A stretch of DNA of 64,000 bases from Macrocystis pyrifera (taxonomy: Eukaryota > Sar > Phaeophyceae > Laminariales > Laminariaceae). The notes under the pieces were generated by a model. The model searched no databases, was not told the origin of the DNA, and was given only the letters and a program-made list of their open reading frames with translations. The DNA lies in contig JASSKH010000029.1 in the NCBI GenBank assembly GCA_031763025.1, positions 6,926,763 through 6,990,762 of the forward strand. The letters run 5' to 3'. A program made the position numbers and the translations under genes. This document shows positions 1 to 64,000 of the stretch, in pieces. Each line of letters begins with the position of its first letter. Position 1 is the stretch's first letter.

Positions 1-573
1 AATAGTTATAGTTGTTGACACTCAACTTCGCAAGCCGCGTAATACGTTTGTTCTACACTTTGTTTATATTGTGGGGGTTGTGCACAATTAATGATGTATT
101 TATATAGGAATCATCATTGAGATACTGAAGTTTACAAGTTGTATGATACCATGCACCTGGTAAGCCGTTCGCGCGTATTTCTTTTTACTATTGATACTCC
201 AATCGCGAGGGACACGGGCTGTATGACCTCATGAAGTGCCTAGGTCGGTGTCCCCCTTGGGCGATAGTGCAGAAGGTCAACAGAACGAGTTTACAAAGGC
301 GGCCATCAACCGGTCAGCCTATCTCTCTATTATTATTTTATGTAATACCTGGTAATTGCGTTTCTCGTCTTCGTTCTCGGTTTCCCAGCGGTTCCTTGTT
401 TTCGACGGTTTCATTTTATGTCTCGTTTTGATTGGCCGAACGGTCGGTATCAAATCAAACGAACGGTCGGTAATGCATGCCAATCTGGCGTCTCCCAAAA
501 AAACAAAAAAAAAAACTAAAGTTTGCCGAAAAGTGTGGGTCCATCAGGCATCCCGTCCTCGCAGATTTAGTAG

Positions 574-837
574 TGTAGACTCCCTCTGCTGCCCGTCCTC
601 TTCTTGCTGACGTCCCTGGCTGGGAAGATCCTCCGAAAGGTAAGTGCTGCGACCCATCCTCACCCCTACTTTGGGTGCAATTGGTGACTACCTCCTTATC
701 TGAAATGTATGGATAGATACGTTTTCTCCTCTCTTTTTCTACGCGCGCAGCAAGCAAGCGTTGGCGATCCAGACAACATAGAGAGGCCCGCTGGAGCAGC
801 AACAACAGCAGCAACAGCAACAGCGGCAACAAAAGCG
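574..837 (+). CDS. Unrecognised gene, two internal exons (partial)
   Basis: Two exons fit on the plus strand. The first (574 or 579 to 639) reads LPLLPVLFLLTSLAGKILRK and stops exactly at a consensus AAG/GTAAGT donor. The second begins at 751 after a pyrimidine-rich acceptor ending CGCGCAG and reads QASVGDPDNIERPAGAATT, followed by an Ala/Thr-rich stretch. Both junctions are phase 0, so the frame continues. A likely donor is GCG/GTGTGC after 837, but the frame stays open to about 1197. The first exon is a hydrophobic helix ending in Lys/Arg, consistent with a membrane segment or signal anchor. No start, stop or family was recognised; the 5' part may lie outside the window. Confidence 0.45.
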
Positions 838-1889
838 GTGTGCACAGCACTCTCTGTCTCTATCGTTCCTGAAGTCGTTCGCAACTCGGCCCGTGCCTCG
901 CTTTCCTTGCGTCTCAATCTGGGCGTGCGCTTTCTACACCACTTTATTCTCGCACGAGTACATAATGTACCATTTTTAGTGTGGTACGTACTTACGGCTG
1001 CTGCTGGTGCTGCACGAATTTCGATTTTCCACCGCGCGATTTTTATTGTTTGGTGTCATATTCATCATCATGCACGCCTTTTCTACGTACAAGCTTGGTA
1101 CGAGTATTCTTTTCAAATTCACCGCGCGCGCATTTTCGAATCGGAGAGATTGTTGGTGTCCCTCGCAACATCGCAGATCATCAGCATCGGCAGCTAATCA
1201 GCAGCAGCAGTAGATCGACAGCCCAATTTAGTACCTGATATGTAGTATCGAGCTTGTACGAGTACTGTATAGTCATACCAAGCAAGCAGAGCGTTATTAT
1301 GCCGCATGCCACCGAGCTGCTTCAAGTGGACTAAATTTCGTATAGGGTTGTGTTTTGATTGATTTGAGCGGCGGCGCCAGGAGCAGCCACAAGCCCAAGC
1401 CCGTGTACAGCAGTAGTGCACAGACTGCAAACTGCAGAGGGACATACATCACTTCACTCTTTTACCCTCAGGGATTCAGGGTTGAGGATGCAATATGCAT
1501 TATTATTCAATTTGCCCAAGGGATGAGGCATCCCAGCACATTCTTGAAACTTGCAACTGCTATAAGCGTACGCTATGCGGTGCAGTAACTCGTACCTGGT
1601 ACATACATACACATCATACATATCATCGCACTCGTATAAAATACATCTCGTATTTGTACCTCTGGCAGATGGCAGGGAACAAACTTGCCATCTGCTGTAC
1701 TCTGTGACCGGTGCCTGGCTGGTACTTGCGTTGCCACGGCTCGATGGCAACAATGCACAGCAGCAGAATGAATGGCCAAGTACCAAGTATTCTTAGTGTC
1801 CGCCATATTTCAAAATTCGGATGTTTAGTCGTCATGCTCGCACGCTCGCAAAAATGTTCCGGCACCCAGCAGCACTTCCACCTTCCGCG

Positions 1890-1975
1890 CCCCCCCCCCC
1901 CCCCCATGGTTACAAATATATACCAGGTACCTGGTATATATATACCTGGTATACCAGGTATACCAGGTATATATC
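1890..1975. repeat. Poly(C) tract and palindromic ACCTGGTAT/ATACCAGGT repeats
   Basis: A run of C is followed by alternating copies of ACCTGGTAT and its complement ATACCAGGT with TATA spacers. The same TACCTGGTA palindrome recurs singly across the window, for example near 8846, 18070, 47578 and 50927. Confidence 0.6.
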
Positions 1976-2506
1976 AAATTTATAATGTTAAAAGTCGTCC
2001 ACTACAACGGCAAAGAGGACGTGATGTTCTAGCGCACAGTTTCCTCCTGTTATAACCAAAACGTCACCGGGTTCAACAAATTTCCAAGTAGTAGGTAATA
2101 ATGTTCTGTCGTGAGGATTTTGTGGATTAAACTTGCGCTTGCAGAAGTATCTTGTGTTGCAGAAGTTCGGGGTGTGTGTGTGTGTGCGTGTGTGTTCTTC
2201 ACATTAAACCGTTCTTCAACTCGTCGACATCCAGCAAGCCCAGTGTCCGTGCTGATTCTTCACCTTAGAAAGGGTACGGGTCATACGAAAGTCTTGCAGA
2301 ACTCTCAGATATATTCCAGGACGGGTACGAATGCCGAACCCAACTTGCAGAAGGTCCCGGATGCGGGTATGAATGAATGTATGGATGCCGTACAGAAACG
2401 ACAGAAGTTCTGGGTGGGTACCATATTAAACTGGTTGATGTTGTACCCGCACCCCGGGTATTGTGGCGGCACGGGCTTTCAGTACTTGCAGAGGTTCCGA
2501 GCACGG

Positions 2507-2631
2507 GTATGAATGTCGTGCGGAACTTATGTCGTAGAATTTTCGGGTACGGGTATGAATGCCGTATCATGAATGTCGTCCAGAACTTCCGTCGTAGGAT
2601 TTTCGGGTACGGGTATGAATGCCGTACCAAA
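2507..2631. repeat. Two-copy ~63-bp tandem repeat
   Basis: Two copies of a unit containing GTCGTAG(A/G)ATTTTCGGG, then TACGGGTATGAATGCCGTA, lie in tandem. Shorter degenerate copies of GGGTATGAATG extend upstream to about 2318. Confidence 0.6.
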
Positions 2632-3259
2632 CACACCGGGTGGGGTTCTGCACATACCTGCCCTACAGCAAGCAGTACATGGCCTTGCCGACTTGCACCA
2701 GGTATGTACATCGTACGTGCATACCGTACATGAGGCTTAAGAGTTGGCTTGCTATATAAACAACGCTCTGGGCGGAAGGAAATACAAGCCAAGGAGAGAT
2801 TTGGTCTTTCATATTTAGTGTCTGAACGCTTCTTATAGTTCCGTCCAGAATGGTACTCTGTAACCCACATCATGCATGGTATGGACGTACGGTTCCCGAC
2901 TGACTGCTGTATGTACCGACTTTTAGGTTATTATTATTATTATTATTTGTTTATTTTTATCCTCCTTGGAGATCTGGGTAAAAAAAGCTTACGCCCATTA
3001 CACTTTCTTGTTTGTGTACCGGTTCTTGTCCATCTGTAGAACACAGATTTAACGTGACACTCCACCAGTGTTCATGTCATGAACTTGCCGGACCTCTTTA
3101 GTCGACCTCCTTTAGGTTCGACCAAGAGGTAGGGATAGCCACCCAGGACTCAACAGCTCATTTTGCTCTGTCTTTTTCCTGGGTAGTGCGAGATTTGCCT
3201 GCCGCCTGTTCATTTTTTTTTATTATTTATACCGGTATTCCCACGTGCCAGTCACATAG

Positions 3260-3368
3260 TATTGCGGGGGGCCGTGGTAAATAGGACCCACGGTACACAT
3301 GAGAAGCTATACATTTCGCTATTTTTACCAACAATATTTGGTCCTATTTACTACGTTCCCCCGTAATA
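3260..3368 (+). mobile_element. TA-flanked MITE, copy 1
   Basis: Begins TATTGCGGGGG and ends CCCCCGTAATA. The terminal inverted repeats extend about 29 bp and are flanked by TA on both sides. The plus orientation is defined as CGGTACACA coming first and TTTGGTCCTATTTACT last. Confidence 0.8.
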
Positions 3369-3639
3369 CAGCCAGTTCGATTGCGGCGGTGCCAACCATT
3401 TATGTGGTGTAAATCGAGTTTATTAGTAGAAGGTGCGGATGATTTCGGGTTTCGTTGTTCGTCCATCTTGCGAAGGAGGAGGACTTGTTGTTTTGTTCCA
3501 CCACAACAATTCTTGTGTGTAAAACGAGGCTCCCGCTATATGCGCAGGAGCGACCTGCACAAAAACTTTGTGCGGGGCTTGTGTCGTCGATTTCAACCTT
3601 GTATGTCGGCCCAGACCAACCCGACCCCAGGCCTCGCCC

Positions 3640-3695
3640 TAACCCTAGCTTCAAGCCTATCCCGAACCCTAACCCGTACCCTAACTCCAAACCTT
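3640..3695. repeat. Interstitial telomere-like CCCTAA tract
   Basis: Degenerate CCCTAAC repeats (CCCTAACCCTAG, CCCGAACCCTAACCCGTACCCTAAC). Other weak tracts lie near 12360-12405 and 52970-53060. They are too short and degenerate to be a telomere. Confidence 0.5.
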
Positions 3696-3829
3696 TGGGG
3701 GGGCTCGAGATCGGCAGGAGCAGTCACGCGGCTCCGCCGCTTGTGTCTGTGGCGTTTTTCCCCCAAAAAACGCCGGGCGGCCGAAAGACCCGCCTTCACC
3801 AATAGTAAGGGTCGTTTTTAACGGCACGT

Positions 3830-4025
3830 ACTTGGCCAAATAAATGGAAATTTGGATTTGCCAATTTAGCAAGTTTTTTGCCAAGATTTTTTATGGATAT
3901 TCCCCAAGCCCTTCGTTGGCAAGTTTATGGAAATTTGGACTTGCCATTTAGATTGGCAAGTTTTTAGCAAAACCTGCAAGGCCAATTTTTTTTTTTTGAA
4001 ACTTGCCAATCTGGCAAGTTTTCAC
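3830..4025. repeat. AT-rich repeat with TTGGCAAGTTT and TTGCCA motifs
   Basis: TGGAAATTTGGA(T/C)TTGCCA occurs twice, and TTGGCAAGTTT recurs in both orientations, including an AACTTGCCAATCTGGCAAGT palindrome near 4001. It can fold back on itself; its class is unknown. Confidence 0.5.
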
Positions 4026-4374
4026 AGTGTCGTTAAAAACTACCAGGTAGGCCTTAAGACCCGCATCCTGCACATAGAGAGGTCGAGTCATAAAACGAGG
4101 CACCGGGCCCAGGAATAAGTCCTAAGTTATGACTTGCTCGCAAAAAGCAACGTAAAAACAGACCAGAATTTTCGAGCTTTGCACTGCACCAATCAAATCA
4201 GGGCTCACCTCCCGGGGATAGGCACTTTTTTTCGTTGTCTATTTGAAGGTTTTGAGGCGTTTCGGTCCCTTTTCGTACACACCTAAATGCTGGTAGAGCA
4301 ACTTTTGCACAACAAGATGTAGGCAGTGTGTTTGGTGTGGAGGCATAGCACGACCGGAAGAACTACACTGCTAC

Positions 4375-4490
4375 TATTGCGAGGGTCCATAGTTAATAGG
4401 ACCTATGGTATGGATAAAAACCTACCAGGTATGTATTTACCTATTTTTACTATCAATATTTGGTCCTATTTACTATGGTCCCCCGTAATA
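4375..4490 (+). mobile_element. TA-flanked MITE, copy 2
   Basis: TATTGCGAGGGTCC at the left and GGTCCCCCGTAATA at the right. It sits inside a duplicated sequence: the CGACCGGAAGAACTACACTGCT flank and the CTGTTGTCCTCTCGAGTGG flank reappear without the element at 4935-5000. Confidence 0.8.
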
Positions 4491-4576
4491 CTACTGCTGT
4501 TGTCCTCTCGAGTGGTTGCGTGATGAGCGGTTGCAGATAGAGCGACTTTTGCACACAAGATATAGGTAAGTGTGGT

Positions 4577-4923
4577 GTTTTTTTTTTTTTTTTTTTTTTT
4601 TCTTTTTTTTCATCATCACTTTTTACTTTCCAGCCCATTCGTAGGAGGTTTTACCCTCGACGATCTTCTGGACAAGCCGTGGTCACAGGTGTCGTCCCTT
4701 CTCCCCCCCGGTACGTGCCTTTAGTTTTTATCGCGCATAGGGTTCAGCATTCCCACTGCTCGTCGATTTTCATCGAATGTACAGCTAACTCACGCTCTCG
4801 CGCTTTCCGCTAATCAATTTTATGCAAGAAAAAGTCCCTATGAGCATGCACTCGGTGAGACTCGAACTCACGAAATTGATCTTGATAGGCTCGCGGACCA
4901 CCTACCAAGCCACCGGGGACGCC
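4577..4923 (-). mobile_element. tRNA-derived SINE, copy 1 (minus strand)
   Basis: Read on the minus strand this is the same element as at 59743-60078. It has a tRNA-like head with box A and box B, then a unique body ending in TGATGATG-like sequence and a poly(A) run, seen here as poly(T) at 4577-4610. Confidence 0.8.
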
Positions 4924-5520
4924 GGTATGGGGAGAACGGACGATCGGAGGAACTATACTGCTGTCACTGCTACTGTTGTCCTCTCGAGTGGTGGCAAGGG
5001 ACGCCCTGCTGCTGTGCCGCAGCGTATGGGTCCACTGCGTCAATGAAATGAGCACGAGCTCGTATGTAGATCCATTATTTGGTACCAGTCTGTCCGTGAA
5101 TGTTAAGTAGCGTTTTGTTGTTCATTTTATTGAACGAGCGGTTATTATTTACACGGACAGCGTGATACGTGGTGCTGCTTTGCGCAGCAAGACACACAGC
5201 AAAGTGCGTGGCGTATGCAAACAATGGCGACAACAGGAACACACCCACTCTATCGGCGGGGTGCGGAAATCACACTGCTGCTGCTTGTGGCAGCAGAATA
5301 TCACACACAAACTTACGGTATAGAGCGTCGGTCGTTAGAAACAAAATACCAACCGCACAGCTCGACGAACAGTAGAGACGGTCCGGGTGGTGGGTGGTGG
5401 TGGTGGTGCAGACAAACAGTGACGACAGCAGGCACGTACGTGCTGCTGTCCTCTCGACTGTCTGTGAGAATTGCACCGCTGCTCAGAACAGCGGAGGAGA
5501 AGTACAGTAGTATTAATAGT

Positions 5521-6200
5521 AGTTTTTTTTTTCTGGCGGTTGTTCGTCGTGGTGGGCATCGTCGGGAGTCGGGATGACATGCTGTACATAGGCCCGTGCC
5601 CCCGGCTCGGTCTACTATCCACCCTCGGTGCTGCATCGTAGGCTCCGATGCGTGCGACCAGCCATAGAGTACACCTCCGACGTGCCACCTCACGCATATG
5701 ATTTTGCCTGCTGGTGCGGATAGACAACAGCAGGGGAGCCGTACTTTTGTCTGGTGGCGGTTAGTTGTTGGTCGTCGTGGTGGGCGTGGTGGGGAGCCGG
5801 GATACGTACATGCATACATGCGCCCGCACCCCAATGCCTATCTACCCTCGTTGATGCATAGTAGGCTCCCATACTTGCAAGTACAGTAGTCGAGAGTACA
5901 CCGCGGATGTGCCACCTCACGCGCTGGTTTTGCCTGTTGCTGCTGCTGGGCAATAGCAGAGGAGGAAGGAGCAGTTTTTCTGGTGGCGGATGTTGGTCGT
6001 CGTGGTGGGTGTGGTCGGGAGTCGGGATACATACATGCGCCCGCACCCCAAGCTCTGCCTGTCCATCCTCGGTGATGCATCGCAGGCTCCGATACATACA
6101 ACACGCCGGATGTGCCACCCCACGCGCATGATTTTGCCTGCTGCTGCTGCTGCTGCTGCTGGGCGGCAGGGTTGCAGCGGTGTGTAACAGCCTGCTTGTG
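5521..6200. repeat. Three-copy tandem repeat, about 226 bp per unit
   Basis: Each unit has a TTTCTGGTGGCGG-like start, GTCGTCGTGGTGGGC, GGAGTCGGGAT, CGCCCGCACCCCA, TGATGCAT(A/C)GTAGGCTCC and GTGCCACCTCACGC. The GGTGGGC landmark falls at 5551, 5779 and 6004. CTG-rich stretches separate the units. Long open frames here run through both strands and look accidental. Confidence 0.75.
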
Positions 6201-6319
6201 GTACTCGTAGCACACTCGGGACGATGCTTATGCTCAGCAGCAGTTGTAACGACACTTGTCGGCCAATCACGGCCGTTGTGTAACTCGTGATGCAACTCAC
6301 AGCTCTGATTTGTAAACGA

Positions 6320-8490
6320 AGCCAGATGTCTGGTAGGTATAAAAGAGTCAACACCCCGGATAGGTACTTGTCTACGTTTTGGGGCCTAGCGGGGGGGGTG
6401 GGCACGTCCTAATGTAGTGCTAACACTGGAGGAGCAATCACGGCAACGCGGTAACACAGCGTTAACTGGGAACCCTCAAACGTGCTCACGCCGTGGAACG
6501 TTATGTTTTCTTTTCGATCTCGTCCAGCTCTGGTTCAGTAGCATTGTGTTACGCCTTGGTTCGCCCTTGTACAATGTAACATATGATATTGTTTGGGTTT
6601 GACCATATACGTACGGTATCACTCTGACATGCCGAGATCGATGTCCGCAGATATACTACTAGTAACATGACAACATACTGAATTTTTTTTTTTCGCGGTG
6701 TTACAGACAACGTTAACATTTTGGCCAGCACTTTTCAACACCTAAAACGGTGTTACAAACACTAACATATTGTAACATAGCGGCCAGAATTGCTCAACAC
6801 GATCAAACGTTTTTCGGACAAACCGTCTGACTCCTTCCTCCCTTGGGGTAGAGGCTGACGTAAGTTCTGCCTTACGTTAGCAACATTACAGTCGTAGCCG
6901 GCCGATACGTGACGTTCCGTCAGGATGTTGGCCTCAATGCGGAGGTGTCTGCAACATTGTGTTAGGGCGTTTCTGCTGTCTGCAAAATATCTGATTTTGA
7001 CATTTCGTTACCGTGTCAACATAATGATGAATCCGGGACTAATATCATGTCACGGAATTACCGTTGGGACCGAAGTCGTTCCAACTTAATGTTGCGACGC
7101 TACCCTCTGTGCCTTCCCGGGATCTAAAATGTGCTACCTGTGTTGGTGCTAAAGCGGCGTCGCGGAGTAACATCGAGGCCCTATGCCAGTGATGGTCAGT
7201 GCTGGGGTGCTGTGCTTGTCAAGACTCTAGGTTGGCTCGGCCGGCGTGGATGCTGAGCTTGGGAAGGCTCTAGGTTGACTCGGGATGACTCGGGATGCTG
7301 TGGCTGGGAAAGACTCGAAAGCTGATTAGGCCGCGTAAAACATACCCCTAGCCAATCAGAGTGCCTAATTAGCTACCCCAGGAAGATCTACTATTAATGT
7401 CAAGGTTTGTCCACTACTGGTAACATGATGTAACCGTGTCATCCTATTACGCCGAGATCCCAGTAGGGGATACGTACGAAGATATCCCCGGTAGAGAAGG
7501 ATAACATAGCATCCCTGGTAAAAAACACCTCCATGGTTTTAAACCGACAATACAGGGGAAATTTAGCAGGGATCCCCGAAGAAAAAAGCCTTAAAAAATG
7601 GAAACCCGGCTAGTACGTTATCCGTCTCCAACGTAGTCTGCATATATACTCGCACGTACGAGCTAACACAGCAGTAACATATTGCTGCTGTTGGATAGGA
7701 GATGTACGTTAGCTTGTGTTACTACATAAATTGCATACCAATACGATTTAAAGCGTTAACGTGATAGTGTTTTATCGATAATGGACGTCATCTACCTATA
7801 ATATGGTGTCTTACTACGATGTGCAAGTAGCATTTCGGCTAACATCTTAACTTTGCTGCTCGCAATGAGCCACAGACTATAACAGAGTAACACAATACTG
7901 TTGCCAATACGAAATCTAGCGATCAAATCACACGATAGCATTGTGTTTAGCAATCTCCCGCCAATATCGCAACGCACGATCATAACACTATGTTATCACA
8001 ATATTTAGAAATCAGGTAACGTGCAAGTAACGTGATGTCCACAACAAACCCGCTGAACCGTAACAATGATGTGCAACGTTAAGCGTTACGTTATCCGAGG
8101 TGTTGTAATAATTACAGTTTCCTCCGGCGGCGCCTTCCATCAGCGGGACCCACCTTCCGGAGGCGCCTCTGGCAGGCCCTCCTGGAAAACTTTTTTAGGG
8201 TCGCTTCGCTCGCCTGACTTTGGTCGACTACCTGGTGGTTTTCAGTTGGATAGTGTCCCCGTTCTATACCCCAACTATTGTAGTAAGTAGCCACGAATCC
8301 AGCCAACCTACAGCCCCTGCACACAGGTGATGAACATAACTTCCCTAAACCTACTAGCTGACGCGGTGAAGCCCGATCAACTCAGGCATCGATGGTGGGG
8401 TGGGGTGGGGTGGGTGCGGGGTGGGTGCCACCCTCAATGCGGGTGGATTGCCACCCCGTCTCAATGATGACGGCATGCATGCGAATCAAA
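6320..8490. other. No gene seen; low-complexity intergenic DNA
   Basis: Many GTAACA/TGTTAC words and one ~50-bp degenerate tandem repeat at about 7195-7325 (GACTCTAGGTTG(G/A)CTCGG units). No exon with coding character was found. A (GGGGT)n run lies at 8395-8425. Confidence 0.4.
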
Positions 8491-8498
8491 CACTACGT

Positions 8499-8824
8499 GC
8501 GTCCCCGGTGGCTTGGTAGTTGGTCCGCGAGCCTATCAAGATCAATTTCGTGAGTTCGAGTCTCACCGAGTGCATGCTCGTAGGGACTTTTTCTTGCGTA
8601 AAATTGATTAGCGGGAAGCGCGAGAGCGTGAGTTAGCTGTACATTCGATGAAAATCGACGAGCAGTGGGAATGCTGAACCCTATGCGCGATAAAAACTAA
8701 AGGCACATACCGGGGGGGAGAAGGGACGACACCTGTGACCACGGCTTGTCCAGAAGGTCGTCGAGGGTAAAACCTCCTACGAGTGGCTGGAAAGCAAAAG
8801 TGATGATGAAAAAAAAAAAAAAAA
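8499..8824 (+). mobile_element. tRNA-derived SINE, copy 2
   Basis: Begins GCGTCCCCGGTGGCTTGGTA (box A region). A T-arm-like GTGAG-TTCGAGT-CTCAC (box B) follows at about 8550-8567. The shared body ends GTGATGATG and then poly(A) at about 8808-8824. Confidence 0.8.
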
Positions 8825-9149
8825 TGAATACAATACGATAGCATACCTGGTACTTATTCTGGAGACCGCGGTTTTTCCGCTTGAAAATCACCGCCCCCTC
8901 CAGTAAAAACAGTATATGCTCGTTTCGAAAAAAGATATTGACGCGGTCTCGTGTCATTCATTGTGTAGGAGTAGTGCAGCAGTGGTGTGCATACCCATTT
9001 TGAGACCACCCCAGCCAAAGGCTAGAAACGTGTTGTTTTCTCTGATATGGTCGTAGCTTTCAGCACTGAAAACATGATCCCGTACTAATTCCAAGCAGCT
9101 TTTCATCATGTCAGCCTGATTTACCTGCTGTCTTATCGGTACTATGGCC

Positions 9150-9247
9150 TTAACCCTTTTCGTACCGCAGTCCCGTTTTGGGGACAAATCACTTGGAATT
9201 AGACTGGTTTGTCCCCAACATCGGGACTGCGGTACTAAAGGGGTTAA
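9150..9247. mobile_element. TTAA-flanked piggyBac-like MITE, copy 1
   Basis: TTAACCCTTTTCGTACCGCA at the left; TGCGGTACTAAAGGGGTTAA at the right. It has near-perfect terminal inverted repeats, a TTAA target duplication and a GTCCCGTTTTGGGGACAAA inner arm. Confidence 0.8.
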
Positions 9248-9339
9248 ACCGGATGGTCGTAGAATGGGTACACCTCAGCAGTAGCATATTTTGATGCAAA
9301 TGGGTGGAAATAGAGGCCTAGGGGCTTACGCCGTGGCGG

Positions 9340-9655
9340 GGGAGACACTCATGTCATGCGTGGCCGTAATCGTATGACCATAGACCCTCGCATCCCTACA
9401 ATGCCGGGACGGAGCACGTCGGGTTTTCACCGATAAGGCAGACATTGCTTGTACTCATGTCATGCATGGCCGTAGTCGTATGACCATAGACCTTCGCATC
9501 CCATACAATGCCGGGACGGAGCACGTCGGGTTCCACCGACTGGGCGGGCATTGCTTGCACCAAGCTTTGCGAAGCGAAACGTGAGGTGTTGACGAGTCGC
9601 ATGAAGGGTGAGCTGCATCCTACTATACCCGCTGGTGAGACGGGCTTAATGAATT
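9340..9655 (-). mobile_element. Poly(C)-tailed retroelement, CATGCATGGCC type, head-to-tail pair
   Basis: In minus-strand sense the element runs from AAGCCCGTCTCACCAGCGGG to GCATGACATGAG and then a C-rich tail (plus-strand GGCGGGGG before 9345). A second, shorter copy is fused at 9345-9450. It shares its terminal ~75 nt with the LINE at 36388-37800. Confidence 0.65.
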
Positions 9656-10373
9656 GATTTGTTACTCTGGTGTGGCCACTTCCAGAGAGGGGGAGGGGGC
9701 ATGGAATGCCAACGCTTTGCTGACGATAAGACGACAACATCCTCGTACATACCGTACCCGTGGTCCTGTACGTACACGAGTACCCCTTGCGTCTTGCTTC
9801 CGGTGCTTTGATCAGTTGGCTGTTGGCGTATAGTATGTATCCACACACACACACATGTTTATGGTTGAGTCGTACCACAGCGAGAGCTACTGCTGTAGCT
9901 GTGCAATATTCGTGCATGTCCGTACACATGATTATTACACGTACGTAACGGGGCCCACCTTGCGACTACAGACTACTGGTGTATGATGTGTATTAAACCC
10001 ACTTTTAGTACGAGCTGTATTAGCGTCAATCGCTGCGAAATATGTCCCACACAAATTCCATGCAGCCTGCCGCCAAAACCGATTATATCAGTTCTATAAT
10101 TTTCGCTAACGTCGGAATGATGTACCGTGCATATTTCAGGGCATGAGATATATTTCCTAAACATAGGATCGGCTACTCTGCTTACTAGCGTAACAAGGTA
10201 CTATAGCATCTCCGCAGCGTAATTTTGTGACCACAGAGCTTGTATCTCTCTAGGATTGAAGAATCCGCACGGGCTCTGGTTGTGCTGGATGTCGACGGGT
10301 AGAATGAAACGGTTTGGTGTGAAGAACACGCATACAACTGGCCGTAGATCATGTTGCGAGGTGGGACCTGTGT

Positions 10374-10512
10374 GATGATCTCCATGTTGTACGGTAGGGC
10401 ATGCTTGGTGGGTTGGATCTGTACTGTACAGATCGTTCACAACATCTCCTAGCGGCAGGTTAGGACATTGATCTGCAGTCGACAGATAAGATGGATCGTC
10501 ATCTGTTCGGCG
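10374..10512. repeat. GATC-rich dispersed repeat, copy 1
   Basis: Contains GGTTGGATCTGTACTGTACA, GCGGCAGGTTAGGA and GATAAGATGGATCGTCATCT. The same ordered words occur near 11.6, 31.4, 38.2, 54.2, 55.0, 55.8 and 57.0 kb. Confidence 0.55.
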
Positions 10513-10656
10513 TGTTAAATGGTAGGACGCCGGAGGCCAAAAAGCACGAAATAGTGAAAAGGGCTCACACATCGATACCCATCGATCCCCCTACCGACCG
10601 ACTGACCCGCCTCTGATGTTAGCAGGACCGACCGACAACTCGACCGACGGACCAAT

Positions 10657-17638
<6,982 letters not shown>

Positions 17639-18379
17639 TAGGGCGCCATGGTAAGAAATGCGAGTGCTGGTGCAGGCTGGAGTTCTTATCTCTGGGTACA
17701 GGATACAGGACACCTACTAGAAAGAAACAGGAATGCTGGCGAAGAGTAAACATGAAAGAATAAGAAATTATTGCCTGCGTACACACGACACCAAGTAGCT
17801 GGCATGCAGCCGGGGTAGGACGCAGGAGTGCTGGCTTGAGCTTGCGATGGATTTTCTCATTCTGGGAAACGGGTGGCGGTATACGTTGCTTCAGGTATAA
17901 GGATATCTACGTGCGGTAGATCTCAGCCAACCGTTTTCTTGTGTAGCGCTCGTTCTCGCAGGTAGCTGTCCTGCACTGTGTGTAGCAGCGACTAAGCGAC
18001 AAATACCACGATCACGAGGAGGAACATTGATGTTGTTGTACGGTGGTGGTGGTGGTGGTGGTGGTGGTTCTACCTGGTATATAGGAGATCGCCGTTCGAC
18101 CCCTTTTTGAGTGGCAGCCCTTCAACACTAAAACCGGTATAAAAAATGGCCAATAGAGGTCTTGGCGCGCCCGAAAAGACAGGTCTCCTGTGGTATGATT
18201 TTCGCCTTTGGCCGGAAATATAATATCCGTTTTATCTTTATATCAGAGTGAAAACGATGCTTATATTGCCGGTCAGACTTGTAGCATCTTTGATGGTGGT
18301 GGTGGTGGTGGTGGTGGGGCGGTGGTGGGAGAAGGGTGGAGGCGGTGGTAGAGCGGGGGAGGGGGGGGGGGGGGGGGGG

Positions 18380-18490
18380 TTGTGTACTCATGTCATGCAT
18401 GGCCATAGTCGTATGACCATATAGACCATTCGCTATCCCTACTACGCCGGGACGGAGCACATTGGGTTTTCACCGACCAGGCAGACAAGG
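18380..18490 (-). mobile_element. Poly(C)-tailed retroelement fragment, CATGCATGGCC type
   Basis: About 20 G, then TTGTGTACTCATGTCATGCA and GGGACGGAGCACATTGGG. The sense strand is minus. A further scrap (GTACTCATGCCTTGCATGGC) lies at 18842-18880. Confidence 0.65.
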
Positions 18491-19139
18491 GGAGGGGTGA
18501 CGCTTGCTTCGCAAGGAGCTACATAGCTGGCGGGCAGGCAGGGAAGGGGGGAGAGGAGGAGCAGGAGGAGGAACGCGCTGCCTGAAGAAGTGGCATGAGA
18601 CGGACAAGAAGCAGTACCGATTGTTATGGACGACGCTCCGCGTGGGGCACTAAGAATAGGGTGTAGTGGTGGTGGTAGTCGTGGTGGTGGCGGGGAAGGA
18701 GGACGGGGGAAGCAACACACCGATGGTCAGGATGAAGACTTGCCAGCAGCGGGCACGGTTGTACCGGGCGCGGCCAATAGACCCCGTGCTCGCTCGCTCT
18801 CTTTCTCTCCCAATCGCGTGTGGCCAACGGGGGGGAGGGGATGTACTCATGCCTTGCATGGCAGTAGTCGTATGACCAGGGGTAGGGGCGGTGGTGGCGG
18901 GGAAAGGGGATGGAGAAAGAAAAAAAGTTGACGCTCAGAATGAGGAGATGCGAGGGGCGGTGGCGGCTGTACCGGGCGCGGCGAGCAGAATCCGCTCCCT
19001 CTGTCTCGCTCACGCGTAACCACCGGGAGGAAGGCGCGTGCGCTGCTGCTGATCTTCCTGTTAGGGCAGACGAGCATTCCAAGAGGCGTTCCATGCGGAC
19101 AGGGGCGAGGGGATAAGGGGAGGAGGGGAGGGGGGATGG

Positions 19140-19390
19140 TATATACTCCTGCTGTTGCTGCTGCTATTGGCTACTGCTCTAAGGAGGTGTATACTACTGC
19201 TGCTACTACTGGTGGCTACTGCCCTTTAGATGCGTAGTTCTATCCTGCTGCTGCTGGTGGCGGTGTATGCTGCTGCTGCTACTGCTGGTGGTGACTACTG
19301 CTCTGTAAAGGTGTATGCTGCTGATGGCTGCTGCTCTTCTTATTGGTGTATACTAGTACTTCAGCTGATGGCTACTGTTCTGTAGATCCG
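19140..19390. repeat. CTG-rich minisatellite, ~44-bp units
   Basis: GGCTACTGCTCTGTAG-like starts recur near 19169, 19213, 19289, 19325 and 19369, with GTGTATACTGCTGCTGCT between them. Confidence 0.6.
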
Positions 19391-22300
19391 TTGCGCCTCC
19401 ATTGGATTGGTCGGCCGTATGCGTCCCATCCACAAAAAAAAAACGGAGGCTTTGTTTCGGGCCTTGCCGCCCTCAACGTCCCAAAAGAGGATCGCGTGAT
19501 CGGGAGGGGGGGTGGGGGGGACGATTTTGAGCGTCGGCGTGGTTGACTTCGAGGATGGGTTGAGATGGGGTGAGGTTTCTATATGATACTGCGGCATTTT
19601 TTGTGTGCGCATTGCCCAAGTTGGGGGTGAGAGTGAGTTGAAGTGCAGGTTAACTCAACTACTCGCCCCTGACCATACTGGTGCAAGAAAACAACTCTAA
19701 TTCTCGAGTAAATTTGTCCCCTAAAAGTGGGTGCATATATAGTTATATAGGGATTGAAGCGTACAATGGGGAATATACTGGTGTATACTGAGGGTGCCGT
19801 ACCAGGGATTTATAGTATAGAGTAAGATTCACTGACGGAGATACAACGAGCAAATATTAGTGGGGGCTTCTCCTTCATGGCGCGGTACGCTGCTTCCAGA
19901 AAAAAAAAAGGGACTACATGGGTCGCCCAGGTAAATCGTTTTTTTTTTTGTTATCGAGGATGCTGTGCTTTTGTTGCCGATCGCGAAAATTCCGCCGCTT
20001 GAAGGGTTTCCAGCTGTATACTAGGTGGCGGTAGAACGCGGAGCGGGGATAGGGGATGGAGAAAGGAGGGGAGGAGGGGGAGGTGGGAGAGGAGGGTTCG
20101 GGAGAAGAATAGACCGCCAAAATCGCGAACGCGCGTATGCAAGCTACCGCTGCTATGGTACTAGTATGATGCTACTATTAATAGCAGTAGCGCATGCGAC
20201 TACTGTCACTGCGACACCACTCCGACTACTAGGCTAGGACTACCACTGGTCGTTACCTATAATACTGCCATTTGGCTGACGAATTTCCAAATTTTAGGGC
20301 GTGTCGCGGTGCTCGGAGCTGTACGCGTGGGGGGAAGGAGGCGGAGTGGGGGGAGGGAGGGGACGAGAATGGAGTGCTATTAGTATAAGCGTTTCCGTTG
20401 TTGTTTCCGGGTTTGTTTTCGTTTCTCGCTCGAGTCGCTTTTTGTTTTCTACTAATTTCCTTGAGTTTCCTGCGTTAAGGTACTCTTGTTTATTTTTTCA
20501 TAGTTCTTAGGTTGATTTCCGTAGTCCTTTCGGTTTGTTTTCGTTCTGCTTGTCGTTTTTTCTCGTAGTTTTTTTTTTTTTTTTTTTTTTTCGTCGGTGG
20601 TTTTCCTTTGTATCGCACTTGTTATTAGTTGTTTTCTGGTGTTTTCCTTCGTTTCCCAGTTGTTTTTTGCTGTTTTTTCGGTTGTATTCCTCTTATCATG
20701 CGGTTGTTTTTCTTCGTTTTCCTTTGATATTATTTTTTTATTTTTTCGTTTTTGGCCGAATCGGAGAGAGAACCCAGGGACGCGCCGCGTGAGGCAGGAC
20801 TTTTTTGGAAGGCGGGGGAGAAAACGGCTCTTCCGCCTCCCGGATGAGAAGCCCACCTTGATTGCTGATTGAACAAACAATGACCCCCTTGACAGCTGAT
20901 TGGAGAAAGAAAAACTCCCCCCAACAGGTAGGACCAAAATATCTCGGTTTACGGTCCACGTTCTGGCCCGTCAAAGCGTCACGGGAAGACAAGACTTGAT
21001 GCACGATTTTCTGCGTGGGGGTTGCCTTTAGCAGCAGCTGCCAATCAACCGACACCTTTGGACGGAGGACATCATCAGCTCTTCGTTGTCACTCGTGTCG
21101 AGTCAACCTTACTTGCAGTGGTAGCGTCTCACATTGTTAGTTTTCCGTCTCCACATCGTTGTGGTTTGGTTTGTTTTTTTCTGAAACGAGCGGGGGATGA
21201 GAGTACCTTTCTCCCTTGGAGGGGGCTGTGAGGGGTGTATAGGGGGCGGAACCGTCGATTTTGGGTGTTCCAAGAAATGGCGTTTTGCCGTTTTGGGGGG
21301 CGACGTTTATGTTCCGTTTTTTTTCCCCTTTTGGTGGACTCGGGGAGGGGGAGGGTTGGTGAAAAAAAGTATGTTTTTGGTGGTGGTATCATTTAGACGT
21401 ATGGGTCTAGTCTATCCTCGCTGTGGTTTTGTTGTTTCACATGTAGTCTATTACCACAGTAGTCTAATATCCTCTCTCTGGTGTATGCTCGAATGTTCGT
21501 TTCGCTCGGTTTCGGGGTTTTCCATTTGGATGTTGCCCGAGATGACGTGGGGGATACTTGAACCTGCTTTACCCTGTACTGTGCTGTGCTGTACTGTACT
21601 GCTGTGCTATATATACCATACCCTCCCCCTGCCCTGCCCTACCATACGCAAGCAGTATAGGCCCATGAATAAAAAGGAGGCTAATAAGCACAAGGTACTC
21701 ACTTTTTTGGCGGACGCTAAGAAAGTTGGATTAAGAAAATGAGCTCAGCGGCGAGCGCCACGATAAATCCTACCACTGCTGTGTCCAGAAATATAAGCCC
21801 CAAATTGACCTTCATATGAATATCAAACGGAGCTTATATTCCCATTCAGAGTAGTAAAACCATGATAGTCTTGCGCTCAATGTCGAAACAAGGGTGCTGT
21901 GTCACAAAAAGATACTGCGCAAGGATTTTGCTCAGGGTGGGTGTTTCCTGTTGACCCCGCCTATACGGATACATCTGTACTCGTGCCCTACGCCTGCCCT
22001 GTCGTCTCCGTCTTGAGTCGCTTCTGGTTTTCCGCCAAGCTCGGACCGCGATCAGACGCAAACAATCAACGTGGAAGGGGGTTCATAGACGAGAGAGGCG
22101 GTCCTCGGGGGTGCGGAAGGGGGGTACGCAGCGTAGGGTGTCGCATGATGCTGCAACTAGGCGCCTCCTTCGTGAGGCGGGCTAGTAGGATAGTCGCGGG
22201 CAGCACAGATGCTGCACCTCATGTAGTACATACAGGATGGCACCTATATATTCAGCAGTAAGCAGCCGAGAAAAGGAGCGGCCCACGGGCTGAGAGGTTT

Positions 22301-22914
22301 CTTGTTTTGGAAAGGGGTTGTTCTGCACCGACTTGAGTGTTTCGGCTGCCCATTTTTTTTGTATCTGTAAATCTTGCCCTCTGTCCTATTGCCCGCTTTC
22401 TCACTAGGTGTACTCTGGTAAAGTAGTGTGCAATAATCGTCTCGATGGGAAGGCTGCGGGATATCAAAAAGCTATATATATGCATTAATTGATGGTACGA
22501 TGGGAAGGGTGTCATCTGCCCGCAGTTTTCCTACTGGTCGTTTTTTTTATAGAAGAAAATTATTTTCCGAGAGGAAATTTCTGATCGGTGGGAAATTCCT
22601 GGTTGTCGGTCTGTGGCGGCACTCTTTCAGATTTTTGACCAATAGGAACACAGTTTTTCTACTGGTGAAAAAAAAAATAGAAGAAATTTATGATTAGTGA
22701 AAAATCCCTGGTCAGTGACGACGCATTTTCAAAGAAATGGCCAGTAAGGAATTGGAAATGGAAATTGTTGTGTGTTGCATGATGTGATATATGGTTGTGT
22801 TTTCGTCCTTGTTTTTTACATGTTTTTTCATCTCTATACTGCGGTGGTACACGGAATATCGTGATATATTTGCATGATGTTCCATCAACCGGAAGGGAAG
22901 GGAAGGGAGGGGGG

Positions 22915-23990
22915 GGGGGTGGTATGCGTCATGCACCCTCATGCGGTTTATTTTGATCGAGAAAATGGAATAGTTAGAAGGGTTTGATAGACGCTGACTG
23001 GGCATTGAAGGGCCGTGTGGCGGTCTGAGGGAGGGGTTTGGTGGCCGCAAGGACGCGGATTGCGGGGGGGGGGGGGGATTCTGCGCCGTGCCCAACCGTG
23101 CGTATTTCTTTGATTGAATTCATGGAATATAATTTCGACAGACGCTGACTGGGCATGGAGGGGGCGTGTTGCGGTGTAATGGAGAGGTTTAGTGGCCGCA
23201 AGGGGGCGGGATTGGGGAGGTGCGGGAGGTATGTGCCATGCCCACCCATGCCGTTTACTTTGATTGATATCATGGAATAGGTAAAGGGGTTCGATAGGAC
23301 GCTGACTGGGCATTGAGAGGGGCCGTGATGGGGTGTGGGGGAGGGGTTTAGTGGCCGCAAGGAAGCGGATTGCGGGGGGGGGGGGTTCTGCGCCGTGCCC
23401 GACCGTGCGTATTTCTTTGATTGAATTCATGGAATATAATTTCGACAGACGCTGACTGGGCATTGAGGGGGCGTGTTGCGGTGTGATGGAGAGGTTTAGT
23501 GGCCGCAAGGGGGCGGGATTGGGGAGGTGCGGGGGGTATGTGCCATGCCCACCCATGCCGTTTACTTTGATTGATATCATGGAATAGTTAAAGGGGTTCG
23601 ATAGGACGCTGACTGGGCATTGAGAGGGGCCGTGATGCGGTGTGGGGGAGGGGTTTAGTGGCCGCAAGGAAGCGGGGTTGGAGGCGGGGGGAGGGGGGTT
23701 ATGCGCCATGCCCACCCATTCGGTTACTTTGATAAGAGATCATGGAGTAGTAGAGGGATTCGATAGAGGCTGCCTGAGTATTGAGGAGTCGTGTTGCGGT
23801 GTAGGAGGGAGGGATTTCAAGGAGGCAGGCGTGATCGAGGGAGGGGGGGGGGTGTATGCGCCATGCCCAGTCATGCGGTTTACTTTGATTGAATATCATG
23901 GAGCAGTTGGGGGGGGGGTAGGGGGCGTTCGATAAGCAGCCACTGAGGAAGGAAGGGGCCCTTTTGCGGTGCGAGAGGAACAAGGAAATA
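22915..23990. repeat. Higher-order tandem array, two ~150-157-bp units making a 307-bp dimer
   Basis: The landmark ACGCTGACTGGGCAT starts at 22991, 23142, 23299, 23449 and 23606, with degenerate copies near 23766 and 23935. Alternating units differ (GAATTCATGGAATATAATTT versus GATATCATGGAATAG), and like units are exactly 307 bp apart. Each unit has a variable G run. Confidence 0.85.
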
Positions 23991-24013
23991 AGGGATTTCG
24001 TGCCGGCAGTTTA

Positions 24014-24090
24014 CTCCGTGACCACGGGTCGGCTTGTCCAGGCAGTTGAGGGTGAAAAAATCGTACACGGGTCGAGCTGGAACGTAAATA
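24014..24090 (+). mobile_element. Diverged SINE fragment
   Basis: GTGACCACGGGTCGGCTTGT, CCAGGCAGTTGAGGGT and GGGTCGAGCTGGAACG resemble the 3' body of the tRNA-derived SINE. Poorly preserved. Confidence 0.35.
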
Positions 24091-24387
24091 TATACAAAAA
24101 AAAACTGAGTGGTTAAAACAAAAGGAGTATTTTTTTTCCTATAGCTTGCTCCCCGCAATTATAATGCCGGTGTATATCTGTCGGTAGTGTGGGAAGGCCG
24201 TGGCGCCATGGTTGAACTTTGCTTTTTGGGGGCACAATTTCAAGCGGAGTAAAATTTATTAGGGTTGCTTGTACTTTTGTCATGACTCATCTATCGATAC
24301 CTGTTAAGTCGGACGCGAGAAGCACACCGTCCGCCATTTACTGTCACATCTCTCCCCGTGTTACGCCCACCCCCATATCATAGGTCA

Positions 24388-24556
24388 GCAGCAGCAGCAG
24401 CAGCAGCAGCAGCTGCGGCGGCGGCAGCATCTCTTCGCATGACCCGCAGACCGTCGAACGGGCTAAATAACCCTAACCGATCGCCCAGACCCTGCGCGAC
24501 CCTCGTGTCGCATCAAGCGTACGCGTCACTGCTGCTGTAGGCAAATACTACTGATG

Positions 24557-24608
<52 letters not shown>
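24388..24608. repeat. (CAG)n and (CTG)n tracts in inverted arrangement
   Basis: About nine CAG units at 24388-24413 and about 16 CTG units at 24560-24608 could pair across ~150 nt. An open frame through the first tract (SLRMTRRPSNGLNNPNRSPR) has no supporting splice sites. Confidence 0.6.
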
Positions 24609-24609
<1 letters not shown>

Positions 24610-24912
24610 GTTTACGGTTGTCATGGTGCTGCTGCCGGCGACCATGCCGCCTCCCGCGGAAAAGCAAATCTGTACGGTACCACGCTTCTTGAACACGGAA
24701 CAGGGCCCTCCCACTTATCCAACATGCGATATGTTTCACCCTCCTACCAGGAATGAAACTGTTAACAATAGGGCTGGGCACCAGTGGCGCAGTATGCTCT
24801 GGCAGTATTAATCTACTGATTGACCTGGCCAGTATATTCGCCAGTATATTATTATCGTACGCGAGCCGCCATGTTATCGCACGGAAACCCACCGAATGCG
24901 TCCCTCCCTCCC

Positions 24913-25009
24913 TTAACCCTTTTAGTACCGCATTCCTTTTTTGGGGACAAATCACTTGGAATTAGAGTGGTTTGTCCCCAAATCGGGACTGCGGTACTGA
25001 AGGGGTTAA
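24913..25009. mobile_element. TTAA-flanked piggyBac-like MITE, copy 3
   Basis: TTAACCCTTTTAGTACCGCA at the left and TGCGGTACTGAAGGGGTTAA at the right, with TTTGTCCCCAAATCGGGACT inside. Confidence 0.8.
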
Positions 25010-25868
25010 TCACGCCTGCCTCCCAAGAGAATAGAGACAGCAGTATACTGGTGCAATCCAGTATACTGATTGATTTTGACGACAGTATATTCGATACTGG
25101 AAGAGTCATCAGCCAGTACCCAGCCCTCTTAATAGTGTAACAAGGGTCAGACGAGGCCTCGAGACGACGTCCCCCTCGAGAGTATGTCTGCCTGTCGACG
25201 TCGGGCACAACTTGAGCCACACCGGCGTTAGGCCGAAATTATCCGCCTTGTTGCGCCCCAAACGACTGGTCTCCCTAGCGTATGATATGTGTCGCTTATC
25301 GCCCCGCCCCTTCTGATAGGCTCAGCTCAGGCATTCTGACTGCCGGCCGACAATGAAAAAAAAAAAAAAACGTGCCGTATAAAAGCCAAAAAAAATGAAA
25401 AAAAGCACCTTAATAAGGCCAAAAAAAGGCTTGAAAAGGAATGTGGTTCAAGGCTATAAGGCCAAAAAGGGCCTTAATAAGGCCATTTTTTTTTAATGCG
25501 CCCGAAGTGATTGGCCTCCTATTAATACTGCTGTATACTATCAATAGCTTGCTTGTTCCTTATCGCCCCCCCTTTCCGATAGACTGAAGTACGGCCTGGT
25601 CACCGGCGATCTTCTTGAGGTCAGGAGGGTCCACGCAGAACCCGGAGTCCGATCTATCAAAAACAAAATTAAGAAAGCGAAACGGGGGGGGGGGGGGGAA
25701 GCAAATAAAATTAAAAAGAAAATTAATGAAGCTTGAACGAAAATTACGTGAACTTAGCTGTTTCCTTTGCGGTTCGATTTCGAGCTTCAGAATAGTATTT
25801 TTCGATCCCAAAAATGAAAGCATCTGCTGACGCAGTCCAAACATGCAAAGTCCGACCGGAAAAAAAAT

Positions 25869-25937
25869 CGATTTGAGAATCCGACGGCCCAAGTCGTCAG
25901 ATTTTGGGACGACTTGGGCCATCGGATTCTCGAATCG
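25869..25937. repeat. Near-perfect 30-bp-arm hairpin
   Basis: Arms 25869-25898 and 25908-25937 pair with two mismatches around a 9-nt loop. A-rich sequence borders both sides. It could be a small fold-back element or a structured RNA. Confidence 0.75.
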
Positions 25938-26039
25938 AAAAATGACACGGTCTCTACATGCAAGATGTTATCCACGACAGCAACCAGCAGCAGAAACAAT
26001 CGATGAGTTGGATGGTGACACAGCTGTATAGCGACGTTG

Positions 26040-26340
26040 CGTCGCACCCGACGCGCAGTCGGTGGGCGGCGCGTCTCTCCGTGGCCAGACTACAATCGAC
26101 TCGCCGGAGCTCGGGCCTAGAGACCGAGAGAAGCGCACTCGGCGCGTACCTCTCCGTGGTACTCGTAGACTGCAGCGGAAATACAAGATACCAAGACAGG
26201 TTGACTCTAGTGCACTCGGCACGTGTCTTCGCCGCCAGACCAGAGGCAGTCAGCGTGGGCTCGGACGCTTGGGTCCTACGCGCAGTGCAGCGCACTCGGC
26301 GCGTCTCTTCGCGGCGCCAGACCACAACAACAGCAGTCGG
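26040..26340. repeat. Four-copy GC-rich repeat, ~80-bp spacing
   Basis: GCACTCGGCGCGTCTCTTCG-like words recur near 26049, 26128, 26214 and 26293, often followed by GCCAGACCA. Several frames on both strands stay open, as expected of a GC-rich repeat. Confidence 0.6.
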
Positions 26341-27355
26341 TCTCGTCGTTTGCTCGAATATTTGCACGCACAATTAGCCTGACGTTTCCGCATAGGAAGA
26401 CTGTTTCGATTTGCGAACTTCACAGCTGAAAATGCGATCGGGTCGTAATCTGAACGAAGCTCAAAATCTGATTCGCATAGGAAACAGCCTGAAATGACCG
26501 AAAGTGAAAATGAAAACTAATACAATGCGAAAATGGTAAGGAATACGAACATGCTCTGACTCAGGCGCAATCAACATCTACAAAAATCAAACAGCGGCCA
26601 ATGAAACCGATCACAAGTAAAACGAGCGTTGTTACGGCGAATGGTATGGGATAGTATCTGGACTGCTTAGACTACGGCCAGCTGCTGGGCGAGTCAGGAA
26701 AGTCGGCGGCTGGCCACTTACCACTACCACCCTGGCCGCACAGAATCGAACCAGTCGCCACTAACAAGTTCAAGCAAAACCCTTATCAAGCAAATAACCC
26801 ACCAAACACCAACCATACACCCCAGTCACCAACCATGCAACCAAGTAACCATGACAGCAACCCTTCAGGCAGCCATCCCACCAAAACAACCAAACAACCG
26901 ACCAACGTAACAACCAATCGAACGACCAATCGAACGACCGACCACACCAAACTACCACCCGACCAAACCAACACGCGTTTGCTTTATCACCCGAGCATAT
27001 ACCCTGAAACAAAAAAACAATCGATAGCAGCAACAATACCAAAATCCAACAAACGTAGCCCATCAAGCCAAAGGAAACAAATTCCACAGGTAGGTTAGGT
27101 ACGTACAGTAGGCCCACCGATAAGTGTGTACGTGCGTTTTTTCTTTTTCTTTTTCTTTATCCTCAGGCGGATTGGTAAAAATAAAGCTCAAGCTCACCAC
27201 ACTTCCACGTTCCAATTTCGTTTGTATTCCAATCCTGTCGACTGTTGTTTTGGGAGAAAAAATAAATTTCGAAAAAGTGAAGAATGCGTTGTTCAGCACA
27301 CTATATGGTGCTCAAGTTCGCACAGGATAGTGGCGTCTAAAACCGAGATGAAAAC

Positions 27356-27468
27356 TATTGCGGGGGACCATAGTAAATAAGACCAAATATATAGTTAGTA
27401 AAAAAATATAAATATATATAGTTTTTTATGTATACCATAGGTCCTATTAACTATGGACCCCTGTAATA
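27356..27468 (-). mobile_element. TA-flanked MITE, copy 4
   Basis: TATTGCGGGGGACCATAGTA at the left and TATGGACCCCTGTAATA at the right. The interior has expanded TATA sequence. Confidence 0.8.
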
Positions 27469-28316
27469 GTTGGGTTGAGAAGCATCGGCAACGTTCTGAT
27501 TTGCTGACGACGCCGAAATGCTTACTTTTTCGGAACAAGTCGTCTGTCTTGATGGGGTGTCGTGGCTTTCGTAGGCTTTCGTCCAGCTGGCAAGCCCAAA
27601 GCCCTCAAGCTAAGAACAAACCAATCACTGGCGCCTCTCGGTCGAACAAGCAAGAGCCAATCAAAACCAAGCAACCACCACAAAAACGCCAGCCGAATCA
27701 CAAACATATCACCACCATACTACAACCCTTCAGTCCCCACCAAAATCCACAAAAAAAAATGCACACGTACCAGTATCAGGTATGTTTTTGAACTCTTGTT
27801 TTTGTCAGTATTGTTCTATTTCTTGTGTTTTTTCTGGCTCCTGTGTTTGTTTACTGATTTCATCCCCAGCACAACGTTTGGGCATGTTCTGTTAAAGTAT
27901 CTGTGTCGGGGCCTGTGGCTACAGCAGAGTTGTTATATCTGTAGATACATAGTAGGACGGAAGAATCAGCAAAGACACCGGGAGAGCTGAATGTCGATGG
28001 GCGGAAACAGGAAGAAACGGGTTCATGCAAAGAGGACACACGCAGACCCCCCGACCTACTAAATCAGTCCGAGAGTCACCCCAGCCGCATACCTGGAACA
28101 CGTTTCGTGGGGGACCTACTCGTGATTAGAGTGGGGCACATTTCGAGATGGAAAAACGTAAAACTTATCAGTATGATGAGCAAGCGACGCGGGCGTCTTA
28201 ACGCCGTTTCTATCCATTAATAGCACACTACTAGATCAATCTAATATGAGCAGACCACGCCTCCACTTTCAAAGATGAGTTACGAGTGAATTTTCGATCT
28301 CAAGAGCTTCGGTTTT

Positions 28317-28473
28317 TCATTTTTTTTTCTTCGTACGTAATGCCTCCAATGCTTTGTTTGCTCGCCTGAGGCACAGGTTGATGCTGTCGATGGCGCTGAT
28401 GATAGCTGCGTCCGCCCCGTTGTCCCTCACGTAGAAGCGGTTGCCGTACTTGTTTTGGAGGCGCTGCCAGAAC
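28317..28473 (-). CDS. Lumen-protein exon 8 (terminal)
   Basis: Follows a CCGGGAAG acceptor and takes one base to finish a Gln codon. It encodes [20 protein letters not shown] and a helix ([20 protein letters not shown]) ending in poly-Lys and TGA at 28317-28319. Confidence 0.9.
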
Positions 28474-31400
28474 CTTCCCGGACGGAAGAGGTAATCATCG
28501 AGAAAAACGAATGAAAACCAGCTGGATTAAGAAAAACACGAGATGTAACGAAACGAAACGAGTACCCAACCCAACCCAACCCAGCCTAACCCAACCCGAC
28601 TCAACCCAACCCAACCCGGCCCAGCCCAGCCCAGCCCAACCCAGCCCAACCCAGCCCAACCCCATCCAGCCCTACCCAACCCAACCCAACCCAACCCAAC
28701 CCAACCCAACCTACCAGAACAGAACTGGATAGAACAGAGTAGAAAAAAAAGAAAACAGAACAAACCAAAACGGAACCAAAATATATCCAAGTCATTATTG
28801 CGCGTCTCCGGTATTACTCACTGTGGGGGTAGGTTCAGGCCCAGCCCGTCACCCACGTTGAAGTTGAGGATGTTTACTGAAAAAAATCGGCGGTGCCCGC
28901 GCAAGGGAGGGTTGGGGGTTAGAATCCAGAAACACAACCAGAAATACCGCAAAAAAAATAAGTGAACAAAAAAAAAAGCATCTTGAACCGCGAGAAAAAC
29001 CGGGGTCCATACCCCAAGACATAAAATGTCTGTGTACCGGTTGCCAAGTCCAACTGCGAAACCAACCGCAGGCCATTCCGTCGGTTTCCGCATCGACTCA
29101 AACATAGTGCAGCTGTCGCTAGCAACTCGCGCAGCCGTAGTTTTGTAACCGCCGTCAACTGCTGTGTGCGTTGGCGGATACTGGTCGGTCGGTCGGTCGG
29201 TCGGTCGGTCGGTCGGTCGTCGTCTCGGCCATCTCGAAAGGAGTCCCTGTGTTTTAGGCACCGAATGCATAAGAAACTCCCATTCGCTCGAAAAAAACTG
29301 TCCCTTTTTTTTCTCACCTCCTCCCATTTTCTACCCTTTATTCCCTCACGTTAATTAGCGACGTGGGTAAAGGCTGCTGAAGGCATCGAGTTTGTAAAAA
29401 CTGACGAAAGCAAATACATGTATACGCTACACCTTATCTCTATTTAGATGCCAGCTTAGCCCTGTGGGTTTAAGCTACTGCATTGACTACGCTAAAGCTC
29501 ACAACAAGACAACAATACGGTAGTCTATACTTTGTTCTATATGCTAGTTGAGCGATGCGGGTAAAAAGCTACTGCATCGACCATATTGAAACTCACACAC
29601 ACACAAAAAAAATCGCGTTTTCTACTGTAGATGTGAGTTCAGCGGTGTGGACCTACTAGGTATTGAATTTCGCACCCCCTTCCGTTCTCCATACTTCATC
29701 CTAGATTTGGTATTTGCTTTCCTCACCCCCTCCTGACTTGGTGTTGTCTTCTCCGCCATCAACGACCATCACGATGGTCTTGTCGTCCACCTGAATGGCG
29801 AATCATGATTGGTCCATGGGGGTCCACCTCGGTCAAATGCTACTAGCAGTGTTGGGTCAATTTTGGCGCATGGTCATTGGTCTATGGAGATCCACCTGGG
29901 CTAACGCTATTAGTGGGTCCATATCGGCACATTTTGATTGCTTCGTTTCGGTCAACGCTACGTATTCATGGGGTTCATCTAGGCATACTTTGATCGGTCC
30001 GTGGGAGTCCGAAAATCGATCGCGAGGCTGTTGATCGCTTCAGTTCATACCGGTACATTTTGATTGGTTCGTCTCGGTCAACGCTGTTGACGCGTGGCTA
30101 CGGTTTACGAATACATCACCAATTTTACCTTCTGAGGCTCCTAACTTGAGGAGCTACATACTAATAGTAAGTCATTACTAAGTCACCCAGAAACTGATTT
30201 CGACATAATCCTAGAAAAGTGCGAAACCCGATGAGCTATCCCGAAACCTATGCGAAATGTAGGTATGTCACGAAAAATATTGGAAAACACTATTACGGGG
30301 GACAATCGTAAATAGGACCAAAAATTGATAGTGAAAATAGGGAAATATATAGGTTTTGGTGTGTGTCGTAGGTCCTATCTACTATGGTCCCCCGTAATAG
30401 CTTTAAGAATGGTATTCCAACGATATCGGATGAAGGCGCCCGGTCAGTCCCAGTGACATAAATTGGCTAAAAAAGTGCTCGTGCCCCCGTCGTACAACGC
30501 GGATCTATCGTTGCCTATTGGTGGGGTTCATATCGACGGGGTTCCGAACCGACAGTAATTCCGCCGAAATTGTGATACTCGCATGATGCAGAAGAACAGC
30601 ACTGCGCCGTATGGCCAGTGGGCCATGAACACGTCATATGAGGTCCGGCATAGCCACGGGCTCTCCGCTCGACTTGGCTGGCTGCTCTCGCTACCAGGCA
30701 CTGGTAGTTTTGTTCAAGCTTTCTGTCCTCTTGAGTTATACATGCATGACCTGGTACTAAAACATGCGCGGTCTTCAGTGCGCCGGTGCTTGCTACGCAG
30801 CCTGCAAAGCTAAGGGCCCATCTTATCGAGGACTTTCGGTTCTTTCAATTTGACTTGATTCTTTTTTTTCTAACTTAACTTGAGGGCCCATCTTATCGAG
30901 GCCTTTCGGTTCTTTCAATTCGACTTGATTCTTTTTTTTTTCTAATTTAACTTGCGTCTGATTGAACGAAATTTAGTGTTCCCCGTTAAGATGGGCTCAA
31001 AGGGCGTCGACTTTCCCAATCGATCGAACTCAAATTCTGACGAAATACATACATACGGTGCTGTAACACATGACGAGAGAAAATATGACGCGATGGGATT
31101 CACGAACTCTGAACTTTAGTAGGGGGCATGCTCTCGGGTACCCGGATACCAACCCTGGTTTGCTCGTCTAGTAAATACATACACCGATTTACTTTCGCTC
31201 GTCGTTATGCCCTTCGTTTTTTGGGCTGTGGCATAGGCCTCGAATTTCAAAACGTCTGGTGGGTCTTTCGTTTTTTCAGCTACACAAGAAACGTCATCGG
31301 ATTTTTTTTCATTTGTTTTGCATCACCCGCACGTCCGAACGCCCTACGAAGAGGAACACTGTAAACCATTCACACCTCTAACAGACGATGATCTATCTGA

Positions 31401-32917
31401 TCTGTCTACCGTAGATGATCTAGTTCCTCGCCCGCCATTGTGAGAGGTTGTCCAGGATCTGCATATATAGTACAAATCCAACCCAGGGAACAAGCTCTAG
31501 ATCGTGCAGATTATACGGGTCCCACCCGGCAACACGATGTCATGCAAGACCGTGAATAGATCTATCTGCCTCGAAGGATCTAGATCATGATCTGTAGCTG
31601 ATCTGTAGATGACCTGTAGATGATCCGTAGATGATCCGTAGATGATCTAGATGACCTGTAGATGATCTGTAGATGATGATCTGTAGATGATCTATCTGTC
31701 CGAGGGGTGAAAGTACTACTCGTATACTCGGGGGTGCCACGATACTCGGGTATGTACCCGGGTACCCTCAGGGTGGGTGGGTATAGGCTGCTACGGTGTA
31801 ACACTAGGGTGTCTGGTATATTATGTACAGGACTGTTTTCACGAATATTTTGGTTGGAACCTATCCAGTTTGGGATTTTTCGGGTCTGTTTACTACATAA
31901 AAATGAACCCCAACCAACCCAAGGAACATTCAAGAGTCAACCCAACCCCAGAATACTCAGATTAGCACAAGGTGGCATCTTACAACCTGGTAATCATTTC
32001 TGGCTTGGGTTAATTAACTCTGACCTTCTAGGAAGGCTCCATCGGTTGGGGTCATTTTTATTCTATATATAGGAAACAAGACCACAAGAAACCCTACCAA
32101 ATCGGTTTCCAACCAAACTATTCGCAAGGCATGCCTGGGCTGGACTGGGCGGCCACATAGTAGTAAGTTGGGCGGGGAAGTGGGCGAACTAACCGAACTT
32201 AGCTTTTTCAAGGAGAACGCACACCGTTTCAATCGCACTTAGGGGTCAATGAAAAAAAAAAAAAAAAAAAAAAAACGGAATTACACTCGCCACCATGTAT
32301 TCGGAATTGAAAACAAACTATAGCGGGTGGAGATTTTTGTCATATTTTTTTGGAAGAAAAAAAAACATGTTTTTTTTTTGCAGGTTGCTTGTACTTGATT
32401 TGTGTACCCCCCCTGTCCGGGGCTATAACTAAAACATATGGGGCGTCGATTTTGTTTTCGTTTCATGTACCTAGGTCATAATTACTGTAGGAAAATAGAA
32501 TGAAAAAATATTTCCCCAAATATTATCGCCCAAGCAACCATTAATACCCGTAATATGTCCGTAATATGCTACCTACGTGACCAACTCAAAGGTCTATTAA
32601 TAACAAAAACACACTAGTCCTATATAGTTGGCGTTTTTTTCCTTCCAACAGTGAAGCACCGTCCTAAGCTGTGAGTGCTCTGACCTTCCAGTAGTCCTTG
32701 ACGGCCAGACCGGGCGTGTCCGGATATTTCTGGCACAGCAGCCTCAGTCTGTAACCCGATGCCTTTTCTAGCTCTTCCAGTTGCTGATTTGAAAAAAAAA
32801 ACAATGAACAAAAAATGCCATGAAACCGAATCGACGATTTCCCATGTCGTGGTGCCGAACAGGAGGAGGGGGGCAGGGAAGGGGGAGAGAGAAGGGAGAG
32901 GAGGAGAGGTCGGGGTG

Positions 32918-32960
<43 letters not shown>

Positions 32961-34252
32961 GGGGAGGGGGGGGGGGGGGTAGGGTACTCATTTCACTATT
33001 TCCTCGGTCGTTTGACCATTGACCACGCATCTCCTTCGAAACGGAGCACCGTTCCTGCTACTAATAGAGACACCTCTAACAGTTGGGCGCTCATTACGCT
33101 GTTCCCATAAATTACATTAAAAAATCCGCTACGAGTCTTGTCCCCTCCCTGTTTCGCCGCCTGTGGCCACCATTTATCTTCTAGAACAGCCATCGTATTC
33201 TCGGGGGGTACTTACCTGCCGCTTGCCTTAGCCATTTGACCAACCATTGACCACGCCCCCCTTCCAAGCCGGAGCACCGTTTCTAGCACCGTTCCTGCTT
33301 CTGCTATTATAGAGACACCGCCAACATTTGGGGGCTCATTACGTTATTTTAATACGTCACATTCATAAGTTTTTTTCTTATCTTTTCCCCTTCTTGTTGG
33401 GCTGGGGGGGAGTTGTAGAGAGCGCACCGCCGGGGATAGATACCAGGCGCATACCGTAGAACACAGAACAGGGATCCAGTTACCCGATAGGGACCTATTT
33501 TTTCAACGCTTGCAAAGCGGAGGAAGCCAGGCCACCCTCTCACCTTGTTGATCCTCTTGACCTGCCCCTTCGTGAGCATGCCGACGAGGTCGATCACGTT
33601 CGTCTGCTCTTTCGGCAGCAGCTCCTGGAACGGCGCACGGTCGAAGGGGGAAAAACGAGGTGGTGCACGAGAGCGAAGGGGCGGCATCAAAGGAGGGGGG
33701 ACAGGGGAACGGTAAAGGAAAGGCGGGGGCGAGAAGGGGGTGAAGGGGTTAGGGTGGCGGGGGTGTGGGATACTCACGCCAAGCATGGCCGTAGTCGGAT
33801 GATCATAGACCCTCGCATCCCTACAATGCCGGGACGGAGCACGTCGGGTTCTCAACGACCAGGCAGGCATTGCTTGCACCAAGCTTAGCGAAGCGCCGTG
33901 AGGTGTTGGGCGAGTCGCATGAAGGGTGAGCTGCGTCCTACCATGAACCGCTTGTTTTGAGGCGGACTGTGGAGGGCGAAGGGGGGATGAACGCTTTTTT
34001 GGCGAGTGATATCAACATCCGATATTCCACAAACCGTAAGGTGTGGAGGGTCCTCTCTGGGTGTCCCGCCCGCCCATCTCCCTGCCCACCTTTACCACAG
34101 TAACCACCGTGACCACCACCACCACCACTCCCATCACCACCCCCAACACCACCACCACTCCCATCACCACCCCCAACACCAACACCAACACCAACACCAA
34201 ACACCACCATCACCAACACCAACACCAACACCACCAACTCCCCACACATGCC

Positions 34253-34289
<37 letters not shown>

Positions 34290-37200
34290 CCGTCGCAACC
34301 GCAACCACCTCAACCACCATCGTAACCAAACTACAAAACAAAAAGGTTGAAAAAAAAAAAAGAAACGCATACGTAGACACGCATGCAGCAACATGGTTGT
34401 TTGTAGTGGCACAACGCAACGCACCGGGCGGTTCACCCCTGCCTTGCGGGCCTGCGCCTCTTGAGGAGGAGCCCCAGCACCGACAGAGACAACTCCTAGT
34501 CCAGCTCCGAGCACGGCCCTCGCGGCCTTTTGCAACGCCTCCTTGCGAGACAGCTCGCCGCCGTCTGGACCACTCTGCCATCGTCCGTCGTTCGTTCACA
34601 TCGTCAGGGAGGGGGGGATGATGGGGGGGGAGGGGGGGAGGGGGGGGGGGGCGCACTCATTTGTCGTTTCTCTTAGTCATTTGACCATTGACGGCGCATC
34701 CCTTGTGCAAGTGCTCGTCCTAATTCATTGTTTACCTTGCGTCGTTTCACCGTTGACCACGCATCCCTTTCGAGACGGAGCACCGTTTCTACTCGCAATA
34801 GTCGTGTCGTGCATGGCCGTAGCCGTATATGAAAATAGACCCTCGCATCCCTACTATGCCGGGACGGAGCACGTCGGGTTTTCACCGACCAGGCAGACAT
34901 TGCTTCCACCAAGCGCGAAGCGCCGGTAGGTGTTCGGCGAGGCGCATGAAGGGTGAGCTGCATCCTACTGAGAACAGGTCGTGAGGCGGACTTTCTTGCA
35001 TTTGGATGACAGCGTCAAATGAGAGGGGGAGGGGGGGGGGGGGTGGGGGGGGAGAGGGAGAGGATGGCGGGCAGGCAGACAGACAAACAGACAGACGGAC
35101 AAGCAGGCAGACAGGCAGACCCTCCGAGGCACGGAAAAGCGGTGTATGGCAGCGCAAATTCTCTTACGTCTCTACAATACGAAAGGGTAGGTTAATGAGT
35201 GGGATATCTGCCGACTTCGTGTTTCACGCCCACCGACTACAACTGAGGACCGGAGTAAATAGCACCTGCGGTACACACAAAAACCTATATATTTCCCTAT
35301 TTTTACTAACAAAATTTGGTCCCATTTACTATGGTCCCCCGTAATAGCCTCTCGGGAGGAGGAAAAGACGGCACAGGATCGATTTGCTGTACGCAAGGAG
35401 TAGCCTTTGATACCGTGTCGAAAATTCGATGCAGCATGTCGAAATGTCGAGGTTCGACTAGTCGCAGATATATGATGCATCGCGCGTTTTACCCCCCACC
35501 ACCACCATACGACTACGGCCATGCATGAGATCGAGTACATCTCTCCTATCGAGTACACCCCCCCCCCCCCGCGCGCGCGCGCAGCATCTCCGTATCGTTG
35601 ATGCTGATGCTGAACGAAAAAAACAAAAACGACTCGTCATATGATATATATCAATATCATACCAAGGTATCGAGTATCGGAATCGTACCGATTCGGTTTC
35701 TCGCTTTTCAGTTGTCATACCACTATCGAACCGCAGTAGAGTACGATATGTATAACTACCGTGGCGCGTACACTACGTGCCTGTCGCATACCTGGTAGTC
35801 ACACAATATCCTCTGTCAACGCCCCCCCGCCCTTGTACCCCCCCCCCCCCCCCCCCCCCCCCCTCCTCCATACGACTACGGCCATGCATGATAATGAGTA
35901 CACCCCCCCCCCCCGAAAAAAAAAAATGGCCGAAAAAGTGATTAAACGCTGGGTTATGCCCAGAGAAGGAGTTTTTTTCTTCTTTTTTTTCGATGAAGCC
36001 CCCCCCCCCCCCCCCCCCGTTTTCTTCGGTATCCCCGAGGACAAGCTTGAGCATCGAAAATAAGTCGCCCTCCCCCGGGGGACGGCACGAAAAAACGACA
36101 TCACCCCGGGGGGGAAAACACAACTACTGCACATCTGTGGTATTACGTCCCGCCCCCGCTGCGGCTTGTATGCGATGAGCAGTGCGCATCCGTTGCTGTT
36201 CCTTGTTCGTCGTTACCGCTCCACGAGCCCAAACTCCGCCTGCTACATAAAACCGCGGTCTTGCTGGCGGTAACCGACGTCAAATATTCGTAGCACAGGA
36301 AGAATCAACCACGGTAGGAAAAGCAAGCCACGCGGTGGCGGGGAAGCGAGCTACACACGATACTGCTATCGTGGATGTGCCGAGGGGGGGGGTACTCATT
36401 TGTCGCTTGCCTTAGTCATTTGACCATTTACCGCGCATCCCTTTCGAGACGGAGCACCGTTCCTACTCCTAATAGAGACACCTCCAACAATTGGGCGCTC
36501 ATCACGTTGTTTCCATAAATTACATAGAATTTTTTTGCTAACCTTATCCCCTACCTGTTTCGCCGCCTGTGGCCAACATCCATCTCCTAGGATAGCGATC
36601 GTTTCCTCGATGCTATTCAGTGTACCAAACTCCTTCGTGTCACATTCGTCTGTTTCCCTCATCTCCTCTTCTAACACATCCCGTTCCTACTTGTATGTTT
36701 CACATTCTCCTACTATGTGAGTTGTACTCTCTATTGCTTTGCCACACGGGCACATATGTGCATCTACTTCCTCCTCCTCCCGGCTACTGGTATACCTCTT
36801 CTTCTTTCTGTGAGGTCCAGGTCCCCTACACGAAAGCGCAGTTTCAGCGTTTTTGCGAAGTCCATTGGGCCATTCATATACCTTTTCATTCCTATTCCTT
36901 CCCTCAGTCCCTCGTATGTCTCTAAGTGTTTTTCCGATTCCACCTTGTTTCTTAGCGCTAGTCTTTCCCTTCTTTCTATCCTTTCTTCTACTTCTGCCTT
37001 ATACCTCTCTTCCCGGTGGACATCACCTCTTCTTGGTTTCCCCCTATATCCTTCCATACTTTCTAAACTACGCCATCCCACTTATTCCAGCTCGCCCTTT
37101 AGTTACTTTCTCCCATACAGCTCTATCAACTATGTCTTTTTTGGCATGTTCCTTACTTTGTATTGACAGTTCAACTTTCTCATGCCTTTATTTGTCTTGA

Positions 37201-39779
37201 GTCGGTGCATTCCCAGTTCTGCTCATAATACTGTATTACTAGTCGTACTTGAGCATCTTATGATTTTTTTAGCTGCTGTCACTTGTACTGTTTCCAGCTG
37301 TTTTAATACGAGTTTCGCGTTCCCTTCCCATACCTCTCCTGCAAATTCTAGCTTTGGTACTATCACATTCACCAGGATACATCTCTTAATCCTAGTGTCA
37401 AGGTGCGATTCCGTTAGGATCGCATCCATCTTGCCTACTTGTGCCTTAACCTTTACTATTACTTTTGCTATATGTGTATTCCAAGAGCAGTATTACGATA
37501 TCTCTACGCCAAGGTATGTATAATGGTCTACGGTCGGCAAGTGATCTTCTCCCCGCTTCCAACTCAAATTTACCGGGTTTACCTTATCTTCGTTACGAAC
37601 AACTACTGCGCATCTCTTGACGTTCGCCGTCACCCTCCATTTCCTGGTGTATTCTATTAATAGCGCTTTCTCTATTTGTTTCTGCAATCCTTGGGGTGTT
37701 TCTGATATCCCCACGAAGTCATCCGCAAACATCAATCCCGACACAGCATCTTCCCCTACCGTGACTCCCTGCCCTGCTGCCTCGACTGACAGAGGATATT
37801 AGTTATAGCGCGTATACGACATGAAAACACTTTGCATGTTTTTTTTACCTCACAATGGATTCCTGAGTAAGGGGACGGATAAGCTATGCTTCCCGCGTAT
37901 TTGTATGGAGGCCACTATTACTGGGGACCATAGTAAATAGGACCACATATTGTTAGTAACAATAGGTAAATATATAGGTTTTTATGTATACCATAGGTCC
38001 TATTAACTATGGACCCCCGTAATATCAGTGCGTACGGGCTGTTGGTTCTGAAACACAACCCGCGGGATACGAAAACGTAGGCGCTCCTCCCGAATTCGAC
38101 TACGGGTGTGCAAGCATTCGCGCGCGCGTTTTGCTTCGTCGGTCGATCGATCGGTCTTATCCACGCATCAGATCATCTACAGATCGTCGACAGATCATTC
38201 CCACGTCATGATCTAGATTTTTCAGGGCAGATAGATTCATGACCTCTGTAGGATCTACAGCAGTAGCTCACACGTTGCCCGTGGGAGCCGCGTATAATCT
38301 GCGTGATCTATTAATAGCGCACGTTGCTTGAGTTGGATCTTTGCGTATAGCAGATCCTGCACCATATATCACAACGGCCGGTTAGGATCTTAGATGGTCT
38401 GCTGCTGTGTAGATCATGGTCGGTCAGGTAGGTGGTTATGCCGTGGTTCTGGGTTCGCTCGCCTGTCCGTCGTTACCAGCGGCCGCCATGACGGTGATCA
38501 GCGGAGCGCTCCTGGTCGCCCACGCCCCTCCTTCCCGCCGAACAAGCAGGCCTGCCCAAGATAAACAAAAACCAATTAGAAAAACAAAATGGGAAACACG
38601 AAAACACGAAAATGCACATACTCTGATACTACAGGCAGTAGCAGCATTGCCGGCACTAGTCAGTATGTACTGGCCGGTACCGGTAGTATTTATTGGCAGA
38701 TACTATTTCGGGGGACCAAAGTAAATAGGACCTACGGTAGTAAATAGGACCTACGGTACACATAAAAACCTATATATTTCACTATTTTTAGTAACAATAT
38801 GTGGTTCTATTTACTATGGTCCCCCGTAATACAACAGGTACTACTGGTACCGGTTTTGCTACCTGCCAGTGCTGGTACTACCAGTGTATTTCTGGTACAT
38901 ACGAGTACCAATGTATTGCTGGTACTATTACGGGGGGCCATAGTAAATAGGACCAAATATTTTTGGTAAGAGTACGTAAATATATAGGTTTTTGTGTGTA
39001 CCGTAGGTCCTATGTACTATGGTCCCCCGTAATACCACTAGTACGGGGGGGCATAGTTAACAGGACCAAATATTGTTAGTAAAAATAGGTAAATATATAG
39101 GGTTTAGTGTGTACCGTAGGTCCTATTTACTATGGTCCCCCGTAATAGTACTGCTGTGGTACAGCTGCAGCACCAACGAACGCGTGCCGGGAACTTGGGA
39201 GCATGGTTGAGTATTTCAGCGGTAAGCACTCTATGTACGTTCATAGCCGCCGCCAGTATGTGTTGGGGAGCATCGCGAACGTACTGCCTGTTTCGTGACA
39301 CAGGACACCATCACTCTTCCCTGCTTCCTTGCTTGCTCGTTTCCTGGGGTCTGGTTTACTATTAAATATTAATTCAGCAGTCAGTACGAGTACCTACAAA
39401 GCATCAAGTATGTCTGCTGTAGTACTCTCCGGCTGCTTGAGCGTACCTTGAGCATATTAAGAGGTGTTCATCAAACGTTGCTCTAGGGAAAATCTCTGTA
39501 TCTCTGTCCGTCTCTCGCTGCGTGTTGCCCTTGCTTGGCTGAACTGTGAACTGATGTGCTGATGTGCGAGAGAGTGCATACTGGTGCGTGTGCTGTTTGG
39601 TATCCTGTCTGCGTCGACATGCCAGTACCAGCGGAAGCATGCTACCAAAGAGAGGACGTTGCACGTCGAACCTCACCAGAGACTTGAAAGCCCGACGCAG
39701 CAGGAATAAGAGCCAGCAGGCAACCCGCGATCCAGAGAGAAGCCACCATCAGACTGTGGCTGGGATGCTCGGTGTACAT
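28317..39779 (-). CDS. Thylakoid lumen 15 kDa-type protein with TPM (TLP18.3/Psb32) domain, 8 exons
   Basis: Exons (minus strand) 39677-39779, 38477-38551, 34425-34564, 33544-33624, 32685-32783, 29727-29790, 28822-28876 and 28317-28473 join in phase with GT-AG borders to give 257 residues. Residues 11-26 are a signal-peptide core and A-A-S-G/F (27-31) is the stramenopile plastid junction. Residues 31-60 are transit-like (R-rich, Ser/Thr/Ala). S-R-K-E-A-L at 65-70, a hydrophobic run at 74-91 and A-Q-A at 96-98 form the lumenal transfer signal. The mature part has [57 protein letters not shown] and [14 protein letters not shown]. From memory these match the plant thylakoid lumen 15.0 kDa protein. 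The family is linked to photosystem II upkeep; the exact activity is unknown. Upstream ATGs at 39794 and 39749 are also in frame. Confidence 0.9.
28565..28715. repeat. (CCCAA)n/(CCCAG)n repeat in intron 7
   Basis: An almost continuous run of CCAAC and CCAGC pentamers lies upstream of the exon 8 acceptor. On the sense (minus) strand it reads GGTTGGGTTG. Confidence 0.75.
28822..28876 (-). CDS. Lumen-protein exon 7
   Basis: Preceded by a T-rich tract and CAG; ends CCA-CA/GTGAGT. Encodes [17 protein letters not shown], the most conserved block of this protein type. Phase 1 in, phase 2 out. Confidence 0.92.
29727..29790 (-). CDS. Lumen-protein exon 6
   Basis: Follows CATTCAG and ends GGAGGGG/GTGAGG. 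Encodes [20 protein letters not shown], the counterpart of the plant segment beginning VDD with a beta strand. Phase 0 in, phase 1 out, as both neighbours require. Confidence 0.9.
30291..30399 (-). mobile_element. TA-flanked MITE, copy 5
   Basis: TATTACGGGGGACAATCGTA at the left and TATGGTCCCCCGTAATA at the right. It lies in intron 5 of the lumen-protein gene. Confidence 0.82.
30814..31002. mobile_element. Small inverted-repeat element with a 70-bp internal duplication
   Basis: GGGCCCATCTTATCGAGG starts two ~70-bp direct copies (30814 and 30884). The far end TTAAGATGGGCTC is the inverse of the start. It looks like a short fold-back or MITE-like element. Confidence 0.5.
31376..31705. repeat. 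GATC-rich dispersed repeat, copy 3
   Basis: GATGATCTATCTGATCTGTC at one end, then TCCCACCCGGCAACA and a string of GATGATC(T/C)GTAGAT units. It is in intron 5 of the lumen-protein gene. Confidence 0.55.
31848..32118. mobile_element. Fold-back element with ~70-bp arms
   Basis: The left arm, starting TTTGGTTGGAAC, is the imperfect inverse of the right arm, ending TTTCCAACCAAAC. AAAAATGAACCCCAACC pairs with GGTTGGGGTCATTTTT on the inner side. About 120 bp separate the arms. Confidence 0.65.
32685..32783 (-). CDS. Lumen-protein exon 5
   Basis: Acceptor is a long T tract then CAAATCAG. Encodes [20 protein letters not shown] and [13 protein letters not shown], ending AAG/GTCAGA. Phase 0 on both sides. 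Confidence 0.94.
32862..33207 (-). mobile_element. Poly(C)-tailed LINE 3' fragment, sense to the host gene
   Basis: Plus strand shows a ~110-nt G-rich tract, then GTACTCATTTCACTATTTCC, GGAGCACCGTTCCTGC, AATAGAGACACCTCTAACAG and CTGTTTCGCCGCCTGTGGCC, matching the LINE at 36388. On the minus strand the C tail points toward the exon 5 acceptor. Confidence 0.78.
33208..33365 (-). mobile_element. Second poly(C)-tailed LINE 3' fragment, adjoining the first
   Basis: GGGGGGTACTTACCTGCCGC, GCCATTTGACCAACCATTGA and TAGAGACACCGCCAAC belong to the same 3' end. It abuts the 5' end of the copy at 32862-33207. Confidence 0.7.
33544..33624 (-). CDS. Lumen-protein exon 4
   Basis: CGTTCCAG acceptor; encodes [20 protein letters not shown] then QVKRINK, ending AAG/GTGAGA. 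Phase 0 both sides. It is the first block of the mature domain. Confidence 0.94.
33771..33972 (-). mobile_element. Poly(C)-tailed retroelement, CATGCATGGCC type, upstream of exon 4
   Basis: GATACTCACGCCAAGCATGG through GACGGAGCACGTCGGG to GAGTCGCATGAAGGGTGAGC. On the minus strand its C-rich tail leads to the exon 4 acceptor about 150 nt away. Confidence 0.72.
34085..34330. repeat. CACCAC and CAACAA microsatellites in intron 3
   Basis: (CACCAC)n with CAACACCAACAC variants, then (CAACAA)n at 34250-34288. No coding support. Confidence 0.7.
34425..34564 (-). CDS. Lumen-protein exon 3 (lumenal transfer signal)
   Basis: Acceptor GTGGTCCAG completes an Asp codon started in exon 2. Encodes [20 protein letters not shown], a hydrophobic run, the A-Q-A cleavage site, and AGVNRP at the donor CCG/GTGCGT. 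R-K replaces a twin-arginine pair. Confidence 0.9.
34615..34800 (-). mobile_element. Poly(C)-tailed LINE 3' fragment upstream of exon 3
   Basis: Plus-strand G run, GCGCACTCATTTGTCGTTTC, GTCATTTGACCATTGACGGC, and a second GTTTCACCGTTGACCACGCA with GAGACGGAGCACCG. The sense C tail ends about 50-85 nt from the exon 3 acceptor. Confidence 0.72.
34801..34995 (-). mobile_element. Poly(C)-type retroelement, CATGCATGGCC type, fused to the previous copy
   Basis: GTCGTGCATGGCCGTAGCCG, ATGCCGGGACGGAGCACG, then GGCGCATGAAGGGTGAGCTG and GTGAGGCGGACTT. It joins the LINE fragment without an intervening tail. Confidence 0.7.
35238..35346 (+). mobile_element. TA-flanked MITE, copy 6
   Basis: The left end has decayed (TACAACTGAGGACC); the right end is intact, TATGGTCCCCCGTAATA. 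Confidence 0.75.
35508..35912 (+). mobile_element. Two poly(C)-tailed element tips with C runs
   Basis: CATACGACTACGGCCATGCA appears at 35507 and 35871, followed by GAGTACACCCCCCCC. The first is followed by CG repeats. Both are antisense to the host lumen-protein gene. Confidence 0.65.
36384..37800 (-). mobile_element. 5'-truncated LINE with reverse transcriptase remnant and poly(C) tail
   Basis: On the minus strand, fragments read in order: [20 protein letters not shown] (RT motif C with F-A-D-D, 37493-37744), then a thumb-like segment ([20 protein letters not shown], 37223-37429), R/E-rich sequence, and a C-terminal piece (36396-36677). The frame changes several times, so it is dead. The 3' end reads GCAAGCGACAAATGAGTACC and a run of C at 36384-36392. 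Shorter 3' copies lie at 16.0, 32.9, 33.2, 34.6 and 42.4 kb. Its active-site Asp pair is kept; the finger and palm regions upstream are missing. Confidence 0.82.
37916..38024 (-). mobile_element. TA-flanked MITE, copy 7
   Basis: TATTACTGGGGACCATAGTA at the left and TATGGACCCCCGTAATA at the right. Confidence 0.82.
38157..38416. repeat. GATC-rich dispersed repeat, copy 4
   Basis: CAGATCATCTACAGATCGTC, TTTCAGGGCAGATAGATTCA, GTTGCCCGTGGGAGCCGCGT and CGGTTAGGATCTTAGATGGT in the family order. Confidence 0.6.
38477..38551 (-). CDS. Lumen-protein exon 2 (plastid transit region)
   Basis: Acceptor TTTATCTTGGGCAG, donor GCTG/GTAACG. Encodes [20 protein letters not shown] then MAAA in phase 1/1. The plus-strand frame here resembles a signal peptide but is a shadow. 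Confidence 0.85.
38704..38831 (+). mobile_element. TA-flanked MITE, copy 8, with internal duplication
   Basis: CCTACGGTAGTAAATAGGA is followed by a repeat of CCTACGGTA, lengthening the copy to 128 bp. Right end TATGGTCCCCCGTAATA. Confidence 0.82.
38926..39034 (-). mobile_element. TA-flanked MITE, copy 9
   Basis: TATTACGGGGGGCCATAGTA at the left and TATGGTCCCCCGTAATA at the right. Confidence 0.85.
39039..39147 (-). mobile_element. TA-flanked MITE, copy 10
   Basis: TAGTACGGGGGGGCATAGTT at the left and TATGGTCCCCCGTAATA at the right. It lies only 4 bp from copy 9 in the same orientation. Confidence 0.82.
39677..39779 (-). CDS. Lumen-protein exon 1 (signal peptide)
   Basis: Encodes [20 protein letters not shown] then [14 protein letters not shown] and ends TCTG/GTGAGG in phase 1. 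The ATG at 39749 gives a tighter signal peptide; the ATG at 39794 adds five residues. Confidence 0.85.
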
Positions 39780-39794
39780 GCAATGAAGACGCAT

Positions 39795-40299
39795 GAGGGA
39801 GTTTAACAAAATTCCAGTGGCGTACCGTATTCCCCAACCTAATTAGGCCGCGTTCTTCATCTACCATGATTCCATGATTCTTGATTCCCGCGATCGATCT
39901 AACAGCTAGCAGGGGGCGGCGCTGCCCAGCCCAGCAAGAACGTACGCTGGCTGACTTGGCATTGATCCCTCCCTAGGCTCAAGAAGAAAAATCGCCATGC
40001 TGGCCTCTCTTGCAGAATTTGAAAAACCACACACGATGGTTCAGTTTTTTATTTTTAAATAGAAAATCGAAAAGGCACAAAAAACGAAAAACGCGGTGAA
40101 ACAGCGCTATTTTTCAAGTGTAACCGTCAGATAAGTTTTTATCAAGATTTTCGCGCGACCCTTCGACGCACTTATCCGAGAGAGAGATAATGCTGTCAAC
40201 TGTCAACCTGGTCGCCGCTCACATCGCTGCGAGGCACGTACTGTAGCAGTAGCCAAGACCGAGGCGTCACCATTTAGAACCGACAGGAATCAAGAGAAC
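39795..40299. promoter_or_regulatory. Probable shared promoter of two divergent genes
   Basis: This ~500-bp gap separates the start regions of the minus-strand lumen-protein gene and the plus-strand membrane-protein gene. It holds AT-rich stretches (TTTTTTATTTTTAAATAG near 40045) and no recognisable repeat. No specific promoter motif could be assigned. Confidence 0.45.
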
Positions 40300-40382
40300 A
40301 TGAAGCTCGCCACGTTTGCAGAGACCTGGCCCACGAACCGCCGGAAGTCGTCGACGTTGTTCCACAGGACGACGGGGTCAAC
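40300..40382 (+). CDS. Membrane-protein exon 1
   Basis: ATG at 40300, ends TCAAC/GTGAGT, phase 2. Encodes MKLATFAETWPTNRRKSSTL then FHRTTGS. Another frame from 40287 is also open but does not match exon 2. Confidence 0.6.
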
Positions 40383-43300
40383 GTGAGTCCCTCCCTCCAT
40401 CTCTCTGCCGTGTCATGCTTTGCCGTGGGCATATTTTTTGGGCGCAAACAAGAAAAAATACGACAGCTTTGTTTAAGTTCTCCCGATCGGTCGATATTCT
40501 CTCAACTCTGAAAGCTGCGTGGTGCGTCGGTCGCAGCGGTTCCTACGTGCATTCCTCGTGAATACAGAGAGGCCGGTGACTCCCCCGGATGCTACCAGCA
40601 GGGTCGACAAAACAATATAACTCACATAAACTATAGGAATGATTCGTATGATATTGGTATTGCTCACATGTTGACACAACAGCGGCAGATGGCGAGTAGA
40701 TCTTGGTGCCCACGATTGGTTGCGTTGGATGACTGCTCATGGTGGTTCCCGCGATCTATTCAGACGTTGACGATGCTCGCGTCTCGTGGCCTGTTGCGCA
40801 GGGGAGAGGTAGGATTACATGTAGGTAGGGCAGGATGTAGGTAGAGGGCAGGGGGGCAGGGTATGGTAGACGGGAGTGGCGGCTCCGAGAGATTGTATAT
40901 GGTTCAACTGGCATCGTATCAACGGGGAGCTCGTTTTCTTACATGTAGCTAAAATGTAGTTCGAATTTTCCGAGGCGAAATGTCTGATCCTGCAATCCAC
41001 AACCAGCTAGCTGTTTACTCGTGCTATGACACCTCTGGCTATCAGCGCGCGATACTGCTCTTGAGAAACGCAGCCCCTAAAACAAGAGCATTGAAACAGC
41101 GAACTGTAAAGACTCGTTTTGTTGCGGGACCGGCAACACACTGCGCTCTACGTCTGTCTGCGGTACATATCAGTTCGTACCAACACAACCAATAGATAGA
41201 TGTTATACCTGTATGAGCTGTAGGAAGGAATCTTACAGAAGTGGCGACCAAAAGGTGACAAAAGGGCCGCTCGGCGCATCCTGTAAACAAAAAGATACAC
41301 GCAGATACTACTACGGCGGTAGACTATAGTAAATAGAACCAAAAAAATGTTAGTTTAAATAGGAAAATATATAAATGCTTTTGTTGCCGTAAGTCCTATT
41401 TACTATGGTCCCCCGTAAATACGGTCGTGTGCATACTGCACACGATGAAAGCTTGGTACTATGGACGTTGGCGATTTGAACGCCCACTACTCTGTGGAAC
41501 CTTACCTGTGGTATTCACGCGGGTCTGCGACGCATTGCTGCTGCTGCGGCACACCTCGAACAATAACACCAACGATGCATGCATGCCGATATTGCTGCGA
41601 AAAGGCCCATTTTAATGTAACGGCATGCGGGCTGCTGGGAAGCGCGTTGAGCCCCTCGGCGGATAGCCCGTTCCCCCAAGATTTTCATTTCTAAAAAACG
41701 AAAACTTACACGCCAGCTGTGAGTTCACCCTATCGGTCGATACTCAGCTTTGCAAATGTGCGTGATAAACGTTAGGTTACAGCACAAAGTCTCCGTGCGC
41801 AGAATAACTCCCGTGCGTAGGCTGCCCGTATTTATAATCGCCGTGTTACACAAAATATCGCCCAGGGGGAGTCATCGACCTACGAGTATACTTCGTATAT
41901 ATACATCTATACATCTATACGTCTTTCACGGGGTCATACCCTACTCTTAAATAGCATGCGCGACCAAATAATCACACAAGCAGCTTGCGAGATGACTCTC
42001 GAACAAAAAACGATCGATGTTTTTTTTCACCGCGAAAAACATTTTTTTTGTGTCTTAGAATACAAAATATGTCATCGTTGATCCTGGGGCGCGCATGGGG
42101 AGTCGACCAGACGGGCGAAGTCTCACACCTGGTTCAAATTTTGTAGCCCGATGAAGAGACAATCGCATAAAAATAACGGAACAAAATAAACAAAAATGGG
42201 ATTGCCAAGAGATTTTATACTTCCTCAGTTGGAGAACGCCGTCAGTCAAAACTGGGCCCAAGAATACAAAATATCTCCCCCGGGCGCAGTATATATGGGT
42301 ATCACCCGATTTGTCGGGTCAAACCAACGTAGTCCTGATAGCGTTCGTTTCATTTCACCTCGATGACGATATTCTCGTCCCCCCTGCCCCCTGCCCCAGC
42401 GCCCCAATGTTGGGAGGTGTCTCTATTAGGAGTAGGAACGGTGCTCCGTCTTGAAAGGGGCGCGCGGTCAATGGTTAAATGTCTAAGGCAAGCGCCAAAT
42501 CAGTACGCCTCCTCCCCCCTCCCCCTGCCCCCCCCCCTCCCCTTGCTTTTTTCCCATCGGATAGCGCATCCGAGGCCGTATCGCGCGGCATATTCGACGA
42601 GGAGGAAGGGGAAGTTTTATCCGGGGGACCCGTTGACAGCGAGTCGCTGAGCCCACCTCGCATTCACCGACACCCCCGGCGACCCATCAACAAGAAGGCC
42701 GCCGCCGCAGCCGCGACGCGGAGAAACGGGGCACTTTGCCTCGCCCTGTGCGTGTCCGCCGTCTCGCTAGTGTGGATCATCACGAGAGACGACGGAGCTC
42801 CTGCCGGTGAGTGAAGGGATGCTGTATACATTCCGAAGTACGCATTTCGTTTGTTTTCCAGCCAGCAATGAGCTTGAACGGCGATCGCGCCCCCCCCCCC
42901 GCCCCCCAAAAAAGGGAACATGTTCATGTGGTCCTAAAAACGGAACATTTTCATGTGGTATTGTTATCTTTTTCCTCTGACAAGGTCCAGCCCAAACTTC
43001 GACCCCTCAAAGCTATGGTGGTGGGAAGAATAAAACCCTCAAAGGACACCAAACATGGAACCTGAAGGCCAAGTAAACTTAACGCGCTACAAATGTCTCC
43101 ACCCGGCTCCAGCCTAGAAAATGCGCTGCTCGATTAGAAGGTGCTACGTGTTGAGCTATTTCGGTGGTTAGAAGGAATTAATTGTTGAGATATATCAGTC
43201 ACGTGACCGAAATAGCTACTTTCACGGCTGCTTAATAGTAGGGTGTGGTGAATGAAGCATACCACCAATACAATGTTTTTGGTGTTGTTCACTATTAACG

Positions 43301-46300
43301 AAAGCCACAATCTGAGCCACAAACGCGCCAGTCAGATACAAATTTAGCGTAATTCCGCAAATCACCGCACGCTACTGACTGGAATACCTAGCCGGCTAAT
43401 ATCTAGTCGGCGGCTTTACAGTCAACCAACTCCCAACCCTGGCAATAGATCAACCAGTAGTTCCTTACAACGAACTACTCTCGAGCTCCAACATGAGCGA
43501 CGGGGTAGGAGGAGGCGGTAGGGGGGGGGGGGGGAGAGGGGATGTATATATTTATGACTAGAAAGAACTATCACACCTGGTGAGCTATTTCAGCCATATT
43601 TTAACGGACACACGCTAGTTGCTGTGACTTCTACCACGAGTTGACAATACTCAGCTGAAAGCTGCGTGATGTGCGACACCCAAGATCAAGTCCAACTATT
43701 TTTTGTCCCCTTGTATATCGCAAAAAAAAAAAAATGTAGTTGGTCTTTCGTAGAAAAACGTCTATTCATCGAGCCAACCGCGGTGCAGAACAAAATCTCG
43801 ATATTACGGGGGTCCATAGTTAAGAGGACCCATGGTATACATAAAAATATATATATTTTACCTATTTTTACTCACAATATTTGGTCCTATTTACTATGGA
43901 CCCCCGTGATATACAGCATATACAGCATTGTACAGTAGATCCTCGCATTGCAGACCGTTCTCTTCGCTACTTCACCCCACCACCAATCAAGCCATGTCGC
44001 ATCCAGGTATTGAAGTCCGTCTGTAATGCCGGTATGCATGCGCCAACCAACAATACCGGCAGTATATATAGCGTCAACCGGCACTAATTACCCCGCACAC
44101 TGCCACACTGGTTAGTGGTTAATCCCTTGAGTGACAAGCGATTCCACCGGCATTGTATCGGGCGCCGGCATTATTGAACCGGCGTCGTGGAGGGATCCCT
44201 GCTGATGTCCCGAGAGAGCAAGACAAATAGCTGAAATCACGCAAGCTCCTGTGAGTCCGACCAAAACGGGTTGGTAGTGCTCGTACTCAGTACTCCGCCT
44301 TGCAGAGGCTCCCTTTGAAGCGGGCGTGGCAAGTCAGTCGTGGCGTGTCCTACAAAATTTCCCTGTGTTTGTGTTTTTTGGTGTTGTTGTTCTTGCTGGG
44401 GCATATGGTGTCGCTAACTCTTTTTTTTTCCCAGGGATGCGCGTTGCGGCTAGAAAACGTGCGATCGATGCCTGTTCGCTCAAAAACATTTTGTCCAAAA
44501 CAAGTGCGAACGGCGCCCGCGAACGGAGCAACCGCGAAACTTGAAAGGCCGTCCCCTTCCGGGAGGAAATAGAGGTTCCCAATATATATGGAGGGATTTC
44601 TCACCAGGGGCGATGTTTAAGAGTCCGCGAATCAGCAAGGAACTCGCGAACGGCCCGTGGAGTTGCAAACTCGAGCGTACGTGCAAAGCGTCCCACACGT
44701 TCCTGATATTTTTATGGTAATTCCCTGGTCGGTGCTTTTGTGCGTACTCAATGGTCTTGGAGTCAATTTTCACTAAGCGATGGACGTCAGAACAAAAAAC
44801 CTTTTTCTGTGTGAGGTAAGGGTACGTACAACTGAACCGACCGGGCAAGTACTGTAAATAAGAGCGTTGAGCTTGAACAGGGGCACGGTCGATCGTTTCG
44901 CAGCGCTGGTCTTCTCGGCCACGGTAGACAAAAGAGGTGCTACTAAAACTCGAAAGTTCTATTTTCGGAAGGCTCTTGGAAGCCTCCCTCATCGAACAGA
45001 TATTTCCCATAAACGTCTTCTTGGTGTGCGGTGTCGACAAAAAACCTTGTCCCCGTTCTGGAAAAAATCGAATGCTGAAAAACAGTCATCGCGCCCCAGT
45101 GTTCTGAGACTCTTTGCTGAGGAACTCCATCCCCCACCCAACAACCTACTTTCAGAAAAAAAAGTTGAAGCTTAAGCTATAACCCTTTTCGTGCTGCGGT
45201 CCCGTTTTGGGGGAAACGAAAATGCTTAAATTCTGAGTGCTTCGTCCCCAAAACAAGACTGCAGTCCTAGAGGGGTTAAAACGGCACACATCCACGCCGC
45301 CTAGAAATTTTAACGGAATAGTACTATGTTAGAGTAATTCCTACCTATCAGACCCAAACTTACTGGTGTGACTTCTCAGTGATAATATGTCGGATATAGT
45401 ATATATATATATTCAAAGGCATATCCCTACCGCGACAGGGCTGTCCTGGCGCGATCAACCTCGGCTCGATTCCATCATTTTTCTGCTGTCTTGCTGTGTG
45501 CACCGGGTCGTGAAAATTCGGTGGGCGTCGGGCCAGGAGCGCTTTTCACCCTATATTCTAGGATTTTTCTATAATAGGATTTTTCTAGGAATTTTCTGCT
45601 CGTGCTTGCCCCGGCAAAGATATTCCTGTAGTTTCTCTGATGTCGGTGAGCGAGCTCCGTTGGCCTCGATGTATCGGTGTCGGGCTTGATTCCACGCGCG
45701 ATCACCTAGGCAGCGACTAGGGGCTACTGAGTGCATCAATGCATAACACGAGCCCTCGATGGAGGTGATGATGGTCGAACTTACAAATCATCTACGCATC
45801 AAATTGAATTGAAGTACGAGTACAGTATCTGGAATCAACTCAGTTACAATGCACTCGCCACTTCTTCGGTGTAGCGTCTGTGTAAACTGGGTGCGCCGCG
45901 TACACTGAAAGTGTCGTGTTGTAGCTGTAGGGGTAGTGTGTTGTATGACACCCGCAGGATGACGGTGCTCGTGTATGTAACAACCACTGCTGTGTTACCC
46001 CCACACATGTATGCGTACGCACGTATACGGAAGTTGTGGCCTTTACGGATTGCATGCCGTATGCGTTCCGCACAATGACCGCAGGATACCCATGTTCTTG
46101 TTTGTTGCTTCCGTGGATCTGGGGCACGGTATCGCTTCGTCTACTCCCTCCTCCCTCTGCGCTCGCTGTGCCCCTTATACCCCCTCTGCTCCTTTGCCTC
46201 GTGTGCCTCGTGTGCTCCCCCCCAGCCCCCCCCGCTCCCTCTGCTCCCGCCCTCCCCTCTGCTATGTCTGCTCTTGCATTCCCCACACTGCCCCCGCTCA

Positions 46301-49300
46301 CCCCGCTCTCTCTGCTCCTCCCATTTCACGTCCTAGCTCTCTTCGCTCTCTCTGCTCCGTCTGACCCCCTTCCCCCTCCGCTACCTTCGTCGCATACTCT
46401 GCCCTACCCCCCTCCGCTCAACGCGCTTCTTCCTCTGCCCCCCTCCAGGTACCGAGCCCCTCGGTCCCTTGGTCGACCTCCGTTCCGCCATGCACAAGGG
46501 GCGCTCCACACCTCCGGGCAGAGATCGAACTGGGTACTGTCTACCTATAAAGAGGTACGTACAAATTACGTACTATTACGGGGGACCATAGTAAATAGGA
46601 CCTACGGTACACACAAAAAACTACATGTTTTCCTATTTTTACTAACGATATTCGGTCCTATTTACTGTTGTCCCCCGTAGTATTGCGAGCGAACGTAGTA
46701 CTCGCGAGCAAATGTGCTTAGTAAAAATATGGAATGTATAGGTTTTTCTATATATGATGGGTCCCGTCTACCACGGTCCCCCGCAGTAAATAGTCCACTA
46801 ACCACCTGAAAGTGCGGAACGCTTGTTTCAATCATACTATCCACCTAGAAAAGGGGATCAATAGTCCGATGGCTTCAGACATGGAAGATGCTATCAGTCG
46901 TAACCTGAATACTTGACGAAAAACAGTACGGTGTTTGTTTTCAAGCTTGCCCTCTGACAACATCCAGCCCGAATCTCGATCTCCCCTCTCTCAAGGCCTG
47001 AAGTCGGACTTTGTTTTTAAAGGAGGGCCTTTCGTATCCAGCATTTCGTCAAGCAACGTTGTGCGCTGCTTCCGACCGCATACATGTGAAGCTCGGACAA
47101 CGATAGGAAATTAAAAAAACAATGTGAGGACCGTTTGGGTATTCGTACCAATACCTAGACAGTCTTTAAATTTCAGTATACAGTGGTGTATACCAGGTAA
47201 TGCTTGAGATCACCAAAAATAACTTTTTACGATCTTGGATCCTTCCGTTGGGCCATAAAATCCAATGCTCGGGCTGAGAAGTCACAAATTTACGAATGTC
47301 GATTGTTCGCGATAGTAGAATGCGTTAACCCTTTATGGACTGCAGTCCCGTTTTGGGGACAAACTACTTGAAATGAGAATGGTTTGTCCTCAAAACGGGA
47401 CTGCAGTCTTAAAAGGGTTAATCAAGCTTCCATACTTTTTCACGTAAAAAACATGACCGAGTAGTCGGGCGACGGGACACACGTCACAACTAAAAGTCGT
47501 TCGTCCGCATAAGTATCATACGACCAATAATTATTCAAGTGTTGTTGTTAATAGTGCGTTGTACCTATCTTCCGGTATACCTGGTATGTGTTTACAAACG
47601 AAATAGGAGCAACAAAAGCCAGCATTCGAGTAACAAGGACCTCATGCTTCACCAATACATGCCGATCGTCCGCATGAGCATCACACGACCGATCACCAAT
47701 AACACACATGCGCTGCTAATAAAAGTGCGTTTGAATCAATGTTCCATAAGCTTCCGCATAACAACCAAGTTTACAGCTGACGTGTGTTTTACATTCACAT
47801 TTTTTACGTACGAAGTACGCCCGATAGTCAGAAACCCCACGTTGAGTGTCCCCATGAGTACAATATGACTACTGTGCGTAGTTCTGCGTTGCCGCTCTGA
47901 ATATTATTACGGGGGTCCATAGTTAATAGGACCTATGGTATACTTAAAAACCTATATATTTACCTATTTTTACTAACAAAATTTGGTCCCGTTAACTATG
48001 GACCCCCGTAATAGCAGTGGGTGCGCTCAATCTGCCACAGTCTTCCACGTTCAAGATACTAAGTATACAGCTAACGTCTGTGTGTACCCTAGTATTTTCG
48101 CACGAGCATACTCAGCTCAATCATGGTCGCAATCGTTGTAAAATTCGTCGATAAACAGGACACAGAGGGTGGAGTGAAACATGCAGCAGCAGCAGCAGCA
48201 GCAGTGCAATAAAAAGTCACTGATGTAGGCAGGTTTTACAATGGTAGACATCACATCACACCACCCTACCGTCGCTTGTCGTGCCACAACACCGCTCCGC
48301 TCTGTTTCTGTTTGTTTCGTCCTTTCTCGACTACCACCACCACTACCACCACAGGATGGACGGGCGGCCATAGTCACCGCATCCGAGGCGAACACCGCTG
48401 CCGCCCTCGCGCACGCCGACCGACACCACTACCCGGGAAACCATCAACAACAACAGCGACAGCAGCAGCTCCTGGCCGAAGAGAGCGCATTTGGCTCCGG
48501 ACCCAGGCCCCACCGCGGCCTTCCCCCGTCCACAACCGTTCTGGATAACCTCCGAGCGGCCGCAAACATCGCCAGCGACGCGGCCGCCACCTCCTTCGAA
48601 TCAGCACAGGAGAACGTCTCAAACCCCTACCCGGGAAGAGAAGGCCCAGGGACCCCCACGAGTGCCGAGGAGAGGGTGGCAGCCCCCTACGTAGGAGGAG
48701 GCCTAGGGCGCACCACCACGACGAGCGCCGGAAAGAAAGCGAAAGCGGAGGAGAAGGGTGGTGGCGGTGTCGGGGGGGGTACGTGGGGCGTCGCTGCGTC
48801 CAGCCGCACCGCGGAGGCGGTCAAACATGGGAAGGTCGCGGGTGCTGTTTCAGTCGCGGCAGCGTCTGCTGCAGCGGCAGGGGCGGGGCGAGGGGTAACT
48901 GAGCGTTCTGTTACCGCCGGAAGGAGAAAGGGCGGCAACAGCGGAAGATGGGATGCGGCAGGAGGCGGGGGGAGTGAGGGGGGTGGCCTGGGATGGGAGG
49001 CGGGAGGCGGAAGGGGGAAGGGGGGGAACGGGATAGGGCTGGCCAGCAGACCCTTCTTGATCGACGGAGTCGAGGCGATAGGAGGGATTGTCGGTCGCGG
49101 TGATAGCAGTGATGACGATGGTGGTGATGATGATGATGATGCTAACGCGAGGCTTGTGAACCGCGGCGAGACCGAAGAGGGCGGTTTGCCAGACGTGGTA
49201 GGGATGGGAAAGTGGGGGGTTCTGGAAGACGTCCCCGAGAACGAGTGGGACTTTAACGTGGTTGATCCCGCGACGGCGCCGCCGCCCAAGGGGTACTCGA

Positions 49301-52300
49301 AGTTTGGTAGGGCCTCTCGCTTCGGGCTTGTCGGAGAGGGGGGGCACGCGGTGGACGCTGACTCGTCGAAGGTGGATGCCGTCGCGGTGGCGGCAGCGGC
49401 TGCGGCGGGGGCAGCGGCTGCGGCGGGGGCGGTGATCAACACACCGTCTTTTCCTGCCCCTACTCGAAAGAAGAACGGGAATGTAAGGGGGGGGAGAGCG
49501 TCGCGGGGAAGGCTAATATTAAGATTTTGGAGGACAATGGATCAGAAGGGAGAGAAGGAGGAGGAGGAGCGAGAGCACGATCACTGGAGAAGGCATCGCG
49601 CGTCCTGGGCAAGCATTCCAAAGATGGTCACAACGGAGAAAAGGGGCATGAGGGGGAGGGAAACGGCATGGAGGGGGAGAGGGAAGAAGGGGAAGAGGAG
49701 GAGAAGGAAGTAGAGGAGGTGAAGAAAGACGAGGAGAACGACGAGACGGCCATAAACGGAAGCGGTTTACCCGAAACCGATGCCGCGCTTCGAAAGTCGG
49801 TCACGGAATTAGCCGCGGCCGCTGAAGAAAACAGGAGAGACACAATCGTCGCCGAGGCACCAGCACTAGTCGGGGGTGCAGTCGGGAAAGAGGCTGCTGC
49901 GCTGCGCGTGGGAAAGGATGAGACTCTCCACGTAGAGAGCCGTGAATACAAACACGCCGCCGCTCTGATCAAGGACGCAAAGCGAGAAGATCTACCAGGG
50001 CCAGCACGACCAGCAAAGCCAGCGGACCCAGCACAGGGGGAAGAGCGAAGAGAGCAATCAAAGTTGGCGAAGCCAGAAAAGCAAGCAGAGCGAGCAGAGG
50101 GGGCACGGCGGGGGACGAAAAGGAACGAGAACGAGCGCGACACCACACTTCTCCGGGAAGACGACGGCGAGACGCTTCGCGTCGGTGATGTTTTGGAGGA
50201 GACGGTGAAATCGCTTGAAGGTGGCAGAGGACCGGGAGGACCGGGAGAGGAGAAGGCATTTTTTCTCGGCAGCGGTGGCGGCCGCGACGGCGGTGACAGT
50301 GGAGGATCAGGAGGGGGAGAGGCGGGGGGGGGGGGGCAGCGGGAAAAGGAGGGGACGAAGGAGGAGCAAGAGCAGGAGCAGGAGGAAGAAAAGCAGAAGG
50401 AGGAGAAGCACGAGGAGTGGCAGTAGGAGGAGCAAGAGAAGACACTGAGGTAGTCGAGACGAAGAAAGCAAGCCCAAAGAACCAGTCTAACCGCCCGGAG
50501 GACGGGGAACGCGACGCCAACGAGCATAAACACGTAAGGATCGGGGTCGGGAGGGAGACTGGGGACAAAGTCTTACGTGCAGTGCAGTACGGGTCGGTGG
50601 GTTGGGTTTTCGCGTCTGTTTTTTTGTTTTAGTTGCCATATTCCGGGCTCGCAGCGCACAAACAATGATGGCGATGGCCTGGTTTTGATTCGGGTCGATG
50701 ATGAGTCTGTCCTGTCCGCAAGAGAAGGAAGGCGAGAGAGGTCGGTTTTTCCGTCACCATCGCTACGGCAGGGATTGCACTTTTTGAGCCCAAAACGTGG
50801 CCCAAGTGACACGGCTCCTCAATAACTGTATGCATTGGGTCCGGTGTGTACTTTACGATATAGTTCGTTTTTACGCCTGTTACGGGGGAACATAATAATC
50901 ATAGGTAAAACACCTTGTAATACCTGGTATATGTAAGTCTTGAGCCCCATCCGTCACGGACATCGAACCTGCCGCATCCAGACACATCTCTGACGGCAAG
51001 CGCGCTCTGAACAAACACACCACCGCAATAAATGGATTTCTTTTTTTTGTTATCATTCAGTCTTTATTTTTTTCGCTCTCTCGCCCCCTCCCTTTTGTGC
51101 ACTCGAACAGGCGAGTCCTGCTGCGGCCGAGAGAACCGTCGTCGCCATCGAGCGTCCCAACGTCAGGCCACCGACACGGTAGGATAGAGAGCGTACCCGT
51201 ATGTACCTCCCTGCGCTCTGAAGCAATTAAATTACGAAAGATGGTGAAACAATTAAGCAGGTTCTTTCACGGGTTTAGCCCGACCCGCGGGTCGGGTCCG
51301 GAAGTGATCAAAACATGTCGGGTCTTGTCGGGTCGGGTCGGGTCAGATGTCGACAGCATACCATTTTGCGGGTCAGGTCGGATCACTTGACCCAACCCCA
51401 CCCGACCCATGATGAGTGACCCGACCCGTGAGTAGCCCTGGAAATAAGTAGTTTGTTTTCTTTTTTCCCCGGATATATATCCCACTTTCTTCCTCTCTCG
51501 ACCAGGCAAGACTAATCGCATAAAATCTGACCTGGGGGTGGGCAGATGTAGTTTTGCAGACCCGGGGTGCAACTAGGGGGTGTCCTTTGTATCTATTAAT
51601 AGCGTGTTTGTACGCAATTGGAGAGTGTATTCAAAAGTATCATCGTTCCCACCTGACAATGCGCTTTTCAAGATTTGATATCATTCACACTCATGAAACA
51701 GTTATATACACGAAATAATACTAAAGCCGAAGGGAAACCGAAGAAGTTGATGCAATGGACAAGGCCTATCAGCAGCTCCGAACGTAAAACCCACTCCACG
51801 AGGTTGCCCTTTCTCTCCGCCCGTCGTTTTATCCCAACGCTCGTCTATTCACACCTCCGGTACTTTATCATGACCATGATGCACTAAGCGTGCACATGCC
51901 GTGCCAAAAGCAAAAATCCACGCCCTTCCTGTCTCCCGCCCCGCCCCTGCCCCCACCCCCACCCCCGCTCCCGCTCCCGCTCCCTCTGTAACCTCCACCC
52001 CCACCCCCGCTCCCGCCCCCATCCTCGCCCCCTGGCCAGACACGCCGATCGATGGGAACAAGCGTCTGGTCGCGGTGCCGGCAAAGGACACGTCCACGAT
52101 CACAACCCGCCCAAGGAGACAGGAGAATACAACAGACCCTCGTTGTCTGGACCGGGGGCCAACGCAGCCTCGCCCCTTTCGCGGGAGGCGCCAGCTAGCG
52201 GTCACCCTGGGCGCAGCCCGCCGGGAGGCGTCGCCGCTGGTAGGAGTGGGGGTGGCGGCCAGGGCGAGGGAGGAAGGGACATAGGTGGGGGCGGGGGTGG

Positions 52301-53495
52301 GGGTGGAGGCGGGGGCGAGGGCGGGGGGGGGGGCGTCGAGCCGTGCCGCCTGGAAGGAAGGGTGGAAAACTGGGAACCGTCCGACACCGCCGATCTTACG
52401 TCCACGTATCGGTGGAAGGACGAGAAAAAGGTGGGGGGGTGACCGGGCCCGTATGTACGTTACAGCGCGCGACAGCAACATGAGAACTCAAATTATTGCT
52501 GCAAAGTAGAAACCAACCCCAGAGTAAACTCACTCCAACATGCCTACGGTGGAACGTACTAATCAGAACCAAATATGGTGTGTGTGAACATTGGGGGGTA
52601 CAATCCATCGTGGCTTCTGATTACAACATAGGCCCACCCGTTTCTCGCCCGAAAAATGTCGCTCTAATTTTAAAAGGGCCTTGCGATAATAAGAAGAAGA
52701 TTGGCTCGACGTTTTTACACGACATTTGACCCCCGGTCCCAAGAGCAAGAGGGCTCCCAAATGATGCCGCGTTACTGTACGTAGAGCTTCTCGTCATGGT
52801 TCTCGTAGGAATCTGATGAAAACAAATCGCCACTGGAACTCCTTTTTGTCAATGTATCCCGACGGATTTTCCAGGAGTCGGGTTTTGTCCCATTGTACCA
52901 GGTATGGATTTTGGGAGCTAGGAAGCAGTTCCTAGTGGGGTGGGGGTACGGGCGTAGACCCAACCCAACCCCTAACCCCAACCCCAACCCCAACACCCCT
53001 AACTGCAACCGCAATCCCAACTCCAAACCCTACCCTAACCCCAACCTTAACCCTAACCCCAACGCCAACCCAAACGCCAACTCCACTCCTGACCTTGACC
53101 CGCGCCTAAAACGGGCCAAGACTGGCCAGAAACGCGACCGCGCCGCTATCGCACCGATCGACGAAAATCCCGAACTGCACACGTATAACGACATTCGGAA
53201 ACGCAGGCATGTGGCGGTTTTCCCACGCGCCCAATAAGAGGGAGTGAATACTGCCCGGAAAATTCTGTCCGGACACTTTCGTACGACTACTGCTGTGGTA
53301 CCTACCCGCCTCCACGCTCCTCCGTTCACCGGCGCGTCTGCTTCGTTGTCCGCTTGTTTCGTTTTTTCCCGGTCCTGACAGGCTAGCATGAACACAATTC
53401 GACGCTTTAGTCAAGGGGGGACCGCCCTGCGCGACCTCATCCACGCGGAGGTGGTTCGTCTCGACCTACTGCGGCACGAGCTCTTCTGCAATTAA
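40300..53495 (+). CDS. Unrecognised type II membrane protein with charged low-complexity body (at least 8 exons)
   Basis: Exons 40300-40382, 42565-42806 and 46449-46554 join in phase; so do 48355-50533, 51111-51178, 52040-52430, 53130-53210 and 53382-53495. Between 46554 (phase 2) and 48355 (phase 0) the phase does not match, so a small exon is missing or two genes abut. The N-terminus MKLATFAETWPTNRRKSSTL and an acidic stretch lead to a membrane helix at residues 83-101 (ALCLALCVSAVSLVWIITRD) with basic residues before and acidic after, so N-terminus inside. The large exon is Ala/Gly/Glu/Lys rich with VLEDVPENEWDFNVVDPATA, and its frame breaks at or near G8 (49487-49494) and G13 (50324-50336). 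The end reads IHAEVVRLDLLRHELFCN. No family recognised; a Golgi or secretory-membrane role would be speculation. Confidence 0.6.
41309..41421 (-). mobile_element. TA-flanked MITE, copy 11
   Basis: Left end CTACGGCGGTAGACTATAG is degenerate; the right end is TATGGTCCCCCGTAAATA. It is in intron 1 of the membrane-protein gene. Confidence 0.75.
42400..42540 (+). mobile_element. Poly(C)-tailed LINE 3' fragment just upstream of exon 2
   Basis: GTGTCTCTATTAGGAGTAGG, ACGGTGCTCCGTCTTG, TGTCTAAGGCAAGCGCCAAA and a C-rich tail, in the sense of the host gene. The tail runs into the pyrimidine tract of the acceptor at 42564. Confidence 0.8.
42565..42806 (+). CDS. Membrane-protein exon 2 (transmembrane helix)
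   Basis: Acceptor CTTTTTTCCCATCGGATAG; donor GCCG/GTGAGT. Encodes ASEAVSRGIFDEEEGEVLSG, an Arg-rich stretch, poly-Ala and the membrane helix. Phase 2 in, phase 1 out. Confidence 0.72.
43802..43911 (+). mobile_element. TA-flanked MITE, copy 12
   Basis: TATTACGGGGGTCCATAGTT at the left and TATGGACCCCCGTGATA at the right. Confidence 0.82.
43930..44205. mobile_element. Inverted-repeat element, CCGGCACTAT family, copy 2
   Basis: Shares ATGCGCCAACCAACAATACC, CCGGCAGTATATA and CTGCCACACTGGTTA with 12530-12693. Ends are degenerate (GGCATTATTGAACCGGC near the right). Confidence 0.5.
45179..45279. mobile_element. TTAA-type MITE, copy 4
   Basis: TATAACCCTTTTCGTGCTGC at the left and CTGCAGTCCTAGAGGGGTTAA at the right. 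The left TTAA has mutated to TATAA. Confidence 0.7.
46449..46554 (+). CDS. Membrane-protein exon 3
   Basis: Acceptor CTTCCTCTGCCCCCCTCCAG, donor AAAGAG/GTACGT, both strong. Phase 1 in gives TEPLGPLVDLRSAMHKGRST then PPGRDRTGYCLPIK, phase 2 out. Confidence 0.7.
46574..46682 (+). mobile_element. TA-flanked MITE, copy 13
   Basis: TATTACGGGGGACCATAGTA at the left and TCCCCCGTAGTA at the right. Its right TA is also the left TA of copy 14. Confidence 0.84.
46681..46788 (-). mobile_element. TA-flanked MITE, copy 14, abutting copy 13
   Basis: TATTGCGAGCGAACGTAGTA at the left, GTAAAAATATGGAATGTATA inside and CACGGTCCCCCGCAGTA at the right. More diverged than copy 13. Confidence 0.72.
47325..47421. 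mobile_element. TTAA-flanked piggyBac-like MITE, copy 5
   Basis: TTAACCCTTTATGGACTGCA at the left and TGCAGTCTTAAAAGGGTTAA at the right, with TTTTGGGGACAAACTACTTG inside. Confidence 0.82.
47905..48013 (+). mobile_element. TA-flanked MITE, copy 15
   Basis: TATTACGGGGGTCCATAGTT at the left and TATGGACCCCCGTAATA at the right. Confidence 0.84.
48355..50533 (+). CDS. Membrane-protein large internal exon
   Basis: Acceptor TTTCGTCCTTTCTCGACTACCACCACCACTACCACCACAG lies at 48320-48354 region; only its CACCACAG end is essential. It opens DGRAAIVTASEANTAAALAH with a Gln run. After G8 the frame becomes ESVAGKANIKILEDNGSEGR; after G13 it becomes REDTEVVETKKASPKNQSNR and ends CAC/GTAAGG. An ATG at 48241 is an alternative start if this is a separate gene. 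Confidence 0.65.
50880..50923. mobile_element. Possible truncated TA-MITE scrap
   Basis: TTACGGGGGAACATAATAAT to TTGTAATA resembles the two ends of the MITE with the interior deleted. Confidence 0.35.
51111..51178 (+). CDS. Membrane-protein small internal exon
   Basis: Acceptor TGCACTCGAACAG, donor ACACG/GTAGGA. Encodes ASPAAAERTVVAIERPNVRP then PT. Phase 0 in, phase 2 out, agreeing with both neighbours. Confidence 0.72.
51270..51430. repeat. GGGTC/GACCC repeats in inverted blocks
   Basis: GTCGGGTCGGGTCGGGTCAG is followed about 60 bp on by GACCCAACCCCACCCGACCC, so the blocks can pair. Confidence 0.6.
51400..52039. other. Intron with C-rich pyrimidine tract
   Basis: No coding signal. The last ~90 nt are CCCGCTCCCG-type repeats leading to the acceptor CCTGGCCAG at 52039. 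Confidence 0.5.
52040..52430 (+). CDS. Membrane-protein internal exon with poly-Gly
   Basis: Phase 2 in, phase 0 out. Encodes HADRWEQASGRGAGKGHVHD, PSLSGPGANAASPLSREAPA, a Gly run, and RLEGRVENWEPSDTADLTST before AAAAAG/GTGGGG. Confidence 0.72.
53130..53210 (+). CDS. Membrane-protein penultimate exon
   Basis: Acceptor GGCCAG (an in-frame AAG at 53120 is an alternative), donor AGGCAT/GTGGCG. Encodes KRDRAAIAPIDENPELHTYN and DIRKRRH. Phase 0 both sides. Confidence 0.62.
53382..53495 (+). CDS. Membrane-protein terminal exon
   Basis: Acceptor GTTTTTTCCCGGTCCTGACAG region ends at 53381. Encodes ASMNTIRRFSQGGTALRDLI then HAEVVRLDLLRHELFCN and TAA at 53493-53495. Phase 0 in, as required. Confidence 0.75.
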   Translation, partial: ASMNTIRRFSQGGTALRDLIHAEVVRLDLLRHELFCN

Positions 53496-54165
53496 AAGGA
53501 GGCTCCCCACTCCCCCACCCACAATGTATACGATTCGTAGCTTTTTTTTGGAGGTCATTTGGTTTCTTCTGGGCGCTGATGGTGATGCTGCTGCCGTTGG
53601 GGATACAATCGAAATTCCGAAGCGGGAAGCCGAGCGGCCGTTTGTTTTCTGGGGATTTTTTGGCGGATGTTGTCGGTCGGATTCAGCGGGAAGCCAAGTG
53701 CGACCAGCCGGTTTCTTGCGCCCCCCTCCCTTTTTTTGCGTGTTGCTGCTGCATGCTGCGCTGGTTGCACAGTGTCACGCGGGCTTGACGATGACTTCGC
53801 CCATGGTATGATTGGTTCATGCACGGCGTCACCCCACCCCGCTCTTTCTACACAGCGAGAGTCAAACGTCTGCTCGAATCCTCTTGTCCCGCCCCCCGCG
53901 ACCCTCCGAAAATCTTCGTCGCGGGTGTTGTTGAGTGGTGTGTTTGTGTGGTATCATGGGTAAGGACACTGTATTTCGGTGTCCCCTGCCTGCGAATCGA
54001 TGGTGCACGGCTATATACGGGACGAAGGAAAGTGGTCGTTCGTTGCTGCGGCTGTTTTGGTGTTCACGTGGGTGCCACACCGGTTGAGTGGATAGGACGG
54101 CCTGCCGCGTACGGACTGCGTGCTGTGTACAAGGTTCCTCACCTCGGACAGCTCGTCGAGTCCCA
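53496..54165 (+). other. Probable 3' untranslated region
   Basis: Transcribed flank of the preceding gene by position. Open frames here (for example 53819-54175) lack splice or family support. The end of the transcript cannot be placed. Confidence 0.35.
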
Positions 54166-54167
54166 CA

Positions 54168-54450
54168 GTTCGTGATCTAGAGCTTTCAGGGAAGGTATAT
54201 AATATAGTCCTGATCTGAATGATCTGTATGATCTGTATGATCTGTATGATCTATATGATACGTATGATCTGTATGATTTATCTCATGTTGCCGGGTGGGA
54301 GCCGTATATCCTGTGTGATCTAGGACAGGAATCCTGGGTTGGATCTGTACTATACAGGTCCTGCACGATATCTCTAACCGACAGGTCAGGATCTAGATGA
54401 GCTGCAGTAGACAGATGGATCATGATCTGTCCGATGTGCGCAAGGTCCCC
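54168..54450. repeat. GATC-rich dispersed repeat, copy 5
   Basis: ATGATCTGTATGATCTGTAT repeats, CATGTTGCCGGGTGGGAGCC, TTGGATCTGTACTATACAGG and GACAGATGGATCATGATCTG. Confidence 0.65.
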
Positions 54451-54984
54451 AAGATGCTCCCAGCGAGAGAGGCGGTCAGCAGTCAAAAGTGTTTTAAGGA
54501 GGCATGTAATGTATAAAATTTTAGAGATGTTAAACTTGCACGGTATGCTTTGCCTTGCGTATTGAGGACGGCTGGGTCGTTGAGAGTGGCCGGCTTGTTG
54601 AGGTTGGCAGCCAAGCACGGCATCTCCTTCCTTGCCCTGTTTTGGCTTGTGTCGTTATTTCGCGCGCACGGTTGCTATTAATCTGGGCCATCACTTTGCT
54701 TTGTCTGCTCGTACCTTTACGTGGAGCCGGAACACTGTCATTGTCTCTGAAGCGCTGAAACGGTATTTTTTCATCGCTGCACCAATGGATGGTGTAAGTA
54801 TTGGCACACACATACAAATACAAGGATGCGCAAAACAGTTACTGGTAAGTTTTCAACCGGCAAAGCCTTATTGTACGGCGCGGTGCACTTGTCAACGGCG
54901 TTTTTCGCGATCTCACTCTGAGCCCATCTGGGCCCCATGCGTAGCGCGCGAACGCAACGATAAGAAGAGGCGCCATGTCATCAC

Positions 54985-55135
54985 ATCTCGATCTGCAGTC
55001 GTAGATCATCTAGATCATCTAGTTCCTCACCTGCCTGTTGTGAGAGGATGTGCAAGATCTGCGCAGTACATACCCAACCCAGGAAACGGATTGTATGGCC
55101 CCACCCGGTAACAAGAGCTAAATCATACCAGATCA
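54985..55135. repeat. GATC-rich dispersed repeat, copy 6 (inverted relative to copy 5)
   Basis: CTGCAGTCGTAGATCATCTA, GTGAGAGGATGTGCAAGATC and GGCCCCACCCGGTAACAAGA are the complement of the family words. Confidence 0.55.
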
Positions 55136-55139
55136 TCGG

Positions 55140-57400
55140 GAATGCGTACGGTAAATCTGCCTTGAACTATCTGGATTGTGAAGCGGGAATCGACGTTCTA
55201 TCGGCGAGGCTTGAATGCTTGTTAAACATTTAGTTCTGCAAGAAGTGCGCGGAAATCCATACACGCAGCAATCACCATGCTTCGCGTGTGTCGTATGTCT
55301 CACTAGGTACACCATGTTGCGTATCCAGGCCCGCCCATACCCCGGCAGCTCTGGCTGATCTGCTGTCGCCCATGCTGTAATTGTGACACATTTTCGACAC
55401 TGTTTCCGTCCGCCGCCACCCCCCCCCCCCCCCCCCCCCCCCCTTTGCTGTGACGGCCAAAACAAGCTGAGGCAATAATGACAGAATTCGCACCAACACC
55501 GAAATGTCGGGATTCGTTGTGACACTTTCGTGCTGGCCTACGTAATACTGTTTTATGAGGTTTCGAAAGATACGCAAGCATCCGTACTCCGTGCTTCACT
55601 CTCTCGAGAGGGCCCCTGCTGCCATCATCCATAAATATTTATAATTGCTCGATCAAGTGATGATGGAAAGTTCTCGCTGCCCACGTGAAAAAGTGTGGGG
55701 TACCTTTTTTGGGTTTTCAAGATAAGCTACTGTCGTCCCGGTCTGAAGCCTTCACGCCTCGGAAACAAATCATCGATTCCCACCTCATGATCATACGTAG
55801 AAACATTCTTGGCCTGCATCAACATGTATCATATTGTCGGGTGGGAGCCGCATAACCTGCATGATCTATGTTTATTGGTTAGGATCTGTGCTATATACAG
55901 ATCCTGCACAGAATATCCTAACGGCGGCTTAGAATTTAGATGGCCGGCAGTAGATAGATAAAGTAGGCATATATATATATATCATCATCTGTCTATCCGG
56001 GGTGTGGAACCTTTGCTGCCGTACGCCTGTCCGGCAAGAAACAATCCTGGCGTGCTGGATGGCCTTGTTTTGATCCTCAGGCGAAAAAAGTGCGTGAAGT
56101 GAATGATCCATTGATTCGTTACGAGTGTTCTGGTTTGTGTTCACCCCTCTGACCATGGCCCCACCCAGCGGTGTTTGAAATATTTACCGTATCAGTATTA
56201 TTATGCTCGCCATCCGACAATGTGTAGTGATGTTTAAAAAAAATACTGAGAAACGGAAAGTGAAGAACTCTCCAGAACCAAAGCGTAGCAGTATCATACG
56301 GCAGATCAAAACCGATGTGACGCACACGAAGAACGTTTTTTTTTTGCGCGCGCGATGGCATTGGCCGGTTGCGGCAGCCACCAATCAATACGACCGAGAT
56401 ACCAAGTGGCGTGTGGGTACATAAAAACGAAGCTTAACGTGACTTTTCAGGATCTTTGTAGCCTTCTTCTGCAATTCAACTCTAGTCGACGAGGGAAGAA
56501 AGAGCCAAAGTCCTCTCGCGATGAATAGAGCACGGCACGAACCGTAGTGAGGAGGGGGGAGGAGAGCTTCTGTGTGATACCCGGATCTGAGTTACGACCA
56601 GGGCGAATGGTGAAAAAACAATATGTGGGATGGAAAAACAAAACACAGTAATCGTGCGGCAAGAGCGACCACGGTGGTGGTGGTGGTGGTGGTGGTGGGT
56701 GGTGACCGCCTTGACTTTCATACTCTGCACCCTAATGCAGCGCCAATGATACGCGTTGCCGTGCTGTTCCTCAGTGTGCTGCTTACTTTTGTTTAGGTTG
56801 GACAGTATTATTACACCATTTCATGTCGCTGTTTTTTTCCGAGTCTGACCGAAGTGTTTGTTTGGACTGTCCGACTTTCTACCGCAGAGACTCTCAGAGA
56901 GCTGGAGAATTGAAAGCTACACGACAGAAAGAAGCTGTCGCGCTCTCCGGCATCCTTCGACCCTTCACGAATCCAAAAAATCACGGTCTAGACCCCATCT
57001 ATAGACCCTAACGTGCCGTTATGATATATTGTGCAGGACCTATCTGTACAGCAGTATACAAATCCAACCCACGCAGTACGTACAAGATCATGCAGGCTAT
57101 GCTGCTCCCCCACACGGTTCCAAACACGATGAGCTATTTATAGTAGACACCGCATACCTACCCCTCCTTGGTCTTCTCGATCCGACTAGAGGAGGGTACC
57201 GGTACCTCGTCCGGTACCTGGTACCGGTACCGAGTATATGCGGGGCGCTCACCTCGTCTGTGTACCGCCTTGCTCGTGGTGAGCTGGTGTGTGTTCTCAT
57301 TGACGGGGATTGCAGCACAATAAACATGGATTAGGTTCCCCGCGGCCTTTTAGGCCTGCGGTAACGATGGGGCTCCGTCGCGGCAAGGGTGGGCTCCGTA
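55140..57400. other. No gene seen
   Basis: Contains a poly(C) run at 55422-55442, GATC-family copies at about 55770-56000 and 56975-57130, a GGT microsatellite near 56672-56700 and GGTACC palindromes near 57197-57230. No exon could be supported. Confidence 0.35.
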
Positions 57401-57480
57401 GTATGGAGAGTAGAAAAACGACAGGAGATCCCACGTGAGTAAGCAACATACAGGACAGGAAGTCCCTGAAAGCAGCCGGG

Positions 57481-59470
57481 TAGCGCCTTGAACGCGTGAG
57501 GATCGAGGCTGTGCAGAGATTCTTCGAGGAGTTAGTCAGTCAACTTGAGGTGCGCATCAAAGATGGCGACCAATCTGGTTTCTTCAAGCACCTCGAGAAG
57601 ACGGATTTCGGCGGGAAGAAATCGTGCAGCTCTCAATACACCAAGGACGCAGAGGGCAGTTTGCTTCGTGACATGGGGCTCATTCACGATCGGTGCGAGC
57701 GGTGGTTCAGCTCTTTGCTCTATACTAACTCACCAGCGCTCGCCCAGACTATCGTCGAAGAGCGCAAGATATGGCCCCCGCGCACACCTCTCGACGATTT
57801 ACCTTCGATCTTTGAAGGTAGAGGAAACCATCAAGAGCATGTCAAACAGAAAGGCTGCTGGACCCAATGAGCTTCACGCTGGGCTGCTCAAACTCGCGTT
57901 AGATGGAGATCGCGATGGTAACCGCCGTATACTAGAACAGTTCCACGCCATTGTGATCGGGGACGTACCGCAGGAGTGGCACGGTCATAGTGATGCACAA
58001 TAACAAGGACCGGATGGAGTGCGGTAAGTATCGACGCATCTCGCTCGTGGCACACGCTGGCAAGGTTCTCGTCAAGGTAGTCGTCAATCGCCTCAGCAAT
58101 TACTTCGAACGGAAGAATATCTTACAAGAGGAGTAGTGCGACTTCAGACCGCAACGGTCGGCGATTGGTACGATATTCGTGATCCGACGATTTCGCCAAT
58201 TGGCACGAAAGAAAAGCACCCCTCTTTACATGTGTTCCGTCGACTTCACCAAGGCATACGATTCAGTCGACCGGACTCTCTTGTGGACCGTGTTCGCTAA
58301 GTTCGGCGCACCACCAAAGATGCTCGCGGTTATTCGCTACTTTCACGATGGAATGCGTGTGCGCATCCGGACGGACGACGGCGAATGTTCAGGCTGGTTC
58401 GGCTTGGAGCGGGGCCCGACGGCAAAGATGCGTGCTCGCACCATTGTTGTTCAACATCGCCCTTAACTCTCGTACTGGGTGTGGCGGTGCAACGGTTTGT
58501 CGCCAATGCAGATGTGGTGAAGGATATGGTGTGCACCAAGGTGAGGGTTGAGAGGGGGGGGGGGGAAGAAGCGAGGGAGGCCGGAGAAACGGCGAGATAA
58601 GCCCCAGGAGACTGTGGTGGAGCCTCAACCGATCTGAGGAATGCTGTATGCAGACGACGCGAGCATCGTTTCCAAATCGAGAAGCAGCCTTGCGAAGATG
58701 GTGGCAGATATCGTTGCAGAGTGTGGTTCGTTCGGATTGACAGTTTTGGAAGCCAAGGCGGAGACCATGTGCCTGATGACGAAACGTATGGACAGGGTCA
58801 CTTTCGTTTCTGAAACAGCCAGCCAAGTGTACAAACAAACCACCAAATTGGTGTACCTTGGGGCAACTGTCCTCGAAAACGCTGACCTTACTGCCGAAAT
58901 CAACCGGCGCGTGCTGCTGGCCAACCTGCGTTCCAGACGGTATAGTTTGCCACGGTACGACCAGCCTACCGCATCGCTCTGGCTCAAAGCACGGATGCTC
59001 AAGGTCGAGATAATGGAGACACTGCTGTACGGTTGTGTCACGTGGAGCCCCACCGTGGCCCATCTAGCCATACTGCGGACAGCTCACCACCGACTGCTTC
59101 TCCGCTGCATGGGATGGAAGAGAAAACCTCGCGATGGTTTCCATAAGCTTTCATGCACAGACGCACTGGCCAAGACTAGCTGTGAGAACGTCGAGACGAT
59201 CGTGCGAAAGCGGAGGATACTTTTTCGGGGGGTTCGTGGCTCGTGTGGGTAACGAGAGACGACCCAAACGAGTGATGCTTGGGGAAAAAGAGGGAGAAAA
59301 GGGTTACGAGCAGGACTGGATATGGTTGCCTCGAAGGCAACCTATCGTTGTTTGACTTTCCCACCGAAGAGAAGCAATGGACGCTGGCAGCGAAAAAATC
59401 GTGCAAGTGGTTCAGACGTGTTGAGGAAGCGGCAGGGCCGTACATGAAGCGCTGGTTTGTTAAGTAGGAC
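57481..59470 (+). mobile_element. Decayed LINE ORF2 with reverse transcriptase
   Basis: Successive frames give the pre-RT region (KKSCSSQYTKDAEGSLLRDM), [42 protein letters not shown] motif A (YMCSVDFTKAYDSVDRTLLW), motif C (MLYADDASIVSKSRSSLAKM, 58641 on) and the thumb and C-terminal region (VEIMETLLYGCVTWSPTVAH) to about 59470. At least four frameshifts and one nonsense codon (near 58136) break it, so it is a pseudogene of a non-LTR retrotransposon. The 5' endonuclease part is absent. It is unrelated in detail to the LINE at 36384-37800. Confidence 0.85.
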
Positions 59471-59742
59471 GGAAGTGTAGCAAAACGACGAGAGCTAGGG
59501 GTAAAAAATGCGCAGTAACTTAAGATGCCATTGAGCCCAAGGCCCGGGAGGGGGGGGGGGGAGAGAAGCCGGGTTGAAGGAGGTGTAGCAACAGCAGCTA
59601 GGCCGGTTAAGAAAATGAAATCACCCGCCGAAACGAGGCGCTGGCCGCCCTTCTAGATGAGACGCCCAGTGACTAGTGCCTGATGCTGTGTTACATTACC
59701 TGTTGTATTCGTTTTATTTTTGTTGTTGTCTTGCTCTATACC

Positions 59743-60078
59743 GGCGTCCCCGGTGGCTTGGTAGGTGGTCCGCGAGCCTATCAAGATCAATTTCGTGAGT
59801 TCGAGTCTCACCGAGTGCATGCTCATAGGGACTTTTTCTTGCATAAAATTGATTAGCGGAAAGCGCGAGAGCGTGAGCTAGCTGTACATTCGATGAAAAT
59901 CGACGAGCAGTGGGAATGCTGAACCCTATGCGCAATAAAAAATAAAGGCACGTACCGGGGGGGAGAAGGGACGACACCTGTGACCACGGCTTGTCCAGAA
60001 GATCGTCGAGGGTAAAACCTCCTACGAGTGGGCTGGAAAGTAAAAGTGATGATAAAAAAAAAAAAAAAAAAAAAAAAA
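59743..60078 (+). mobile_element. tRNA-derived SINE, copy 3
   Basis: GGCGTCCCCGGTGGCTTGGT (box A region), then GTGAG-TTCGAGT-CTCAC at 59794-59810, a perfect 5-bp T-arm stem with a 7-nt loop (box B). A body of ~240 nt ends GTGATGAT and ~25 A. It is nearly identical to the copies at 4577 and 8499. Confidence 0.85.
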
Positions 60079-60813
60079 TCCCTGCCAAATCGAGGATACC
60101 CCCCCTCCCACACCCTGCCATTTTGCGTCGGCTGCGTCATCTTATTGTTATCTTTGTGCGACCCTTTGCTATATTTCTCGTTTCCATTCCGTTGGCGTTT
60201 TTTTTGTGTTTTTCCCCCCTTGGTCCGCCTGTCTCTGTCCTCTTGTGTCAGTCAGTTATGCCTTCCTTGACCCACCAACTGGACATAGGACTGCTCGTTT
60301 TTTCTGTTTTTTTTGTTAGCTAGCTCTTTGTCTCTACCCTCTTCTTGTATTCTTGCCTTTCGCCTGGTTTTTTATGACGTCCTTATGTTGCTCCATCAGG
60401 TGGACATACCCTAGGACTGATCGTACCAGTAAACAGCAACCTTGTCTTCGAGACTCGGCCTGCGCCCTGGTCTCATGCATGCTTCGTGATTTTTTTTTTC
60501 CTTCCCTTAATTATTTATTTATTTATTTTTTCTTCCCGTACTTATTTATTTATTTATTTTTGTCTTTCTCACTGTCAAGTTTTTTTCATTCCTCTTAGTA
60601 TTTTTTTTTTTTTTTTCCTCTTCTTTTTTTTTCGAGTGTACAGATGGTACCGTAGGTATACTCCTTGTGTTTTAGGTTGCAGGTGATACGGGACGGTATA
60701 CCACAGCTATCAATAGTACCGATTTTTCTCGCGGACTACTGCGGTATGATACTGCCGTGGGCACGATTTCGTACTTGTTTATTTTCTCCCATTGAGATGT
60801 GTTTTTGTTACAG

Positions 60814-61249
60814 CCTGTTTTGTGACCACAGGCAGGATTTCAGGGAAGGTAGCTCACATGAAATCCCCAGCATCATCAGATCACACAGATATCAGGAATT
60901 CAGCTGCCCTGAAAATATCTAAATAACGAAGTGAGGGTCGGTGATCTGTGTTCGGTGCTCGCAGTCCTTCAAACGTGCGTGTAGACGGGTGGGCACATAA
61001 AGCTAGCAGTATAGAGCGCGCGTTCCCCGTCTCTCCAGGTAAAAGGCGTGGGAAAATCCACGGCGGTTCCAGCGTATGGCACGCGCTTGTCGCGCTTGTC
61101 GAGGGAGGAGCGCATCGCACAAACGTCGGTCGAAGAAAAGGCTTTTCAGGGGCTGTTTCTTAAGGTGGGAAGCCTGCTTTCTTTGCATTCGCATGTTTTC
61201 GATTTGTCTTCACGGTCGTACAGGTAGTATGGTGGAGTCGTCAAAACGA
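60814..61249 (+). CDS. Unrecognised gene, internal exons (partial)
   Basis: Three candidate exons. 60814-60848 (acceptor GTTTTTGTTACAG, donor AAG/GTAGCT) gives CFVTTGRISGK. 61039-61164 (acceptor CCGTCTCTCCAG, donor AAG/GTGGGA) gives VKGVGKSTAVPAYGTRLSRL, SREERIAQTSVEEKAFQGLF and LK, phase 0 both sides and strongly coding in composition. 61224-61249 is a 26-nt exon ending CGA/GTGAGT, whose frame is less certain (SMVESSKR would need another phase). A possible last exon starts at about 62442 after CTTCTCTACCAG and stays open to TGA at 62657. The G-K-S-T string is not in a recognisable P-loop. Start and function unknown. Confidence 0.5.
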
Positions 61250-61302
61250 GTGAGTGGCGGGAGTTTCGATGGGTCCTCCTGCGTACGTCCGCGCCCCGTA
61301 CA

Positions 61303-61410
61303 TATTACGGGGGACCATGTTAAATAGGACCTACGATACACACAAAAACCTATATGTTTCGCTGTTTTTACTAACAATATTTGGTCCTATTTACTGTGGT
61401 CCCCCGTAAT
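61303..61410 (+). mobile_element. TA-flanked MITE, copy 16
   Basis: TATTACGGGGGACCATGTTA at the left and TGTGGTCCCCCGTAAT at the right; the right TA has changed to TC. Confidence 0.8.
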
Positions 61411-62441
61411 CGTGTGAATCGTTTGACGAAAATCAATGATTAATAACATACGCAAGAGTCACGCCTTGGGGGTAGTTTGGACTGAGAAAATGGGCTTTAG
61501 AAGGCGGACAAAAACACACACACTTTTTAACTCCGTGTTGATGGAATTCCCATTAGTACATGAGGCTCGTGGTATCTATACCATGATGATGGTATCCACC
61601 ATGATCATGATAGTGGTGGTATACTTCCCATGAGAATGAGGATGGTAGTTAACATGAGGATGATGGTATTGTTAGTGCCCTCGATGAAGAGTCACCCCAC
61701 GGTAGGGGTTGCACGTTTTGGGCGGAAGGTTTCTGACCAATTGGGTTCCTTAAGCGAGGAACTACCAGTTACTGCTGTAGGATGAAAAATTTACTCGTAT
61801 AATCGTTTCAGGACTAGCGCATACAAGTGCCCGTCGGATGGCCCAAACGAATTTCTTCCGAGTATTGTAACGGGTGAGATATTGAGTTCCTAATGTGAGG
61901 GGCTCAGGAACGTCGGGTGCACCCTTACTGTGGGATGGCTCTGAAATGCATTCGAGCGCTATTCTCAGCTATAATAGCTTGTCTTCTTTTTTGTGAGGTG
62001 GCAATTCGAGTTGGTGAGAGTGGCGGGAGAGACCAGTCGGCACCGGCACAGAGGGCACCCCAGCAGGCGGGGTTTGGCTGAGTGTGATATGAGTGGTGTA
62101 TTCATGGGCTATAGATATAGATAATATGTTGCAGTCTTGTAGTCTCACGATACGAGAATAATCCAAAGAATGGATTAACCCGTCGGATATTCCGTTAGTC
62201 GAGAGTAATAACGTTCTTTTACGAATGTTCCCTAGGGTGGATAACCCGTTAGACGAGAGTAATGTTCCTTAACGCAGATAGGACCACGAAGTGAGAAGTT
62301 CTTATATTAGCAGAAGAACGATCGGTAGCCATAGGAAAGTTCTGTAGGAGTACACCAGATAAGAGGAATCTAAGAGAGCTTGTGGCGTGAGGTGGGACGA
62401 GTATATCTATAGGCGTCGAGTTCCTCCCCCCTACCTCTCAC

Positions 62442-62657
62442 TTCTCTACCAGAGCACCTCCCCAGCTCTCGCCATCAATAAGAAGATCTAAATCAGAAGA
62501 AGCGAAGCACTGCTTTCCAGCTGCCGGGACCACCTGCGTCCCTTACTTACCCTTACCCTACCTCGGTCACCGCTTCACATCTGACGTCGTCGCATTCAAC
62601 AATGTTCTGGCCAAGCTTGGGACTGCAGCGCTTCTTCTAGATATTCTCACGATCACG
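62442..62657 (+). CDS. Possible terminal exon
   Basis: After a clear pyrimidine-rich acceptor an uninterrupted frame reads PSIRRSKSEEAKHCFPAAGT and later VVAFNNVLAKLGTAALLLDI to TGA. The entry phase (2) would match the microexon at 61224-61249. Composition is only moderately coding. Confidence 0.28.
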
Positions 62658-62659
62658 TG

Positions 62660-64000
62660 AGCCATCCCTATCCGGGAGGCATCTGGTTTTGAAGTTAACT
62701 TCTTTTTTTTTTTCTGTACCCTGTTTCTCGTTTCTTTCGTTCTTCTTGTACTCGCTTTTTTTTATTTAGTTTATTTTCCGAACCTGCGTTCCCGAGTGCG
62801 TTTAGAGTGTAGTGCGTGACAAGCTGCCTAGTGGCATAAGTAGACGCTTCTTTTTTCCCTCTCAGTATAGGTGGTCAGTAGACGCTTCTCCCCTCTTATC
62901 AGGCACCGTCAAATCGCACGTGCAAGTACGTACAACAAGCTCTGTTGTTCTTTCTCAGCAAGTACTTGATATATTAGTACTGGTGCTATTCATAGTGATA
63001 TTACCAGTATAATCGAGGTTTGTTTGTCCGCTCCCTATACCCCGTCTCCGCCGTGGAATGACGAGGTCGATGACCTCCACCTCCAGATCATGACACCACG
63101 TGGTTGAATGGGATGCACCTGGAGACTCCCCAAATGACCTCGTGCTCATCATCTCGCAAACCAAGCAACGTTTTCTGTTGCACCCCTCCGCCTCGATATG
63201 CCCGCCCTTTCACAGGGAATACACGTAGTAAGTACTGCTGTAGGTGGAACTACTCGCACATTCTTGCCCGCAGACATTGTGTCTGCATCTTCGGGTTTAT
63301 ACCCGTGTTGTATGGGATTTGACCCTTACCACGACTACAAAGAAGCTGCTGCCGTACTGATAGGACGCACGCAGCAGTACCGACACCTCATACTTTGATA
63401 CGTGGTATGTATGCGACAGTGGTGACTACGCCGTCCTTAGTATACGCATATGATATGTGAGCAGTGAGCAGCGTACAAACGGCTCGACCATAATTGCGAA
63501 TTGTATCCGCTGGTATCCATCGCATGGAAAATTCGCCTGCGAGTTCTTGAGAGGCCATTATCTTACTCCCTGGTATTGTTTATTTTTTACCTGATACGAG
63601 CAATAGTATACGTAATTGACTGACCTGACCCACTCACTTGCGACTCTGATTCGTAGCGAGAACAGCCATATATTTTTTTAATTGTTTTTTTGTCATGCAC
63701 CTTTGGTTACCGGATTTCAAACCATATACTGGCCTGAAAAGTCTGGTATACGAGCGAGGTACGAATAGTGGTACCATGGTACGTGGTAATACTATGTATT
63801 ACGAGTATAGCAGAGAATTTTCCGTGACCCCCCCCCCTCGTTCCCTGCCATATATTTAGGTAGCCAAACGATGCACAATTGGGTCGCTCCCCCCGTCTCG
63901 ATGTGATGGATGGAATCCATGGTATAGGAACGGATATACTCGCAGACGAATCTTATATGGTTGCACGTAGCTCTTTAGGAATATATCTGTAGGAGAATCT
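62660..64000. other. No gene confirmed
   Basis: Two pyrimidine-rich acceptors (near 62902 and 62959) and an open segment near 63050-63230 (NDEVDDLHLQIMTPRG) are suggestive, but no consistent model could be built. Confidence 0.3.

Follow-up and report, generated by a model that had tools for sequence, protein, structure and literature searches.

Strand-ordered LINE-type elements near splice sites of giant kelp introns probably reflect insertion into C-rich tracts

Two families of retroelements, A and B, lie close to splice sites in giant kelp introns, and their strand depends on which end of the intron they occupy. The best explanation of this arrangement, which we hold with considerable confidence, is that the elements insert by target priming into C-tracts already present, and do so on the C strand. 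The association with splice sites would then reduce to a simple and testable rule, in which the element strand is the C strand.

In the proposed mechanism, the target of both families would be a C-rich tract present beforehand, whose G-rich strand would be nicked by the APE-type endonuclease of B, or of a relative, through a presumed nicking preference. Reverse transcription of the element RNA, with a 3' end of the form ...GAGTAC(A/G)CCC, would presumably be primed by the nicked G strand and would thereby place the sense strand of the copy on the C strand. Copies would usually be 5'-truncated, with C's remaining on both sides, and every new tail would constitute a fresh C-tract open to renewed insertion, giving rise to head-to-tail stacks. 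In kelp introns, C-runs crowd before acceptors and G-runs behind donors whether or not an element is present, and this polarity would lead copies to lie sense before acceptors and antisense after donors, with the tail toward the nearest splice site.

Two LINE-type families with a common 3' end

Family B consists of 5'-truncated copies of an APE-type LINE, the shortest of 67 nt and the longest reaching past the 1,500-nt locus flank, which share a common GAGTAC+C end. Its long copies encode Exo_endo_phos_2 and RVT_1 domains, as identified by profile matches. The apurinic-type endonuclease scores over the cut-off in one locus (L031; PF14529, 6.2e-07), where PF03372 (0.00097) falls under it, and PF14529 is likewise under the cut-off (9.7e-05) in a second locus (L033) that carries the reverse transcriptase over the cut-off (PF00078, 8.6e-10). 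Ectocarpus copy numbers had prompted consideration of a CRE or Penelope parent, which was dropped because B has an APE-type endonuclease. A search with the B protein yielded no match among PDB sequences at E 0.1. Four Ectocarpus homologues, 57-72% identical and covering 14-37% of the query, do not name the clade.

Family A is about 550 nt long, is probably non-autonomous and has its 3' end in common with B, copies of both families terminating in ...GAGTAC and a C tail, which is long and variable in length. The common 3' core spans 54 nt and includes a TGCTCCGT...GGTCNATGGTCA block; its local alignment score of 40 exceeds the highest value reached by shuffles, 25 (16 copies of each family, last 12 nt excluded). 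These features suggest that the giant kelp elements form a LINE-type pair, with A the non-autonomous and B the autonomous member, in which the protein of B would move A. A structured-RNA or tRNA origin of A found no support in the window (the whole 64-kb stretch of DNA analyzed), where Rfam gave no match that reached the gathering score and ARAGORN detected no tRNA.

A comparable pair is described for another brown alga in passages of PMC12477816, where Ectocarpus RTEX-N1 appears as a very abundant, non-autonomous element of ~600 bp that shares its 3' end with autonomous RTE-X LINEs, and where LINEs and LINE-dependent elements are common in introns. The two systems, as far as those passages go, are alike in their brown-algal host, non-autonomous partner, shared 3' end and intronic abundance; compared by description rather than by sequence, A and B may correspond to RTEX-N1 and RTE-X. 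Neither insertion into C-tracts nor a strand rule at splice sites is mentioned in the passages searched. LINE/SINE pairs that have a 3' tail in common, as presented in part of the Ohshima review (PMC3747384), resemble A and B in their common 3' core; for A, neither a parental RNA nor a pol III promoter was identified.

Copies next to acceptors in the window

In the lumen-protein (TPM-domain) gene, on the minus strand, exons 3 (34425..34575), 4 (33544..33624) and 5 (32685..32783) were placed by tblastn with brown-algal homologues (P0001 and P0003 for exon 3; P0001-P0004 for exons 4 and 5, the latter at 72-92% identity) together with AG/GT splice consensus. The initial annotation had reported retroelements in sense just upstream of these three acceptors, and the homology-supported exons bear this out: measured from the last base before the C tail, the elements end at 34655 for exon 3 (~79 nt upstream of its acceptor), at 33771 for exon 4 (~146 nt) and at 32984 for exon 5 (~200 nt), all in sense. 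The homology-placed exons near 29790, 28877 and 28480 have acceptors with no A/B copy nearby, so that three of the six homology-placed acceptors of this gene have one.

The copies near these acceptors lie on the gene's own, minus, strand. Intron 4 contains a B copy (32984..33203) with a C tail at 32921-32979, which reads as G-runs on the plus strand, and directly upstream of it a further B copy (33208..33403) with the 5' flank ...CCCCCCC; a short C tract joins the two, as in a stacked insertion. Intron 3 contains a 5'-truncated A copy with a C-rich tail and C-rich 5' flank (33751..33968; 3' end ~33771). Upstream of exon 3 lie an A copy running into B sequence (34717..35023), flanked on its 5' side by a C tract (35031-35043), and a further B piece with a 3' end (34655..34704), whose C-rich tail stops ~32 nt short of the acceptor. 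Farther upstream of exon 3 are two very short A 3' ends with tails, antisense to the gene on the plus strand: one at 35506..35568 with a C-rich 5' flank and one at 35869..35914 just behind a 26-nt C-run.

Two further cases had been given in the initial annotation as element and acceptor positions 16175/16196 and 42540/42565. Both contain a sense B copy, ~43 and ~58 nt upstream respectively, with a C-rich run into the AG, at acceptors that are putative, the exons at 16196 and 42565 being placed by open frame and splice consensus only. In the first, a near full-length A copy (15383..15958, plus strand; C-runs at 15386-15399 and 15948-15958) is followed by a stacked B copy (16000..16153, plus strand), whose C-rich tail leads into the putative acceptor at 16195/16196. 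In the second, a 5'-truncated B copy that is C-rich on both sides (42398..42506, plus strand) precedes the putative acceptor at 42564/42565.

A strand rule in introns selected blind to elements

The placement of copies was analyzed in 79 introns picked blind to elements (153-2,615 nt, median 805), a set biased to shorter introns. For kinesins, 117 of 131 rows were taken, leaving out mirror-duplicate rows, rows in very long reading frames and others, and 37 of the 39 introns delimited were used, the two longest being left out. Chaperonins provided 20 hand-picked introns (excluding those above ~2.6 kb and ambiguous pairs), kinases 7 (excluding pairs in one reading frame or non-contiguous) and myosins 15 of 20 chosen (excluding those above ~2 kb); PF00501 contributed no intron. 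Three intronic matches lacking a 3' end were dropped.

Within 250 nt of the acceptor there are 7 sense copies and 1 antisense copy, and within 250 nt of the donor 1 sense and 13 antisense (Fisher p = 3.5e-4). The resulting rule is obeyed by 20 of 26 intronic copies against 7.2 expected, with none of 100,000 cluster permutations as extreme, which rules out chance clustering near splice sites. Non-random placement thus holds for the full strand rule; the acceptor half, on which the initial annotation had relied, is suggestive by itself at the present sample size (7 copies against 3.6 expected, p = 0.055). Nor do acceptor pyrimidine tracts appear to be the target as such, since antisense copies at donors (13) are at least as numerous as sense copies at acceptors (7).

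Shared ancestry of the test introns was also considered and set aside. After masking of A and B, the inter-intron matches inspected were mostly ~110-nt pieces found across many introns, which we take to be another dispersed repeat, and no match was seen among L138, L139 and L142, the three myosin introns that occupy the same homologous position; without L139 and L142, the sense/antisense counts become 7/0 at acceptors and 1/11 at donors. The mirror half of the pattern, antisense copies just inside donors, had been overlooked in the initial annotation.

C-rich tracts at insertion sites and in introns

The same simple repeat, C, is found on both sides of most A/B copies. The genomic copies analyzed are the best matches to the query rather than a random sample, and 7 of the 60 were left out of the 5'-junction count because the element reached the locus edge. 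Among the remaining 53, which span 67 to 1,445 nt, 51 have a C-run in the tail, and a C-run of at least 6 is present in the 60-nt window at the 5' junction of 39 (controls 5.0% and 6.6%), with a G-run there in none. A stricter count, confined to the 35 nt that precede the junction as called, gives 26 of 53 (controls 3.6% and 4.3%), made up of 15 of the 23 copies of B and 11 of the 30 copies of A; no such run is seen in 14 of 53 copies in the junction window and 27 of 53 strictly upstream. B starts at many different points, so the 5' C's of its truncated copies are not element sequence, whereas the ends of A cluster (21 of 30 at 500-620 nt) and a 5' C-run of its own is possible; B therefore carries most of the weight. 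With both junctions mostly inside C-runs, a duplication of C's is unreadable as a target-site duplication. None of the 34 flanks of two other, unrelated repeat families of the window has a C/G run of at least 6.

Copies also land behind one another. Another A/B copy begins within 100 nt after 19 of the 60 copies, in sense in all 19 cases, compared with a copy start in 28 of 360 bins of 150 nt farther out; sense orientation holds for 21 of those 28 distant neighbors as well, which makes part of the sense bias a regional effect. This stacking in the tails of other copies (19/60) would fit an empty site that is a C-repeat, although no filled/empty orthologous pair was encountered. Together, the junctions and the stacking uphold the proposal of the initial annotation that insertion is targeted to C-rich tracts.

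Introns display the corresponding polarity where elements are absent. Element-free C-runs lie within 250 nt of an acceptor in 36 of 63 cases and G-runs in 9 of 61, and the C/G counts are 36/9 near acceptors and 5/30 near donors (Fisher p = 4.5e-9). We rejected the idea that these runs are stripped tails: a GAGTAC-like remnant precedes 5 of 100 of them (first 57 introns), against 6.8% of random positions. Closeness to acceptors is thus best explained as following from where the C-tracts lie, with elements generally not supplying the tract.

Intronic elements nonetheless keep to intron ends somewhat more than element-free tracts do (20 of 26 elements and 66 of 124 tracts; odds ratio 2.9, p = 0.03), and the supply of tracts may therefore be only part of the explanation. 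This difference would fit random intronic insertion followed by selection, which would purge copies that disturb splicing or polyadenylation, the survivors being sense near acceptors and antisense near donors; in the passages of PMC12477816 mentioned above, Ectocarpus intronic TEs look selected, being shorter and more degraded. Such purging predicts neither the C-runs at 5' junctions (39/53, or 26/53 strictly) nor exclusively sense stacking (19/19) nor the same polarity in element-free tracts, and we regard it as very unlikely.

We give slightly less credence still to the view that the flanking C's are made during insertion, untemplated or extended by slippage, and that the end bias comes from chromatin or R-loop access. 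The length and variability of the tails agree with it, as do the near full-length A copies, whose 5' C's could be the element's own, and the fact that no empty site was seen. It is opposed by the 5' flanks of truncated copies, which are often impure C-rich tracts with C enrichment to ~30 nt upstream, by the landing of copies in other copies' tails, and by element-free tracts that occupy the same places.

The least probable of the three alternatives is that acceptors are created or defined by the elements, which would contribute splice signals or the polypyrimidine tract in the manner of introners or by exaptation: at exon 3 of the lumen-protein gene the element's C tail is the sole clear pyrimidine tract before the AG, and tails run into the putative acceptors 16196 and 42565, but copies with a 3' end are absent from 60 of the 79 introns, exon 5 possesses a T-rich tract of its own, donor-side placement is left unexplained, and element-free C/G runs are unlike old tails. 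The earlier suggestion that elements supply the tract accordingly has little support, element-free C-runs being acceptor-biased in the same way; exon 3 may be an exception.

Comparison with other targeted elements and implications for introns

Microsatellite-targeting non-LTR retrotransposons were reportedly the subject of work by Kojima and Fujiwara in 2004, to go by its title. Passages of Kojima and Jurka 2015 (PMC4640811) describe one such element, Togen, with the target (TG)n, and name the Tx1 and R1 clades as targeted APE-type groups. As described there, microsatellite-targeting elements resemble A and B in inserting into a simple repeat; A and B differ in apparently inserting into a C homopolymer or C-rich tract, whose strand polarity in introns fixes their orientation to genes. 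A C-homopolymer target with such polarity looks new, no report of C-tract-targeted LINEs being found among the best-ranked literature matches, whose coverage is incomplete.

An introner is an element that supplies both splice sites and is equal to the intron. Introners are likewise repeated elements in introns near splice sites. Unlike them, A and B copies sit inside both splice sites, fill only part of the intron, and neither supply both sites nor define it. Gozashti et al. 2022 (PMC9860276) reportedly deals with introners.

Insertion into existing C-tracts offers a possible mechanism for the long, element-rich introns of brown algae, with the splice-side tracts acting as recurrent landing pads, and it carries the caution that an orientation bias of intronic TEs can come from target composition rather than from selection. 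More tentatively, and at somewhat less than even likelihood, kelp introns may grow from their ends inward in a self-renewing manner, the C/G tracts at splice sites serving as LINE/SINE landing pads, the tails being hit again and the polarity holding most copies in whichever orientation harms splicing least. If so, the base composition flanking splice sites would set both intron length and the element strand transcribed with the gene.

Other copies in the window

Several further copies are on the minus strand. At 36392..37788 lies the window's longest B copy, 1.4 kb in length, whose called 5' end lacks a C-run. Two A copies lie head to tail at 9335..9688, and a 5'-truncated A copy at 13713..13842 has C tracts at both junctions and a 30-nt tail. 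Another 5'-truncated A copy (18361..18487) ends in a 19-nt C tail, and a short A 3' end at 18829..18878 has C-rich flanks.

Two retroelement families with a common 3' end

Two retroelement families account for 15 merged copies in the window: family A, which is about 550 nt long and probably non-autonomous, and family B, which comprises 5'-truncated copies of an APE-type LINE. The 3' end of B reads ...GACTAAGGCAAGCAACAAATGAGTAC(G)CCC and that of A ...CATACGACTACGGCCATGCATG..GAGTACACCC. Long B copies encode an APE-type endonuclease and a reverse transcriptase, and B matches four Ectocarpus proteins at 57-72% identity, covering 14-37% of the query; A copies extend over 500-620 nt in 21 of 30 cases. 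With 16 copies of each family, column majorities are identical at 63 of the 98 aligned positions of a common 3' core, and the local score of the 3' ends, with the last 12 nt excluded, is 40 versus a shuffle maximum of 25. This core is reminiscent of known pairs in which a LINE mobilises a non-autonomous partner, and we infer that A is mobilised by B. By description rather than by sequence, the pair resembles RTE-X and RTEX-N1 of Ectocarpus (PMC12477816). At window positions 34655-35023, an A copy runs straight into B 3' sequence twice, forming a composite that may reflect either nested insertion or template switching.

Elements obey a strand rule at intron ends

The joined exons of a minus-strand gene, predicted from sequence to encode a thylakoid-lumen TPM-domain protein, match proteins of the brown algae Ectocarpus fasciculatus, Choristocarpus tenellus and Laminaria digitata, as well as the plant 'thylakoid lumenal 15.0 kDa protein 2'; taken by themselves, the joined exons give a Pfam TPM match that does not reach the cut-off. 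Exons 3 (34575-34425), 4 (33624-33544) and 5 (32783-32685), all on the minus strand, were placed by tblastn with brown-algal proteins, and their boundaries were set from splice consensus. The initial annotation had proposed that C-tailed elements lie in sense (relative to the host gene) just upstream of acceptors, and the 3' ends of sense elements are indeed found approximately 79, 146 and 200 nt upstream of the acceptors of exons 3, 4 and 5. Cases at 16196 and 42565, in two other genes whose putative exons rest on open frame and consensus, are consistent with this proposal. Three further homology-placed exons of the lumen-protein gene have no A or B copy near their acceptors, giving three of six with a sense copy upstream.

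This arrangement was analyzed in 79 introns (78,680 nt; 153-2,615 nt each) from kinesin (37), chaperonin CCT (20), kinase (7) and myosin (15) gene families, picked by contiguous profile positions of adjacent exons irrespective of elements. Nineteen introns contain 26 copies with a 3' end (10 sense, 16 antisense), of which seven sense and one antisense lie within 250 nt of an acceptor, and one sense and 13 antisense within 250 nt of a donor (Fisher p = 3.5e-4). The lone antisense copy on the acceptor side occupies an intron of 214 nt, where the donor too is close, at 15 nt. Permutation by per-intron shift and flip yielded 7.2 expected concordant copies (sense before acceptors or antisense after donors) against 20 observed, a value reached in 0 of 100,000 trials. 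The proposed bias is thus borne out as part of this two-ended strand rule, the acceptor half alone being borderline (7 vs 3.6 expected, p = 0.055). Kinesin introns (sense/antisense 5/0 at acceptors, 1/5 at donors) and CCT introns (1/0 and 0/5) each agree separately with the rule; the 22 kinase and myosin introns show 1/1 and 0/3.

Intron ends are polarised without elements

Of 63 C-runs (6 or more) without an element in the same introns, 36 are found near acceptors and five near donors; of 61 corresponding G-runs, 30 are found near donors and nine near acceptors (p = 4.5e-9 for the opposite placement). Kelp intron ends are therefore C/G-polarised even where no element is visible. The suggestion that elements supply the tracts does not account for this acceptor bias of element-free C-runs, and the element-free C- and G-runs do not resemble old element tails: in the first 57 introns, a GAGTAC-like remnant accompanies 5 of 100 such runs versus 6.8% of random positions. 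A few runs seem to be part of another repeat family. Given this polarity, an element placed on the C strand will necessarily point in sense on the acceptor side and in antisense on the donor side. Concordance is slightly higher for elements (20/26) than for tracts (66/124; p = 0.03), leaving room for an additional effect of tract length or selection.

Probable insertion into C-rich tracts

The genome (537,376,219 bases, 223 contigs) gave 2351 B and 2971 A first-pass candidates, about 40 of each being scored; the copies used are the best matches to the query rather than a random sample. Junctions were analyzed for 53 copies (23 B, 30 A), leaving out seven B copies that reach the locus edge. A C-run of 6 or more occurs in a 60-nt stretch spanning the 5' junction (35 nt upstream, 25 nt downstream) in 39 of 53 copies (16 B, 23 A), compared to control rates of 5.0% (901 windows) and 6.6% (1,200 windows), and G-runs occur there in 0 of 53. 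Restricting the count to the 35 nt upstream retains 15 of the 23 B copies and 11 of the 30 A copies (controls 3.6% and 4.3%), the lower A value arising, we think, because near full-length copies align with one another right through their C-runs. The C-run may be part of the element's own start in near full-length A copies; for B this can be excluded, since its copies are variously truncated. Insertion into C-rich tracts, as initially proposed, is hence well supported, with 26 of 53 copies positive strictly upstream.

Another A or B copy lies within 100 nt behind 19 of 60 copies, always in sense (19/19), while beyond 100 nt a copy starts in 28 of 360 150-nt bins, in sense in 21 of 28. These sense-only close followers indicate that copies insert into the tails of other copies, together with some regional sense bias. 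The window holds 31 C/G runs of at least 10, of which 13 are within 40 nt of a matching-strand copy and none adjoins solely an opposite-strand copy; none of the 34 flanks of 17 copies from two unrelated repeat families carries a C/G run of at least 6.

In the simplest mechanism, target-primed reverse transcription, the G-strand of a pre-existing C-tract would be nicked and would prime DNA synthesis within the tract; both the endonuclease preference and the priming step are inferred. Non-LTR elements targeting microsatellites are already known (PMC4640811). An incomplete literature search returned no account of a C-homopolymer target or of a donor/acceptor strand rule, and within that search these two features therefore appear new.

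Other repeats in the window

A nearly pure 96-nt G-run at 15054-15149 adjoins no A or B copy and, by the proposed C-tract rule, would be a long target still unoccupied. A tandem array at 22907-23900, distinct from A and B, alternates units of approximately 150 and 157 nt, with G-runs in several units and two 300-nt stretches, 307 nt apart, that are 98% identical. A separate 300-nt repeat (4621-4928, 8494-8786 and 59738-60045) is probably a short transposon active recently, because its three copies are 96-99% identical and occur in both orientations. An abundant repeat of approximately 113 nt (TATTACGGGGGACC...GGTCC), which has inverted copies, is present at 3260, 4375, 11761, 27354, 30288, 35247, 37902, 38738, 38924, 41309, 43800, 46572, 47905 and 61302, and similar sequence adjoins some element-free runs in the test introns.
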